A DNA stretch of 55,142 bases from Acidobacteriota bacterium (GTDB lineage Bacteria > Acidobacteriota > Blastocatellia > RBC074): positions 1 through 55,142 of the forward strand of contig JACPYM010000042.1 of the NCBI GenBank assembly GCA_016196035.1, written 5' to 3'. A program made the position numbers and the translations under genes. Under the pieces are notes generated by a model that had not been told where the DNA came from, ran no database searches, and worked only from the letters and a program-made list of their open reading frames with translations. Below are positions 1-55,142 of the stretch, in pieces; position 1 is the first letter of the stretch, and each line of letters starts with the position of its first letter.

Positions 1-29
1 GGGACGCAACCCCAATAACGACGCGATTC

Positions 30-48
30 CGGTGGTTTCACCACCGGC
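30..48. repeat. Short palindrome of the ccaccggct repeat family
   Basis: A perfect stem (ccggtggt/accaccgg) is followed by the string ggctaatgtccgtcgcgcc. The same string type (ccaccggctagtctcccgcg) occurs in the right arm of the large inverted repeat at 2639-2922, so this is another member of an interspersed family. Nothing else recognisable lies in bases 1-100. Confidence 0.55.
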
Positions 49-103
49 TAATGTCCGTCGCGCCTTCAGCGCGCAACTGAAAAGATTTGGGTAATGACAA
101 GGC

Positions 104-162
104 GTGAGCAAGGGCTTTCTGTCGCCAGCCGAGTCCTTGCTCACGCGCGGGCTACTGACACG
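104..162. repeat. REP-like hairpin, family shared with 25361-25388
   Basis: The segment gcgtgagcaagg pairs with ccttgctcacgc about 20 bases later. The right part, 135-162, is a 28-base string that recurs identically at 25361-25388. It lies just past the stop codon of the last gene of the minus-strand module and could act as a transcription end, although no T-run is obvious. The long-range identity marks it as an interspersed repeat rather than a dedicated terminator. Confidence 0.65.
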
Positions 163-171
163 AGCATCGGT

Positions 172-324
172 TTACGAACGTCTTTTGACTTCGACGACGA
201 CCGGCCATTCGTTCAACCAAACGATGACGAGCGCCGAAGAATAGACGACCTCGACCGCATAGCCGGCCGCTTCCAACAGCCGCGCGATCAAATTCAAATG
301 TGTGATCACCGGGTCTTCAGTCAT
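172..324 (-). CDS. 50-aa small protein translationally coupled to the reverse transcriptase
   Basis: The reading frame encodes 50 residues. It begins MTEDPVITHLNLIARL and ends in a Lys/Arg-rich tail (VEVKRRS), with a hydrophobic, beta-like stretch (VEVVYSSALVIVWL) between. Its ATG lies inside the last codons of the RT gene, so the genes overlap by 8 bases (ATGACTGA contains this start and the RT stop). This geometry is typical of stop-start coupled translation and argues for a real gene, as does the protein-like composition. The function is unknown. A small RT partner or an antitoxin-like protein are possibilities, but nothing in the sequence proves either. A chance ORF cannot be excluded at this length. 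Confidence 0.55.
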   Translation of the reverse strand: MTEDPVITHLNLIARLLEAAGYAVEVVYSSALVIVWLNEWPVVVEVKRRS

Positions 325-1762
325 AGCGCTTCCTCCTGTCATCCGGCTTCCGCCGTCTGACCAATTCCGCCGCGCGGTTAAACCCCGCCCGGCCTTTGTC
401 TAATGCCTGCTTGCCAAATTGCGAAAGCGCGGGCGCGGCCTTTTCGCGCCAGGCCGAAGCGGCTTCGTTCAGCAACACTCTGACCGGCTGCTGCTGTGTC
501 GAGGCGGGCGGCGGCGCGGCCGTCAATTGAAAGCGGTCAAAGCGGTAGCCCAGAAATTCCAGCCCCTGCTCAAAGCGCAAAATCCGCGTTTTTTCCGCGC
601 TCAGTTGCAAATGCAACTCGGCCAGTTTGCGCCCGGCAAATGCGAGCGCCCGTTCCGCGCTCGCGGCGTCCCGCGTCGTCACGACCCAATCGTCGGCATA
701 CCGCACCAGATGAAACCCAGCCCGCAGCATGGCGACGTCGAATTCGTGCAGCACGATGTTCAACAACATCGGCGAGAGCGGCGAACCTTGCACCGCGCCC
801 ACACCGCCCGCCCCTTGCGCTGAGGCGCCCCACCGCTGACGCAGAAATTGCGCGGCTTTCGGGTAGGCCGCCGTTGCCAGCACCGCCGCGCCCGTCAGCG
901 CCAACGAAGCCGGCGAAAGCAACCGTCGCGTGCGCCCCACATAGGTCAATCCCAATAACAAGGCATCGCGGCCCAATCGTTTATAAGCTTCGTGGCGCGC
1001 CGCCTTGCGCAAATCAGCGGCAGCCTCCATCTGTGACAAAGGGGGCGGCATGGCCTCGGTTCCGTGCAGCGCGCCGTAACCGCCATAAGCGCCATAACCA
1101 GCGCCGTGGCCATCACCACCCAGCATGTGCGTCAGCGCATCGTTGACGGCTCCTGTCGTAAAGTCAGCCACCCGCTCGCCCAATGGCACGGCAGTTTCGT
1201 TCCCTGCCCCAGTTTGCATGCCATTGCCAGCCGCCAGCACCAGCCGAATCAGCCCCAGCAAGCGTTTGTCACGCAAGCGTTGCCCGATCAGCCCCAGCAC
1301 GAGCTCGTGATCCAGACTGCCAAAGGCATCGGCCAGATCGGCATCCACGATGAAACCCTCGCCAGCGACGCGGTAATCAAGCACGCGTTTAACGGCCATC
1401 TCGACATTGCGCTGCGGGCGAAACCCATAGCTGCATTCCAGAAAGCTCGGTTCCCAGACGCGTTCGAGCAGGTCGTAAAGCGCCCGCCCCACGATCTTGT
1501 CTTCGACCGTGGCATTGCCCAGCGTGCGCTGCTTGCCATTGGCTTTTTGCACCTGAAAGTGCACCAGCGGCATCGGCAAATAACGGCCCTCGCGCAAGCG
1601 CGCCGCCAAATCCGCCAGATTGCCCAGCAAATTGGCTTCGTATGCATAGACCGACATTTGATCAACGCCTGCCACGCCGCGATTGCCGCGCACCTGTTTC
1701 CAGGCGGCCATCAAACTGCTCAACTCGCAAAACTGTTCAAAAAAACGCTGTTGCTTATCCAT
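317..1762 (-). CDS. Reverse transcriptase (group II intron-like) with a long Gly-rich/hydrophobic insertion
   Basis: A 481-aa RT. The start at 1762 is chosen because GGGAGGT lies 7 bases upstream; the longer ORF runs back into a palindromic repeat. RT landmarks in order are: the N-terminal motif around SYGFRPQRNV (111-120), palm motif A in FIVDADLADAF with catalytic D142, motif B VQGSPLSPMLLN (324-335), motif C RYADDWV with D357/D358, and the LEFLGYRF motif (401-408). Group II-like RTs usually have about 60-70 residues between motifs A and B, but here there are about 180. The extra block (about 180-320) holds a GlyTyr-rich run and an uncharged segment, PASLALTGAAVLATAAY, that could touch a membrane. 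No maturase, HNH or Cas1 domain is visible, and no intron RNA boundary was recognised. It follows RDD and VWA membrane genes on the same strand. The RT call is certain; the role is not. Confidence 0.9.
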   Translation of the reverse strand: MDKQQRFFEQFCELSSLMAAWKQVRGNRGVAGVDQMSVYAYEANLLGNLADLAARLREGRYLPMPLVHFQVQKANGKQRTLGNATVEDKIVGRALYDLLERVWEPSFLECSYGFRPQRNVEMAVKRVLDYRVAGEGFIVDADLADAFGSLDHELVLGLIGQRLRDKRLLGLIRLVLAAGNGMQTGAGNETAVPLGERVADFTTGAVNDALTHMLGGDGHGAGYGAYGGYGALHGTEAMPPPLSQMEAAADLRKAARHEAYKRLGRDALLLGLTYVGRTRRLLSPASLALTGAAVLATAAYPKAAQFLRQRWGASAQGAGGVGAVQGSPLSPMLLNIVLHEFDVAMLRAGFHLVRYADDWVVTTRDAASAERALAFAGRKLAELHLQLSAEKTRILRFEQGLEFLGYRFDRFQLTAAPPPASTQQQPVRVLLNEAASAWREKAAPALSQFGKQALDKGRAGFNRAAELVRRRKPDDRRKRYD

Positions 1763-1801
1763 CAGCGAGACCTCCCTTCGCTTCACTCTGACGTTTACCT
1801 C

Positions 1802-1831
1802 GCGCGCAGGGACAAGCAGTGTCCTTGCGCG
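1802..1831. repeat. Hairpin in the RT leader
   Basis: gcgcagggac pairs with gtccttgcgc (one G-T wobble) across a short loop, some 40 bases upstream of the RT start codon and outside its ribosome binding site. It could be part of an RT-linked structured RNA or simply a repeat fragment. Confidence 0.45.
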
Positions 1832-1851
1832 GTGAAAATTTTGCTTCCCCC

Positions 1852-1990
1852 CTGGGCGCGCAGGCGTCTCGCCTGCTGTAAGAAAAGCCGCGTAGCGTTC
1901 CTTATCCCTGCTTTCGCCTTTTGCGATGTTAAGGAACAAGGAAGGCTACGCCGCTTCTTTTATGGCAGGCGAGACGCCTGCGCACTCAGG
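1852..1990. repeat. Long inverted repeat (gcaggcgagacgcctgc family) between RDD and RT genes
   Basis: The left arm (about 1852-1903, containing caggcgtctcgcctgctg then agaaaagccgcgtagcgttc) pairs imperfectly with the right arm (about 1931-1990, gaaggctacgccgcttc then ggcaggcgagacgcctgcg). The tip of each arm is itself palindromic. It fills most of the 235-base spacer upstream of the RT. It resembles the REP/MITE-like elements in the other spacers of this module. Confidence 0.75.
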
Positions 1991-1997
1991 GCGGCGC

Positions 1998-2534
1998 TCA
2001 GCCGTCTTGGCTTTTCGCCGTCGCAGATTGGTGCAATCGCAACTGACGAAACACGCGCTCCGTCACCACTCGCGTCCCCGCCACCCAATCTTCCGGGCGC
2101 TGGCCCGCCGGGCTGAGCAACACACAAATCAACGCCGCGATTTCGTACCCCACGGCCCACGGCCACCATTGCCAACTGCACCACGCCGTTTGCGAGAGCG
2201 CCGAACCCACGCGGCGCGCGACAGCCTGCCAGAGCGCAGCCCTTACGCCGCTTTCAACCGCCACCACGCGCAGGCGGCAAACCCATTTCCCCACGCTGCG
2301 CCGTTCGGGCGCGGCCTCGCAGAGCAAGTGATAAAGCAAGACGACCACCACCCATTTGGGAAAGATGAGCGCCAACAATGGCAACGGCACTGTGCGATCA
2401 ATCAATTCCGCCAAACCGCGCCGCCACAACGCCGGCTTGCCTGAAACCAGCGCGCCGTTGCTGGTCACCGCTGCATTCGCATGCGCCGGCCAATCAGCGA
2501 CGACCTGAGTTTGGTCTGAACGTAGTAAAGACAT
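1998..2534 (-). CDS. RDD-family integral membrane protein
   Basis: A 178-aa protein with the three signature blocks of the RDD family: AELIDRTVPLP (residue R preceded by an ID), RRSVGKWVCRLRVV, and RPEDWVAGTRVV near the C-terminus. Two to three hydrophobic segments follow the RDD pattern. The start at 2534 is supported by AAGGAGG 7 bases upstream. RDD proteins are small multi-span membrane proteins, some linked to ion transport; the precise role here is unknown. The gene lies between the VWA membrane gene and the RT on the same strand, each separated by palindromic repeats. The membrane location is therefore solid and the link to RT function is inferred from order only. Confidence 0.85.
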   Translation of the reverse strand: MSLLRSDQTQVVADWPAHANAAVTSNGALVSGKPALWRRGLAELIDRTVPLPLLALIFPKWVVVVLLYHLLCEAAPERRSVGKWVCRLRVVAVESGVRAALWQAVARRVGSALSQTAWCSWQWWPWAVGYEIAALICVLLSPAGQRPEDWVAGTRVVTERVFRQLRLHQSATAKSQDG

Positions 2535-2638
2535 AGCGTTTCCTCCTTGTAAGTAGCGAATGGTTTTAGCCCTTGGTTTGACTACTAACCGATGTTACGC
2601 AGGCGAAGAATTGCAAGAAAGGTTGACACCCTCTGTGT

Positions 2639-2922
2639 GCCGGAGGCGCAGCGGATTTTAGCCGGTGGTGGAGGCCTAGCCGCAACCACCGGAAGCAGGC
2701 GCACACGCCCCGCGCCCCGGATGGGGCGCAGGACAAGCCTCCCCAATCAACAGCCACACAACAGTGTCTAACCTTGCTCCCGTGTCCGCGCGGAAGTTGC
2801 AATAGCGTAGCGGACAAGCTCAGTCCTGCGCCCCATCCGGGGCGCGCGTGGCTGGCATGCCGGGTCCCGGTGGTTGCGGCGAGGCCTCCACCACCGGCTA
2901 GTCTCCCGCGCGCCTCCGGCGC
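2639..2922. repeat. 284-bp nested inverted repeat (MITE/REP-like)
   Basis: The outer arms pair: left (2639-2692) gccggaggcgcagcgg, gccggtggtggaggcct and gccgcaaccaccgg; right (2867-2922) ccggtggttgcggc, gaggcctccaccaccggc and cgcctccggcgc. An inner pair, ccccggatggggcgcagga (about 2716-2734) with tcctgcgccccatccgggg (about 2823-2841), continues the fold. It occupies most of the 418 bases between the VWA gene stop and the RDD gene start. No ORF with gene-like content is inside. Transcribed, it would form a very stable structure. Confidence 0.8.
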
Positions 2923-2952
2923 AAAGAATTGTCAAATCCGAGCCGAACTTTC

Positions 2953-4695
2953 TTACGGCGTAACATCAGTACTAAATTTAGCGAGCGCCTGCTTGACCGC
3001 CTCGCGTGGCTCGCCGAAATACGGAATCGCCACCGCGCCCGGCGCCGCGCGCAACAATTCGGCGCGCCGTTGTGACCAGAGTTCAGCAGGGCTGGGAAGC
3101 GGTCTCGTCTTGCGGAAAGCGGTCGAGGCTGTTGGCAACTCCGGCAAAATCACCACGACCAGCGCCGCGTTGGCCGTAGCGAGCGAGAGTGCGGGTAATT
3201 GGTGCGAACACGAATCGTCAAGATCGGTAATCAGCACCACCAGCCGGCGTTGCGGGCGCGCGGACGCGGCAATGCGCAGCAAGCAGCCGCGCACATCGGT
3301 GCAAGGCGGTTCGACCGCTTTCCCCGGCAACAGTTTTTCCGGCGTGAGCACGGCCAGCCGTTGCCGCAGCGCCGCCAATTGCTGCGCGCGCGCCTGCGCC
3401 GCCTGTTGTTGCTGCGCGCCTTTGAAAAGCACGCCTGCTTCGCTCACTTCAGCCGCCACTGGCGCAGGCAAATCAAGCCGCGCGATTTCCGCCGCGCTCC
3501 AACCACGGTCGCCGAACTGATAGGCCGTCACCCGCCGTATGTCGTGCGTCAACGCCAACTCCGGCAACGCGGCCAACAGCGTCCGCACGGCCTCGGCAAA
3601 GGCTTGATCTTCCGCGCTGCGTGACCAATCCAGCCACAATTCCAGCCACACGCCCGCAGGCGTCTCAACGGCAGTTTCCTCAACAGCAGTTTCCGGCAGC
3701 GCTGTGGTTAGCGCAGGTGTGGGCGCAAGCGGCGGCGCACTCGCGGCCCTCACCGGAGCGAACGCTTTGCGCCAATCCGCCTGCGCCTGGCAACCGCTGC
3801 CGCCCACGGCCAGCGCCGCAACCAGCGCGGCCAGCCACACGCCATTGCGCCGGACGAGCGCGCCGGCGCGCAGCGTAGTGTTCGTCACCGGCACGCGCGG
3901 CGCGGCGACTTGCGGCCAATTGTGCGTTCCGGCTTCGCCGCCGCCGGCTTCACGCACCGCTTGGCGGGGCGCGGGGCGCGGGCGTAATTCCTGCGCCACT
4001 TGCTCGGCCCGCTGCAACACCTTGTTGGTCTCGACGGCTTCGCGTTCCAGCGCGTTGAAGCGGTTCTCGGCGTGCCGGCTCCAAGACATCAAATAGCCCA
4101 GTGCAAACAGCCCCGCCGCCAAGCCCAAACACCCCAGCGAGAGCGCGCACAACGCCAGATTGATGAAGGGCAATAACAACAACGCGAGCACGCCCGCCGA
4201 CCGCGCGAACAGCAACGCGCCCAGCGACAGCATCGTCAGCACCAGCGCCGGCGCGATCACATAGCGCCGCAACCGTTGCCGCGTCTGTTGCGGTTGCGCC
4301 GGATTTCGCCACAGCGCTAGCACGCCCACTTTGAGCGCAAAAATCGAGACCAGCGCCACCAGCAATAAAAACGGCGCGCTTACGGCAAAGACCAGCGCCA
4401 CCACGACGGTCAACACCAACTCGGTCAAGGCCAGGCACAGCGCGCTCAGGTTGATCACCCGCGCATCGCGCAAATCCCCCTCGATCGTCATGGGCCGCCG
4501 CGCCTCGCCCGCGTCGCGCGAAGTCCACGCCGCCAGCGTCGCCGCATATTCACGGCACTGCCGCAGCGCCTTTTCGCTCAAGCGCCGCTGCTCTTGCCGC
4601 AACACGGGCACGGCCTCTTCCGCCGCCTTGCGCCGCTGTTCGGGCGCGCCGTTGTTGAGGTTGAAGGCGATCTGTTTGCGTTCTCCAGTTTGCAT
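2953..4695 (-). CDS. Multi-span membrane protein with C-terminal VWA-like domain
   Basis: A 580-aa protein. The N-terminal 75 residues are charged and helical. Hydrophobic segments follow at about 83-128, 145-166 and 168-204, then a charged linker, another membrane segment at about 284-302 ending in GGSGC, and a Pro/Ala-rich linker. The last 230 residues form a VWA-like fold: LWLDWSRSAED carries a DxSxS MIDAS motif (D356, S358, S360) and LVVLITDLDDS (about 485-495) supplies the second metal-site Asp region. The positive RRNG before the last span suggests the VWA part is outside the cytoplasm. The start at 4695 has AAAGGAGG 6 bases upstream. VWA domains bind protein partners in a metal-dependent way; the partner is unknown. 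It is the first gene of the VWA-RDD-RT set. Confidence 0.8.
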   Translation of the reverse strand: MQTGERKQIAFNLNNGAPEQRRKAAEEAVPVLRQEQRRLSEKALRQCREYAATLAAWTSRDAGEARRPMTIEGDLRDARVINLSALCLALTELVLTVVVALVFAVSAPFLLLVALVSIFALKVGVLALWRNPAQPQQTRQRLRRYVIAPALVLTMLSLGALLFARSAGVLALLLLPFINLALCALSLGCLGLAAGLFALGYLMSWSRHAENRFNALEREAVETNKVLQRAEQVAQELRPRPAPRQAVREAGGGEAGTHNWPQVAAPRVPVTNTTLRAGALVRRNGVWLAALVAALAVGGSGCQAQADWRKAFAPVRAASAPPLAPTPALTTALPETAVEETAVETPAGVWLELWLDWSRSAEDQAFAEAVRTLLAALPELALTHDIRRVTAYQFGDRGWSAAEIARLDLPAPVAAEVSEAGVLFKGAQQQQAAQARAQQLAALRQRLAVLTPEKLLPGKAVEPPCTDVRGCLLRIAASARPQRRLVVLITDLDDSCSHQLPALSLATANAALVVVILPELPTASTAFRKTRPLPSPAELWSQRRAELLRAAPGAVAIPYFGEPREAVKQALAKFSTDVTP

Positions 4696-4837
4696 ACCAA
4701 TCCTCCTTTGTTGTTTCTGCGATTGCCTGAAAACGCGGCGAAGATAAGGCCGAGGGCGTCAAAGCGCAGCAAAACAATGCTGGCAGCAAGCTTGCTGGAA
4801 AGGTTGCGGAAAGGTTGTTGGCACTTGGACAGAAAGG

Positions 4838-4970
4838 CTGCCCCCTGGGTGCGCACGGCTGCCGGCCTGCCGTCTTGGCAGGAGACCGATTGATGCCAAA
4901 AGAAACCCTCCGGCAGCAGTCAGCCTTAGGTCGAGACAGCAGGCTGGCAGCCGTGCGTACCCGGGGTGCT
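4838..4970. repeat. Inverted repeat overlapping the CARF gene stop codon
   Basis: ctgccccctgggtgcgcac and gctgccggcctgc on the left (4839-4870) pair with gcaggctggcagccgtgcg and acccggggtgc (4939-4969) on the right; cttggca/tgccaa is an inner stem. The right arm runs into the stop codon of the upstream CARF gene, so the element sits exactly at the gene end and could stop or thin transcription toward the VWA gene. Confidence 0.7.
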
Positions 4971-6126
4971 AAAGAATTTCGAGCAGGTTCTTATCCAGAT
5001 TCAACCCGTAGGTGGTCTCGCCCCACTTGCGCCGCGCGTTGATCTTGGCCGAGAGCGGGCGCAACGTCTGATTGAGCTTGGTGTGATAGGACAGCAGCGA
5101 ATTTGTATCGAGCCTGCTGGCAGGCGCGTCTGCGCTGTCAACGCCCACGTAAAGCCGTTTGTAAAACTGCTGAAAGTTTTCGACCGTCAGCGCCGGGGTG
5201 GTAAAGCATTCCTGGCAAGCGCCGCACACCGGCAGGTTCGGCTGCACACAGCGATTGAGCTTCACATCGGCGTAATAGGCCAGCAACGCCAGCCTGACGC
5301 CGCGCACCGTCACCGCCCGCGCGCCAAAGCGCACGCGCTGCCCGGCCAGCTCGATCACCAGCCGCTGCGGCGCGGTGCGGTCAAGCCGCTGTTGCGCAAT
5401 CGTAATCAGCTCCTGCAAACCGTGCTCGACCTTGCCCACGTCTTCGCCCAGCGTATTGCGCAAGCGCACAAACGGAATCTGCGCCACCTCCAACTTGGCT
5501 TCGCTGGTATTGATAATCGCCAGCTTGTTCCCGGCCACCCGAATCGGCAGCGGTTGATTCTGTTTGGGCGGGAAGAAAAAATCGGAATTCGTCTCGAACT
5601 CTTCGGTCACCACCACGTGCGTCAACTCATCCTCCGCGCGCCCATACATCATCAGCGCCAGCATCATATAGGCCGACATCGTGCGCCGCCCGCCGCCCAG
5701 CGAACAGTGCAACACGACATTCGGATCAATCGTCAACGCCTTGATGAAGCCCAACAACTCCGACGCCAGCGTCTCGTTATCCGCCGACGAGCGAATGTCA
5801 TCGAGCGGCGTCTCGCTGCCATCCGCATACCGTCGTTTGAAAACCAGGATGTTCTCTTTGTTAAAGACAATCTCGCCCCCGATTTCATACTCGCGTTGCA
5901 ACGCGGCAATCGCCCCGTCAGTTCCGCCCAGCTTCGCCCAAGCGATCTCGGCCCCCTTCGCCGTCGTCAGGATGTAGACCTCTGAAATCGGAATCGGTGG
6001 CTGTTGCGCGACGGCCAACACATACAACGTCTCGGTCACGATCTGCGGCGTATTGCCCGTGACCGCCACCAGGATGTGCTGCTTGGCGGTTGGTTTGTTG
6101 TCGTTTGTCGGAGTTGTTTTTTTCAT
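4969..6126 (-). CDS. CRISPR-associated CARF protein, NE0113/Csx14 type (candidate ring nuclease)
   Basis: A 385-aa protein. The N-terminal half has the NE0113-type CARF pattern: HILVAVTGNTPQIVTETLY (about 17-35), ILTTAKGAE, and the ligand loop LHCSLGGGRRTMSAYMM (about 139-155). This family is found with type III loci, and related CARF proteins bind or cleave cyclic oligoadenylate. The C-terminal 165 residues form an extension with CGACQEC (301-307), a possible metal knuckle, and end in a basic KINARRKWGE block. No HEPN RxxxxH motif was found. ATG 6126 is preferred; a longer TTG start would fall inside a palindromic repeat. No clear Shine-Dalgarno is visible. The ring-nuclease role is family inference. 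Confidence 0.82.
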   Translation of the reverse strand: MKKTTPTNDNKPTAKQHILVAVTGNTPQIVTETLYVLAVAQQPPIPISEVYILTTAKGAEIAWAKLGGTDGAIAALQREYEIGGEIVFNKENILVFKRRYADGSETPLDDIRSSADNETLASELLGFIKALTIDPNVVLHCSLGGGRRTMSAYMMLALMMYGRAEDELTHVVVTEEFETNSDFFFPPKQNQPLPIRVAGNKLAIINTSEAKLEVAQIPFVRLRNTLGEDVGKVEHGLQELITIAQQRLDRTAPQRLVIELAGQRVRFGARAVTVRGVRLALLAYYADVKLNRCVQPNLPVCGACQECFTTPALTVENFQQFYKRLYVGVDSADAPASRLDTNSLLSYHTKLNQTLRPLSAKINARRKWGETTYGLNLDKNLLEIL

Positions 6127-6153
6127 CGTGTACGAATGGTTGGGCGGGTTGTC

Positions 6154-6235
6154 CGACAAGCTGCCAGCTTGTCGCGGCGTGGCCGTAAAACCAATTGGCT
6201 ACCAGCCAAGACTTCGACAAGCTGGCAGCTTGTCG
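6154..6235. repeat. Pair of 21-bp palindromes (cgacaagctgNcagcttgtcg)
   Basis: cgacaagctgccagcttgtcg (6154-6174) and cgacaagctggcagcttgtcg (6215-6235) are each near-perfect palindromes and also pair with each other, giving a cruciform-prone 82-base element. It lies between the HEPN-TonB stop and the CARF start. Confidence 0.8.
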
Positions 6236-6259
6236 AACATACAAACAATCAGTCCGCGC

Positions 6260-7834
6260 TCAGCGCACATAAATCGTAATCACGCTCTGCACCTCAGTCG
6301 GCACGCGATTCAGTAGGAATGGCCGGAAGCTCCATTGCCGCAAGGCCTCCAACGCCGCATTCCGCAATAGCATTTCGCCCTCCACGACTTCGGCTTTTGA
6401 AAGGTGCCCATACTTTGACAGATAGACCCTGATCACCACCGGCCCTGCAACACCCGTGCTCTTGGCTTGCGGCGGCAACACCGCATTCACCCGCTTGGTC
6501 GCATACTGCAAAAACTCTTTCTCGCTGATCGTGAAGGTCTCGTCTTCCGCCGCACGCGCTGGCGTCTGTTCCGGCGCCGGCCTGGGCCGCCGTTCGACCG
6601 TAGGTTCCGCCGTCGCCGTCGGCCCAGCCACCGCCGCCGCCGTCGGCTCCACCGTAGGGGCCGCTTCCGCCGAGCCGCCCGCCGGTTTCGTATCAACGGC
6701 AATCTCCCCATTCTCATTCGGCTGCGCCGTTTCGGTCATTGCCGCCGCCTGGGCCGCCTCGTACTGCTGCCGCGCCTGCACAATCAAATTCTTCGCCTCG
6801 GCCAGATTCCCGCTCTTCCTGGCATTCATCGCATTCCGCCGCAACTCTTCCGCCTGCCGCCACTGCTCCACGGCTTTCTGTTGCGCCTGCGCATTCACCG
6901 CCGCCCCACGCACCGCGCTTACATCTTTGAGCAATTCCTCAAAGCTCAACGTCTCCGCCAGCCGCGCATTCACCCCATCCCAACTGCCGATCACCTGCCG
7001 ATACAGCCCTTCCGCCAGCTTGAAATTCTCGCGCTTGAACTCAATCTCGCCATCCCGCCAAGCCGCTTCCGCCTGATTGACGTAATCCACAAAATCACGC
7101 TGCTTCCGCTTTTCGCGCACCTTCTTCAACGCCAACTCCGCCGCTGTCCGCACCACCGTCGCGCTGCCCTTATCGCCTTTGTAAAGCGCCCACAGCTTCG
7201 GATAAGCAAACATCCCACCCATTACTAACACACCCAACACCACCAGCTTGCGCACCCCACCAGCAATGGTCTGCCGCGTAGCCTTGCGTTCCTGCAACTC
7301 CCGCTCGTGCCGTGCATGCTGCAAGCGCGCCTGTTCCAACCGTAACGCCTCAGCCCGCGCCTGCTGCGCCGCTTCAGACTGTTCGATACGGACGCGCTCC
7401 GCCTGCGCCTGTTGCTCGCGCCGCTGGCGTTCATCCTCGACCTGCCTGCCCCGCACATCCGCATCCGGATCGCGATAGATCGCCTGCTTGAGTTCCGGCG
7501 GAATCGCCGGTTGGCGGCACACATCGCCGATGGCCTCGATCAAACAATTCACCGCATTCTGATGATCCCGTTCGTTAAACTCGTTCCCGGTCACATGCGC
7601 AAACGAATTCCGCACCTTCAACGCCCACAGCACCCGCGTGAAATTACTCAAGCTGTGCTGACAGGCAATCACCCGCTCGCCCACCTTCGGCTCTCTGCCC
7701 TCATCAGCGGCGGCGACGTCCGGGTTGTACATTTTCAGCAAGTATTCCAGCAGCGTCGTCAGATGCATCAGCTTGCTGCCGGCGTGGCGTTCGTGCTGGA
7801 TTTGGGGGATGGTGAGAAAGTTGGGAGGAAGCAT
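6260..7834 (-). CDS. HEPN-like / coiled-coil / transmembrane / TonB C-terminal fusion
   Basis: The product is 524 aa from ATG 7834 (a TTG three codons earlier is possible; GAGG lies 11 bases upstream of the ATG). Residues below are numbered from that TTG. Part 1 (about 25-125) is an all-helical domain with RNSFAH (R78-H83), matching the RxxxxH catalytic motif of HEPN ribonucleases. Part 2 (130-192) is a Glu/Arg/Gln-rich coiled coil. Part 3 (about 198-217) is one membrane span after basic residues, giving an N-in topology. Part 4 (240-370) is helical and TPR-like. Part 5 (380-430) is a Pro/Ala/Thr linker. Part 6 (445-527) is a TonB-C domain with VVIRVYLSKYGHLSKAEVV and ALRQWSFRPF. The RNase-like part would be cytoplasmic and the TonB-C part periplasmic. 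It follows the RAMP genes directly. HEPN assignment rests on the motif and helical context, not on a search. Confidence 0.75.
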   Translation of the reverse strand: MLPPNFLTIPQIQHERHAGSKLMHLTTLLEYLLKMYNPDVAAADEGREPKVGERVIACQHSLSNFTRVLWALKVRNSFAHVTGNEFNERDHQNAVNCLIEAIGDVCRQPAIPPELKQAIYRDPDADVRGRQVEDERQRREQQAQAERVRIEQSEAAQQARAEALRLEQARLQHARHERELQERKATRQTIAGGVRKLVVLGVLVMGGMFAYPKLWALYKGDKGSATVVRTAAELALKKVREKRKQRDFVDYVNQAEAAWRDGEIEFKRENFKLAEGLYRQVIGSWDGVNARLAETLSFEELLKDVSAVRGAAVNAQAQQKAVEQWRQAEELRRNAMNARKSGNLAEAKNLIVQARQQYEAAQAAAMTETAQPNENGEIAVDTKPAGGSAEAAPTVEPTAAAVAGPTATAEPTVERRPRPAPEQTPARAAEDETFTISEKEFLQYATKRVNAVLPPQAKSTGVAGPVVIRVYLSKYGHLSKAEVVEGEMLLRNAALEALRQWSFRPFLLNRVPTEVQSVITIYVR

Positions 7835-7969
7835 CGCAGCCAAAACCTCATTTCCGCTTGCTCGATTGAGGAAAAGATTACGTTGAGATAGCTCTTCAAA
7901 GGCTCAATTGCCCATGTTCAATAGACCAACACCCGTCATAACCAGGCAAAGACGAATCAGCAACGCGCA

Positions 7970-8178
7970 AATCAGTTAATACCGCGCACCAATCGTTCTT
8001 CGCCAAGCACCAATCGGACTGTGCAGCGCATCAATCGGTTTGTGCAAGGCGCCAATCGGTTTATGCAGCGCGCAGGCCGGGCTTTACAACGCGCAAATCG
8101 AGTTGGCAGCGCACCAAGCGGTTTGTGCAGGGCGCAAAGCGCTCTTTACAAGCTGAACATCGGTTTGTGCAAGACAAA
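7970..8178. repeat. Array of about ten degenerate 21-bp tandem repeats (iteron-like)
   Basis: The core aatcg (or a variant) recurs at 7970, 7991, 8012, 8033, 8054, 8075, 8096, 8116, 8137 and 8158, a spacing of 21 bases with a single 20. The consensus is roughly gcgcaccaatcggtttgtgca. It lies in the 566-base spacer between the last RAMP gene and the HEPN-TonB gene, upstream of the latter. A period of 21 equals two helical turns, so all copies face one side of the DNA. Copies are too short and have no unique spacers, so this is not a CRISPR array. The rest of the spacer (8179-8400) shows nothing recognisable. Confidence 0.8.
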
Positions 8179-8400
8179 AATCATTTTCGCTGTAGCCAAA
8201 AGCACACGGGTTTGCGCATTGCCACGCCCGGGCGAGGTCTTCCGCACCTTGGCGGAGAGCCTGCCTTCGTAAATTGGAAAAGAGCTAACCGCTCAACGCT
8301 CCTGGCGCCCTCGCTCGACGCATTGGCCGGTGAGTTGCTCAATGGCGGCGGTTTGGGGGTAGTGAGCGGTCGGGTGAAGTTGAGAATAGCCATTTTGTTC

Positions 8401-10560
8401 TCAATCATTCTGCCGCCACCTTTTCAGATCATCGGGCACGCCTGCAACCTGCTCAGTAAAAGGAAGTATTTGCGCGCGCCGATCTCTGATCTTCTCCGGC
8501 TTGCGGTTTTTCATAAACCACTCGAAGTTTTTAGCGTTCGTCCCCTCCAGCAATGGGTAGTGTGTTAATAGCTGGTAAACCACCGGGAATTGCAGAATCG
8601 CGCTAAGATCAACAATGTTCGATAACTGCTCGAAGGGCTGACCAAATCGTTGCTTCATCCAATCTTGAAATACAGCCACGTACTCTTCCCGCCAATTGGA
8701 AGCCGCTTGGTTTCCTTCTTCAAAGGATTCATGTGTAGCTGAAAAGAGCTTTTGGTAGCGTGTATTCCGGTCAATCAAGACAACATCCTCGACAATAATG
8801 GCGACGCTGCCCAATCCAATTGGCTTTCCCATGCCCATTTTATGAGCCATCCCATCATCTAGCGCTAAACTCCATAACAACGCTCCCAGTTCGTAACCTT
8901 CGAGATTGGAAAAACGAACCATGAAGCGGAACTCGTTCTCCGCAGCCAGTAGGCGGACAGTGGCGTTTTGCGAGTTCTGCTTCCTCATCCCTTGTTTCTC
9001 TTGCCATTGATATTGGCCTTTATCTTTCTGGTGCCAATAAAATTTGCGCCCTCGCAAGCGCATGAACTCATCATCGTAGTTACGATGTCGCGGGTGTTTC
9101 CCACCAATCCATACGCCAGTTGGGTCATCAGCATTCACTAGATAGAACTCGCAGGATGTGGGTTTGGGAGAACTCAAGATTTCGAGCGTGACCTCTGCTG
9201 CATGCTTGACTTTATCGCCGATGAAGTGGGCGTCCGAGAATGAAACCCTTCCGGCGTATGAAGACCGTTGAGGTGATCCCTGCTTTGCTTCACTGACAAA
9301 GCCGAACAGCCGCGCAGTCGGATCAAGTTGTTGATTATCAGTGGCCGGATGAAAGAAAGGATCGAGCAAATCCCTCACTGAATGCCGATACCTGTATCGT
9401 GGTATCGAGACATAACCCAAATCGCATGCATCACCGTTACTTTCGCGGAAGTAGACCAGTTGCCCTTCTTTCAATGGGTAGTTGTCACGTTTGAGAATTT
9501 CTGCGGCAACAAACGCATTTTCAGAACTGTCGCGTTGCTGCTTGGCACGCTCTTGCTGTGCCTTGATCAATTCGTTGTAGGCTTTCACTTCCTCAGTAGA
9601 AAACCGAAAAAGTTTCTTCTCAGCCTCATAAAAAAACTTTTCACTACGCTTCAAACTATCGCCGGTTTCATTCGTAATGATGTGCCTGCCGGTCAGTTTC
9701 ACGTAGCCTTTTTTGGCTTTGAGTTGATCCGGCTTTTGTTTATGCAAGGCGACGACGATCTCGTTATTATTGGCGGTATTGCCAAGCTCGGCCCAGACTT
9801 CATCACCATCCGTTGCCCAACTCGCATCTCGATCAAGGACATCAAAAGGCACTCTGACTGTCCTCATCTTTTGTATCTCACCAGGCATATTTTGCGTCGG
9901 CAATTTAATAACTCTTCCTGCTGCTCTGAATTCACCTGGTAAGCTACGCCGATCTAACTGTTTTGAGCTAATGGCGGTAAAGCCACTGTTTGTTGCAGCC
10001 TCAAACACTGAACGGACGGCACCGCGAATGGTTGAGCCGTGAATCATTGGGGTGCGTGGTTTATTAGATGGCGCTTCTGTCGAGCAGTAATCCATCTGTT
10101 TGTGGCCTTTTGTTTCACTACCCTCTTCTGTGTCCTGTTTGATCGTGCGGGAATCCGGCGTGAAAAAAGGAGTCAGCGTTCTTAATCGGCAAGTGATCGT
10201 ACCTGACAATCCATGAAAACTATTATGTGGTACAAAGGCTTTTTTGAACGCAGTTTCTTGTTCTGGCAAGGGGCTGGCAATTCGCACAAAATTATATGGG
10301 TTTCTGAACTGGCGTGGCCCGCCACAATAATTCGGTGGGTCAGGTAACGTAATGCTTTCAAAACGATCCTCGCCTATGCGCCCGACTCTTGGCTCGCCCT
10401 TGTTACCCGCAGGAACGAAATGAAGGCTATCCCCCACATTGAGTAGGTTAAGGTCTAAATCTTTGAGTACCGCTTTATCGGCCACATAGACTTTTCCATC
10501 AGTCCCTGAAATGCGAAGAATTCTTCTTTGGCGATCAATCTGAGAAATTTTCCCCTGCAT
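8401..10560 (-). CDS. Large TIGR03986-type RAMP (Cas7-like) with N-terminal OB-like extension
   Basis: A 719-aa protein. The first 70 residues (MQGKISQIDRQRRILRI and following) read like a small OB-fold RNA-binding domain. The block PYNFVRIASPLP then matches the N-terminal signature of TIGR03986 RAMPs, followed by the loop IHGSTIRGAVRSVFEAA and, near the C-terminus, HKMGMGKPIGLGSVAII, the Gly-rich RAMP loop. GRVSFSDAHF precedes a WIGGKHPRHRNYD segment. Such proteins are backbone or accessory subunits of III-D-like complexes that bind crRNA or target RNA. AGAGGGA lies 7 bases before the start. It is a paralogue of the next gene upstream, 41 bases away. Confidence 0.85.
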   Translation of the reverse strand: MQGKISQIDRQRRILRISGTDGKVYVADKAVLKDLDLNLLNVGDSLHFVPAGNKGEPRVGRIGEDRFESITLPDPPNYCGGPRQFRNPYNFVRIASPLPEQETAFKKAFVPHNSFHGLSGTITCRLRTLTPFFTPDSRTIKQDTEEGSETKGHKQMDYCSTEAPSNKPRTPMIHGSTIRGAVRSVFEAATNSGFTAISSKQLDRRSLPGEFRAAGRVIKLPTQNMPGEIQKMRTVRVPFDVLDRDASWATDGDEVWAELGNTANNNEIVVALHKQKPDQLKAKKGYVKLTGRHIITNETGDSLKRSEKFFYEAEKKLFRFSTEEVKAYNELIKAQQERAKQQRDSSENAFVAAEILKRDNYPLKEGQLVYFRESNGDACDLGYVSIPRYRYRHSVRDLLDPFFHPATDNQQLDPTARLFGFVSEAKQGSPQRSSYAGRVSFSDAHFIGDKVKHAAEVTLEILSSPKPTSCEFYLVNADDPTGVWIGGKHPRHRNYDDEFMRLRGRKFYWHQKDKGQYQWQEKQGMRKQNSQNATVRLLAAENEFRFMVRFSNLEGYELGALLWSLALDDGMAHKMGMGKPIGLGSVAIIVEDVVLIDRNTRYQKLFSATHESFEEGNQAASNWREEYVAVFQDWMKQRFGQPFEQLSNIVDLSAILQFPVVYQLLTHYPLLEGTNAKNFEWFMKNRKPEKIRDRRAQILPFTEQVAGVPDDLKRWRQND

Positions 10561-10601
10561 AGTTGTGTCCCTCTATTCGAGTTCAAGTCTGTCTAGTCAA
10601 C

Positions 10602-12686
10602 TCAGCGCGACGCACGCACACCAATCGGCGATGTTGCCGCCTTCACCCCGCTAACCGCCAACGGGTCAGGTAGCACCGGGCGGTCTTTGTATTCATTGCC
10701 AAGCTGCGGATGTTCGATCAACAAGTAGCGCGTGCGATCAGCCCACTGCGCATTCCATTCGCGCCATTCGAGCATTGCCAACAACATCTGAATGCGCGGG
10801 ACATCAGCCAGCTTGCCGGTCTTAGGCGCGACCGCCTTCAGCACGAAACGTTCAAAGGCCGTCAGCAATTCAGCCAGCTTGGCGGCATCAGCCTCAGCCG
10901 CGCCATCCGCAAACCTGCCACCGTCAAAGAGCCGCGCATAACGTTCGCGCCGCTCGGTCAGATGCAGCGTCATCGTAATCTTAACCGCGCCCATTCCCAG
11001 CGGTTTGCCCATGCCGAGTTTGTGGCAATAGTTCTTGCCTGCTTCGCCCGGTAAACAAAGCGCCCAAGCCAGCGCGCCCAATTCGTAAGCGCGCAGGTTC
11101 TCGAAATGCACGCGGAAGCAGAAGCGCACGCCAGCCTTGACCGGTTCAATGCGGGTCAGTTGCGATTCCTTCGTCTTGTCATCGGCCAGCGGAATCTTCG
11201 CGTCGCCCTTGTGCCAGTAAAACTTGTGCCCGCGAATCTCGGCCCCAGTGCTGAAATGAGCGAGCGAACCGCGCAAATCCGGGTCGTGCCCCTGCGTTTT
11301 GTCCTGCACGAGGTAATGCTGAAAGGTGGTGATCTTTGGGCCGCTCAACGGCGCGGGCTTGATGGCAGCCGTGCTGTACCACACGCCATTTTTGCTGCCC
11401 ACAAAGCGGGCATCGCTGAAAGAGACACGACCGGCGCGTTGCTTGATTTCTTTGCGCGCATCGAGATTGCCTGGCTCTTCTTCTACCCAGCCGAAGATCG
11501 CTTCGGCCAGATCGGGCTGGCTGGCATCTTGCCGCAAGCTGGCCGGGATGAAATCGCGCACCGCCGCCAGCCCGCCGTCTTCATTCCGCGCGGGGATGCG
11601 GAAGTTCGGCGTGTGGCCGAACCAGAAGACCCCGCCATCTTTGGCGGTCACATAAAACACTGGCGCGCCTTCTTCCAAGCCGCCTTCCGCCCAGAGTTCA
11701 TCGCGCTGGAACGGCGTCAGGCTCTCGCGGTAAGCGTCCAGCATTTTGGACGCAATCTTCAATGGCTTGGCGCGCTCGTCCGCTTCCAATACCAGCGCGT
11801 GATTGCGGCGCGGCGAAGCCTGCTCGTCCTTGCCGCCTTCGATCATGCTGCCGCTGCAAACCAGCACGCCGCGCTGTTGGTAGTTGTCTTCCACATCGCC
11901 GATCTGCGTGATGCGCACGAACGTGCCGCGTTTGCCGCGCTCGTTGACGGCGTTGAAGCTGACCTTGAAATACTCCGGCCAATAATCCCAATCATCGAAG
12001 CGGTAGAAATCCTTGATCGCCTCGCTGGGGATTTTGGCCTCTTTGACTTTCAGGTAAGCGGCCTGTTCCGTCCAGCCTTTTTGTTTGGGCTTGAGCGCGG
12101 GTTGAATCGTCCAATCGCCATTGGGTTGCTGGCGCAAATATCCGGCCAGCACGTTGCGGCTGAACGCACCGATGACGTCTCGATACGGTTCGGCCAGCGG
12201 GTCTTCGCGCGCAGCCGCGACTGCGCGGAAGGTGACTTTCACCGTGTCATTCACCCAACGCATTTTGCCGTACCCGGCAATCTCGATCAGCCCGCGAATC
12301 ATCCCGCGCAAACTGCTGCCAGGGATGGCGGGCGCGGGGCGGCCTTCGACGGTTTGCTTAGGGTCAGTTGAATAAAAGCCCGCGCGCTCCTTCTTCCGCT
12401 CAGCCTGTTCAGCCTCGGTCAGCTTGCGTTCTTCTGCCGGGTCGTACTTTTCGTGCTGTTCGCGCGTCATCAGCCCGCGCACGTATGTGGGTGAACACGT
12501 CACCAACTCGCAATCGAACCAGCCGGTATGCGTGTCCTCTTCGTAGCTGTTCAGCTTCGGCAGCTTATCTTGGTCAACGGTGATGACCTTTTCCGGCAAT
12601 GGCACGAAGTTGTAAGGCGCGCGTGCCGTGCGTTGCGGGCGTGTCGGATTGAAATGCTTGAGCCGGTTGTTATTGCCTGTTGCCAT
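10602..12686 (-). CDS. Large TIGR03986-type RAMP (Cas7-like) protein
   Basis: A 694-aa protein with the same landmarks as its downstream paralogue: APYNFVPLPEKV at about 23-34, the loop AIPGSSLRGMIRGLIEIAG, GRVSFSDARFVG, and the C-terminal Gly-rich loop HKLGMGKPLGMGAVKI. It lacks the OB-like N-terminal extension and starts with a short basic tail. The start is fixed by AAGGAGGT 5 bases upstream and overlaps the csx19 end by 17 bases, so translation is probably coupled. As a RAMP it should be part of the type III ribonucleoprotein. Which position it takes (Csm5-like cap or an extra backbone unit) cannot be told from sequence alone. Confidence 0.87.
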   Translation of the reverse strand: MATGNNNRLKHFNPTRPQRTARAPYNFVPLPEKVITVDQDKLPKLNSYEEDTHTGWFDCELVTCSPTYVRGLMTREQHEKYDPAEERKLTEAEQAERKKERAGFYSTDPKQTVEGRPAPAIPGSSLRGMIRGLIEIAGYGKMRWVNDTVKVTFRAVAAAREDPLAEPYRDVIGAFSRNVLAGYLRQQPNGDWTIQPALKPKQKGWTEQAAYLKVKEAKIPSEAIKDFYRFDDWDYWPEYFKVSFNAVNERGKRGTFVRITQIGDVEDNYQQRGVLVCSGSMIEGGKDEQASPRRNHALVLEADERAKPLKIASKMLDAYRESLTPFQRDELWAEGGLEEGAPVFYVTAKDGGVFWFGHTPNFRIPARNEDGGLAAVRDFIPASLRQDASQPDLAEAIFGWVEEEPGNLDARKEIKQRAGRVSFSDARFVGSKNGVWYSTAAIKPAPLSGPKITTFQHYLVQDKTQGHDPDLRGSLAHFSTGAEIRGHKFYWHKGDAKIPLADDKTKESQLTRIEPVKAGVRFCFRVHFENLRAYELGALAWALCLPGEAGKNYCHKLGMGKPLGMGAVKITMTLHLTERRERYARLFDGGRFADGAAEADAAKLAELLTAFERFVLKAVAPKTGKLADVPRIQMLLAMLEWREWNAQWADRTRYLLIEHPQLGNEYKDRPVLPDPLAVSGVKAATSPIGVRASR

Positions 12687-13278
12687 TACGTACCTCCTTG
12701 GTTAAATCCCGTTCTTCCAGTCCAACCAGGCGACTGCATTTGATGATGGCCTGACCGTCTTCGTCTTCGCTCAAGTAATGGTGAACGAGCAAAGCCAACC
12801 GATGGTCATTATCAATCTGAACTGTGCGCGGCACGACCTGTCGCAGGCCGGTGCTTTCCTCTCGAATTGCCATGAAATCATCAGTCAGCTTGGCGACTTC
12901 GCGATTGCCGAGCAGGAGTTGATGTTCCGGGATGAATTCCGCGCCGGGTTGGTCAAGCACTTTGCGCCCGCGCCATTCGCTGTCCGACAAACGCCAGATG
13001 AACAATTCACCTTGCGAGCCGAAGAGGCGGCATTGTTGAATCGTCAACGTGCGCAACGGGGGCGTCCAATCTTGATATGCGGCAACCAGCAGTTCGCCGT
13101 TTTCTACGCGCCCCCACAGCACGCCGTCATCCAGATGAATCAGCGCATAAATCTGTTCGCCGGGCGCGGCTAAATCACCCGACTGCTCCACCAGCCACAC
13201 GCCTTTGTTTTCAGCAAAGTTGTCGCGCGGTGTTATGGGCGTCAGTTTGGGCAAAGGCGCCGGTTTGAATTCGGTCAT
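12670..13278 (-). CDS. csx19: Csx19-like type III-D subunit (TIGR03984 type)
   Basis: A 202-aa acidic protein. The pattern YALIHLDDGVLWGRVENGEL, then QQCRLFGSQGELFIWR, WRGRKVLD, LLLGNRE, GLRQVVP, and VHHYLSEDEDGQAII with CSRLVGLE fits the Csx19 family that marks III-D loci. The biochemical role is poorly defined; it is thought to be a structural part of the III-D complex. The start overlaps the stop of the preceding Cas7 fusion gene by 4 bases (ATGA). Identification is by recall of the family pattern, not by a search. Confidence 0.78.
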   Translation of the reverse strand: MTEFKPAPLPKLTPITPRDNFAENKGVWLVEQSGDLAAPGEQIYALIHLDDGVLWGRVENGELLVAAYQDWTPPLRTLTIQQCRLFGSQGELFIWRLSDSEWRGRKVLDQPGAEFIPEHQLLLGNREVAKLTDDFMAIREESTGLRQVVPRTVQIDNDHRLALLVHHYLSEDEDGQAIIKCSRLVGLEERDLTKEVRNGNRQ

Positions 13279-14873
13279 GATTGTTTCTCCTTCAGCGCAG
13301 CCAACTCAGTCCACGGCACTTGTTGTAGTTGGGCGACGCAATGCTCAAGCTTGTCCGCCGCCGTTGCGTCATCAAACGCAAGCGCGCTGCTATCCTGCGC
13401 CGTCAGCGTGACGGTCAACGGCGCTTTGCCCCACGCGCGCCAACGCAACGTAGCCGTCTGCCCGCGCAAGCGCCCGCGCCCGACGCTGCTTGCGCCGCCG
13501 AGCGGCAAGTCGCCGAGCCAAAGGTCTTTCAGCACCAGCAACAACAAACCGATTTCGGCTTCGCTTTGGTCGTTGGGAATCAGATGGAGCTTGAGCTTGA
13601 GGTTGGCCTGCCCGCCGAAATGCGGCGCTTCTTCCAGCAAGGCCGCCTCGATGGTGCCTTGCGTGAAGCGGTCAATCTTGATGCGCGTTTGCACCAGACT
13701 CTGGCCGCCGTTGACGAACTCTTCGTTGACTAACACTCGGCTGGCGCGCGCCTGTTTGGCATCCTTGATCTCGTGTGGGCCAAATATCTCGTTGATGAAT
13801 GCTTGCACGCCTTCGCGCTTTCGTTCGTCCGCGCCTGCCAGCGTATTGGCGATGCGTTGCGCACGTTGCCGCAGCGCGCCCGCGACACTGGTGCCGGGCA
13901 AGACCGCCTGCCGCTTGCCCGTGCGCGGATTGTGCGTTTGCATATGCACGGTGTCTGGCCCGCGATCCTGTTCATCAAAACCGGAGCGCACGAGCAACGA
14001 ACCGTCTACGGCCAAACTCGCGTCAATCTCGAAGCTCTCGCGCAAGTCCTTCACGCTTTGCAATTCGTCGAGCGAGACGCCCAGCAAGCCCGCGATGTCG
14101 CTGCCAGATGTTGGCTTCGGCCTGGCTTTCACCCATTCGGGATGCTCTGCCGCCAGCCACGCCACCAACTCTGCCGGTTTGTTCAATTCGTAGCGTGTGA
14201 CTTCCCATTGCCTAACTTCGCAACAGCCGAAGCCGCGCCGCTTGCGCGCGCCCAACCTGATCTCGCCCGTGCCCAGTCCACGCAACGCAAGCGTCAATGC
14301 GCATAGGCGGTCTTGATTCAAGTTGGCGTGCTTGTCCAACAACAACTCAAAGCGCAGCCCGAACTCCGTTCCGGCGGGCAACAACTGGTAATCGAACTTC
14401 TTCTCGTCAGTGGCGGTGCGGGTTTCCGCGTCAATCGCCACACCGTCACGCCATTCGATCTGTGCAGGGGGTGAACTGTAAGCGTCGTCAACGATCAACG
14501 GGCTTTGCTCACCGTCTTTGTACCCACGATGTCCGCCAAACAATCTGCCTGCCAGAATTTCTGACTCGTATTGGGCACCATCCTTGAAATCTTCCTGCTC
14601 GCTACGTGACGGATGCGCGAGTTCGTACCCCCATTGCCACTCGCGCAGAAAGTTGCGCAAAGCCCCGGCCAGCGATGCGCCGGGAATCAACGCACGCTTG
14701 GTCACTTCATCCAACAGCAGTGGCAAATCAGTCGCCGCATCGGCGTCGCCGTTGCCGAAATGGGCGGGGCGCGTCAACACCAGCTTGCCCGTAACAATGA
14801 TGCGCGCCGTCAGATTGCGATGCGTGGTACGTGGGCGGTGGATGGCGACCGGCATGATAGGTGACTGATTCAT
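13275..14873 (-). CDS. Fused double Cas7 (Csm3-like RAMP-RAMP) protein
   Basis: A 532-aa protein with two consecutive Csm3-like domains. Domain 1 (about 20-225) has the start block HFGNGDADAATDLPLLLDEV, the loop IPGASLAGALRNFL (63-76) and the Gly-rich loop GARKRRGFG. Domain 2 (about 282-500) repeats the order: LLVRSGFDEQDRG, LPGTSVAGALRQRAQ (325-339), the thumb-like RIKIDRFTQGTIEAAL (397-411) and SSVGRGRLRGQ. Asp residues near the expected target-cleaving position are present in both (D49 region, D307 region), so RNA cleavage is plausible. Cas7 fusions are typical of III-D/III-E-like loci. It overlaps csx10 and csx19 by 4 bases on each side, indicating tight translational coupling. Confidence 0.88.
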   Translation of the reverse strand: MNQSPIMPVAIHRPRTTHRNLTARIIVTGKLVLTRPAHFGNGDADAATDLPLLLDEVTKRALIPGASLAGALRNFLREWQWGYELAHPSRSEQEDFKDGAQYESEILAGRLFGGHRGYKDGEQSPLIVDDAYSSPPAQIEWRDGVAIDAETRTATDEKKFDYQLLPAGTEFGLRFELLLDKHANLNQDRLCALTLALRGLGTGEIRLGARKRRGFGCCEVRQWEVTRYELNKPAELVAWLAAEHPEWVKARPKPTSGSDIAGLLGVSLDELQSVKDLRESFEIDASLAVDGSLLVRSGFDEQDRGPDTVHMQTHNPRTGKRQAVLPGTSVAGALRQRAQRIANTLAGADERKREGVQAFINEIFGPHEIKDAKQARASRVLVNEEFVNGGQSLVQTRIKIDRFTQGTIEAALLEEAPHFGGQANLKLKLHLIPNDQSEAEIGLLLLVLKDLWLGDLPLGGASSVGRGRLRGQTATLRWRAWGKAPLTVTLTAQDSSALAFDDATAADKLEHCVAQLQQVPWTELAALKEKQS

Positions 14874-16540
14874 TTCTTACCTCCCGTGTTCTTTCTGGCT
14901 TTGACGGTGCGATGCAAGACAGCATCAATCAACCAGAGCGTGTATTCATGCGCCAGTGGTAGCGTTACCGCAGCCGTGACCATGCCGTTGCACAGGTTGA
15001 TCGGCTTACAGTCCCACGGACTGATGGCCTTCACTTCATCAATTTCAACTTCCCCATCTTCCTTGATGACAATGCCCAGCAGTTCATTGATCCAATCGAA
15101 CAGCGGCGTATCGTTGATGGAAATGCGCTGAAATTGTTCGCGCGTGCTCCGGCGAGTTTCGAGTTGCGCCAGATACGCGGTCAGGCGCGCGTGGTCTAAG
15201 CCCTTGCCCGACTGCACATCCGTTTGCAACTCACGCACGAGCAAGCGCAATCGAGAAAGTTGATGATTGGTCGTCAATTCTCCGGCATTCTCAATTTCAC
15301 CGATGCTGTTGGCTTTCCGGCGCAAGGCCTTGTCCAGTTCCGCGCGCAGGATTCGCTCAGCAAGCTGTTCGGCGCACTTTCTCTCTTTATCAGACAAGGC
15401 TTCCGGCAACTCGATGGCAAGCGTTTGATCTGCGCATTTGCGCGTGCAATCAGGCTCTGTGTGCCAATTCACCGCCACGCGGCCAAAGCCCTCCACGCGT
15501 CGTTCGCCAATGCCTTCTTTTTCTAATTGACTGACTGCCTCCACTGAGATGGCTGAAGCCAAGCCGTAAACAAAAACGCTGCCCGCGTTGATCGTGTGGC
15601 TTTGCGGCAGGTAAAGACCCCATTGACGATTGAACCCATCTACCATCCAGTTTTCAACGAAGGAGTATTGGGGTTGCGGCTTCAACGTCACGCCCAGCTT
15701 GGCTGCGAGCGCGGCTTGCGGACAGAGCGTCGGCTGCCCCCATTCATCGCGCAAAATCGCCGGGCTGGTAAACGTAATCTTCAGCAGTTCCCATTCCTTG
15801 ACCCCTTGTGTGGGCGGGTTCGGGTTTTCTCGCCAATCACCCCACGCTTCGACTTGGGGTTCGCCGACCACTTTGACTTGTCCATACGCGGCGCGGCGCG
15901 CGCGTCCAACCCACAAGGTTTGCGCTCTTAGCAACTGAACGAGGAGCGGGGCGACATCGTCATCAGCCAAAATCACCGCCTGAAACCGGCTGCCTGCGGC
16001 GATGGCTTCGTAGCGGTAAACTTCGCCTGCTTTTTCTGTTGCGCGCCCCATCTCAGCATCGCGCTGCGTATGCACATTGACCTGCCGCTGTTGCTGCGGC
16101 TGTACGGCGTCGTATTTCAGCCAGACGAAGGGGGCATCAACTTTTTCGTAATCGTCCTCTTGGGTAGACCGCTCTGAACTGGCAGACGGTTCCTGACTCA
16201 AGTCGAAAACCGTCTTGGGCTTTTCGTTCCGCTTCAGCTTTTTTATCTCATCTTTGCTATACCGCAACGAAGTCGGCGCAGGTAAAGCGCGTGTTTCGTC
16301 CTCGCCCCCCAGCGGATAGGCATTGAGAAAACGCGTCTGGTCATTCAAAAACAACTTGCGCGCCTGTAGGTCAGTCTCTGCATCGAACGCGCCAAATCGT
16401 TGGACGTACAGTCCGGCAACGGCTCCACGTAAAACAGCGCCGTGCAAGTAAGAGGCAGAAGTGGCGCTGTTCTGATCACCTTGCCGTTCCGTGACCAGAA
16501 CCGGTGTCAACAATTCCAAGTCGTAGCGAATGGCTTTCAT
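14870..16540 (-). CDS. csx10: Csx10 (Cas5-like RAMP of type III-D)
   Basis: A 556-aa protein. The start KAIRYDLELLTPVLVTERQ followed by the loop SYLHGAVLRGAVAGLY (about 30-45) is the Csx10 pattern. The C-terminal half contains GIGERRVEGFGRVAVNW, the Gly-rich RAMP loop, followed by a helical region. Csx10 is the Cas5 equivalent that caps the 5' tag end of crRNA in III-D complexes. The long charged helical part near 400-480 may do the job of a fused small subunit, but this is speculative. It overlaps its neighbours by 4 bases each. Confidence 0.87.
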   Translation of the reverse strand: MKAIRYDLELLTPVLVTERQGDQNSATSASYLHGAVLRGAVAGLYVQRFGAFDAETDLQARKLFLNDQTRFLNAYPLGGEDETRALPAPTSLRYSKDEIKKLKRNEKPKTVFDLSQEPSASSERSTQEDDYEKVDAPFVWLKYDAVQPQQQRQVNVHTQRDAEMGRATEKAGEVYRYEAIAAGSRFQAVILADDDVAPLLVQLLRAQTLWVGRARRAAYGQVKVVGEPQVEAWGDWRENPNPPTQGVKEWELLKITFTSPAILRDEWGQPTLCPQAALAAKLGVTLKPQPQYSFVENWMVDGFNRQWGLYLPQSHTINAGSVFVYGLASAISVEAVSQLEKEGIGERRVEGFGRVAVNWHTEPDCTRKCADQTLAIELPEALSDKERKCAEQLAERILRAELDKALRRKANSIGEIENAGELTTNHQLSRLRLLVRELQTDVQSGKGLDHARLTAYLAQLETRRSTREQFQRISINDTPLFDWINELLGIVIKEDGEVEIDEVKAISPWDCKPINLCNGMVTAAVTLPLAHEYTLWLIDAVLHRTVKARKNTGGKK

Positions 16541-17214
16541 TGCCCCAGCACCTCCTGTTGAAAGGTCTCGAAGTATTGGCGGGTTTTCTCAGGGCTTTCG
16601 ATCACAGCCTGTACGTTGCCGCGCCCGCGATTGCGGCTGGCCCCAACGCGCCGCCAAGCCAGTGTCGCTGCCGCCAACAAGGCCAGGTCTTTTTCGTCGG
16701 GCGATTGATCGAAGGTCAGCAGGGATTCAAATGGCAGACCGGGCAGGACGACGCGCAGCGAACGAAGCGAAGTAGACTCTGGCGCGCCGCGCTCTGTCAT
16801 CGCAGTTTGCCGCCGAATGGCCGTGAGCGCCGCCAGCACCGACGACGCATGGACGCGCGCATCGCCGCCGACTCGTTGATTGCCGCGTTGCTCTACCGAC
16901 CAAGCCAGCAAGCGCCACAAACCATCCGATAGACGCGCATCGCCAATGTGCAAGATACCGCTGCCATTGATTGCGCCGCTGACACCCAGCAATCGGTTGC
17001 GCGTTGTTCGCCAAAGCTCGGCTCGTTCACCCAAAGCATCCAGCAGGCTTTCGATCTCTTCGGCCAGTAGGCCGCGCAACGCCCGGCCACGCAAAAACGG
17101 CAAGCCGTATTGGTCGTGTTCGACTTCCTGATCTACATAACCGGCTAGTCCGCCGCCGCGCCCGAACGTGGCAGGCGTCTGCAATTCAAAGCGCAAGGTC
17201 AAAGTCTTTGTCAT
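16537..17214 (-). CDS. Single-domain Cas7 (Csm3-like RAMP)
   Basis: 225 aa from ATG 17214 (MTKTLTLRFELQTPATFG), chosen because this ATG forms an ATGA overlap with the cas10 stop; the longer ORF upstream lies within cas10. Features are GRGGGLAGYVDQEVEHDQYG with an Asp (D28) near the usual catalytic position, the loop FLRGRALRGLLAEEIESLL, and the C-terminal Gly/Arg loop RRVGASRNRGRGNVQAVI. It is the backbone or target-cleaving subunit of the III-D complex, standing directly behind cas10. Confidence 0.85.
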   Translation of the reverse strand: MTKTLTLRFELQTPATFGRGGGLAGYVDQEVEHDQYGLPFLRGRALRGLLAEEIESLLDALGERAELWRTTRNRLLGVSGAINGSGILHIGDARLSDGLWRLLAWSVEQRGNQRVGGDARVHASSVLAALTAIRRQTAMTERGAPESTSLRSLRVVLPGLPFESLLTFDQSPDEKDLALLAAATLAWRRVGASRNRGRGNVQAVIESPEKTRQYFETFQQEVLGQ

Positions 17215-18986
17215 TTCTTTTGCTCCTCTTTGGCACGGGTTGCACCTGAATCGAGTTGGACGGACGTCAGCAGCAAGTGATGATCTAAGGCCTCCAGCGC
17301 ATCGAAATAAACACACACGCTCCCGGCAAAACCTTCCTCCTGGTGAGGCCTTTCCGCTTTCGCCACTTTAGGTAAGGAATCTATTTTGTAGGTGCTGCGG
17401 AAATCGCGGACGGCTTCCGGCCCGGCGCGCAACGCATCGCGCAGGGCTTTCAATTTGTTGCGCTTGCCCGCCCAACGTTCATCGAAATTGAAGCGGGCAA
17501 TCAGTTGCTGGAAGTTTTCCCACGAATGCCAATCATCTGGTGCGGCGATTTGAACTGGGCGCATCAACAGGTCTTTCTTTCCATCCTCTATCGTGTATTC
17601 ACGCTGACGGATGACGTTAAGACTGCCAAGCAACCCCGTCGTCGAATAATGCCAGTCCAGCGCCGAACGGGTCGCACGCTCCTTGCCCAGATGATTCTTT
17701 GCTTCTTTGGTCAAGTCATCGCTCAAGTCATAGGCGCGGCGAAACGGGTAATGCACTTTAACTACACTCACCCCGGCGCTCGAATGAATCGGGCCGCCTT
17801 CCATTGTTTCCGTCGCACGACGGAACTCTTCGATGTAAAGCGCCGCCAGCGACATGCCGAGTTGACCGTTGCAGACGAACGTGATGTCGTCACCGCCAAA
17901 AACCAACGGGCGAAACGGCCAGTAAGGCTTATTCTTGTCGTCTTTATCCAACGCCAGTGTGATCTTCTTTTGTGCGATCTGTGTTTTGTGTTTCTCTTCA
18001 ATGCCTTGTGGCGGGACTTCAGTCAGCACCCATTCTTTCCGTTTCTTGTCAGGAGTGGTTTGTTCACTAATTTGCTTATTCAGCACAGCCAGCGTCTGAA
18101 CCAAGGCTTTCTCTGCCGCTTCCCGAACCTGCCGGGAAAAGTCGCGCCGAAGTTTGATGTACTGCAAGTTATCTTGCGCGCGTTCATCAAGCTTTTTAAG
18201 CCGCTCACCCAAACTGTTGCCGTCGGCATGCACGACCGCGATGTAACTCTCTTCGCCAGCCGTGCGGCTTAATTCGTCAAGTTCGTAGGTAAACTTGAGG
18301 CGAGCCAGTTCGCCTTGCGCATCGTGCTTGGCAACGAGGTATTGCAAACGACGGTTCGCTTTATCGACCACTTCGAGCTTGGCTTTGGCTTCGCGCGCAA
18401 TCAATCGGGTCTTTGCTTTTTCCGGCTCCAGCCCACGATTAGAGCGCACAGCAGGCAAGCTCGTTGAACTACATTTCGCCGATACTCCCAATCCCAGTTG
18501 AAACATCGGCACGGCCTGCCGCATTTTTTTCTTTTCTAACAGCTTGCCTTCAATCAATTCTCGCACGCCGTCTTTCAAGTCATTCGCCTGCGGATTCCAG
18601 ACAGGCATCTGACGATGCGCGATGACCAGTTGCAGCCCCGGCGCTTTTTTGAGGGCGTGCCGGGAAAGGGATTGCGCAAAGCTTCGGGCCAGATTTTCAG
18701 TGCGAAATAGAATGGCAGCGTTTCCGCCTGCTGCATAAATCAACTCCGCTTCAAGTTGATGCAGTTCCAACTCTAGTTTTTCATCGAGGCTCAAAACCCG
18801 TCGGCTTGCCTGACGCACCGGCTTGATATTGCTCTTTAACCTGACCAGCAAGCCTTTCACCCAATCGCCCGTTGCTTCCTCTACCAAAAGAGAGGCACCC
18901 AGGTTCTCGCGCAGTCGGTTACTGGAAAATATGTAATCCTGAATGGCCGCCGTATCCACGACCGTTAACACAACGTCTGTCAGCAT
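17211..18986 (-). CDS. cas10: Cas10, HD-less, with intact GGDD cyclase motif
   Basis: A 591-aa protein. It begins directly with the palm-like first domain (VDTAAIQDYIFSSNRLREN; AAGGNAAILF at 85-94), so there is no N-terminal HD nuclease. The second palm domain has SYIAVVHADGNSLGERL and LVFGGDDITFVC with GGDD at 364-367, the active site that turns ATP into cyclic oligoadenylate when target RNA is bound. A helical bundle follows. The start is backed by AGAGGG 5 bases upstream. Without an HD domain this complex should signal by cyclic oligoadenylate but not cut DNA through Cas10, which fits the CARF genes upstream and downstream. It is nearly contiguous with the CARF gene before it (9-base gap). 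Confidence 0.93.
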   Translation of the reverse strand: MLTDVVLTVVDTAAIQDYIFSSNRLRENLGASLLVEEATGDWVKGLLVRLKSNIKPVRQASRRVLSLDEKLELELHQLEAELIYAAGGNAAILFRTENLARSFAQSLSRHALKKAPGLQLVIAHRQMPVWNPQANDLKDGVRELIEGKLLEKKKMRQAVPMFQLGLGVSAKCSSTSLPAVRSNRGLEPEKAKTRLIAREAKAKLEVVDKANRRLQYLVAKHDAQGELARLKFTYELDELSRTAGEESYIAVVHADGNSLGERLKKLDERAQDNLQYIKLRRDFSRQVREAAEKALVQTLAVLNKQISEQTTPDKKRKEWVLTEVPPQGIEEKHKTQIAQKKITLALDKDDKNKPYWPFRPLVFGGDDITFVCNGQLGMSLAALYIEEFRRATETMEGGPIHSSAGVSVVKVHYPFRRAYDLSDDLTKEAKNHLGKERATRSALDWHYSTTGLLGSLNVIRQREYTIEDGKKDLLMRPVQIAAPDDWHSWENFQQLIARFNFDERWAGKRNKLKALRDALRAGPEAVRDFRSTYKIDSLPKVAKAERPHQEEGFAGSVCVYFDALEALDHHLLLTSVQLDSGATRAKEEQKK

Positions 18987-18995
18987 AGTTTCCCT

Positions 18996-20258
18996 CTATT
19001 TGCTATCTGCCTGATCAAACCAACGTTTCAACTTATGCGCCAGCGTTTCCAGGTCTTCGTTGCCGAATACTCTGACGCGCACTTTATTTTCCCATTCTTT
19101 TTCGACTTCATTGCCAAGTGCGGTCACTTTGCCTTGCTCGACACAACTTACCAGTGCAACACGCGCTTCATCTCCCCCTAGTTGCGCCGCGCGGACAACT
19201 GCTTCCAGCAGTTTCAATTTCGCCACCTTGCGGTCATTCCCGGCAAAGCAGGAAAAATAGAAAAGCTGATAGCCACGCAAAGCAAGCACGTCCGACTCAG
19301 TCAAACGGTCTTCGTCATTGCGAGCAATCAGGTTGAGTATTGTGCCTTGCGGATTGAGTTGAGCGGTGTCAGCGATTTGGCGAAGCTGGCTCAGCGTGTG
19401 ATGTTCGAGCCAATTGCCTTTCAACCAATTGACCAGCTTTTCTTTAGTGCCAAAGTCGTTCGCTGTAGCAATGGCCTCCAATGAATTGCCCGCATTGACC
19501 TGTAGCGCCAAAAGAAGTGCGTCATACCCCGCGATGATTTTGTTATGGGCGCGGGCATCCGGCTGCTGTTTGTTTGGAAGCTCGCCCTCGATAAGGTTCA
19601 ATTGGGCGAGAAAATCCTGGCGGGTAGGAAATTCCTCTTTCAGATTGAGCCAGGTCTTGCGCCACGTCTCGACGCCAGCGCGATGGGAATTTACCTGACT
19701 GAGTGCGGCGGCAGCGTTCTGACTTTTGACTTCCTTTTCATAGGGCATCTTGCCTTCTTCGAAATCATCGTGCAGTTTCAGTAACGTTTCCGGCGTGATT
19801 TGCACTGCTGTGCCAACGGCATATTCGTTGCCATCGTCAAACTTCATCTTAAGGCTTCCTGCATCGAGATAGCTGAAGACCGCTTTGTCCCGAAACACTT
19901 TAGAAAACTCTCGATGCGCGTGAACCGCCATCATTTTGGTGCCGCCGGTATAGTTCAATCCTACGCTCTTGCCTTTAAGCGTGTCGAGCGACGTTTTGAG
20001 TGCGCGGGCAATTTCATGGGCATCGGCTTCGCGGGTAAGGATGTCATCGCCTTCACTCACCTTGAATCCTTCCTTTTGCAGAACACGTCGTAACCGTTTA
20101 GCCGCCTCGTCTTTCACCGCGTCCGTATAAATCAAATAGACATGCCCGTCTTCATTCAAAAGCAGCTTCGCTGCCACCCAGTTGGGCAGTGCATTCGCGC
20201 CGACCAGTAAAAACAGATGATCGCTGCGAAGGTTATCTGGAATAGGATTCGCTGGCAT
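18996..20258 (-). CDS. CARF protein with Can2/Card1-like C-terminus (nuclease site degenerate)
   Basis: 420 aa from ATG 20258 (a TTG directly before it is also possible; AAGGGAGG upstream). The CARF half shows HLFLLVGANALPNWVAAKLL, VYLIYTDAV, and the ligand loop GLNYTGGTKMMAVHAH (about 101-116). A linker leads to a PD-(D/E)XK-like half: KGNWLEHHTLSQL (281-293), TESDVLALRG (321-330, Asp324) and YQLFYFSCFAG (331-341), then AQLGGDEARVALVS. In active Card1/Can2 relatives the last strand carries an E-x-K motif (for example ECK). Here the aligned residues appear to be S337-C338-F339, so catalysis may be lost. It is second in the operon, 12 bases after the TM-CARF stop. Confidence 0.85.
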   Translation of the reverse strand: MPANPIPDNLRSDHLFLLVGANALPNWVAAKLLLNEDGHVYLIYTDAVKDEAAKRLRRVLQKEGFKVSEGDDILTREADAHEIARALKTSLDTLKGKSVGLNYTGGTKMMAVHAHREFSKVFRDKAVFSYLDAGSLKMKFDDGNEYAVGTAVQITPETLLKLHDDFEEGKMPYEKEVKSQNAAAALSQVNSHRAGVETWRKTWLNLKEEFPTRQDFLAQLNLIEGELPNKQQPDARAHNKIIAGYDALLLALQVNAGNSLEAIATANDFGTKEKLVNWLKGNWLEHHTLSQLRQIADTAQLNPQGTILNLIARNDEDRLTESDVLALRGYQLFYFSCFAGNDRKVAKLKLLEAVVRAAQLGGDEARVALVSCVEQGKVTALGNEVEKEWENKVRVRVFGNEDLETLAHKLKRWFDQADSK

Positions 20259-20270
20259 CAACCCTCCCTT

Positions 20271-21284
20271 TCACTTCCGCTCAAACATTTCAACCATCGC
20301 CCGCAACCTCTGCGGCGAAATAACAATTCGCTGTTCCCGCACTCCCGCCGCATCCAACTCCGGCGTCAACGTCACACCACGCCGGATGTATTCGATCTCG
20401 CGCTCTTTGTGCAGCGTCGCCAGGATCATCCTGCCGGACATTGCGGTGGTGCCGCCCGTGAAATCGGCGATGATCTCGTGCGGGCGCAAATCCGGCGCGG
20501 TCTCTGGCAGGCGGCGGTAAATCTCTGCCACGCTTTGCGCCGTCTGGCCGATGTCGTTCTCGTCATCAATCTCAACCTTGTAGCAGACCGCCGCGCGTCC
20601 CGAGATGCTTTTGACAATGGTTTGGACGACGCCTGTCGCTGTTTCAAAGTACTGACTCGAGCCTTGCGCGCCGAGCCTACAGATGATCCAACAATGCCGC
20701 AGCACGGGCGCGTGGTAGCGCACGGCAAAGGCCATCTGCCCCCAATTGCTTTTGAAGAGTTCGGCCAGGTCTAACGCGCCGTCATTCACCGCCGTTTGCA
20801 GTTCCGCCACCGTTGCGTAACGGCTTTGTCCCGTCGGCCCGCGCGGTTGATAAACGCTCAGTTGCAGAATAAAGCCGGGATGTGGGTCAGGGACGACCGA
20901 AGCGACTACGAAGGGCCGCGCGTTGCGAAGCGCATTGAAGATCAGGAAGGCCACCGTCGTACCAAACGCAAGCAACGGCAGCACCAGTTTGACCAGCGGC
21001 TCGGTGAAATGATGCGCGGGCACGGGGCCGCTCGACCAGCCGATCAGATATTGGCTCGCTTCCTGAATCACCGGCAGCAGCGAATCTACGATCCAACTCG
21101 CCGTCGCCACACTGACCGCAAAGAGGCAGACCGCTTTGACGCTGCCGCCGCGCTCGAAGGCGAACATCTGGCTCAGGCCTTCGACCAGTGTTGCGCGCAG
21201 CGAGGGCGTGACAGTCATCTGGTGCCGCGCCGGAGTGGACGCTGATGCGGGCGACGCGATTGTGGGTTTGGCGACTGAAGCCAT
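20271..21284 (-). CDS. Two-span transmembrane protein with cytosolic CARF domain (Cam-like effector candidate)
   Basis: A 337-aa protein. After a 45-residue Ala/Pro/Thr-rich head there are two membrane spans (about 50-72 and 97-118), then a soluble part from about 122 on. The soluble part has HCWIICRLGAQGSSQY, a beta-alpha pattern, and the CARF ligand loop IIADFTGGTTAMSGRMILA (271-289). GAGGAG lies 7 bases before the start. It is the first gene of the III-D operon, so it probably shares its promoter. Membrane CARF proteins such as Cam1 change membrane potential when they bind cyclic oligoadenylate; a similar job is inferred here. The N-terminal half could also be only an anchor. Confidence 0.82.
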   Translation of the reverse strand: MASVAKPTIASPASASTPARHQMTVTPSLRATLVEGLSQMFAFERGGSVKAVCLFAVSVATASWIVDSLLPVIQEASQYLIGWSSGPVPAHHFTEPLVKLVLPLLAFGTTVAFLIFNALRNARPFVVASVVPDPHPGFILQLSVYQPRGPTGQSRYATVAELQTAVNDGALDLAELFKSNWGQMAFAVRYHAPVLRHCWIICRLGAQGSSQYFETATGVVQTIVKSISGRAAVCYKVEIDDENDIGQTAQSVAEIYRRLPETAPDLRPHEIIADFTGGTTAMSGRMILATLHKEREIEYIRRGVTLTPELDAAGVREQRIVISPQRLRAMVEMFERK

Positions 21285-21701
21285 CTACGGGCTCCTCGAA
21301 ATCCGCCGCGCGGGCGACGGTGCTGAATACTGTTTATGCGGTCTTGCGGGCGCGCGCGGGCGTGTCTTCGTCTTCTTCAGTGGGGCAGCAAAAGGATAAA
21401 AGGGCGTGAGCAAGCACGCCGGACGCGCGGTTTCGCCAAGTTCGTGACAACTCTGTGTGCGTTGATTGTTTCCTGTGATTCTACCGAGTAGCTGCTAGCG
21501 GCTTCACCAGCCCAACCCTATTTCGGCACCAAGGTCGCTGAGCGGGGCGCAGTCTAGGTCAAAAATGTCTGGCCGTCAACGACTACGCACGATGAAACAT
21601 TTGACAATTTATACACTGATTATTGGGCGGTTAATTGAGGGGAGGAAGATACGGTAAGCCCACTGTCTCGGTTGAGATTCTGTTGAATGAAGATTGAAAA
21701 A
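21285..21701. other. Spacer upstream of the III-D operon
   Basis: About 415 bases with no gene-like ORF. It should contain the operon promoter, but no convincing -35/-10 pair in the minus direction was found. An AT-rich patch with ttgacaatttatacac lies at about 21600-21616, reading plus. No CRISPR repeat or leader was seen. Confidence 0.4.
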
Positions 21702-21988
21702 TCATTCCTTTGAGCTAACAGCATTGATCTGCTGCCCGCCATCCGCTGCGATATTGACTTGTGCGGATTGTTGATCGTGACCGGCGACGGATACCGCCGC
21801 AAATCCCGCATCGCCTGCAAGGTTTGCTGAAAGGCCTGCATGTAACGGTCAGCCATCTGTGCGGCGTGCTCGACGGCTGCTTGTTCGTGCGCATAGGGCG
21901 GGGGCCAATAACCGTGCCCACGTTCGCGCGGAAACTCTCTTTCGCGACAAGCTTCTTCCATCAGCCAAGCGGCCAGATCGGCGCGCAT
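21702..21988 (-). pseudogene. Frameshifted small hypothetical gene
   Basis: From ATG 21988 the frame reads MRADLAAWLMEEACRERE, then a helical stretch (MADRYMQAFQQTLQAMRDL) up to VTINNP. At about 21763 the sense moves to another frame, which continues AQVNIAADGGQQINAVSSKE and stops at 21702. The ending with an alternating VNI/QQIN pattern is typical of a family of small conserved proteins seen next to transposons and phage-like genes. One missing base (ccgcac for ccggcac) would explain the break. It lies next to a broken hsdM, consistent with a decayed accessory segment. A sequencing error is the alternative. Confidence 0.6.
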
Positions 21989-22031
21989 CTCCGTTTCAGC
22001 GCGGGCGACAGTTACTTCATTCCAGTTTGAA

Positions 22032-22496
22032 TTGCAGATGCAAAACGCCGAATTCAAGATCAACAGGCCCAGCCTGTTGATCGAGGCCTGCAAGCTGATT
22101 GATGAGATGCAAATTTTTCAGCAGAATCAGGGCGCGCAGAGCGATCTTTATGAATACCTGCTGAGCAGGCTCAACACCGCCGGACGCAACGGCCAGTTCC
22201 GCACGCCGCGTCACATCATTCGGATAATGGTGCGGATGGTTGCGCCCAAGGCCACCGAGCGCATTTGCGATCCGGCAGCGGGGACGTGCGGCTTTCTGGT
22301 CAACGCCTATCAGCACATTTTGAAAACCAACACCAGCCCAGAAATTCTGATTTACGACGAAGAAGGCATGCCGCATCATCTGGCGGGGATTTGCTGTCAC
22401 CCGCCAAGTGCGATTTTTTGGAAACGCGGGCGTTGACTGGCTATGACAACGATTCGGGAATGACGATGTTACGCATCGGTTCGATGAATCCGATAC
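22032..22496 (+). pseudogene. hsdM: hsdM fragment (type I restriction N6-adenine methylase), frameshifted and truncated
   Basis: Frame 1 begins MQNAEFKINRPSLLIEACK and runs through DLYEYLLSRLNTAGRNGQF, FRTPRHIIR, and the SAM-binding ERICDPAAGTCGFLVNAYQ, a hallmark of HsdM. At about 22385 the reading moves by one base and continues DLLSPAKCDFLETRALTG and YDNDSGMTMLRIGSMN before homology is lost at about 22496. The N-terminal domain, the NPPF motif and the C-terminus are missing, and no hsdS or hsdR is present. It is a remnant without expected activity. Confidence 0.82.
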
Positions 22497-22532
22497 TGTG
22501 TGTCTTAGCCGTAGATCGGCTTGCCAGCCAAC

Positions 22533-23156
22533 CTAAGCGTCCAACTCATAAGCGCGTTTGAACCAGTCTTTGACCTCAGCATCAATGTCGGCCAGCGTTT
22601 TGATTTCGATGCGATGAGTAATGCGGTCTTTCTTAGCGAAGCCGCCGGTCTCAAGCAGGCGGCCTGCGCCTTTGAGTCCGCCCAGGGCGAAGCCGAAATC
22701 CAGGCGGGTGCGGGTGGCGGGTTTGAGTTGAGCGATGACGTGATGGCGATAGAGCGGGACGATGGTTTTGCCAGGGCTGGCTTTGATGTCCGGCGCAAAA
22801 TTCAAACAGAAGCTCAACAACTCTTCGTACAGCGGACGCAAACCGGCTTTGGCGCCGGAGAACATGGCTTCGACATATTGCTCAGCCATTTGCAGGTAGC
22901 CTTCGGGCGTGTCCTCTTCCGCGCCTTTGTCGAGCGAGCGTTCGGCCAGCCACCCAGCGGTGTTGGTGCCCAACTTAAATTCGTTCTTGAGCCAGTCACG
23001 GCGCTCCTGTTCGGTGGCGGGGCCTGCGCGGTCGATAAATGTGAGCCATTCAGCGAGCGAACGGCCCGTTTTGGCGGGCAAAGTCTCGATCCATTTTTGC
23101 ACCATCGCGATGCCGGGGTGAACGCTGTAGCGGGTTTGTGGGCGGGCTTTGCTCAT
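22533..23156 (-). CDS. DUF4287/DUF5655-like domain protein
   Basis: A 207-aa soluble protein. Residues about 10-80 (WIETLPAKTGRSLAEWLTF and following) fit the DUF4287-like head. Residues 90-205 (LRPLYEELLSFCLNFAPD, KTIVPLYRHHVIAQLKP, TRLDFGFALGG) fit the DUF5655 domain. The molecular role is unknown. The start overlaps the stop of the VOC gene before it (ATGA), so the two are co-expressed. Confidence 0.75.
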   Translation of the reverse strand: MSKARPQTRYSVHPGIAMVQKWIETLPAKTGRSLAEWLTFIDRAGPATEQERRDWLKNEFKLGTNTAGWLAERSLDKGAEEDTPEGYLQMAEQYVEAMFSGAKAGLRPLYEELLSFCLNFAPDIKASPGKTIVPLYRHHVIAQLKPATRTRLDFGFALGGLKGAGRLLETGGFAKKDRITHRIEIKTLADIDAEVKDWFKRAYELDA

Positions 23157-23635
23157 TTGCTTGTTTGGGTGAACTCGATGGTGTTGCCATCGAGGTCGCG
23201 CACGGCAATCAGCTTTTCGCCGTGCCGCTCGGTGACTTTGCCGTCTACTTTGCCGCCTGCGGTTTGCACTGTTTGCACGGCGGCTTCGATGTCAGTGACG
23301 GCGAAGCGCAACTGGTGACGATTTTGCGGAGCTTTGACGCGCGCGCTTTGATTGGGGCAGAGCAGTAAATTGATTCCAGCTAAATTGCCTTGCTGGCACG
23401 CGGTTGTGCTTGCGCCGGATGGCGGCGCGGATTCCAGTCCTGCGCCAAAGACTTCGTTGTAAAAGCGCACCATCGCGGCCATGTTGTTCGTCGCCAGCGT
23501 GACGCGATTCAATGACGCGGACGCGGGTGCCACCGATGTTTTCAAGGAAGCTTTGCTGCTGCCGGTTTTGCCGACGGAATAGACGGCGACGGCAATGTAA
23601 CCAACCACGATCAATAAAAGCAATGGCCCTTTCAT
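23153..23635 (-). CDS. Membrane-anchored VOC-family (glyoxalase-like) protein
   Basis: 160 aa from ATG 23635 (AAGGAGGG 9 bases upstream; a GTG two codons earlier is possible). Residues 3-22 form a signal-anchor (GPLLLLIVVGYIAVAVYSV). The rest is one VOC fold with LNRVTLATNNMAAMVRFYN near the start and HQLRFAVTDIEAAVQTVQ, then VRDLDGNTIEFTQT at the end. VOC proteins are metal-dependent isomerases, dioxygenases or binding proteins, and the substrate is not predictable. The export or anchoring signal is unusual for this family. Confidence 0.8.
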   Translation of the reverse strand: MKGPLLLLIVVGYIAVAVYSVGKTGSSKASLKTSVAPASASLNRVTLATNNMAAMVRFYNEVFGAGLESAPPSGASTTACQQGNLAGINLLLCPNQSARVKAPQNRHQLRFAVTDIEAAVQTVQTAGGKVDGKVTERHGEKLIAVRDLDGNTIEFTQTSK

Positions 23636-23834
23636 CAGCACATCCCTCCTTCAGGTAGTTGCCAGCGTGCGAGGCGTTGGCCTGCGCCGTCTTCGCACTT
23701 GCCGCCCTTCATCAAATGGGAGAAGCGGTTTGTCTTTGTCGCAAACTCAGTGATCAATCGGCGACAGTAACGGTGACGCATAGCCAGTCAAACCAACCCG
23801 CGCGATCACGGCACAGAGCGAGCGGTTTGACCGG

Positions 23835-24479
23835 TTATTCGCCACCGAGGCCAATGCCTTTTTTCTCTTTGCGGCGCGACTCGATCCATTCACGCAATAC
23901 GGCTTCCAGAGCGGGACCGCCGAATTGCTGCTGCATCTCTTCCCACTTTTGTCTGCCGATGTGGCCCAGATGGCGGCGGCGGCGCTGTTTGCCGACGTAA
24001 TAAACTTCGCGGCAATCCCAGCCGACGCCTTTTTGCACCCATTCGATGTTGACGCCGACACGCGGCGGTTTTGTGCCACTCATAGCTTCCGGCCCCCCTT
24101 TTTTGACTTCGGGTTTAACCCGCGATTTGACTACTGTCGGGCGCACTGGTTTAAGCGCCGGAGCCGGTACTGCTGGTTCCTCACGCTGTGCGATGCGTCG
24201 GACTTCCCCAGTTCCGCCTGTGGCCACTGGCCCAGCCGCCGTTTGCCCAAGCGGATGAAAGGGCAGCACGATGCCCGAGTGTCCGGTAGTGCCGTTTTGG
24301 AGTGCTTCAACGTATTCTTCTTCAACAGCGCTGTCGCTAACCGTTTGTTGGTTGAAGCTTTCGACTTCCGCTTCCGCTAAGCGCCGGTCACGCAAGGGTT
24401 GAACTTGCGCCGATGATTCCTTTGTGAGGAAGGAAGGTTCTGAATGTCCGCGCGCGACCGGGGCGGCATCTGAAACCAT
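23835..24479 (-). CDS. Hypothetical basic-tailed protein
   Basis: 214 aa. The first 115 residues are low-complexity Pro/Glu/Ala. The C-terminal 75 residues look folded: GVNIEWVQKGVGWDCREVYY, KQRRRRHLGHIGRQKWEEM and ALEAVLREWIESRRKEKKG. The alternation of aromatic and basic residues suggests nucleic-acid binding, but no family was recognised. It starts 5 bases after the stop of the membrane protein upstream, so the two form an operon. Confidence 0.6.
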   Translation of the reverse strand: MVSDAAPVARGHSEPSFLTKESSAQVQPLRDRRLAEAEVESFNQQTVSDSAVEEEYVEALQNGTTGHSGIVLPFHPLGQTAAGPVATGGTGEVRRIAQREEPAVPAPALKPVRPTVVKSRVKPEVKKGGPEAMSGTKPPRVGVNIEWVQKGVGWDCREVYYVGKQRRRRHLGHIGRQKWEEMQQQFGGPALEAVLREWIESRRKEKKGIGLGGE

Positions 24480-24484
24480 CGGCG

Positions 24485-25252
24485 TTAGAATTTTCCCGGC
24501 GTTTCATCGTAATAGGTCGAGCCGTTCACATAGCCCGAAGCATACATATCGTCATAACTGCGCTGTTGCGGTTTGTTGCGCGTGCGCAATTTGGCGTCGA
24601 GCCGCGCCCGCACGGCACCGGGCAATTCACCGCGTACCTCTTCGATCCATTCTTCGGCCATCGCCTCGGCAGTGATTTCGGCGATCAGGTTTTTGGTGGC
24701 AATCATAGTCGGATGGCGTAACGCATCGCGGCGGGCATTGGTTTTGAATTCGACTCGTTCGCCGCGTTCGCGCCGGTCTAAAGCATCGCGGCGCGCTTCG
24801 GGGTCTTGCGATTGCAGCCATATACCCAACCCCATCACCGCAACGGGCACAACCACCAACCCCCATTTCAGATATTCGAGCAAATAAGGGTTGAGCGAAG
24901 CACTCGTCATCTGTTGCGCGAAGTGGCAAACGACGTTGACTGCGATGACCGCGAACAAACCCATAATGCCCGCGATGGCCGTGTGAATCTCGCGCGGCGT
25001 TTCATAGGTCGTCATCAATCCTTTGCGAAGTAGAAGTAGCACGCGTTCAATCGCGTAGACATAAAGTGTCGCCAGCACTCCACGCAAAACCCAATGCCGA
25101 CCGGGGAAAAGCGAATAAACCAAAATCCACGACGCGATGCCGCAAAACACGGCGATCCCCAAAATCGTGCGATCCCAGGCGGCCCGGTGCTGCCGCCTGG
25201 TTGCCTCATCGTAGGCTTCTTGTGTTGACATGTTTTCTTGCTTTGCAGACAT
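24485..25252 (-). CDS. Hypothetical multi-span membrane protein
   Basis: A 255-aa protein with four likely membrane segments (about 29-50, 57-76, 92-111 and 130-146) and a soluble, charged C-terminal half (QSQDPEARRDALDRRERGE onward) that ends in a Tyr-rich tail. GGAGGT stands 5 bases before the ATG at 25252. No family was recognised. It precedes the hypothetical gene at 23835-24479, apparently in one transcript. Confidence 0.65.
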   Translation of the reverse strand: MSAKQENMSTQEAYDEATRRQHRAAWDRTILGIAVFCGIASWILVYSLFPGRHWVLRGVLATLYVYAIERVLLLLRKGLMTTYETPREIHTAIAGIMGLFAVIAVNVVCHFAQQMTSASLNPYLLEYLKWGLVVVPVAVMGLGIWLQSQDPEARRDALDRRERGERVEFKTNARRDALRHPTMIATKNLIAEITAEAMAEEWIEEVRGELPGAVRARLDAKLRTRNKPQQRSYDDMYASGYVNGSTYYDETPGKF

Positions 25253-25312
25253 CTCGACCTCCGTACTTTCTATTCATCTTTTTGTTTGACCGTTTGAACT
25301 AGCAAGGTGTGC

Positions 25313-25388
25313 CAGTAGCCCGACCTTGAAGGAAGGGCGCTCTCTTTGCCAGCCACCGGCCCTTGCTCACGCGCGGGCTACTGACACG
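25313..25388. repeat. REP-like hairpin, second copy of the 28-base string
   Basis: cagtagcccg (25313-25322) pairs with cgggctactg (25374-25383). Bases 25361-25388 are identical to 135-162. Together with the next hairpin it fills the gap between two genes. Confidence 0.75.
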
Positions 25389-25407
25389 TTGCGTGCGGCT
25401 GGTGCAA

Positions 25408-25470
25408 GCGCAGACAACACAGAGACCACCAAAAAAGGGAAGCATGAAATGGTCTGTGTTGTCTGCGCCT
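25408..25470. repeat. Hairpin repeat, gcgcagacaacacaga / tctgtgttgtctgcgc
   Basis: The left arm agcgcagacaacacagagacc pairs with ggtctgtgttgtctgcgcct on the right over a loop of about 20 bases. It lies just past the stop of the two-domain VOC gene (minus strand) and could serve as its terminator. Confidence 0.7.
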
Positions 25471-25496
25471 GTCTCGTAAAAATCCAGGTGCAGCCA

Positions 25497-26315
25497 TCAG
25501 GCCGCCGCCCGCAAGGCCCAATAGCTTTGCTGCGGCGTGCTCACGATGGAAAAGAGCGCGCCTTGTGGGTCTTCCAACACCGCGCAGCGCCCCATGCTGG
25601 GCAACTCGCTCGGCGCGGTTTTGACCTTCGCGCCCAGCATCTGCGCTTTGCGCAAACTGCGCTCAAAATCTTCGACGGCAAAATAGGCGAGCCATTGCGA
25701 ACCGTTGTCGCCCAACGACTCGCTCAGCGGCTGCATACCGCCCGATTCCTGCGTGCTCTTTTTGGGTTTGAAAGTCGTGTAGGCGCGCGCTCCGACAGCG
25801 CGCGTTTGGGCTTGCCAGCCAAAGAGGCCGCTGTAAAAGCTTTTGGCCGTCTCGCAATCGGTCGTCACCAATTCCTGCCAGGAGAGCGCGCCGGATTGAT
25901 TGACGACTTCGGCGCCGATGTGATTGCGCGCCTGCCACAGGGCGAAGATGGCGCCCGTAGGGTCTTGCATCACGGCCACGCGCCCGACATCGCTCACGTC
26001 CTGTGGCGGCGAAAGCAATTCACCGCCCAAGGCCAGGGCTTGCTGCACGCTTTTATCTACGTTGTCGGTGGCGATGTATAAACGCCAACTGGCGGACATT
26101 TCGTCGTCCAGCGTTTCATCAAAGGCCTCATGCAATGCGCCCACGTCGCGGCCATCCAGTTGCAGCATCGTATAAAAGCTGCCGTCTTCCATCGGCATAT
26201 AGCTGCGCCGCCAACCGAACATTTCGCTATAAAACCGGTTGGAAGCCGAAGCATCCGCCGTGCTCAACTCGACCCAGCAAAACGTGCCGGGAAAATGTCT
26301 GGTGATCTCTGCCAT
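25497..26315 (-). CDS. Two-domain VOC-family (glyoxalase/bleomycin-resistance-like) protein
   Basis: A 272-aa cytosolic protein with tandem VOC modules. Domain 1 (about 8-125) has FCWVELSTADASASNRFYS and MQDPTGAIFALWQA. Domain 2 (about 135-265) has LSWQELVTTDCETAKSFYSG and LEDPQGALFSIVS. The order and spacing match the widespread two-domain VOC proteins of actinobacteria and acidobacteria. The substrate is unknown; many are annotated as hydroxylases or binding proteins without proof. Confidence 0.85.
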   Translation of the reverse strand: MAEITRHFPGTFCWVELSTADASASNRFYSEMFGWRRSYMPMEDGSFYTMLQLDGRDVGALHEAFDETLDDEMSASWRLYIATDNVDKSVQQALALGGELLSPPQDVSDVGRVAVMQDPTGAIFALWQARNHIGAEVVNQSGALSWQELVTTDCETAKSFYSGLFGWQAQTRAVGARAYTTFKPKKSTQESGGMQPLSESLGDNGSQWLAYFAVEDFERSLRKAQMLGAKVKTAPSELPSMGRCAVLEDPQGALFSIVSTPQQSYWALRAAA

Positions 26316-26413
26316 CGCTCAACTCTCCTTCTGAAATATGTCGTGACCGTTGTTTTAATTGTGAAACAGAACTTTGCTAAAAAAAGCCGGAAGCCTTCCC
26401 GGGTGGGCAAGTT

Positions 26414-26450
26414 CCCCGCCAGCTCGGTGCGGGCAACCAAGCTGGCGGGG
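26414..26450. repeat. Hairpin ccccgccagct / agctggcgggg
   Basis: Perfect 11-base arms with a 15-base loop, 100 bases upstream of the two-domain VOC gene start. It is of the same general type as the other interspersed palindromes. Confidence 0.65.
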
Positions 26451-26816
26451 CGCGGACCCAGGCTGAGTCAAGTGGTGCTTCAGGCAGGAATCGAATAATC
26501 GTTCGAGACCGAATAGCGCACTGAATGAATGTTTGAAGATATGCTCTGCAAACCGCGCGCATCTGCAATTGTGCCGGCGAAGCCGACCGGATCCTTGTGT
26601 TCATAGGACAACGCGGCATTCTTCAACAGGCAATCGCATTCAAAGACCGTGTTCAAAACCGCTTGCTTGCGACGTTGGGCTAAGCTGGAGCGGCGGGCAA
26701 TGGACACTCAAAAACACAACAATTCACTACACACTCGGCTTTCAGCTTAAGCCTGTGGGCGAAACCGGTGCGGCCATTACTCAATAGTTTGTTGTGAAAG
26801 ATGATCTGTCTGACTT

Positions 26817-26838
26817 ACTGTTTCAAGACTGAAACAGT
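26817..26838. promoter_or_regulatory. Operator-like dyad actgtttca-N4-tgaaacagt
   Basis: Perfect 9-base half-sites separated by agac, in an AT-richer patch, 77 bases before the GTG of the small ORF at 26915. The size and symmetry are those of a dimeric repressor site. No regulator gene is adjacent. Confidence 0.45.
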
Positions 26839-26914
26839 ATAAGTAAACCGCCCTTAAAATTCAATACTTGATTTGCGCTTTTCGGAAATTATTTTGTGAC
26901 TGAAGAAGGTTATC

Positions 26915-27040
26915 GTGCGAGACACTGTCCGCGCGCCGGTCAAGCTGGCGCGCGAGCTATTCATCTTGTTTGAGATCAATCAGCGGCTGGACTTGATGGA
27001 TGTTATTTACAACGTGCGCAGCGAAGTATCCTCATTCTAA
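26915..27040 (+). CDS. Possible 41-aa small protein
   Basis: From GTG 26915, with AGAAGG 5 bases upstream, the frame gives VRDTVRAPVKLARELFILF and a second half EINQRLDLMDVIYNVRSEV. The composition is helical and amphipathic, unlike the noise ORFs nearby. It might be a small independent protein or the tail of a decayed gene. No family was recognised. Support is the ribosome site, the composition and the upstream dyad only. Confidence 0.35.
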   Translation: MRDTVRAPVKLARELFILFEINQRLDLMDVIYNVRSEVSSF

Positions 27041-27169
27041 ATTCTAACTGCGCAGCGCGGCGGCGGCGATTGTGTTGCTTGCGCCTGATGATGAACGAAC
27101 CTTATGATATGGGCCTCCCCCGTCATGATTGAGGGCGGCTTGCTCTAGGGCCGCGGAAGCAGCTTGGCT

Positions 27170-28900
27170 ATGTATTGCAGTGCGTGCAACCTGGAATATT
27201 CCGACGAGTTGAAGTTTTGCCGAAGTTGCGGCCAGCCTTTGGTGTGCGCCGTCGGTGAGCCCGTCACGGAATCGCTGTGCTGCACTCGCTGTGGCGCGCG
27301 TTTGATACGCGGGGAAAAGACTTGTCAGCTTTGTGGCGTGCGCACAGGGGCGCTGGGCCAGGAAACGGTGACAGGGTCGTGCCACAATTGTGGCACATAC
27401 TGGCGTAGCAGTTGGTTGTTCTGTAAACGTTGCGGCTTAGATCGTGACCGGGCGCTGCAATTGACACTCGCCGCCGCAGGTAAGACTTCGGCCTTCAATG
27501 CCGGTGTCACGCGTGAGGTAGTGGCGGATGCGAGCGCCCCGCGTTGCAACTATTGCGGCGCAGAAACCACTCCGCATTCGCATTTTTGCGAGAACTGCGG
27601 CATGCGCCAGTCGCCCAGCGCCAATGGCGCTCCGGTGCAAACGCAATCCACACCGGTTGCCCCGCCCATTTCCAAGGTCGATGTATTGGCCACCACCATC
27701 GAAGAAGACGAGCCGCTCATCTCTGTCAAAGACCTTTTCGGCGCCACGGTCGTCAACCTCGAGCAGCAAATTCGCAAAAGCAACCCGACTTATGAACCAA
27801 CGCCACCTGTTGAGCCGCAGCTTGAAACAGAAAACACTCGCGTGACAGGCGAGCGCGCGGTGGAAAAGAAACGTGTCACCACGCAATTCCCTCCTCCCCC
27901 CGGCGACTCTGTAAGCAGTGGTGCGGCTGGCGCGCAACTAAAAACTTTGCGGCAAGCCCTGGGCGAGGATGCTTCAACGCATAAAATTGCCAGCCAAATG
28001 GACGCCATACCAACTGCACTCCGTCAGCCTTCAGTGGAAACCCAACGCATAGGCCAACGCACGCGCTGGGCGACCTGGATGGTGATGTTTGCGATGGCGT
28101 TGCTGGCGTTTTTGCTCACGGCAGTCTGGCAAACTTCGCGGCAGCCCCGGTCGCCGGGGATTGTTTCAACGCCTTCGCCTGAAGCCACTGCTTCAGTGCA
28201 ATCACAAGCCTCGCCGGAAACAAACGCTCAGGTGCCCGCGGACATGGTCTATGTTCCCGGCGGTTTGTTCGAGATGGGACGCACGGATGGCGATGATTAT
28301 GAAAAGCCAGCACATTTCGTGGCCGTGAAGGCTTTTTACCTAGACCGCACCGAGGTCACCAATGAACAATATAAAGCTTTCGTAGACGCCACCGGACGCG
28401 CGGCGCCGCAACATTGGCGTGGCAACCAACCGCCCGCCGGCGAGGCCAAACATCCCGTCGTCAATGTTTCCTGGAACGACGCAGTGGCCTATGCCGAATG
28501 GGTCGGCAAACGTTTGCCGACCGAAGAGGAATGGGAATTTGCGGCGCGTGGCACCGATGGCCGCCTATATCCGTGGGGCGCGGAATGGCACCAGGATTTC
28601 GCCAACACCGCCGAGAGCGGGACGAGCAAGATTGTCGAAGTGGGCCGTTATCCCGGCGGCGCTAGCCCATTTGGCGCGCTCGATCTGTGCGGCAATGTCT
28701 GGGAATGGACGGCCAGCGAGTTGCGCTCATACCAAACACAGGAGGCCATCGCTTCCGATCAACAGGTCGCGCGCAAGGTGATCCGCGGCGGTGCCTATGA
28801 CGTGCGCAACGACCGCGCCACCACCACGTATCGCGGCGTCGTGCAAGCCGACAAGGTCTATCCTAAAACGGGCTTCCGCTGCGTGCGCGATGTCCAGTAA
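27170..28900 (+). CDS. Zinc-ribbon / single-span / SUMF1 (FGE-sulfatase type) membrane protein
   Basis: 576 aa from ATG 27170 (a TTG two codons earlier is closer to GGAAG). The N-terminal 150 residues hold at least four CxxC pairs (YCSACNL, FCRSCGQ, CTRCGAR, CQLCGVR, CHNCG, CKRCG, CNYCG, CENCG), that is, tandem zinc ribbons. A Pro/Thr-rich linker leads to one membrane span (about 299-319). The C-terminal 215 residues (MVYVPGGLFEMGRTDGDD, FYLDRTEVTNEQYKAF, RLPTEEEWEFAARG, LCGNVWEWTAS, VIRGGAYD, GFRCVRDVQ) are a SUMF1 domain, expected outside the cytoplasm. SUMF1 domains make formylglycine or act as binding and catalytic modules, often near kinases. It is immediately followed by a second SUMF1 gene. 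Confidence 0.85.
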   Translation: MYCSACNLEYSDELKFCRSCGQPLVCAVGEPVTESLCCTRCGARLIRGEKTCQLCGVRTGALGQETVTGSCHNCGTYWRSSWLFCKRCGLDRDRALQLTLAAAGKTSAFNAGVTREVVADASAPRCNYCGAETTPHSHFCENCGMRQSPSANGAPVQTQSTPVAPPISKVDVLATTIEEDEPLISVKDLFGATVVNLEQQIRKSNPTYEPTPPVEPQLETENTRVTGERAVEKKRVTTQFPPPPGDSVSSGAAGAQLKTLRQALGEDASTHKIASQMDAIPTALRQPSVETQRIGQRTRWATWMVMFAMALLAFLLTAVWQTSRQPRSPGIVSTPSPEATASVQSQASPETNAQVPADMVYVPGGLFEMGRTDGDDYEKPAHFVAVKAFYLDRTEVTNEQYKAFVDATGRAAPQHWRGNQPPAGEAKHPVVNVSWNDAVAYAEWVGKRLPTEEEWEFAARGTDGRLYPWGAEWHQDFANTAESGTSKIVEVGRYPGGASPFGALDLCGNVWEWTASELRSYQTQEAIASDQQVARKVIRGGAYDVRNDRATTTYRGVVQADKVYPKTGFRCVRDVQ

Positions 28901-28957
28901 ATGGTTGCGCGCCAGTCGTCCGCGCCAAAAGCCAAGCCCGGCTTGACCAAAATAGTT

Positions 28958-30250
28958 ATGAAAGCGTTAGCCCCCTTCGTAATCTTTCTGCTCCTGTTTC
29001 TGAATAGCCTCTGTTTGGCGGCGCAAGACCCGACTGGACGGGATCTGCCGCCGAAGCCCGCGCCCGCCAAAACGCCGCCCAAAACAACCAAGCCCGCGCC
29101 GCCCAAGCCTAAACCCGCCGCCACCAAAACCGCACCGGCCAAAACCGCCCCAGCCAAACCGCGTTCGTCGCCCGTGGCCACAGCGCGTTTGCTGGTTACC
29201 GGCATTCCCAATTCGGCGGTTGAACTCGATGGTCAGACGCGCGGCATCATCGGCAGGGACGGTAAGCTCGCGCTCAATGCCGTCGCGCTGGGCGAACATC
29301 AGTTACGTGTGAACGCGGACGGATACGAAGCGTGGACGGGCGCGGTGGAAATCAAAGCCCCGACGACAAATTTTGCTGTCGCGCAGAAAAAGAAAGCCTT
29401 GACTGGCAAACTCGCCATTCAGGTCAATCAGCCAGGCACTGAGGTTTTCATTGACGAACGGCTCAGCGTCAAAAGCATCGCGGGCCAGCAGATTTCGGTG
29501 GATGGGCTGTTGCCGGGTGATCATCGCGTGCGGGCCGTTAAAGCCGGGTTCCGCGACTGGCGCAACGTCGTCAAGGTGACGGCGGGCGAGGCCACACAGG
29601 TGGAAATTGTGCTGGTGCCAAACCTCACTCCTGAAATGGTGCGTGTGCCCGGTGGTGAGTTTGTAATGGGCGAAGACAGCGGCCCGCGAGATGCCAAACC
29701 CGCCCATCCGGTCACGCTCAGCGAATTTGAAATCTCACGACGCGAGATCAGTAATCGCAGCTATAAACTATTCGTCACGGCGACCAATCATCCCGCACCC
29801 AACCCGCAACTTTCCGGCTGGCAAGGCGCAAACTATCCTGCCGCACAGGCAGACAATCCCGTCGCGGGCATCAGTTGGGAAGATGCCACCGCCTTTTGCC
29901 ATTGGTTGACGCAGCAAACCGGTGCGCGTTACCGACTGCCCACCGAAGCCGAATGGGAAAAGGCGGCGCGCACTGTCAGCAATGCCTATCAATCGGTCGG
30001 CTTAGTTTATGAATGGTGTCAGGATTGGTACGACCCCAACTATTACAAGCGCCGCGAGAAGGTCAATCCGCCCGGTCCGGCTCAACCGCCCAAACTCAAG
30101 AAGTCCAAAGAAGGCCCGCAGCGTGTCGTGCGCGGCGGCGTGGCATCACGCACGGGCAGCCGCTTGACGCCTTACGAACGCAACTACTACTTCCCTGCCC
30201 AGGGCCGCGCCGACATTGGCTTTCGCGTCGTGCGCGAGGTCAAGCCCTAA
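28958..30250 (+). CDS. Secreted protein with two PEGA domains and a SUMF1 domain
   Basis: 430 aa from ATG 28958, which places the signal peptide (MKALAPFVIFLLLFLNSLCL) at the N-terminus; the longer ORF starts right after the previous stop. A Pro/Lys/Ala-rich linker (about 30-72) precedes PEGA 1 (about 74-145, ARLLVTGIPNSAVELDG) and PEGA 2 (about 149-220, GKLAIQVNQPGTEVFID). The SUMF1 domain covers 226-430 (MVRVPGGEFVMGEDSG, EISRREISNRSYKLF, RLPTEAEWEKAA, YEWCQDWYD, GFRVVREV). It is probably co-transcribed with the preceding SUMF1 gene and exported to the cell envelope. The SUMF1 core is shorter than usual (no clear GNVWEW), so catalytic activity is doubtful. Confidence 0.85.
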   Translation: MKALAPFVIFLLLFLNSLCLAAQDPTGRDLPPKPAPAKTPPKTTKPAPPKPKPAATKTAPAKTAPAKPRSSPVATARLLVTGIPNSAVELDGQTRGIIGRDGKLALNAVALGEHQLRVNADGYEAWTGAVEIKAPTTNFAVAQKKKALTGKLAIQVNQPGTEVFIDERLSVKSIAGQQISVDGLLPGDHRVRAVKAGFRDWRNVVKVTAGEATQVEIVLVPNLTPEMVRVPGGEFVMGEDSGPRDAKPAHPVTLSEFEISRREISNRSYKLFVTATNHPAPNPQLSGWQGANYPAAQADNPVAGISWEDATAFCHWLTQQTGARYRLPTEAEWEKAARTVSNAYQSVGLVYEWCQDWYDPNYYKRREKVNPPGPAQPPKLKKSKEGPQRVVRGGVASRTGSRLTPYERNYYFPAQGRADIGFRVVREVKP

Positions 30251-30251
30251 C

Positions 30252-31883
30252 TCAGCGCGCGTGAATGTGCGGGTCGCCTTCCGCCAGCACCAAATCGTCC
30301 GGCCAGGCCAATTCGACGCCGTGCTTGACCAGCAGCGTTTGAAACTCCGCCAACTTGTCCGCCTCATTGCGCACGGCGCGCGGCGTGATCTGTTGCAACA
30401 GACAATGCGCCGCCAAGCGCCCCGCCACTTCCCCGATGTTCCATTCAACCGGATGCAAGCGGTAACAGCCGTTGGTGATGTGCGTCGTGCCGATGTTCTT
30501 GCACGCGGGTAGCAAGTTCTCCAGCCGTTGCGGAATCAAGGCGCCCAGCGGAATTTGAAATGGCAACGAGCCGACATCAAGGTAATTGTTCCCGCCCGAA
30601 CTGGGATGCAGATCAATGCGGTAATAGCCAATGCCGACCGTATCGTGATAGCGCTCGGCCAACGTTTGACCGGGCCGCAACGCCGCGCCCACATGCTGTT
30701 CGATAATCGTGAACTCGGCCCGGATGCGCCGCGACTCGCGTATGTAAGCCGCCTGCGCCAGGCCATCCGCCGAACCCGTCACCTCGCCGCGCAGTTTCAA
30801 GCCGGGCCAGCCCACACCGCCATCAGAACGTGGCGCGGCGGTTTGCAACCAGTACACCAACGACAAACTTTGCTCGCGCGCGGCGGCCAGATGCCGCGCT
30901 TGTTCGGCTTCGCTGCTGGTGCACAAATCGCCCAGCAGATAATCGGTCTGCGGCCAATTGACCAGACAGATGTCGCTGGCAAAGGGCGGCGCGAAGTTGT
31001 CGCGGTCGAGGATGCGGCGATACGTCCACAATCCGGCGAAGACTTGGTTGGCTTCCTGGTGCGGGGTGAAATGATAGGTCAGTGGCGTCATCAAACGTGG
31101 ATGCGTGATCGTCCACGCGAGCAACGGCCCCGGCCACGCGGGCGCGAGCGGCGGCACGAAGTCGCGCCAGAATTCATAATTGGCGGGCCGTTCAATCGTG
31201 TGGTCTTCGCCCGCGTAGTGGCTGAGCGCGAAGCAAAGCGAAAACGCCTGCACATTGCTGGGCTGATATTCAGTCGGCGCGCTCGGCTCGCCGGTCATGG
31301 CTTGTGACTCAAACCCGGTGACGTATTCCGCGCCCGCCAGCGGCAGCAGATCGCCCAATTCGGTCGCGTCCAAAACATAATCCGCTTCGATCACGCATTC
31401 CCTGCCAGCGCGCAGATCGCGCAAGCGCACGGCGCGCACGCGGTCACCGTCCGCGTCCACCGCAACGGCCTTGTGCCCGCGCAAAATCGTCAACACACCC
31501 CGGCTGACCAGCGGCGCGAACATTTCTTCTAACGCGGCCAGCGCCACACGCGGTTCGTGACAGAGTGGCGAGACCCAACCGTTGCCTGGATTCAAAAAAC
31601 GCGCCGCCCGTGCCGCCGCGCTCAACGGATAGTTGCGGCGATAATAACCGCGCACGCGATTGCGCCAGCGGCGATAGCTGGCCGTGCAGCCAAAGCCCTC
31701 GATCCAGCCGTGCTCATCGGGCGGCACGGCTTGTGCGGTCAGTTGTCCGCCTAACCATTCGCCCGCTTCGGTTAAGGTCACGTGCAAGCTGTGTTCGACC
31801 GCCATTTCAGCGGCAGCCAGCGCGGCGGCACAACCGCCCACGCCGCCGCCTACGATCAGAATCCTGGTCTTCGCTGCGCTCAC
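30252..31883 (-). CDS. FAD-dependent oxidoreductase
   Basis: 543 aa from GTG 31883, which has GAGG 8 bases upstream and puts the nucleotide-binding strand at the very N-terminus (TRILIVGGGVGGCAAALAA, GxGxxG). A longer ORF from 31994 has no such support. Other landmarks are EAGEWLGGQLTAQAVPP, DYVLDATELGDLLPLAGAEY and, near the end, KNIGTTHITNGCYRLHPVEW, which fit the FAD_oxidored family of unassigned flavoenzymes. Substrate unknown. It is convergent with the SUMF1 gene, with a single base between the two stop codons. Confidence 0.85.
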   Translation of the reverse strand: MSAAKTRILIVGGGVGGCAAALAAAEMAVEHSLHVTLTEAGEWLGGQLTAQAVPPDEHGWIEGFGCTASYRRWRNRVRGYYRRNYPLSAAARAARFLNPGNGWVSPLCHEPRVALAALEEMFAPLVSRGVLTILRGHKAVAVDADGDRVRAVRLRDLRAGRECVIEADYVLDATELGDLLPLAGAEYVTGFESQAMTGEPSAPTEYQPSNVQAFSLCFALSHYAGEDHTIERPANYEFWRDFVPPLAPAWPGPLLAWTITHPRLMTPLTYHFTPHQEANQVFAGLWTYRRILDRDNFAPPFASDICLVNWPQTDYLLGDLCTSSEAEQARHLAAAREQSLSLVYWLQTAAPRSDGGVGWPGLKLRGEVTGSADGLAQAAYIRESRRIRAEFTIIEQHVGAALRPGQTLAERYHDTVGIGYYRIDLHPSSGGNNYLDVGSLPFQIPLGALIPQRLENLLPACKNIGTTHITNGCYRLHPVEWNIGEVAGRLAAHCLLQQITPRAVRNEADKLAEFQTLLVKHGVELAWPDDLVLAEGDPHIHAR

Positions 31884-31980
31884 CTTGTTTGCCTCAACCT
31901 TTCCGGAAAGTTTTGTGTCTGCGGTTCTAGCCGCACCCCGCACGGCTGTCAAATCGCCAGCTTTTGCGCGAGGCCTAAAG

Positions 31981-32235
31981 ACAGGGCTTTGCAAAGGTCC
32001 TCAAACATCGGCCAAAGACATCTGGCTGGCGACTTTGCAAAAGCCCTGGATCTAAAGATTCTGCACGCACGCTTGAACAATGACTTGCGGGCGACTCCTC
32101 TTGTAGTGGCGAATTTATCAGCACTGTCGTGCACGCATAAATTCGCCACGACGACGAGCCGCTTTCAGCATAATTCCCAAACTGGCTGCCAAGCTGGTCA
32201 GCGGGACTGCCTGCCGGTCAAGGCAGGCGCGCAAA
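31981..32235. repeat. Three consecutive hairpins in the FAD-enzyme / large-protein spacer
   Basis: (a) cagggctttgcaaaggtc with gactttgcaaaagccctgg at about 31981-32048. (b) gtggcgaatttat (32106-32118) with ataaattcgccac (32137-32149), perfect 13-base arms. (c) gcctgccggtcaaggcaggc near 32210-32229. All lie in the roughly 830-base spacer between divergent genes. Confidence 0.65.
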
Positions 32236-32713
32236 AAAACAGCCGCCCGGATTGATAAAATGCTTGGCAATTGCACGGACATAACGAATAATCCTCGCCG
32301 TCAAAACAACAAGCTTGGACGTGTTCCCTGAGATTCTTTGCGCGGAAGAGCAGCCGTGAACTTGATTGCTTTACCGCCGCAGACCGTTACACCAGAAAGT
32401 CGCTGCCGCATCACCAGGCGGTTTCAGCGCTGGCTGGCTGAAGCGGAGTTACACCCTTTTCGACTTCATCATAACTGAGCGAAACACGCCGAACGCTTCA
32501 CGAAGTCCTTTGGCTTCGGTGCCCTTGTAGACTCATCCCAAAAATCCAATCCGGCTTGGTTCTCACAACCAATGCCCGTGCGTGATTGACAGGCAGCGCG
32601 CTTGCTGCTTGTCAATTCGTCACACGAATAACTGCATCCCGTCAAAAAATATCATCGGCGCCGCCGTGCCCGTTGCTGGCCGCGTCAAGCTGTAAAGTTG
32701 TCCGGAGGAACCC
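32236..32713. other. Spacer upstream of the large secreted protein
   Basis: About 480 bases without a gene-like ORF, presumably with the promoter of the 1901-aa protein. No strong promoter pair was identified. The only firm signal is the ribosome binding site GGAGG at 32702-32706. Confidence 0.4.
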
Positions 32714-35700
32714 TTGAAAAACCGCGTTAGATCATTATCGTTACTCTTCGTCATTTTGTTTACCGTCGCTGCCGCCGCAGGCGCGGCGTGGCGTCTTCCA
32801 GCCGTCAAAGTGTCGGTCAAACACTTTTCGCGTGCGGCGTCAGAAATCAGCCGGAAGGCATGGCGCAACCTTTTGGGCGCGGGCGTGCTCGCCGCCGAAC
32901 CGACCCAGCAACAACTCACGACCTGGCCCACCTTGGCCGAACAGTTGCAAAAGTCCAAGGTGCGACCGGGCACGGCCCTTGAAAAACTGATCCAGGAAAA
33001 CCAGGAGTTCACCCTGTTGCGCCAGGATGAAATCAGCGACAAACGCGGTTTGCCGCCCTGGCTGCGCGTGTGGTGGCGCAAGGCGCATCCCGAACTCACT
33101 TATTCGGCGGCAGACCCCATCGGCGGCTATCCACACGTTTTGAAAGAGGTGTTGGAATGGATGGAGTGGCATCAGGATTTACGCTCCGGGATGGGGCTTC
33201 AACCCCTCGGCACGGGACAGCAAAACGAAGAGGAAGAAGAAGAAGCTGAACGGTTGCAAGCGCCGAATTCGACCATCACCAATGAACAACGCGTTTCGGG
33301 CGCACAAACCACGGCCCGCAGTGAATCGGACATCCGCATCAACTTTTTCGATCCGACCAAAATCATCTCGGCCTCCAATGCCATTACGGCCAGCGGGCAG
33401 CAGGCCGTTTTTTATTCAACCAACAGCGGCGTGAGTTGGGCGCAAACAGCGCTGGCTTTGCAAAGCGGCGATGCCTTTCATTCCGATCCGACGGTGGATT
33501 GGACTTCGGACGGGCGCGCGTGGTCATCAACCTTGGGCATTGATGCCAGCTCCACGGTGCTCAAATTGCGCAACTATTTTTCGACCAACAATGGCGCGGC
33601 CTGGACGTTTGAAACCACGCCTTCGGGCACGCAGACCAGCGTGGACAAACAAATGGTCTGGGTGGATCACAGTGCGACCTCGCCCTATTTCAATCGCATG
33701 TATGCCATCTGGCACAACGGCAACCCGGCGTATATGAATCGCCGTACCGCCGGCGTCAGCGGCACTTGGTTGGCCAGCCCGCTACAGGTCAGCGGCGCTG
33801 AAAGCACTGGCACAGCCATTGGCGGCGATGTCAAAAGCAACAGCTTTGGCGATGTCTTCGGCTTCTGGCCCACCACCGGCAACGCGCGCGTCTTCGTGAC
33901 CAAATCCATCAACGGCGGCGATTCGTTTGGGGTGCCGGTGCAAATCGCCTCGACCTATGACACGTATGATATTGGGGTGCCTTCCTTCAATAGCCGTCGC
34001 GCGCTGATCTATGTTTCAGGCGCGACCTATCGCACGGCGGCCAAGAATCTGGTCTATGCCGCCTGGACGGATTTGAGCGGCGAAGCGGGTTGTACCACAG
34101 CGGCCAACGAACCAGCTTCCAACGTGGCTTCCGCTTGCAAGACGCGCATTTGGTTTGCGCGTTCCGCCGATGGCGGCGCCACCTGGGCGGCCAAAATCAG
34201 AGTCAATCATCAGGCCAGCCTCAACGACCAATTCAATCAATGGCTGGCGGTGGATGAAACGACCGGCGCGCTCGGCATTATGTATTACGACACCGTCGCC
34301 GATGCTGGGCGGAAGAAAACGCACGTTTACTATCAGCACTCCTTTGATGACGGCGTGACCTGGTCGGCAGCCGAGCAAGTCACGACCGGCCAAACCGATG
34401 AAACCAGCACGGGCACGGATACCGGCAATCAATACGGCGATTACAACGGCTTGTCGGCGTATGCGGGCATCCTGTTTCCATCGTGGACGGATCGGCGCGG
34501 CGGCGCGCGCGAAGAGGTTTGGACGGCGAAGATTGCCGATGCCGCCTGCACTCCCCCCGGCGCGCCCACGATCACCAGCGTTTCGGCGACGGCGGCCAAT
34601 CAGTTGACGGTGAACTGGACGAACGGCGCACCTGCCGCCGCCACTTTCAATGTCTATCGCGCGCTGGGCACCTGTGCCGCGCCAGGCGCTTACACGCTGA
34701 TCGCCTCGAATGTGGCGGGCACGTCTTACGCGGACAATGCTGTTTCCGGCAGCGTCACTTATTCCTACAAAGTCACCGGCAAGGACGCGACGGGCGCTTG
34801 CGAATCGGCGCAATCGGCTTGCAGTCAGGGCACCGCGACCGGCGTGTGCAACCTGCCGCCAGCGTTTGCGGGCCTGACCAGCGTGACTAACAGTGCCCAG
34901 GCGACCTGTTCGCTCAGTCTGGCGTGGTCGGCGGGCACGGCCTTTTGCGGCGGCCCGTTGAGTTATCGCGTCTATCGTTCGACCAATTCGGGCTTCACAC
35001 CCGGCGCGGGCAATCTAATCGCGACCGTCAGCGGCACGAGTTATAACGACAGCGGCAGTTTGATGAACGGCACGCCGTACTATTACATCGTGCGTGCCGT
35101 AGACAATGCGACCTCCCTCGCCGAATCCAACCTTGTCGAACGCAGTGGCACGCCGACCGGGCCGATCACGATCACCACGCTGACGGAAACCTTTGAAGCG
35201 CCCAGCGGCTTTGACAACACGGGCTGGACGCACGCGGCAATCAGTGGCGGCGTGGATTGGGCCTGGTCAACTACGCAAGCGCAAACGCCGACGCACGACT
35301 GGTTTTCAGCCAGTCAAACCGATATTGCCGACCGCGTGCTGGTCTCGCCCGCCTTCACGGCTCAAGCCAACACGACGCTCAGTTTCTGGCACACCTACGC
35401 TTTTGAAGGCACCGTCGCCCAAGGCTATGACGGCGGCACGCTGGAGTATTCGACTGACGGCGGCGCGACCTGGACGGTGATGCCCGACGCGCGTTTTACG
35501 GCGGGTCTTTTCAACGGCACGATCAACAACACCTTCGGCAACCCGCTCGGCGGCTTGCGCGGCTGGGTGAGCGGGACGATTGGCGCGATGACCCAGGTCA
35601 GCGTCAACCTGAGCACCTTTGCCGGACAAAGCATGAAGTTGCGCTGGCACGAAGGCGACGACGGCAGCGTGGCCGCGACGGGCTGGTACGTAGATTCGGT

Positions 35701-38419
35701 CACGATTGCCAATGCGGGATTCCCCGGTACTTGCGTACCGATCAGTTGCCCAACCATTACCGGCACGGTCAGCGGCGGCGGCGCGATTTGTGCGGGCGGC
35801 ACAGCGACGGTCACGGTGAGCGTCACGGGCGGGACTGCGCCTTACACAGTGGTGCTCAACAATGGCGGCGGCACACTCAGCGGCGCAGGCCCCTTCAACT
35901 TTTCAGTCAGCCCCGGCGCAACGACCAGCTATGCCCTGGCCGCCGGCAGCGTAGACATCAACAACTGTCCGATCACCGGCAGTGGCAGCGCTACGGTAAC
36001 AATCACGCCCTTGCCCACGACGGCGAACGCCGGGCCGGATCAGGCGGTTTGCAATCTAATAGCAACCTTGGCGGGGAATACGCCCAGCATTGGCACGGGC
36101 ACCTGGACGTTGGTCAGCGGCCCGGGCACGATCAATTTTAGCAATGCGAATGCGGCGGCGGCGACGGCCACAGCGGCGGTGGCAGGTGCTTACACTTTAC
36201 GCTGGACGATTGCGAATGGCATTTGCACTTCGGCAGACGATGTCGTCGTGAATTTCGGCGCACCGCCCAGCACGGCCAATGCTGGCCCGGATCAAAGCGG
36301 CTGCGGCTTGCAGGCGACGCTGGCGGGCAATCCGCCAATCGTCGGCACGGGTACCTGGACGTTAGTAAACGGGCCGGGGACGATCACGTTCAACAACGCG
36401 AGTGCGCCCGCTGCCACAGCGACGGCCTCGACAGCGGGCGCCTATACTCTGCGTTGGACGATTGCCAGCGGCAGTTGCAATACGACCGATGATGTCGTTG
36501 TCACTTACACCGCACAACCAACCACGGCAGCGGCGGGGCCGGATCAAAACGTTTGTACGTTGACCGCAACGCTGGCGGGCAACGCGCCCAGCATCGGCAC
36601 TGGTACGTGGACGCAAGTAAACGGCCCCGGCACGATTACGTTTGGCAATGCTAGCTCACCAATTTCGTCTGCGACAGCCTCGGGGTTGGGCGCATATACC
36701 TTGCGCTGGACGATTGCCAATGGCAGTTGCACTTTGGCAGATGATGTTGTCATCACCTATACCGCGCCGCCTACGACGGCCAATGCCGGGCCGGATCAAA
36801 ACGTCTGCGGCCTGAGCGCCACGTTGGCGGGCAATACGCCCAGCCTTGGCACAGGTACGTGGACACGAGTGAGCGGGCCGGGCACGCTCACTTTCAGCAA
36901 CGCCAATGCGCCCACCTCACAAGCAACAGCCTCGGTAACGGGTGCATACACCTTGCGCTGGACAATTGCCAACGGCGGCTGCACCTCAACGGATGATGTC
37001 GTCGTCACCTACTCGCCCGGAGCCATCACCATCGCGCCTGGCAATTTGCCCAACGCGGTTGCCGGGCAGTCGTATAGTCAGCCGCTCACGGCCAGTGGCG
37101 GCACACCGACTTACAATTTCACCCTGCTCAGCGGCAGTTTGCCAACGGGCATTATGTTGAGCAACACGGGCGAAATCGCGGGATCGACCACGGTGATCGG
37201 CGCTTCCAACTTCGTAATCAAGGTCACCGACGCGAACGGTTGTATGGGCACCCAAAGTTACACGCTAACCGTGGCGGCTTGCAGCACGATTACAGTCAAT
37301 CCGGCGGCGTTATCGAATGGCAGGCTGAGCTTGCCGTATAACCAGAGCCTGACGGCGGCGGGCGGGAATGCGCCGTACTCCTTTGCCTTGCAAAGCGGCG
37401 CGTTGCCCAACGGCTTGAACCTGGCGGCCAATGGAGCGTTGACGGGCACGCCGACGCAATTGGGCGTATACAACTTCACGGTGCGCGCCACCGATGCGAA
37501 CACTTGCAACGGTACGCGGGCATATACGCTAACAGTCATCCGCAGCTTTGTGCGCGCCGATTTCGATGGCGATGGGCGCAGCGATCTGAGTGTTTGGCGG
37601 CCCGGCAATGGCAATTGGCTGACCATCAATTCTTCCAACAGCCTGCTGCAAACAACGCAGTGGGGCGCGGGCTATGCGCCTTACAACGATGTCATCGTGC
37701 CGGGCGATTACGATGGCGATGGCAAGACCGATCTGGCCATTTGGCGTGGCGGCGATTCGATCTGGTACATCCGCAAGAGCAGCGATGGACAGGCTATCCT
37801 GCAATTCTATGGCGCCAACTACGCGCCGTATTTCGATGTGCCGGTGCCGGGCGATTATGACGGCGATGGTAAGACTGACTTGGCCGTCTGGCGTCCGACC
37901 ACGGGCACCTTTTTCGTGCGCAAGAGTTCGGACGGCGGCAATCTGATCCAAGCCTGGGGCGTGAATGGCGATACGCCGGTGCCGGGCGATTACGATGGCG
38001 ACGGCACAACCGATTTCGCGGTCTGGCGGCCCAGCACGGGCAACTGGCACTTGTTGTTGAGCACGGGCGGCCAGCAGATCATTCAATGGGGCGCGGGCTT
38101 TGTGCCCTACAACGATGTGCCGGTGCAAGCCGATTACGACGGTGATGGCAAGACCGATCTGGCCATCTGGCGCGGCGGCGATACGATTTGGTACATCCGC
38201 CCCAGCGCCACGCCGGGCGCGCCGATTCTGAAATTCTTTGGGGCGAACTACGCGCCGTATTTCGATGTGCCGGTGCCGGGCGATTTCGACGGCGACGGCA
38301 AGGCGGACATTGCGATCTGGCGACCGACGACGGGGACGTGGGCCGCCATTCGCAGTACGAATGGCACATTGCTGATTCAGGAACACGGGCAGAACGGAGA
38401 TGTGCCCGTGCCCAAGTAA
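32714..38419 (+). CDS. 1901-aa secreted multidomain protein (sialidase-like propeller, FN3, MAM-like, PKD-like, FG-GAP repeats)
   Basis: The start is a TTG placed 7 bases after GGAGG, giving a signal peptide (MKNRVRSLSLLFVILFTVAA). Layout: an acidic helical head (about 60-190), a BNR/Asp-box propeller (about 190-605; STNSGVSW, ADGGATW, DDGVTW), two FN3-like modules (about 616-820), a MAM/CUB-like lectin module (826-1003; FEAPSGFDNTGWTHAAI), a PKD-like block with four near-identical 83-aa units (1101-1434), two putative Ig modules (1437-1609) and seven FG-GAP/VCBS units of the DFDGDGRSDLSVWRP type (1614-1901). It is probably a surface or secreted adhesin or glycan-binding protein; no catalytic site was identified with certainty and no sorting tag is seen at the C-terminus. 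Confidence 0.88.
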   Translation: MKNRVRSLSLLFVILFTVAAAAGAAWRLPAVKVSVKHFSRAASEISRKAWRNLLGAGVLAAEPTQQQLTTWPTLAEQLQKSKVRPGTALEKLIQENQEFTLLRQDEISDKRGLPPWLRVWWRKAHPELTYSAADPIGGYPHVLKEVLEWMEWHQDLRSGMGLQPLGTGQQNEEEEEEAERLQAPNSTITNEQRVSGAQTTARSESDIRINFFDPTKIISASNAITASGQQAVFYSTNSGVSWAQTALALQSGDAFHSDPTVDWTSDGRAWSSTLGIDASSTVLKLRNYFSTNNGAAWTFETTPSGTQTSVDKQMVWVDHSATSPYFNRMYAIWHNGNPAYMNRRTAGVSGTWLASPLQVSGAESTGTAIGGDVKSNSFGDVFGFWPTTGNARVFVTKSINGGDSFGVPVQIASTYDTYDIGVPSFNSRRALIYVSGATYRTAAKNLVYAAWTDLSGEAGCTTAANEPASNVASACKTRIWFARSADGGATWAAKIRVNHQASLNDQFNQWLAVDETTGALGIMYYDTVADAGRKKTHVYYQHSFDDGVTWSAAEQVTTGQTDETSTGTDTGNQYGDYNGLSAYAGILFPSWTDRRGGAREEVWTAKIADAACTPPGAPTITSVSATAANQLTVNWTNGAPAAATFNVYRALGTCAAPGAYTLIASNVAGTSYADNAVSGSVTYSYKVTGKDATGACESAQSACSQGTATGVCNLPPAFAGLTSVTNSAQATCSLSLAWSAGTAFCGGPLSYRVYRSTNSGFTPGAGNLIATVSGTSYNDSGSLMNGTPYYYIVRAVDNATSLAESNLVERSGTPTGPITITTLTETFEAPSGFDNTGWTHAAISGGVDWAWSTTQAQTPTHDWFSASQTDIADRVLVSPAFTAQANTTLSFWHTYAFEGTVAQGYDGGTLEYSTDGGATWTVMPDARFTAGLFNGTINNTFGNPLGGLRGWVSGTIGAMTQVSVNLSTFAGQSMKLRWHEGDDGSVAATGWYVDSVTIANAGFPGTCVPISCPTITGTVSGGGAICAGGTATVTVSVTGGTAPYTVVLNNGGGTLSGAGPFNFSVSPGATTSYALAAGSVDINNCPITGSGSATVTITPLPTTANAGPDQAVCNLIATLAGNTPSIGTGTWTLVSGPGTINFSNANAAAATATAAVAGAYTLRWTIANGICTSADDVVVNFGAPPSTANAGPDQSGCGLQATLAGNPPIVGTGTWTLVNGPGTITFNNASAPAATATASTAGAYTLRWTIASGSCNTTDDVVVTYTAQPTTAAAGPDQNVCTLTATLAGNAPSIGTGTWTQVNGPGTITFGNASSPISSATASGLGAYTLRWTIANGSCTLADDVVITYTAPPTTANAGPDQNVCGLSATLAGNTPSLGTGTWTRVSGPGTLTFSNANAPTSQATASVTGAYTLRWTIANGGCTSTDDVVVTYSPGAITIAPGNLPNAVAGQSYSQPLTASGGTPTYNFTLLSGSLPTGIMLSNTGEIAGSTTVIGASNFVIKVTDANGCMGTQSYTLTVAACSTITVNPAALSNGRLSLPYNQSLTAAGGNAPYSFALQSGALPNGLNLAANGALTGTPTQLGVYNFTVRATDANTCNGTRAYTLTVIRSFVRADFDGDGRSDLSVWRPGNGNWLTINSSNSLLQTTQWGAGYAPYNDVIVPGDYDGDGKTDLAIWRGGDSIWYIRKSSDGQAILQFYGANYAPYFDVPVPGDYDGDGKTDLAVWRPTTGTFFVRKSSDGGNLIQAWGVNGDTPVPGDYDGDGTTDFAVWRPSTGNWHLLLSTGGQQIIQWGAGFVPYNDVPVQADYDGDGKTDLAIWRGGDTIWYIRPSATPGAPILKFFGANYAPYFDVPVPGDFDGDGKADIAIWRPTTGTWAAIRSTNGTLLIQEHGQNGDVPVPK
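36015..37013 (+). repeat. Four PKD-like coding repeats of about 249 bp
   Basis: Each unit begins with a TANAGPDQ (or AAAGPDQ) motif and contains TLAGN, GTGTWT, SGPG or NGPG, and GAYTLRWTIA. The unit length is about 83 codons. Units are highly alike at the protein level and less at the base level, consistent with older internal duplication. Confidence 0.85.
37555..38415 (+). repeat. FG-GAP/VCBS coding repeats (D-D-G-D-G calcium-loop type)
   Basis: About seven units, each with DYDGDGKTDLAIWR or a close variant followed by a WYIRKS-type strand. The DxDGDG loop is a calcium-binding signature. Long units alternate (with NYAPYFDVPVPGDYDGDG and with GDTPVPGDYDGDG), suggesting duplication in blocks. 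Confidence 0.85.
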
Positions 38420-38448
38420 AACGGGTGCTCGTCAAACCCTACAACTAG

Positions 38449-38490
38449 AAAGCCGGGGGTTTGGGTTGCCCCAAACCCCCGGCTTTGTTT
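38449..38490 (+). terminator. Strong intrinsic terminator of the large secreted protein gene
   Basis: Perfect 17-base arms aaagccgggggtttggg (38449-38465) and cccaaacccccggcttt (38470-38486) with a 4-base loop, followed by gttt, 30 bases after the stop codon. Confidence 0.85.
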
Positions 38491-38493
38491 ACA

Positions 38494-38628
38494 ACAGGAC
38501 TTACGCAAAGAGTTGCCACAGAGGCACAGAGGCACAGAGAAAGACGGAGAACGTTGCCGACACGGTGAAAAAGCTCTGTGTCTCCGTGCCTCTGTGGCTA
38601 ACCTGTTCGTGTCTTGCGTAAGTCCTGT
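38494..38628. repeat. 135-bp MITE-like inverted repeat (acaggacttacgcaa ends)
   Basis: Ends acaggacttacgcaa and ttgcgtaagtcctgt are perfect inverses. Inside, gccacagaggcacagag pairs with ctctgtgtctccgtgcctctgtggc. The inner string is shared with the hairpin at 51321-51409, so this is a dispersed family. Confidence 0.8.
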
Positions 38629-38652
38629 ACAAGTTGCTTGCCGCAACCATCC

Positions 38653-40002
38653 TCAAAGGGTTTCGCGGTGTTCCAGCGCTTGCGACAGCGACTGCGCTTG
38701 GCGCTGCGCCGTTTCGATCACAGCTTGTTCATGCAACATCGTGAGCGTTCCCGCGCGCACGACAATTCGCCCATCAATCAAAACCGTTTCGACCGCGCTC
38801 GTTTCCGCTGCATAGACAATCGTGGAAACCGGATCAGGTTGCGGCGTCGTGTGCAATTGATCGAGCTTGAGCAATTGCAAATCGGCGCGTTTGCCAATTT
38901 CGAGGCTGCCGATTTCCGCTTGCAAGCCCAAGGCGCGCGCGCCGTCAATCGTCGCCATGCGCAGCGCGGTCAAAGCAGGCAGCGCGCGCGGCCCGTGCTG
39001 AACTTTTTGCAAGAGCGCCGCCGTGCGCATTTCGGTGAACATATCCAGCCGGTTGTTGCAGGGCGCGCCGTCGGCACCGAGCGAAACCGAGATGCCGCGC
39101 CGCAACATTTCGGTCACGGGCGCAATGCCCGAGGCGAGTTTGAGATTGGAAGACGGGCAATGCGCGACGTGCGTGCCTGTGGTTTGCAGGATGTCGAGTT
39201 CGGCGGCGTCCACCCAAACGCAATGCGCCAGCACAGTGCGCGCATTGGCGAGACCGACTTCGTTGAGATAGGCGATGTTGCGCTGACCGCTGAGGCGTTC
39301 GACCAAGGCAATCTCGTCGCGATTTTCTGAAGCGTGCGTGTGCACCAATACGCCGCGTGCGCGCGCGGTTTCAGCTACTTTTTCCAGCAAGCCGCGTGTG
39401 CAACTGACGGCGAAACGCGGCGCAAAACAATAGCGAATGCGCCCGTCCGCCTGCCCGTGCCAGCGTTCCAGCAAGCGCAAGGATTCAGCCAACGAAGCGT
39501 CGGTCTCTTCGTGCAAAGCGGCGGGCACATCCTCACCGAAATCCATCATGCATTTGCCGATGGTGGCGCGGAAACCGGCGGCGGCGGCGGCGTCAAACAC
39601 GGCTTCGGTGTGATTGACCGTTTCCATCGTCAGCGCGCAGGTCGTGCCGCCGCGCATCAATTCGGCAATGCCCAGTTGCGCCGAAGCGTGCAGCGAGGCG
39701 GGCGTGTGCGCCGCTTCCATAGGCCAAACACGTTGTTTGAGCCAGTCAATCAACGCCAGGTCATCCGCCGCGCCGCGAAATAACGTTTGGCAAAGGTGTA
39801 TGTGCGTTTGCACAAAGCCGGGCAGCAAGACGCGGCCCCGCCCGTCAATCACTTCATCTGTGGCGGCGTTGAACGGCGCGGAGAGCGGCGTATCAAAAGC
39901 GGCGAGCCTGCCCTGTTCAATCACTACATCGCCTGTGAAGATGCGGTTGTGCGCATCGAGCGTGATGACGGTTGCGCCTTGAATGACAGTCCTTGCAGCC
40001 AT
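38653..40002 (-). CDS. Amidohydrolase-family deaminase (5'-deoxyadenosine / S-adenosylhomocysteine deaminase-like)
   Basis: A 449-aa member of the metal-dependent amidohydrolase group. Metal-binding and catalytic landmarks are [16 protein letters not shown] (HxH at H67/H69), [26 protein letters not shown] and [14 protein letters not shown]. The [11 protein letters not shown] ending is typical. Members near this pattern remove an amino or chloro group from purine or triazine rings. Salvage of 5'-deoxyadenosine or S-adenosylhomocysteine is the most likely role, but atrazine-type hydrolases share the same motifs. It stands alone after a repeat-filled spacer. Confidence 0.83.
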
Positions 40003-40027
40003 AATTCACCTTTACACCTGTCTCGGC

Positions 40028-40801
40028 TCAATTCAACAATTGCAAAATCTCGGCGTGCAATTGCGGATTCGCCGCCAGCCCTTGCCCGCTGGCAAAATCC
40101 AAATCGCCTTTGAGCGTCGAAAAGACGCCACCCGCACCGCGCAAAATCGGCGGCATCGGCGCGACATCGTAATAGGCCAGTGCGCCCGGTTCGATCATTA
40201 CATCGGCGCGGCCCGTCGCCACCAGAAAGTACCCGTAACAATCGCCGTGTGCGCGCACCAACCGCGCCTGGCGGCAAACTGTGGCGACCTCGTCTGATTC
40301 CAGCAACGTCATTGGGTCAGTCAGGATCACTTTGGCCTGGCTCAATGTCGGGGTGTCTGAAACGCGGCACGGCGCGCCGTTTAGAAAGGTGCCCGTTTCT
40401 GCGGAACCAATCAGATGTTGATCTTGAATCGGCAAGTAAATCGAGCCGAGCAATAACTCGCCGTCGCGTTCGAGCGCAATCATCGTACCGAACAGGGGCG
40501 TGCGCATCACAAAGGATTTGGTGCCGTCAATCGGATCAATGATCCAGCGATAGGCGCTCGACCGGGCCGTCTCGCCATACTCTTCGCCATAGATCGAATG
40601 GTCGGGGAAGCGTTTGGTCAATTCGTCGCGCAGAAAGGTTTCGATCTCGCGGTCGGCCTTGGTGACGGGGCTGTTATCAGCCTTGTGTTCGACCTCGAAT
40701 TGCGCGGGCGAATTGTAATAGCGCTTGGCAATCGCGCCGGCCTTGCGGCTCAACTCGTTCAGCGTTGAGTAGAGAGAAAGTAAATCGTTGATATTGGGCA
40801 T
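40028..40801 (-). CDS. Inositol-monophosphatase-superfamily phosphatase (HisN-like)
   Basis: 257 aa from ATG 40801; the longer ORF adds a Arg-rich, noise-like head. Active-site motifs are KADNSPVTKADREIE, GEEYGE (72-77), WIIDPIDGTKSF (87-98) and the C-terminal ALAYYDVAPMPPILRGAGG. The FVMRTPLFGTMIAL block is more like histidinol-phosphate phosphatase HisN than like inositol phosphatase, but both are plausible. It probably acts in the cytosol on histidinol phosphate or a related sugar phosphate with Mg2+. Confidence 0.85.
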   Translation of the reverse strand: MPNINDLLSLYSTLNELSRKAGAIAKRYYNSPAQFEVEHKADNSPVTKADREIETFLRDELTKRFPDHSIYGEEYGETARSSAYRWIIDPIDGTKSFVMRTPLFGTMIALERDGELLLGSIYLPIQDQHLIGSAETGTFLNGAPCRVSDTPTLSQAKVILTDPMTLLESDEVATVCRQARLVRAHGDCYGYFLVATGRADVMIEPGALAYYDVAPMPPILRGAGGVFSTLKGDLDFASGQGLAANPQLHAEILQLLN

Positions 40802-40950
40802 AACGGGTTGCGATTGTATGCCAGTCCGGCACAAAGACGAAGGCGCGAGTGCAGCATTGTCGCCCTGCTCTCGCGCCTTTTGATGTTCCAGTGTAAACTC
40901 TTCAGCCGTCCGCCCCTGACAGGCGGTCAAACGAAGCGGACGGCTTCGGA

Positions 40951-40984
40951 TTGCCCGGCGGTTCCTGGCAAAGCCGCCGGGCAA
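40951..40984. terminator. Hairpin ttgcccggcgg / ccgccgggcaa, possible terminator
   Basis: Perfect 11-base arms with a 12-base loop, 28 bases past the stop codon at 41012 of the minus-strand gene. A second hairpin, agccgtccgc / gcggacggct, lies just beyond (about 40913-40943). There is no T-run, so termination is plausible but unproven. Confidence 0.5.
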
Positions 40985-41011
40985 GCTCAAACTTACAAAC
41001 GCATCCCCTGC

Positions 41012-42058
41012 TCAATTCTTCTTGGGTTTCTCGAACTGCTTCGGCTTCAAGTTCGGGTTCACTTTATATTTCAGCTTCCATTCTTCCATCACCTGACCAT
41101 TGCTGGCTTTGACGATCTGATGCGGCAACCAAACATTGTTGACCTGTTTGTAATCGCTCAAGTAAAGCTGAATATCTACCAATTGGGGCTCACGAGCGGC
41201 TTCTTCGGCATCGTTGCTGGGACGGCGTCCGCGCTGGGCTTCGCGGTAAGTGAGCATGGCCGGGCGATGCGTGGTCTGATCAAAAATCAGCCACATAATA
41301 AAATCATTTGGCCCGGTTACACGCACCGCGTCCGCTTTGCCTTGGTTCGTCGTCAATTCCCTGTCATAAGCAAATTCAAGCGGCAACCCGCTCGGCGCGG
41401 CCATCAGCCAAGCCGTTGACAAACGCATGTATTCGGTTCGCGCCCGTACTTGCATTACCGCTTGCATCTGCGGATCAAGCTCCGGCATTCGCCCCATACC
41501 ACCGCCGCCGCCGCCAAAACCGCCGCCACCGCCGCCGCCGCCACGACCACCGCGACCACCACCGCCACCACCGCCACCACCGCCACCACCACCGCCAAAA
41601 CCGCCGCCGCCGCCGCCGCCAGAGGCATCGGCGCCACCGCCACCACCTAGACCACCACCACCGCCTTCACCGCCACCGCCTGGGCTACTATTCATTTTGC
41701 GGTCAGCCCAAGCGTCAGCCCCATTGACAGCTTCCAACGTGGTGAGGCTCATCATCTGGCTCGGACTTACCGAGAGGGTTTTCAGATACTTATCCGGCAG
41801 CAGCAAATCAAATTTGATTTGCCCCGTCGTGGGCCGCTGGCCGACAACAGTTTTGTAATCACCGCTGGCCGTGAGGCTTTGAATCGCTTTTAGATTCACT
41901 TCACCCCCCAGCGCCTCGCGCGCCTGTTGCAGGACGGTTTGGGCGCGCTCAGCAGCAACTTTGCCGTCAATCTTGCCGTTAGGCGGCGCTTGTTCCTGTG
42001 CCAATGCCAACAGCGGAAACAGCAGGGCAACGGCAATCACGTGGATGGATTTGGACAC
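41012..42058 (-). CDS. Secreted protein with an 80-residue poly-Gly insertion (LolA/outer-membrane-lipoprotein-sorting-like)
   Basis: A 348-aa exported protein (signal peptide MSKSIHVIAVALLFPLLALA). Residues 25-125 and 205-348 form one interrupted beta-rich domain (GDYKTVVGQRPTTGQIKF, LLLPDKYLKTLSV, GPNDFIMWLIFDQTTHRP, MLTYREAQRG, YLSDYKQVNNVWLPHQIVK) resembling lipoprotein-sorting/LolA-like folds used by acidobacteria. Residues about 125-205 are almost pure Gly with a few Phe, Arg and Ser. The repeat is encoded by GC-rich trinucleotides and probably varies in length. It is the last gene of the sigma-factor operon, so its expression is likely envelope-stress dependent. Confidence 0.75.
   Translation of the reverse strand: MSKSIHVIAVALLFPLLALAQEQAPPNGKIDGKVAAERAQTVLQQAREALGGEVNLKAIQSLTASGDYKTVVGQRPTTGQIKFDLLLPDKYLKTLSVSPSQMMSLTTLEAVNGADAWADRKMNSSPGGGGEGGGGGLGGGGGADASGGGGGGGFGGGGGGGGGGGGGGRGGRGGGGGGGGFGGGGGGMGRMPELDPQMQAVMQVRARTEYMRLSTAWLMAAPSGLPLEFAYDRELTTNQGKADAVRVTGPNDFIMWLIFDQTTHRPAMLTYREAQRGRRPSNDAEEAAREPQLVDIQLYLSDYKQVNNVWLPHQIVKASNGQVMEEWKLKYKVNPNLKPKQFEKPKKN
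41490..41690. repeat. Low-complexity (ccgcca)n tract coding for poly-Gly
   Basis: About 200 bases of ccg, cca and gcc triplets on the plus strand, read as GGN codons on the minus strand. Such tracts change length readily. Opposite-strand ORFs across it are artefacts of the repeat. Confidence 0.85.
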
Positions 42059-42088
42059 TTGGGTGAACTCCCTGATGCAGTTTGCGCG

Positions 42089-42490
42089 TTATTGTTGCGG
42101 CGGCGGCGCGCCATTTTTCATCCGCTCTTCACGTTCTTGTTCTTTTTGTTGATAAATTTTCTGCTGCTCGGGATTCAACACAGCGTTGACGCGCTCCCGC
42201 GTGCGTTGCCGGGCTTCTTTGAATCCGGGGCATTCCGCCAGTTTGCTGGGTGAAAACTCTTTGCGCGACTCCTCGAAGATTTTGCGGATGGAATCGGCCT
42301 GTTCGGAACTCAGATTCAAGTCCTTGGTCATACGCTCGACCATATGGCCTGGCCCACGCCGGGGGCCAGAGCCAGGGCGGTTATCAGCGTTACGCGAGAG
42401 ATAAACTCGATCCAGCGAAACGCCGGTAATTCCCCCCAGGCCAAACACCGCCAGAATCACCAGCCAAACTTGCATTTTCGTGCGATTCAT
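42089..42490 (-). CDS. Spy/CpxP- or CnrX-like periplasmic protein
   Basis: 133 aa. A signal anchor (MQVWLVILAVFGLGGITG) precedes a helical periplasmic part with MVERMTKDLNLSSEQADSI, LNPEQQKIYQQKEQER and a basic/acidic tail. The alternating L-x-L-S/T-x-E-Q pattern is typical of Spy, CpxP and heavy-metal sensor proteins. The start overlaps the preceding gene stop by 4 bases. It probably senses envelope state or acts as a chaperone together with the neighbouring sigma and anti-sigma factors. Confidence 0.8.
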   Translation of the reverse strand: MNRTKMQVWLVILAVFGLGGITGVSLDRVYLSRNADNRPGSGPRRGPGHMVERMTKDLNLSSEQADSIRKIFEESRKEFSPSKLAECPGFKEARQRTRERVNAVLNPEQQKIYQQKEQEREERMKNGAPPPQQ

Positions 42491-42927
42491 CGCTGCTCCT
42501 TTTCAGGTTCGGAACCCGTACCGCTAGCCTCCTGCCGATCCACCCCGGCCAAAGCGGCCACCAGTTCATCCGACGAAACGTCACCCGTGGCTAAGAGGTT
42601 TGCCGACACGTCGTTGTTCACCAGGTGTTGCTGCGAATTGGCGCTCTCGGCGGCTGACCAGAAAACCCCCAGCGCCAACAAAGCCACCAGGGCAAAGGCC
42701 GGTGTCGCCTGCCGCGCCGTCATCAACCACGCGCCCCATGCGCGCCCGGCTTCGGCGCGCCGCCGGGTTTCAGCTTCGATGTGCGCACGCAACCGGCGGT
42801 AAAAGAAAGGGGAAGTCGCCGCCGCCTCAACTTCCGTATTTTCCGGCTCAAGCGCGCGGTAAATCTCGTTTTCGATTGCTTGCCATTTGCCGTCAGCCAC
42901 GGCTTTTTTATTCCATCGCCACATCAT
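42487..42927 (-). CDS. Single-span anti-sigma-like membrane protein
   Basis: 146 aa. About 65 helical cytosolic residues (EIYRALEPENTEVEAAATS, FFYRRLRAHIEAETRRRAE) are followed by one membrane span (ATPAFALVALLALGVFWSA) and an acidic outer tail. The position directly downstream of an ECF sigma gene and the topology fit an anti-sigma factor. No zinc-binding HxxxCxxC motif was found, so it is not a standard ZAS type. Confidence 0.7.
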   Translation of the reverse strand: MMWRWNKKAVADGKWQAIENEIYRALEPENTEVEAAATSPFFYRRLRAHIEAETRRRAEAGRAWGAWLMTARQATPAFALVALLALGVFWSAAESANSQQHLVNNDVSANLLATGDVSSDELVAALAGVDRQEASGTGSEPEKEQR

Positions 42928-42950
42928 CTTGACCTCTCAATCTTGCGCTG

Positions 42951-42975
42951 TCAGGCGGCAGCGCTTGCCGCCTGA
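42951..42975. repeat. Hairpin tcaggcggca / tgccgcctga between sigma and anti-sigma genes
   Basis: Perfect 10-base arms and a 5-base loop in the 67-base gap between the sigma stop codon and the anti-sigma start. It may lower read-through and so set the ratio of the two proteins. Confidence 0.6.
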
Positions 42976-42994
42976 CTTTGTCATCCCAGCCAGC

Positions 42995-43561
42995 TTAAAC
43001 AAATTTGTGTAACACGCGCCGCAAGGATTCTCGCGCACGGTGGGCGCGCATTTTAACTTTGGCGGAAGTCCAACCCATCAGATCGGCAATTTCCGCCACC
43101 GATTTCTCCTCCAGGTTGACCAGTGTGAGCAACAATCGGTCTTCTGGGCGTAAGCGATGCAACAGTTTGTTCGCCAGATCGCGCGTGATGGCGTTGCCTT
43201 CGACATTGCCAGCCGTGCTTTGATCGCGCAGCTTCTCATGCAGGTAAGCCGCTTCGTCATCGCTCAGATCGCCCAATTCATTTTCAGACCGCCGCCGTTG
43301 CCGCCGCAATTCATCGTAACAGGTATGCACCGTGATGCGTGTCAGCCAGGCCGCAAACGACGCTTCGTGGCTGCCCTGGTAATCACCAAGCGCGAAATAG
43401 GCCTTGGTGAAACTTTCTTGCATCACGTCTTCGACCTGCTCGCGGCGCGAGAAAAAACGATAGCCCAGCCTCGCCACCAGTTGGCGATGCCGCTCGAAGA
43501 GTTCCGCAAAAGCTGTTTCGTCGCCTCGGATAGACGCCGCGACCAGTTCGTTATCCGTCAT
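42995..43561 (-). CDS. ECF-type RNA polymerase sigma factor
   Basis: 188 aa from ATG 43561, with GAGGGAG just upstream; an ATG at 43642 would add 27 residues. Region 2 is [20 protein letters not shown], with [18 protein letters not shown] as the promoter -10 binding part. Region 4 is [40 protein letters not shown], a helix-turn-helix for the -35 element. It is first in an operon with an anti-sigma-like protein, a Spy-like protein and the Gly-rich secreted protein. Autoregulation is likely but no promoter motif was confirmed. Confidence 0.9.
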
Positions 43562-43945
43562 CGGCTCCCTCGCGATTTCTTGCAGCAGGGCCGGTGCCGG
43601 TTCGCTCGCGCTTACCCGAAGGCGTTGGGCCGTTCGCTTCATTGTTTGCTTCGTATTCCGCCGTGCACGGTCGCCCGACGGCCAGGAACGAATTACAAAA
43701 TCAAACAGAAGGCTGGCGTAAAGGCCAGCGTAAGTATCGCCTAAGTGATTGACCGTAGCCGCCCATGAAGGCGTCAAAGGTCAGGGTCCGGTCACAACAT
43801 TTTTGCCAAGTCCGGGCAAAAAATAACGCAAATCTGATTCTGGATTAAGCCAGATTGAAACCCAGTTTGATAGGTTAGGCGCCAATTCAACCAGAAACCT
43901 CGCCGAAATCCCGCTCGGCGGTTTATCGCGAAAGGATCAGAAGTT
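43562..43945. other. Divergent promoter region, sigma operon / metallothionein-like gene
   Basis: 384 bases between divergent starts. It may include an extended sigma-factor N-terminus to 43642. No repeat was recognised beyond a short gccaagtccgggcaa palindrome near 43812. Both promoters must lie here. Confidence 0.4.
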
Positions 43946-44143
43946 ATGGCAAGACGCATCGAAGACGAATGTGCCTACTGCGCGGAAAAGATCAATCCAC
44001 ATACCGCTGTGATTGGGCATGATTGGAAAGTTTACTGCTCCACAGCTTGTGCCCAGCGTGGTGAAGACCTATCTGTTCGCGAAGCAACCCAGCTTATGCA
44101 ACACGTCAGCGAACGGCATTGGCCCAAGACGCTTCATACGTAA
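43946..44143 (+). CDS. Metallothionein-like small Cys protein
   Basis: A 65-aa protein. [11 protein letters not shown] and [12 protein letters not shown] give two Cys pairs in a CxxC...CxxxC layout, with His24 and His57 as further ligands. It resembles bacterial SmtA-type metal-binding proteins but has fewer Cys, so zinc-ribbon binding is an alternative. AAGGATC precedes the ATG. Its stop region overlaps tail-to-tail with the 3' end of the hpnA-like gene by 10 bases. Confidence 0.75.
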
Positions 44144-45120
44144 CCATTGGCCTCGAACCAGCGCACGGCTTTTTCCAGTGCCCGCTCAATCGGTTGTTGC
44201 GGCAGGCCTAATTCCCGCACCGCCTTGGCCGCGTCATAATACATCGCCTTGCGCGACATCTGTACCGAGTAAAACGACACCTGGGGTGTTTTGCCAAAAT
44301 ACCGCGCCAGGATCATTTCATCTACAAACGCCACAGCCAGCGGGAGGAAATGCGGCACCGCGAAGCGTGGTGCGGATTTGCCCGTGATGACTGCCAACCT
44401 TTGCAGCATCTCTTTTAACGTCAGATTCTGATTGCCCAAAATGTAGCGTTCCCCCGTGCGGCCTTTTTGCCAAGCCAGGATGTGCCCACGCGCCACGTCT
44501 TCCACATCAATCAGGTTCAGCCCTGTGTGCACATACGCGGGCATACGATCTTGCAGAAACCGCAGCACGATCTCCCCGGTGGGAGTCGGTTTGACATCGT
44601 GCGCCCCAATCGGCGTCGAGGGATTCACGATCACGACATCCAACCCGGTACGTGCGGCTTTCAGCGCTGCCTGTTCGGCCAGGTATTTTGATTTCTTGTA
44701 ATCGCTGACCAGTTCAGCCAAGGTCGTCCGGGTGGCTTCGGTTCCCAGCGTGCCCGGCGCCGGGACACCAATGGCGGCCACGGAACTGGTATGGATGAAG
44801 CGTTTGATTCCGGCTTGCCGGGCCGCCGCCAGCAGATTTCCAGTGCCGGTCACATTGGCGCGATAAATGGCGGCGGCATCACGCATCCATAAAGAGTAAA
44901 GGGCTGCGACGTGAAAAATCACCTCGCAGCCCGCAACTTGTTCGGTCAAATTCGCTTGGGAGTCTAAATCACCACTGACCAATTCCACCGGCAACCCGGC
45001 CAGATTCCGTTGATCGCTGTTAGGGCGCACCAGCGCGCGCACCTGAACGCCATCCGCTAACAAGGCCCGCACCAAATTTCCGCCGACAAACCCTGTCGCC
45101 CCTGTGACGAAAGCTCGCAT
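44134..45120 (-). CDS. hpnA: Hopanoid-associated NAD-dependent sugar epimerase (HpnA-like)
   Basis: A 328-aa short-chain dehydrogenase/epimerase. The NAD site is [19 protein letters not shown]. The catalytic SDR tetrad region is HTSSVAAIG (Ser) with [14 protein letters not shown] (YxxxK). [19 protein letters not shown] and [17 protein letters not shown] match the HpnA family, which provides sugars or modifies side chains of hopanoids. It is near other hopanoid genes in the same orientation. The exact substrate is uncertain. Confidence 0.87.
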
Positions 45121-45141
45121 AATGGCCCTGGGCTTCCGGCG

Positions 45142-45633
45142 TTAAATCCCCATCACCTGCACGTGTAAGCGCCGCGTATTCGGCCCATCAAATTCCGTGA
45201 ACAGCACCTGTTGCCACGTGCCCAGTTTGAGCCGTCCGTTCTCAACCGGGATGGAAAGACTGTGACCTACGACGACTGCGCGCAAATGTGAATCGGCATT
45301 TTTGCGGTCGCAATCTGAAAGCTGAGGGTCATTGTGTTTGTAATACACGCCACGTGGCACGACCTGCTCGAACATGGTTGTGACATCGTCCAACAGGGCC
45401 TCTTGCACCTCATTGAGAATCAAACCAGCGGTCGTGTGCAGTGAAGAGACTTGCACGATGCCATCACGAATGGAGGTTTGCGCCACGACCTCGGCAATCT
45501 CGTGCGTGATGTTTTTCATCTGCACACGCGCATTCGTTCCCAGCACCAGCGTGGTCGCGGCCACTTTATAAGTGCCCTCCTTGGCTTCGACACGTGGTCT
45601 GGTCTCAACAGGCGAAAGTGCCACATTACTCAT
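45142..45633 (-). CDS. yjbQ: YjbQ/UPF0047-family protein (secondary thiamine-phosphate synthase-like)
   Basis: A 163-aa member of the compact YjbQ fold. The family marks are DGIVQVSSLHTTAGLILNE, YYKHNDPQLSDCDRKNADSH, LRAVVVGHSLSIPVENGRL and WQQVLFTEFDGPNTRRL. The family has a residual thiamine-phosphate synthase activity; its normal role is unknown. It is 21 bases upstream of hpnA and probably shares its transcript. Confidence 0.88.
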   Translation of the reverse strand: MSNVALSPVETRPRVEAKEGTYKVAATTLVLGTNARVQMKNITHEIAEVVAQTSIRDGIVQVSSLHTTAGLILNEVQEALLDDVTTMFEQVVPRGVYYKHNDPQLSDCDRKNADSHLRAVVVGHSLSIPVENGRLKLGTWQQVLFTEFDGPNTRRLHVQVMGI

Positions 45634-45817
45634 TTGCTGTTCTCCTTCATTGAGTTACTTCTTGGTTATTTTTTGGGGTCTCGCTCGCAGGCGGCGGCGG
45701 CTGAAATTCCGTAAATGCCGGGGCCGCATTGTGTTTTACAATTGCAAAACTCTAGCCAGCGGGTAGGGGGTTGTCAACCAAACTTGGCGCTCCGTTTATT
45801 CACATTGGCTAAACCAC

Positions 45818-46630
45818 TTAACGGCTGCTCAGCAGACTAAAAACCACCCGTGACACCTGGGTCAAACTCTGCAAGGCAGGCCGCAGCGTGCGTAAAAATT
45901 GGAAAGTGACGCGCGGGCGTACCAGTAAAACATGCAGCATCGGCCAAAGTCGCCATTGTCCCGTGCGATTCAACCCAGCATTGAAATCAGGCAAATCACT
46001 GGCAGCCTCATCCATTACTACACGAACGGCTGCGCAGGGCAGGTGAAATTCAGCCGCCGCCGCCCATACAAGATAGGTTTCCATGTCTACTGTTGCTGCC
46101 TGCGTCCGCTCAAACAAAGCCCGTTTCTGCTGCGCTTCAATGATCACCCGTTCCACCAATAAACCCGCGACGCGTTGACTGGGCAGCCCTCGCTCGCTGC
46201 ATCTCTCAAACAGTTTCTGTCCCAACCTCTCGTTGCAGGGAATACCGTCTTGTTCGTTGATTAAGAAGCCTTCCAACTTGCCAGCGCGCCAGGCGGCTTC
46301 CAGCTTGCGTCCATCCAAACACCGGTCGTAAAGCACCACATCACCAGTCCGCAATCTCGGATCAAGCGCGCCTGCCAATCCTATCACCAACAAAGCCGCA
46401 TAATGGTTTTGCGCCAGATGCGCCTGCAATTTTTCGGCAAAGCCGACTGCCCCGATTTCGGTCTTGAGCAAGGTAACTTTTTGCGCACCGTACCGCCCGC
46501 GCAACACTTGCAAGCCGTCCTCGCTGATCGGGGCGTCCGCCGAGAGCAGTTTTGCGACGGTTTTGAATTCAATGACGGCAGCCGTGATCACGCAAAGATC
46601 GCCGGGCGCTTCAACTCCGCTTGCTGTCAT
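45818..46630 (-). CDS. Nucleosidase/phosphorylase-type protein, HpnG-like
   Basis: A 270-aa member of the PNP/UDP superfamily: LCVITAAVIEFKTVAKLL, LLVIGLAGALDPRLRTGDV and ATVDMETYLVWAAAAEFHL with the purine-site ME motif. In hopanoid clusters HpnG frees ribosylhopane from adenosylhopane. The placement between fni and hpnA fits this role, which remains an inference. Its start overlaps the fni end by 20 bases. Confidence 0.78.
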   Translation of the reverse strand: MTASGVEAPGDLCVITAAVIEFKTVAKLLSADAPISEDGLQVLRGRYGAQKVTLLKTEIGAVGFAEKLQAHLAQNHYAALLVIGLAGALDPRLRTGDVVLYDRCLDGRKLEAAWRAGKLEGFLINEQDGIPCNERLGQKLFERCSERGLPSQRVAGLLVERVIIEAQQKRALFERTQAATVDMETYLVWAAAAEFHLPCAAVRVVMDEAASDLPDFNAGLNRTGQWRLWPMLHVLLVRPRVTFQFLRTLRPALQSLTQVSRVVFSLLSSR

Positions 46631-47678
46631 TTCGTTGTTCCAACCATTCCAGCAACCGGCCCCCGATGACCGTATGGGCGGGGGTCAATTCCGCCACACT
46701 TGCACAACCGCATAACATAACTGCCACACGCAATTCGTCAATGAATCCATGCAAGTAGGTTTCAACCGCCTCAATGCCACCCGTGACGTAGGCGCGCAGC
46801 AAGGGCAATGCCATCCCGACCGCTTTGGCTCCCAGGGCCAGGGCCTTTACGGCTTGCAACCCCGTGCGCATTCCCCCGGAGGCAATTAAGTTAAGCCCTA
46901 ATGGCTGCAATTCACACACGCTGGCTGCTGTCGGCAGCCCCCAGTCCCAAAAAGCTTCGCCGAGTTCGCGATTGGCGCGATTACGAATCGTCTCAACTCC
47001 TACCCACGAAGTTCCCCCGGCACCCGACACATCCACCCATCGCACCCCCGCCTCCACCAGTTGCGCGCCTGTTTCGCGGGCAAAGCCGCAACCTGTCTCT
47101 TTGGCAATAATCGGGAGAGGCGCTTCGCTCACCAGCCGCCGCAAAGCCACCAGCGAACCGCGAAAGTCATGATCGCCGCGCTCCTGGATCACTTCCATCG
47201 CCGTATTGAAATGAATGCACAGGGCATCCGCGCCAATCGCCTCAGCTAGTCCCACTGTTTCGCGCGTGCTCAATTCGCGCGCCTGCGCAATACCGAGGTT
47301 TCCAAACAAGAGCACATTGGGCGCTTCGGCACGCACTTGAAAGCTGGTAGCGGATTCAGGATAACGCAACATTACGCGTTGCGACCCCACGCCAAAGCCA
47401 AGACCCCAGCGCTCCGCCAGGGCAGCCATCTCGCGATTAAATACACCCACCTCATCCACTCCCCCCGTCATTCCCGTAATGATCAATGGATAATTGAGTT
47501 GTTTGCCTAAAATTTCGACACTGAGGTCAATGGTTTCCAGACAGGCGTCGGTTAAGGCTTGCGGCACCAATTCCACGTGTTCAAACCAGGTGGTTTTATG
47601 GCGAAATTCAACATCCTGATGCGCGCAAAGCTCAAAGTGACTCAGCTTGCGATTGACGATTTCCGGTGTGATTGTCAT
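46611..47678 (-). CDS. fni: Type 2 isopentenyl-diphosphate delta-isomerase
   Basis: A 355-aa FMN/NADPH-dependent isomerase that interconverts the two C5 units of isoprenoid synthesis. Landmarks are RKLSHFELCAHQDVEFR near the start, PLIITGMTGG, WGLGFGVGSQRVML, HFNTAMEVIQERGD, IAKETGCGFARETGAQLVEA, VSGAGGTSWVGVE and IASGGMRTGLQAVKALALGA. Full length for the family. It supplies precursors for hopanoids, whose genes follow it. Confidence 0.92.
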   Translation of the reverse strand: MTITPEIVNRKLSHFELCAHQDVEFRHKTTWFEHVELVPQALTDACLETIDLSVEILGKQLNYPLIITGMTGGVDEVGVFNREMAALAERWGLGFGVGSQRVMLRYPESATSFQVRAEAPNVLLFGNLGIAQARELSTRETVGLAEAIGADALCIHFNTAMEVIQERGDHDFRGSLVALRRLVSEAPLPIIAKETGCGFARETGAQLVEAGVRWVDVSGAGGTSWVGVETIRNRANRELGEAFWDWGLPTAASVCELQPLGLNLIASGGMRTGLQAVKALALGAKAVGMALPLLRAYVTGGIEAVETYLHGFIDELRVAVMLCGCASVAELTPAHTVIGGRLLEWLEQRNDSKRS

Positions 47679-47900
47679 GCGGCAATGCTCAAATGCCTAG
47701 CGACTTGCTCGATAGATGGCCGGTACGTTAATTTGTTTGTGCTGGTTGTGCATAGGATTGGATGTGTCAACCAACACGCGCTTCTCAATACGCGGCGATT
47801 ATATGGTTCAGATTCCCCGAATTCCAAAAGCCTCCTCCCCAGTTCCGCCTCTATTCATTCAATTCTTGTACCAGCTTTCATGAGGTCAGAGAGCAGTTCC

Positions 47901-49661
47901 ATGCGACCAAGATATACCCTGGCACTCTTACTGCTGTTTCTCTTCCTGATTTTTGCCGCCACTTCCTTCAAACCAGCGCTGTTGGATGATGCCGACGCCA
48001 CGCACGCCGAAGCCGCCAAAGAGATGCTCGAACGCAGTGACGGCGTGACGCTGTACGTCAATGGCGTGCGCTATCTGGAAAAAGCCCCGTTGCTGTATTG
48101 GGCTGTCGCGGCCTCCTTCAAGGTATTCGGCTTCAACGCCTTTGCCGTGCGCTTTTCCACCGTCATCGCCATCGTGTTGCTGGCCCTCAGCCTGTATCAC
48201 TTCGGACGTTGGGCTTATTCCGACCGGGCGGGACTTTATGCCGCTGCCGCCATCGGTACCTGTCTGGGCATGTATCTGTTCACGCGCGCCATGATTCCCG
48301 AAGCTTTGCTTACGCTCTGGTTCACCCTGGCGCATTATTGCTTTCTGCGTGGCTTTTTTGGCGAAGGCCAAGCGAAACGCTGGTATTACGGCGTGTATGC
48401 CAGCGTCGGTGTGGCGCTGGTGACAAAAGGGTTGATCGGTGTTGTCTTTGTGGCGGGGCCGATTGGTTTGTTTCTGTTGCTTACGCGCAGTCTGACTGAA
48501 ATCAAAAACATGCGGCTGCCAAGCGGCACGTTCTTGGCACTGGTCATCGCCGCGCCCTGGCATTTGCTGGCGGGCTGGCGCAATCCGCATTTCTTCTGGT
48601 TCTATTTCATCAACGAACAGTTTTACCGCTTTCTCGGCAAACGCTATCCACACGATTACAACAAAGTCCCCTTCACCTTTTACTGGTTGATGCACCTGGC
48701 TTGGCTCTTTCCCTGGAGTGTCGCGACGCCGTTGCTCGCCATGCAGCGCCCCTCCCTAGTGCGCCAAGCCAATAGATCACGGCTGATCAATCTCTATCTT
48801 TTCCTCTGGGCCGGAGTGATTTTGCTCTTCTTCAATTTCTCGACCAGCCAGGAGTATTACACCTTCCCTTGTTACGCGCCCCTCGCACTGTTGCTGGGCG
48901 CGGCCTTTGCCAATGCCGAAACCAACGCCAAAGCGCAGCGTTACCTGATCTGGTCGCAGGGTGTGTTGGCCGCGTTGGCCTTGTGTGTTGCCGCTTTGCT
49001 CTTGACGCTCGTCTGGCAAGCCCGCCACGTGCAACCGACAGGCGAGCTAGCTAATTGGCTCAATCAGGCACCCGCCGATGCCACGCAATACACGCTCTCG
49101 CTCGGCCATTTCTTCGATCTGACCACACATGCCTTTGCCATATTACGCGTGTCTGCGCTGGGCGCGGCCCTGGTCTTTGCGCTGGGGTTTCCAAGCGCGT
49201 TTCTGTTGCGCCGCCGCCAACAACACGGACGCGCCGCCGTAACGATGGTGGCGGCGATGGGCGCACTTTTCCTCTGCGCCAACCTCGCGCAACAGAAGTT
49301 CGAGCCGGTCTTGTCTTCGCGATCTCTCGCCGATGCGATTCGGCAGCGTTGGGAGCCGGAGGCAAAAATCGTCTTCAATGGGGAATACGAGACAGGCTCG
49401 TCGCTGGCGTTTTACACGCGGCAACAGGTGTCGTTGCTCGACGGCAAAGTGAACGGGATGTGGTTCGGCGCGCAATATCCCGATTGCCCGCCGGTGTTTT
49501 TGGAGCAGGCCGATTTGCGCCGCTTGTGGCAGGGCGAAGCGCGCATCTTTTTATTCACGGAAGAAAGCAAGCAAGAGAAAGCGCGGCGCGTGCTGGATGG
49601 ATTGCCGCTCTATTTGCTGGCGAAGCGCGGGGGGAAAAGTGTGTGGATGAATTGCCCTTGA
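47901..49661 (+). CDS. GT39-family (ArnT/PMT-like) membrane glycosyltransferase
   Basis: 586 aa from ATG 47901 (MRPRYTLALLLLFLF), with GAGAG about 8 bases upstream; ATG 47880 is possible. The first outer loop holds LLDDADATHAEAAKEMLER with the acidic pair expected for the catalytic loop, then EKAPLLYWAVAASFKVFG. There are some twelve membrane spans. KRYPHDYNKVPFTFYW and LAWLFPWS are typical of ArnT-like enzymes that use a polyprenyl-phosphate sugar donor on the outside of the membrane. Acceptor unknown (lipid A, protein or hopanoid-type lipid). Confidence 0.85.
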   Translation: MRPRYTLALLLLFLFLIFAATSFKPALLDDADATHAEAAKEMLERSDGVTLYVNGVRYLEKAPLLYWAVAASFKVFGFNAFAVRFSTVIAIVLLALSLYHFGRWAYSDRAGLYAAAAIGTCLGMYLFTRAMIPEALLTLWFTLAHYCFLRGFFGEGQAKRWYYGVYASVGVALVTKGLIGVVFVAGPIGLFLLLTRSLTEIKNMRLPSGTFLALVIAAPWHLLAGWRNPHFFWFYFINEQFYRFLGKRYPHDYNKVPFTFYWLMHLAWLFPWSVATPLLAMQRPSLVRQANRSRLINLYLFLWAGVILLFFNFSTSQEYYTFPCYAPLALLLGAAFANAETNAKAQRYLIWSQGVLAALALCVAALLLTLVWQARHVQPTGELANWLNQAPADATQYTLSLGHFFDLTTHAFAILRVSALGAALVFALGFPSAFLLRRRQQHGRAAVTMVAAMGALFLCANLAQQKFEPVLSSRSLADAIRQRWEPEAKIVFNGEYETGSSLAFYTRQQVSLLDGKVNGMWFGAQYPDCPPVFLEQADLRRLWQGEARIFLFTEESKQEKARRVLDGLPLYLLAKRGGKSVWMNCP

Positions 49662-49675
49662 GTTGATTACAAGGG

Positions 49676-49848
49676 GGTGCGTAAATCGGCGCGCCGATCT
49701 GCCTTGAAGCAAGGCATTCTCCATTCTTTATTCTCCATTCCTGGGCAGCGGGAACACCGGCTCAAGGCCTCTCTGCTTAGGAATTGAGAATGGAGAATTG
49801 AGAATGGCAGTTGCCCAAGTCATCCAAGGCTGCTGAATTACGCACACC
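49676..49848. repeat. MITE-like inverted repeat with ggtgcgtaa ends
   Basis: ggtgcgtaa at the left end pairs with ttacgcacacc at the right. Inside, gcattctccattctttattc and ctccattcctgggcag (49714-49747) pair with ctgcttaggaattgagaatg and gagaattgagaatggc (49773-49809). It fills the middle of the 341-base gap between two plus-strand genes and would form a long stem in RNA. Confidence 0.75.
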
Positions 49849-50002
49849 CTTCAGTTAATTTAGCGACGCGTGCGCCGAATTAAATTGATTGACTGGTTTT
49901 TTCCGTTGCCCTAGTCTGCGTTGCGTAATTCGACGTTTGATCTTGAGCTTCCACTTCAGCCTTGACGACAACCAAAAATCAGTGTCCCCACGAGGTATTC
50001 CG

Positions 50003-51295
50003 ATGAAACCGTTATTTGCCTTCATCGTTTGCGCCGCGCTGCTCGCCGCACCCGTCCGCGCATCCGAAGCAGATGCCGTCGCCCTTTCCAACACGATTCA
50101 ACAACGCCATCTGCCCAACGGCTTGTTGCTTGATCCGCAATTTGCCGCGCCTGATAGCAATGAGATTGTTGTCTACACGCGCGGCGCCGATGCGGCTATC
50201 TGGACAGGGCATTACCTGGCGGCGGAAAGTTACCGCTATCAGGTCACCAAAGCCCCCGACGCGCTGGCGAATGTGAAACGCGCGCTCGCGGGCTTGCGCT
50301 TGCTGGCCGAGGTGACAGGCAATGGCTTGCTCGCGCGTTGCGCGTTCCCCTCCACCTGGAAGTACGCCGCCAGCGTGATCGAAGAAGAGCGCCGCCACGG
50401 CATCTATTACCGCGTGCTCAATGGCGACACCTATGTTTGGATTGGCAACACCTCGCGCGATCAATACTCAGGCGTCTTTTTCGGCTTGGGTGTGGCTTAT
50501 GACTTGGTTGAAGACGCCCAAGTGCGCGCGGAAATCAAAACCATCACGACCAAGCTGCTCGATTACCTGCTTGATAAAAACTGGCTGGTGACGATGCCCG
50601 GCGGCGAGATCAGCACGACCTTCACCGGCCATCCCGAACAGCGCTTGAGCTTCCTGGCCGTCGGTCGCCGCGTCAATGCGGGCTTCGCGTCGGATTATGA
50701 ACTGGCGCGCTTCTTCGCCTCGCTCACGGTTGGCAGCGCAATATTCGTTGAAGTCCTGGAAGAGCACGACTCCTATTTCAAATTCAATCTGGCGACGATC
50801 AATCTGTTCAACCTGCTCCGGCTGGAAAACGACACGACCTATCGCAACCGTTATCTCGACACCTACAACGTGCTGCGCCGCACGACGGACGATCACGGCA
50901 ATGCGCATTTCAATATGCTTGACCGGGCCATCCGCGGAACGGCGGACGTAACGCGCGATGAAGCGACGCGCCAGATGTTAAACGATTGGTTGAAACGCCC
51001 ACGCCGCGATGTCTGGTTGGATTGGCGCACCAGCGCGCGCTTTGCCGCCTGTGGCGCAGACAGAGCCTGTGCGCCGCTGCCGATTGTTGACCGCATCACC
51101 ACAGACTTCCTCTGGCAACGCAGCCCGTTTTTGTTGTGGGGCGGCGGTTACGGCACGATTGAGGGCGCAGGCATTGATTACCTGCTGCCATACTGGATGG
51201 CGCGTTATTACGGCGTGATTCAGGAATATCAAGCACCAAAACGCAACGCCTCAACTGGTGCAACAGGGCTGCCCACGCGCTCAAGAAACAACTGA
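50003..51295 (+). CDS. Secreted protein of unknown function, helical toroid-like
   Basis: 430 aa from ATG 50003 (GAGG 7 bases upstream) with a signal peptide (MKPLFAFIVCAALLAAPVRA). The body is alpha-helical, with patterns such as YQVTKAPDALANVKRALAGL, RRHGIYYRVLNGDTYVWIGN, SRDQYSGVFFGLGVAYDLV and IEGAGIDYLLPYWMARYYGV. The spacing of helices and aromatic residues recalls six-hairpin (alpha/alpha) barrel glycosidase-like proteins, but no catalytic signature was recognised. Function not assigned. Confidence 0.75.
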   Translation: MKPLFAFIVCAALLAAPVRASEADAVALSNTIQQRHLPNGLLLDPQFAAPDSNEIVVYTRGADAAIWTGHYLAAESYRYQVTKAPDALANVKRALAGLRLLAEVTGNGLLARCAFPSTWKYAASVIEEERRHGIYYRVLNGDTYVWIGNTSRDQYSGVFFGLGVAYDLVEDAQVRAEIKTITTKLLDYLLDKNWLVTMPGGEISTTFTGHPEQRLSFLAVGRRVNAGFASDYELARFFASLTVGSAIFVEVLEEHDSYFKFNLATINLFNLLRLENDTTYRNRYLDTYNVLRRTTDDHGNAHFNMLDRAIRGTADVTRDEATRQMLNDWLKRPRRDVWLDWRTSARFAACGADRACAPLPIVDRITTDFLWQRSPFLLWGGGYGTIEGAGIDYLLPYWMARYYGVIQEYQAPKRNASTGATGLPTRSRNN

Positions 51296-51320
51296 TTCCA
51301 ACCTCACGCGGCCAAACAGA

Positions 51321-51409
51321 ATTAGCCACAGAGGCACGGAGTCACAGAGAGGAGATTGAGCATTTGTTCAGACTCTTTCCCTCTGTGACTCCGTGCCTCT
51401 GTGGCTAAT
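51321..51409. repeat. Perfect 29-base inverted repeat (attagccacagaggcacgg family)
   Basis: Arms 51321-51349 and 51381-51409 are exact inverses around a 31-base loop. The string gccacagaggcac is shared with the element at 38494-38628. The hairpin lies between two convergent genes and may terminate both. Confidence 0.85.
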
Positions 51410-51432
51410 CTTCTTTGTCCGTATGCTACCTG

Positions 51433-52359
51433 CTACAGCTTACGCAGCTTCACACTCTCCACCGCATGATCTGCGCCCTTCTCCAAAATCAAATGCGCGC
51501 GCGTGCGCGTCGGCTGGATATTTTCGCGCAGGTTCAAGCCGTTGATTTCTTCCCAAATGCTCAGCGCTTTTTGCACGGCTTCTTGATCGGAAAGATTGGC
51601 GTAACGGTGAAAGTAGGACGCCGGATCGCGGAAGGCCGTGCGCCGCAAAGTCAAAAAGCGATTCACATACCAGCGTTTGATGTATTCCTCGTCCGCATCC
51701 ACATAGATCGAAAAGTCGAAGTAATCCGACACGAACACAGGGTTATCCGCGCCCACGCCGGTTTGCAGCACATTCAGGCCCTCGACGATCACGATGTCCG
51801 GCTGCCGCACCTTGACCGTGTTGTCGGGCAGAATGTCGTAAATGATGTGCGAATAGACAGGCGCTTCGACTTCGGGTTCGCCCGCTTTGACATCGGCGAT
51901 GAAGCGCAGCAAGCGCCGCCGGTCATAGCTTTCGGGAAAGCCTTTGCGTTTCATCAAGCCGCGCTCTTCCAGCACGGTGTTGGGAAAGAGAAAGCCATCG
52001 GTCGTGATGAGATCAACTTTAGGATGATGCGGCCATTGCGCCAGCAACGCCTGCAACAAACGCGCGGTCGTGCTCTTGCCCACGGCCACGCTGCCCGCGA
52101 TGCCGATGACATAAGGAACCCGAGCCGTGTCTTCGCCGAGAAAAATATCCTTGGCTTCGTGCAAACTCTGCTGGGCCGCGACGTACAAATTCAGCAGGCG
52201 CGACAGTGGCAAATAAATCTCCGCCACCTCGCGCAACGAAATCTCTTCATTCACGCCACGCAAGCGCACCAAGTCGGCTTCCGACAATGTCAGCGGCGTG
52301 TTGTCACGCAAGCGCGCCCATTCCGCGCGCGTGAAGTTGATGTAAGGTGAGAGGGGCAT
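51433..52359 (-). CDS. coaA: Type I pantothenate kinase
   Basis: 308 aa from ATG 52359 ([15 protein letters not shown]). The P-loop is [19 protein letters not shown] (about 86-104), followed by [56 protein letters not shown] and the C-terminal [14 protein letters not shown]. The protein phosphorylates pantothenate in the first step of coenzyme A synthesis. Full length for the family. Confidence 0.93.
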
Positions 52360-52532
52360 CGTGGTCTGTAGTCGGCGGTCAGGCTTGCTCAACGCAAGGC
52401 GAATCCTTTGCCCTGATCGCCTGTCCCGCCGATAATGGCAATGTGTTGTTATTTCATGTTTTCAGTTGAATTGATTCGAGCTTGAAGACTAAACCGTCTT
52501 CGGCGGCATTCTAGCATCAGGTCTGTAAGCCA

Positions 52533-54056
52533 ATGAAAGCGACCGGTGATTTAACCAAGGCGCGCACGACCAAGTCGCAGCCGACCAAACGCAGCCTCAA
52601 AACGCGGCTGCGCGAATTCAGTTTCTTCGCGCGCGAATGGATCGCGGAACAATTCCCCTTGCCCGAAGAGCGCATTGCCTGGCGTGCTCTGGCCGAAACC
52701 TTTTTGCACTTGGGCGCGACGGGCTTTGGCGGCGGCATCGCCGTCATCGGGCAGATTCGCCGCCTGGTGGTGCGCGAGCGCGAGTGGATGTCAGAGGAAG
52801 AATTTCTCGACGCCGTTTCGTTGGCGCAAAGCCTGCCCGGCGCGAATGCGGCCAATGCGATCACCTATGTCGGATTGAAACTCGGCGGCTTGCGCGGCGC
52901 GGCGGTTTCAGTCGCCAGTTTCATCCTGCCTTCGTTTTTGATGATGATGGCGTTGACGATTGCGCACGGTCACCTGTCAGAGCGCCCCGATGCCAAATTG
53001 ATCTTCCAGGGTTTTAACGCCGCCGTCGTTGGCCTGATTGCCGCGACGACGGCGCGACTGGGCCAGACGGCGATGCAACGGCAATGGCACTTGGAACTGG
53101 GCGTGGCGGCGGGCTTCGTGCTCATCTTCACCGACACCACCGTGGCCGAAGTCGTCTTGCTGGCCGGCCTCATCGGCGTGTTTATTCAATCCTTCAGAGG
53201 CCGTGTGCGCCAACGCTGGCGGCGGCAGGCGCGTAAAGAAAAACAGGCCGAGGGGCGTTCCGCCGTTGCGCAACAACAGGCACGCCAACACGCCGCCGAA
53301 ATGATCGAACACCCCGACCAGTTGACCGACGATTACAAAGTCGAAGTCTCGCTGCCGCCGCAAGAGGCCGAACCGCCGAAAGAGCGCCCGACGAGTGATC
53401 GCCCAACAAATGACCCGGTCAAACCGCCTGCGGAAAAGAAATCCACCACGGGTAAACTGGTTTCGTTCGTGCCCTTCGCAGCCTTGCCGCTCTTGGCTTG
53501 GCCGATCCTGTCGAAGCTGGTTGCGGTCTGGCATCTGGCGAGCATCTTTCTGCGCGTCGGTTCGGTCACGTTTGGCGGCGGCTTCGTGATGATTCCGCAG
53601 ATCGAGACCGACGTCGTGAATGTGCATCAGTGGATGACGCATCAAGCCTTCGCCGACGGCATGGCCTTCGGCCAGATCACGCCCGGCCCGGTGCTGATTA
53701 CGGCGACGTTCATTGGCTACAAAGTCGCAGGGGTTCTGGGGGCGCTCGTAGCGACGATTGCCGCCTTCCTGCCTTCGTTCGTGATGACCGTGATCGCGGG
53801 CACTTCGCTCAATCGCTTCCGCACCAATCATCAGGTGCAAGCCTTCCTCGGCGGCGTCGCCCCTGCGGTCGTCGGCATGCTCGCGGCAGCCGGTGTCAGT
53901 TTGGCGAAATCAGGCGTGAGCGGCTCGACAGGCTTCGGCATCGCGACGCTGGCGTTTTTGCTGATGATGCGGGCGGCGGTGAATCCGGTGATTATTATTT
54001 TTGGGTGTGGGATGTTGCAGTGGGCGATTGCAAGAGGACTGATTGGGTTGCCGTAG
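52533..54056 (+). CDS. chrA: Chromate-transporter (CHR) family membrane protein, long form with extended linker
   Basis: A 507-aa two-half CHR protein. Half 1 has ALAETFLHLGATGFGGGIAV and LAQSLPGANAANAITYVGLK; half 2 repeats this as FLRVGSVTFGGGFVMIPQIE and FGQITPGPVLITATFIGYK. A hydrophilic linker of about 85 residues (about 225-310), rich in Gln, Arg, Lys and Pro, joins the halves and is longer than in typical ChrA. The protein probably exports chromate or another oxyanion. It is divergent from coaA. Confidence 0.88.
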   Translation: MKATGDLTKARTTKSQPTKRSLKTRLREFSFFAREWIAEQFPLPEERIAWRALAETFLHLGATGFGGGIAVIGQIRRLVVREREWMSEEEFLDAVSLAQSLPGANAANAITYVGLKLGGLRGAAVSVASFILPSFLMMMALTIAHGHLSERPDAKLIFQGFNAAVVGLIAATTARLGQTAMQRQWHLELGVAAGFVLIFTDTTVAEVVLLAGLIGVFIQSFRGRVRQRWRRQARKEKQAEGRSAVAQQQARQHAAEMIEHPDQLTDDYKVEVSLPPQEAEPPKERPTSDRPTNDPVKPPAEKKSTTGKLVSFVPFAALPLLAWPILSKLVAVWHLASIFLRVGSVTFGGGFVMIPQIETDVVNVHQWMTHQAFADGMAFGQITPGPVLITATFIGYKVAGVLGALVATIAAFLPSFVMTVIAGTSLNRFRTNHQVQAFLGGVAPAVVGMLAAAGVSLAKSGVSGSTGFGIATLAFLLMMRAAVNPVIIIFGCGMLQWAIARGLIGLP

Positions 54057-54133
54057 TGTGATTTTTCAGCAACAAACGCCTGCCATTGCGTTCAGAAAAG
54101 GAACCCATCTTCGCATAGCAAAGGAGGTACACT

Positions 54134-55042
54134 GTGAATCTATTTGGAGCATTAATAATGTTGATGATCACCCTGTTTGTCCAAAACAGGGGATCAGCTA
54201 TTCCCGCTCAGCAATTACCTGAAAAACGTAGGGAAGAAGTCAGACGGCATCAAATAGACGATAGCTTGCGCAACGCCAGCAAGGTCAAAGTTATTTTTCA
54301 AGGGAACCGTGTGTTCACCAGCCAAGAGCTTTATGAACAAATGGAGCGTTCGCGCAACACAAATTCAGCCAAGCCCTTTGCGCTGAAAACACCATTTTAT
54401 TCTGAGGACTTGCAGCATGACCTAGAGGGAATTCGGTTTTTCCTCGGCACCAAAGGATATTTGATGGCGCGTTATACTGGCCCAGAAGTGCAAGTAACTG
54501 AGAATCAAACACAAGTGATCTTGCACATCGAAGAAGGCGCGTTTTATCGCATTGGCAAGCTTGAGGTCGTTGGGAATCGGTTGTTTCCAACAGAACAGCT
54601 TATTGCGATGTCAGGCTTAAAGATCGGCGAGCCAATCAATGTTCGAGACATTCAAGAAAAGGTCTTCACTGGCATCAGGAAGGAATATGACGATCACGGT
54701 TACATTCAAGCCGAAATCAATTTCAATCCCACTTTCAATGTCCCTTTCATCGGCGCGTCTGTGGGTGTAGTAGATGTCGAACTCGAAGTGGACGAAGGTC
54801 GCTTGTTCACTATCCGTTCGATCGGTTTTCTTGGGGTGAAGAAGAGCGAGGAAGAGCTACTACGTTCCCAACTGTTTTTACACGAAGGTGATGTTATGCG
54901 GCAAAATCTTCTTGAAGCGAGCCTGGTAACCCTGAATCAACTTGGACAATTTGAAGAGATTCGCCTTAAAGATGTGATCGTGAGAACTAATAGCCATCTT
55001 TCAACGGTTGATTTGGACTTTCAGCTATCACGCAAAAAATAG
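54134..55042 (+). CDS. Secreted POTRA-domain protein without barrel (BamA/TamA-like)
   Basis: 302 aa starting at GTG 54134, 5 bases after AAAGGAGGT. A hydrophobic N-terminus (LFGALIMLMITLFV) precedes three POTRA-like units: about 47-135 (KVIFQGNRVFTSQELYEQM), 136-225 (GKLEVVGNRLFPTEQLIAM) and 226-300 (RSIGFLGVKKSEEELLRSQL). It stops after these, with no beta-barrel. POTRA units bind and fold outer-membrane proteins, so a periplasmic role is likely. It may be a truncated BamA-type gene or a dedicated POTRA-only partner. Confidence 0.82.
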   Translation: MNLFGALIMLMITLFVQNRGSAIPAQQLPEKRREEVRRHQIDDSLRNASKVKVIFQGNRVFTSQELYEQMERSRNTNSAKPFALKTPFYSEDLQHDLEGIRFFLGTKGYLMARYTGPEVQVTENQTQVILHIEEGAFYRIGKLEVVGNRLFPTEQLIAMSGLKIGEPINVRDIQEKVFTGIRKEYDDHGYIQAEINFNPTFNVPFIGASVGVVDVELEVDEGRLFTIRSIGFLGVKKSEEELLRSQLFLHEGDVMRQNLLEASLVTLNQLGQFEEIRLKDVIVRTNSHLSTVDLDFQLSRKK

Positions 55043-55142
55043 GCAGTAACTCACCTCTACCTTAGCTTGCTCACCACGCCCGCACAGACTACTTTTCAGT
55101 TGAAATTCTGCGGTTGAACGGCTGCCGCGATGGCGCGTTGCA

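Follow-up and report, generated by a model that had tools for sequence, protein, structure and literature searches.

The cellular site at which CRISPR systems acquire spacers, and the reason why some of them use a reverse transcriptase (RT), are open questions. The window analyzed here, a stretch of 55,142 nucleotides from an Acidobacteriota bacterium, carries a type III-D CRISPR operon with an RT gene and membrane-protein genes at one end, and raises the question of what these genes do there. Our reading, to which we assign a probability of roughly 0.55, is that they belong to a spacer-acquisition module of RT, Cas1 and Cas2 that a hydrophobic insert in the RT and an RDD-family protein tie to the membrane; the linkage is seen directly in related loci, and the docking is what we infer. 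An unusual RT that has an added hydrophobic stretch and repeatedly occurs with one kind of membrane protein suggests that new immune memories may be made at the membrane, and makes the question of location testable.

Organization of the locus

The four open reading frames at the end of the III-D operon were confirmed as real, all on the minus strand (Table 1), as the initial annotation had described. The strong ribosome sites that it reported for the VWA, RDD and RT genes are present, and the small ORF has one too (GGAGG-like, 4/4); the coupling of the small ORF to the RT stop is borne out by the overlap of the two genes. Relative to genome G007, substitutions at codon positions 1/2/3 numbered 19/8/31 in the small ORF, 180/136/233 in the RT, 44/35/63 in the RDD gene and 256/198/305 in the VWA gene. 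Because changes peak at position 3 and are fewest at position 2, all four genes look coding.

The order CARF5–VWA–RDD–RT–small ORF is kept in G007, and RDD and RT recur together elsewhere. The neighborhood is conserved, but its four genes do not always come together: the small ORF was detected only in the window and G007, and G467 and G456 have the VWA gene but no RT with it. Cas10, Csx10, Csx19 and III-D Cas7 proteins in the window identify the operon as type III-D. Profile searches place type III effector genes in the same locus as the RT, and the Cas10 GGDD motif is intact. The suggested tie of the RT to the III-D operon and to membrane-protein neighbors was upheld.

Table 1. Features at the RT end of the window and in the adjoining III-D operon.
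Feature	Coordinates	Strand	Details
Dispersed-repeat copy at contig end	1..102	.	41 genome matches, itself included
Small ORF	172..324	-	50 aa; 8-nt overlap with RT end; own ribosome site
RT	317..1762	-	481 aa; ATG at 1762, stop at 317; RYADD intact; Pfam RVT_1 9e-24; PADLOC RT 2.4e-72
Insert within RT	794..1225	-	RT residues 180-323 (144 aa), after motif RT3 and before RT4
RDD-family membrane protein	1998..2534	-	178 aa; Pfam RDD 2.5e-7
Membrane protein, VWA-like C-terminal domain (about residues 346-577)	2953..4695	-	580 aa; hydrophobic spans; D-x-S-x-S; weak Foldseek vWA matches
CARF5 / Cas_NE0113 protein	4969..6159	-	Pfam 1.8e-34; TIGR02584 1.5e-53
TonB_C protein, in same gene run	6260..7843	-	Pfam 5.4e-11
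III-D effector genes: Cas7-type, Csx19, Csx10/Cas5, Cas10 with GGDD	8401..18986	-	Family profiles
CARF-PDDEXK and CARF with two membrane spans	18996..21284	-	PADLOC

The reverse transcriptase groups with CRISPR reverse transcriptases

The catalytic motifs of the RT, RYADD and the RT3 aspartates, are intact. The listing of its ORF also gives a longer 540-aa frame from TTG 1939. Foldseek searches with the structure model returned group II-type RTs. In the phylogenetic tree, ten insert-bearing RTs form a single branch (99/98), which joins RT–Cas1 fusions, its nearest RT relatives, at 96/93; this set comprises 23 rows (12 RT–Cas1 fusions, 10 insert rows and 1 further RT) in a tree that does not include the published CRISPR-RT clades. 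Judged from its sequence, the RT groups with CRISPR RTs and shows CRISPR-RT ancestry.

The initial annotation had left room for an ordinary mobile group II intron RT. This candidate was rejected: the RT falls outside RTs resembling ordinary group II intron RTs, on a different branch, and no group II intron RNA family was found among the four matches at E ≤ 1 in window positions 1–9000. A MIR869 match at 1829–2002 was regarded as a coincidental hit on a palindrome. A DRT- or UG-type antiviral RT was also rejected, given the tree placement with CRISPR RTs and the far lower DRT profiles (best PADLOC value 9.1e-25, against 2.4e-72 for RT and 7.8e-42 for RT-Cas1).

A hydrophobic insert is shared by the relatives

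The odd insertion that had been noted in the RT is real and common to its relatives. Ten of them (seven active, three dead) carry a helical hydrophobic insert between RT3 and RT4, 133–144 aa long in the six measured. In the RT of the window, the hydrophobic helix lies near residues 281–300. The full insert is present in at least 7 of 162 class genomes; its restriction to the class rests on 396 phylum genomes drawn plus these 162, with the best candidates per genome scored. Viral contigs yielded 67 RT relatives, none spanning the insert as judged by match length, and none among the best 5000 plasmid records covered the RT to 80%.

On a membrane-insertion scale, insert rows scored 0.18–2.03, compared with 2.38 for the lowest of 88 RTs without the insert and 1.04 for the best span of the RDD protein. 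Several observations speak against membrane docking: the helix is Ala- and Gly-rich and only marginally hydrophobic, one dead insert row at 1.48 on the Kyte–Doolittle scale is exceeded by 2 of the 88 controls, and the insert is modeled with low to middling confidence. A membrane gene lies just upstream of the module in 6/6 insert loci versus 2/10 RT–Cas1 loci without the insert, a contrast that was designed after the loci had been seen and drops to 5/6 (p 0.035) when the count starts strictly at the RT.

The RDD protein is a recurring partner of insert-bearing RTs

The RDD protein scored 31.5 bits in Pfam, above the RDD cut-off of 24.1. Its subfamily has seven strong places in the 162 class genomes, and all seven are clustered with an insert-bearing RT, four in CRISPR loci and three outside them, corresponding to 7 of the 10 insert-RT owners. 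The gene is missing from the insert-RT loci of G504 and G013, which counts against docking through an RDD partner, and the G017 locus ends at a contig edge. A genome-contig search with the RDD alignment and two narrow patterns returned only G036 and G007 again.

The three RDD-linked RTs outside CRISPR have lost their catalytic residues and have kept both insert and RDD; they lie near TIR, STAND-like ATPase, kinase and sigma-factor genes, without cas genes. The existence of such catalytically dead pairs suggests that the RT–RDD partnership is kept for a purpose other than DNA synthesis.

cas1 and CRISPR arrays in related loci

From the lack of Cas1, the initial annotation had concluded that this was not the usual acquisition set. 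The lack holds within the window yet carries no information, because the contig ends 171 bases past the small ORF, inside a dispersed repeat, before the position at which relatives carry cas1. The conclusion itself is not supported: cas1, identified by Pfam in each case, is in the same cluster in 6/6 insert-RT relatives whose contig runs past the RT, and four of these six loci have a CRISPR array (8 to 120 repeat copies). Relatives carry a free-standing RT whose gene is clustered with cas1, cas2 and an array. A true absence of cas1 was rejected as a conclusion on these grounds, with loss in this genome being possible.

Two results count against the acquisition reading. The window's own assembly, reported as 97% complete, lacks both a III-D cas1 and an array of the GTTTCAATCC type, and 8000 bases of the G019 array matched none of the phage records at E ≤ 0.01. 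A response regulator in the G000:C87 cluster received no support from Pfam and is not claimed.

Relation to known systems

Free-standing CRISPR RTs beside cas1 (RT-CRISPR clades 1, 9 and 13; Toro et al. 2017/2018; PMC5541045, PMC6013744) are likewise group II-like RTs without intron RNA, unfused to Cas1 and in type III loci; the RT described here differs in its RT3–RT4 insert and its RDD partner. The words "insertion", "membrane" and "hydrophobic" occur in neither paper. Type III RT–Cas1 fusions of the Marinomonas mediterranea type (PMC5541045) share the linkage to cas1, cas2 and arrays and are nearest in the tree, whereas the present RT is unfused, carries the extra insert and adjoins membrane-protein genes. 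Mobile group II intron RTs have the same fold and gave the best Foldseek matches; the present RT differs in its branch, its insert and its lack of intron RNA.

Cam1, Csx23 and CorA are membrane effectors of type III systems, and resemble the present proteins in being membrane proteins whose genes accompany type III CRISPR. In contrast, the RDD and VWA genes sit at the end of the locus that carries the RT, and Pfam and PADLOC detected neither a CARF nor a SAVED sensor in their products. No paper in the literature searched joined RDD-family membrane proteins with type III CRISPR, an RDD domain with a bacterial RT, or penicillin-binding proteins with an RT and type III-D CRISPR. The insert-RT/RDD arrangement is unmentioned there; the likely prior-art sources Shmakov 2018 and Shah 2018 fall outside that scope, and novelty is not proven.

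Proposed mechanism and alternative explanations

In the reading we prefer, the four genes would constitute the spacer-acquisition end of the III-D operon, built on a free-standing CRISPR-type RT. The insert, probably packed against the RDD protein, would hold the RT at the inner membrane, and RT–Cas1–Cas2 would work at the envelope. RNA, probably phage transcripts, would be copied to cDNA and integrated as spacers. The VWA protein would be an accessory, its VWA domain probably outside the membrane.

The locus might instead be an ordinary RT-containing III-D acquisition module, in which the insert is a soluble domain that docks Cas1 or the effector complex. RDD, VWA and the other membrane genes would then be ancillary genes of the kind that gather in type III loci, with no relation to the RT. 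The marginal hydrophobicity of the insert, the VWA genes found without an RT and the partners that vary by locus (a penicillin-binding protein, DUF4407, a TPR protein) fit this account, yet strong members of the RDD subfamily were found only with insert-bearing RTs, three of them outside CRISPR, and we consider it rather unlikely. That RDD, VWA and RT form a separate, DRT-like membrane-linked antiviral effector merely beside CRISPR genes is improbable: the cas-free RT–RDD pairs near TIR, STAND-like ATPase and kinase genes would suit it, but these copies are catalytically dead, every active copy with a continuing contig clusters with cas1, and DRT profiles lie far below the RT and RT-Cas1 profiles. 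The stand-alone RT defense system first proposed is not supported. We give an equally small chance to a decaying remnant, with the four genes left over after loss of the cas1–cas2–array part in this genome. The nearly complete assembly lacking both III-D cas1 and the expected array agrees with such a loss, but that is the very point at which a dispersed repeat ends the contig, all four reading frames are open, have ribosome sites and diverge as coding sequence does, and the Cas10 GGDD is intact.

A broader possibility, which we regard as doubtful, is that insert-RT and RDD form a self-standing membrane unit. In one setting it would anchor a CRISPR adaptation complex that copies RNA, perhaps at the site of phage nucleic-acid entry; in another, the RT would have lost catalysis and taken on a structural or sensory role next to sigma-factor, STAND-like, kinase and TIR genes. 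If true, this would mean both membrane-bound making of CRISPR memory and the reuse of an RT fold for a non-enzymatic role.

The VWA protein and the small ORF

The proposed MIDAS-containing VWA domain is a candidate. A MIDAS-type D-x-S-x-S is conserved in the three sequences aligned and hydrophobic spans are present, but no VWA domain was matched by Pfam in the 580-aa protein, and the 50 best Foldseek rows, mostly vWA-type, came from a low-confidence model (mean pLDDT 57), with a best E of 2.3e-3 and none ≤ 0.001. The gene occurs in three III-D loci and in the two RT-free islands of G467 and G456, so that an obligate partnership with the RT was rejected.

The small ORF, detected only in the window and G007, matched nothing in Pfam, PADLOC or PHROGs; 24 of 48 aligned residues are identical to the G007 counterpart. 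Its end, although without a family match, carries an E-x-K-like stretch that we take to resemble a nuclease core.

The Four Genes End a Type III-D Run at the Contig Edge

The window is the complete contig C42 (55142 bases) of genome G000, and the four minus-strand genes reported by the initial annotation at its left edge do exist and look coding. A type III-D gene run extends into them. Besides two CARF genes, this run comprises, in order, Cas10 with GGDD, Cas7- and Cas5-type proteins, Csx19 and a TonB_C protein, and its left end reads Cas_NE0113/CARF5 protein, VWA, RDD, reverse transcriptase (RT) and small ORF. Neither window 18000-55142 nor 1-9000 showed a CRISPR array.

Bases 1-102 are a copy of a dispersed repeat that matches the genome at 41 places, counting itself, with four others at no less than 95% identity; a contig break at this edge is therefore natural for an assembly. 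A palindrome-like pair between VWA and RDD is related to this repeat, and sub-threshold Rfam Acido-Lenti-1 matches overlap both. The gap separating the TonB_C gene from the first Cas7 gene contains a repeat at 21-nt spacing, in nine diverged copies.

Coordinates of features in the window and in relatives (G, genome; C, contig; L, stretch taken from that genome)
Feature	Source	Position	Strand
CARF protein with two membrane spans, III-D run	window	20271-21284	minus
CARF-PDDEXK, III-D run	window	18996-20261	minus
Palindrome-like pair	window	2632-2927	
Acido-Lenti-1 matches, sub-threshold	window	29-73; 2867-2923	
21-nt-spaced repeat copies	window	7971-8187	
RDD and dead RT, outside CRISPR	G000:C87, L081	2989-4890	
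RDD and dead RT, outside CRISPR	G001:C473, L092	1008-3171	
RDD and dead RT, outside CRISPR	G001:C1127, L179	6800-8687	
VWA relative in island	G467, L218	7969-9828	
VWA relative in island	G456, L219	8033-9465	
Type I-E locus	G000:C45, L043	1-8000	
Two cas2 genes	G019, L027	9118-9390; 10885-11160	
Two cas2 genes	G013, L028	1122-1403; 2823-3152	
Penicillin-binding protein gene	G019, L027	12941-15304	
Penicillin-binding protein gene	G504, L183	6909-9311	
RT in two overlapping frames	G504, L181	3657-5089	

Insert-Bearing RTs in Relatives Are Clustered with cas1

At all six loci where the contig continues past an RT bearing the insert, a hydrophobic helical segment between motifs RT3 and RT4, cas1 is in the cluster, adjoining the RT, one gene apart, or with the small ORF alone between (G007); the relatives therefore indicate content beyond the window's edge. 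Pfam Cas1 recognises the Cas1 protein of all six, that of G036 at 9.8e-10 for the remaining piece only and the other five at 3.5e-87 or better. Arrays stand at four of these loci, with 8 (G007), 11 (G504), 10 (G013) and 120 (G019) repeat copies within the given stretches.

Gene order at insert-RT loci of relatives
Genome	Order
G007	CARF5-VWA-RDD-RT-small ORF-Cas1-Cas2-array
G036	III-D cas genes-RDD-RT-Cas1, then cut by contig end
G019	cas genes-penicillin-binding protein-RDD-Cas1-Cas2-RT-Cas2-array
G013	membrane TPR protein-RT-Cas2-Cas1-Cas2-array
G017	RT-Cas1-Cas2
G504	CARF5-DUF4258-DUF4407-two-span protein-penicillin-binding protein-RT-Cas1-Cas2-array

Cas1 matches in G000 are a type I-E cas1 on C45, with Cse1 adjoining, and a stray fragment on C111; the C45 locus also carries Cas5 and, where its contig ends, a short array of repeats. 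The adaptation clusters of G019 and G013 each hold two cas2 genes, assigned by Pfam Cas2 and by similarity, respectively. Penicillin-binding protein genes (transglycosylase and transpeptidase) adjoin the RT module in the III CRISPR loci of G019 and G504, and the two overlapping frames of the G504 RT reflect a frameshift in the assembly or the genome.

RT Lineage and Properties of the Insert

PADLOC scores the window's RT highest with its general RT (2.4e-72) and RT-Cas1 (7.8e-42) profiles, and no DRT profile does better than 9.1e-25; window 1-9000 yielded no group II intron RNA. A tree of 53 RTs was built after removing columns occupied in less than half of the rows; in it the ten insert-bearing RTs form one side of a branch (99/98), and a 23-row set (96/93) unites them with 12 RT-Cas1 fusions and one further RT. 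Its rows come from a preceding quick tree of 98, from which six were removed for being long, short or identical, together with 39 of the 51 viral ones; that quick tree recovers the insert branch as well, at support 88. In both trees one dead row, L017, sits on a long branch.

The insert measures 133-144 aa in six RTs. No Pfam match was found in five copies tested, and no PDB sequence matched the window's copy better than E 0.39. The structure model gives fingers and palm at high confidence. Within the insert it places helices at 194-214, 242-278 and 284-317 plus a disordered stretch, with block means of 41-75, a low to middling confidence. The hydrophobic part is the last helix: its top 19-residue Kyte-Doolittle mean is 1.48-2.08 across the ten insert rows. 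The 88 control RTs lacking the insert have a median of 1.06; two of them exceed 1.48 and one reaches 1.57. On a membrane-insertion scale with a simple position weight devised for this analysis, insert rows score 0.18-2.03, versus 2.38 for the lowest control and 1.04 for the RDD protein's best span. By these predictions the helix is compatible with a membrane, though marginally so.

The insert profile passed E 1e-9 in 19 of 162 class genomes, seven with a full-length match and 12 matching the profile's end alone, with the common RT4 motif. In a phylum draw of 396 genomes, full matches occurred in five, all within this class; G007 and G504 are not among them and were presumably undrawn.

The RDD Gene Accompanies Most Insert-Bearing RTs, Including Dead Copies

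An RDD profile built from six RDD proteins found eight places at E≤1e-8 in the 162 class genomes. Seven are strong (E≤2e-29), namely the window, G007, G036, G019 and the non-CRISPR loci G000:C87, G001:C473 and G001:C1127, and all seven are on the same strand as, and clustered with, an insert-bearing RT. Six of these supplied the profile and their own matches are expected, so the real test lies in additional strong places; the sole one, C1127, likewise accompanies an insert-bearing RT. The weak eighth place (G030, 7.8e-9) has no RT or cas match within the 5.9 kb examined. Four measured RDD-RT gaps span 9 to 235 nt, and in G019 cas1 and cas2 stand between the two genes. Viewed from the RT, RDD lies beside seven of ten insert-bearing RTs; it is absent in G504 and G013, and G017 stops at the contig edge.

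The insert persists in the three non-CRISPR RTs, whose reading frames stay open over a long stretch (382, 436 and 435 aa); these RTs have lost YxDD and QGxxxSP, and their RT3 aspartate is replaced by Ala (C87) or Glu (both G001 copies). Together they make up one clade (99/97). C87 and C473 have as neighbours genes for a sigma-70-type factor, for an ATPase matching AAA_22 or, below threshold, nSTAND1, and for a protein that joins a GAF domain to an ATPase domain of the histidine-kinase type; C87 also has a TIR gene, and in G000 these neighbours are oriented opposite to the RT. Those of C1127 differ. That insert and RDD form a pair finds its best support in the retention of both after the loss of catalysis.

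Proposed Mechanism

Gene content, linkage, lineage and intact motifs are shown by the sequences, and are best explained by an RT-Cas1-Cas2 spacer-acquisition module. The RT would copy RNA into cDNA for use by Cas1-Cas2, in analogy to the M. mediterranea RT-Cas1 described in PMC5541045, and insert and RDD may hold the complex at the membrane. PMC5541045 and PMC6013744 contain no occurrence of insertion, membrane, hydrophobic or Acidobacteri; PMC5513706 lacks insertion, transmembrane and RDD and has membrane once; PMC12669027 lacks RDD and vWA; and PMC8934634 has none of the terms sought.

Membrane-Protein Neighbours and the VWA Protein

A membrane-protein gene on the same strand lies within two ORFs of the start of the RT-cas1-cas2 module at 6/6 insert loci and at 2/10 RT-Cas1 loci without the insert (G008 and G084; p 0.007 by Fisher's test); if the RT itself is taken strictly as the starting point, the insert loci give 5/6 (p 0.035). 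This excess is suggestive only, because the rule was made after viewing the loci and the loci are related. G017 is outside this count, as are G041 and G452, which lacked upstream ORFs. An overlapping frame masks the RDD gene of G007, where VWA was scored instead; for G504 the count passes over the closest ORF listed, which is the first piece of the RT itself.

The VWA protein might tie the complex to the envelope, a role that penicillin-binding or TPR proteins would take elsewhere. Its relatives occur in 5/162 class genomes: at III-D loci in G000, G007 and G001, the last cut at a contig end, and in G467 and G456, where the 18 kb examined in each genome showed neither an RT nor a cas match. In G456 the relative is divided between two proteins, one with three spans and the other VWA-like and beginning like a lipoprotein (a reading by eye), which supports a predicted topology with the VWA domain external in the fused form.
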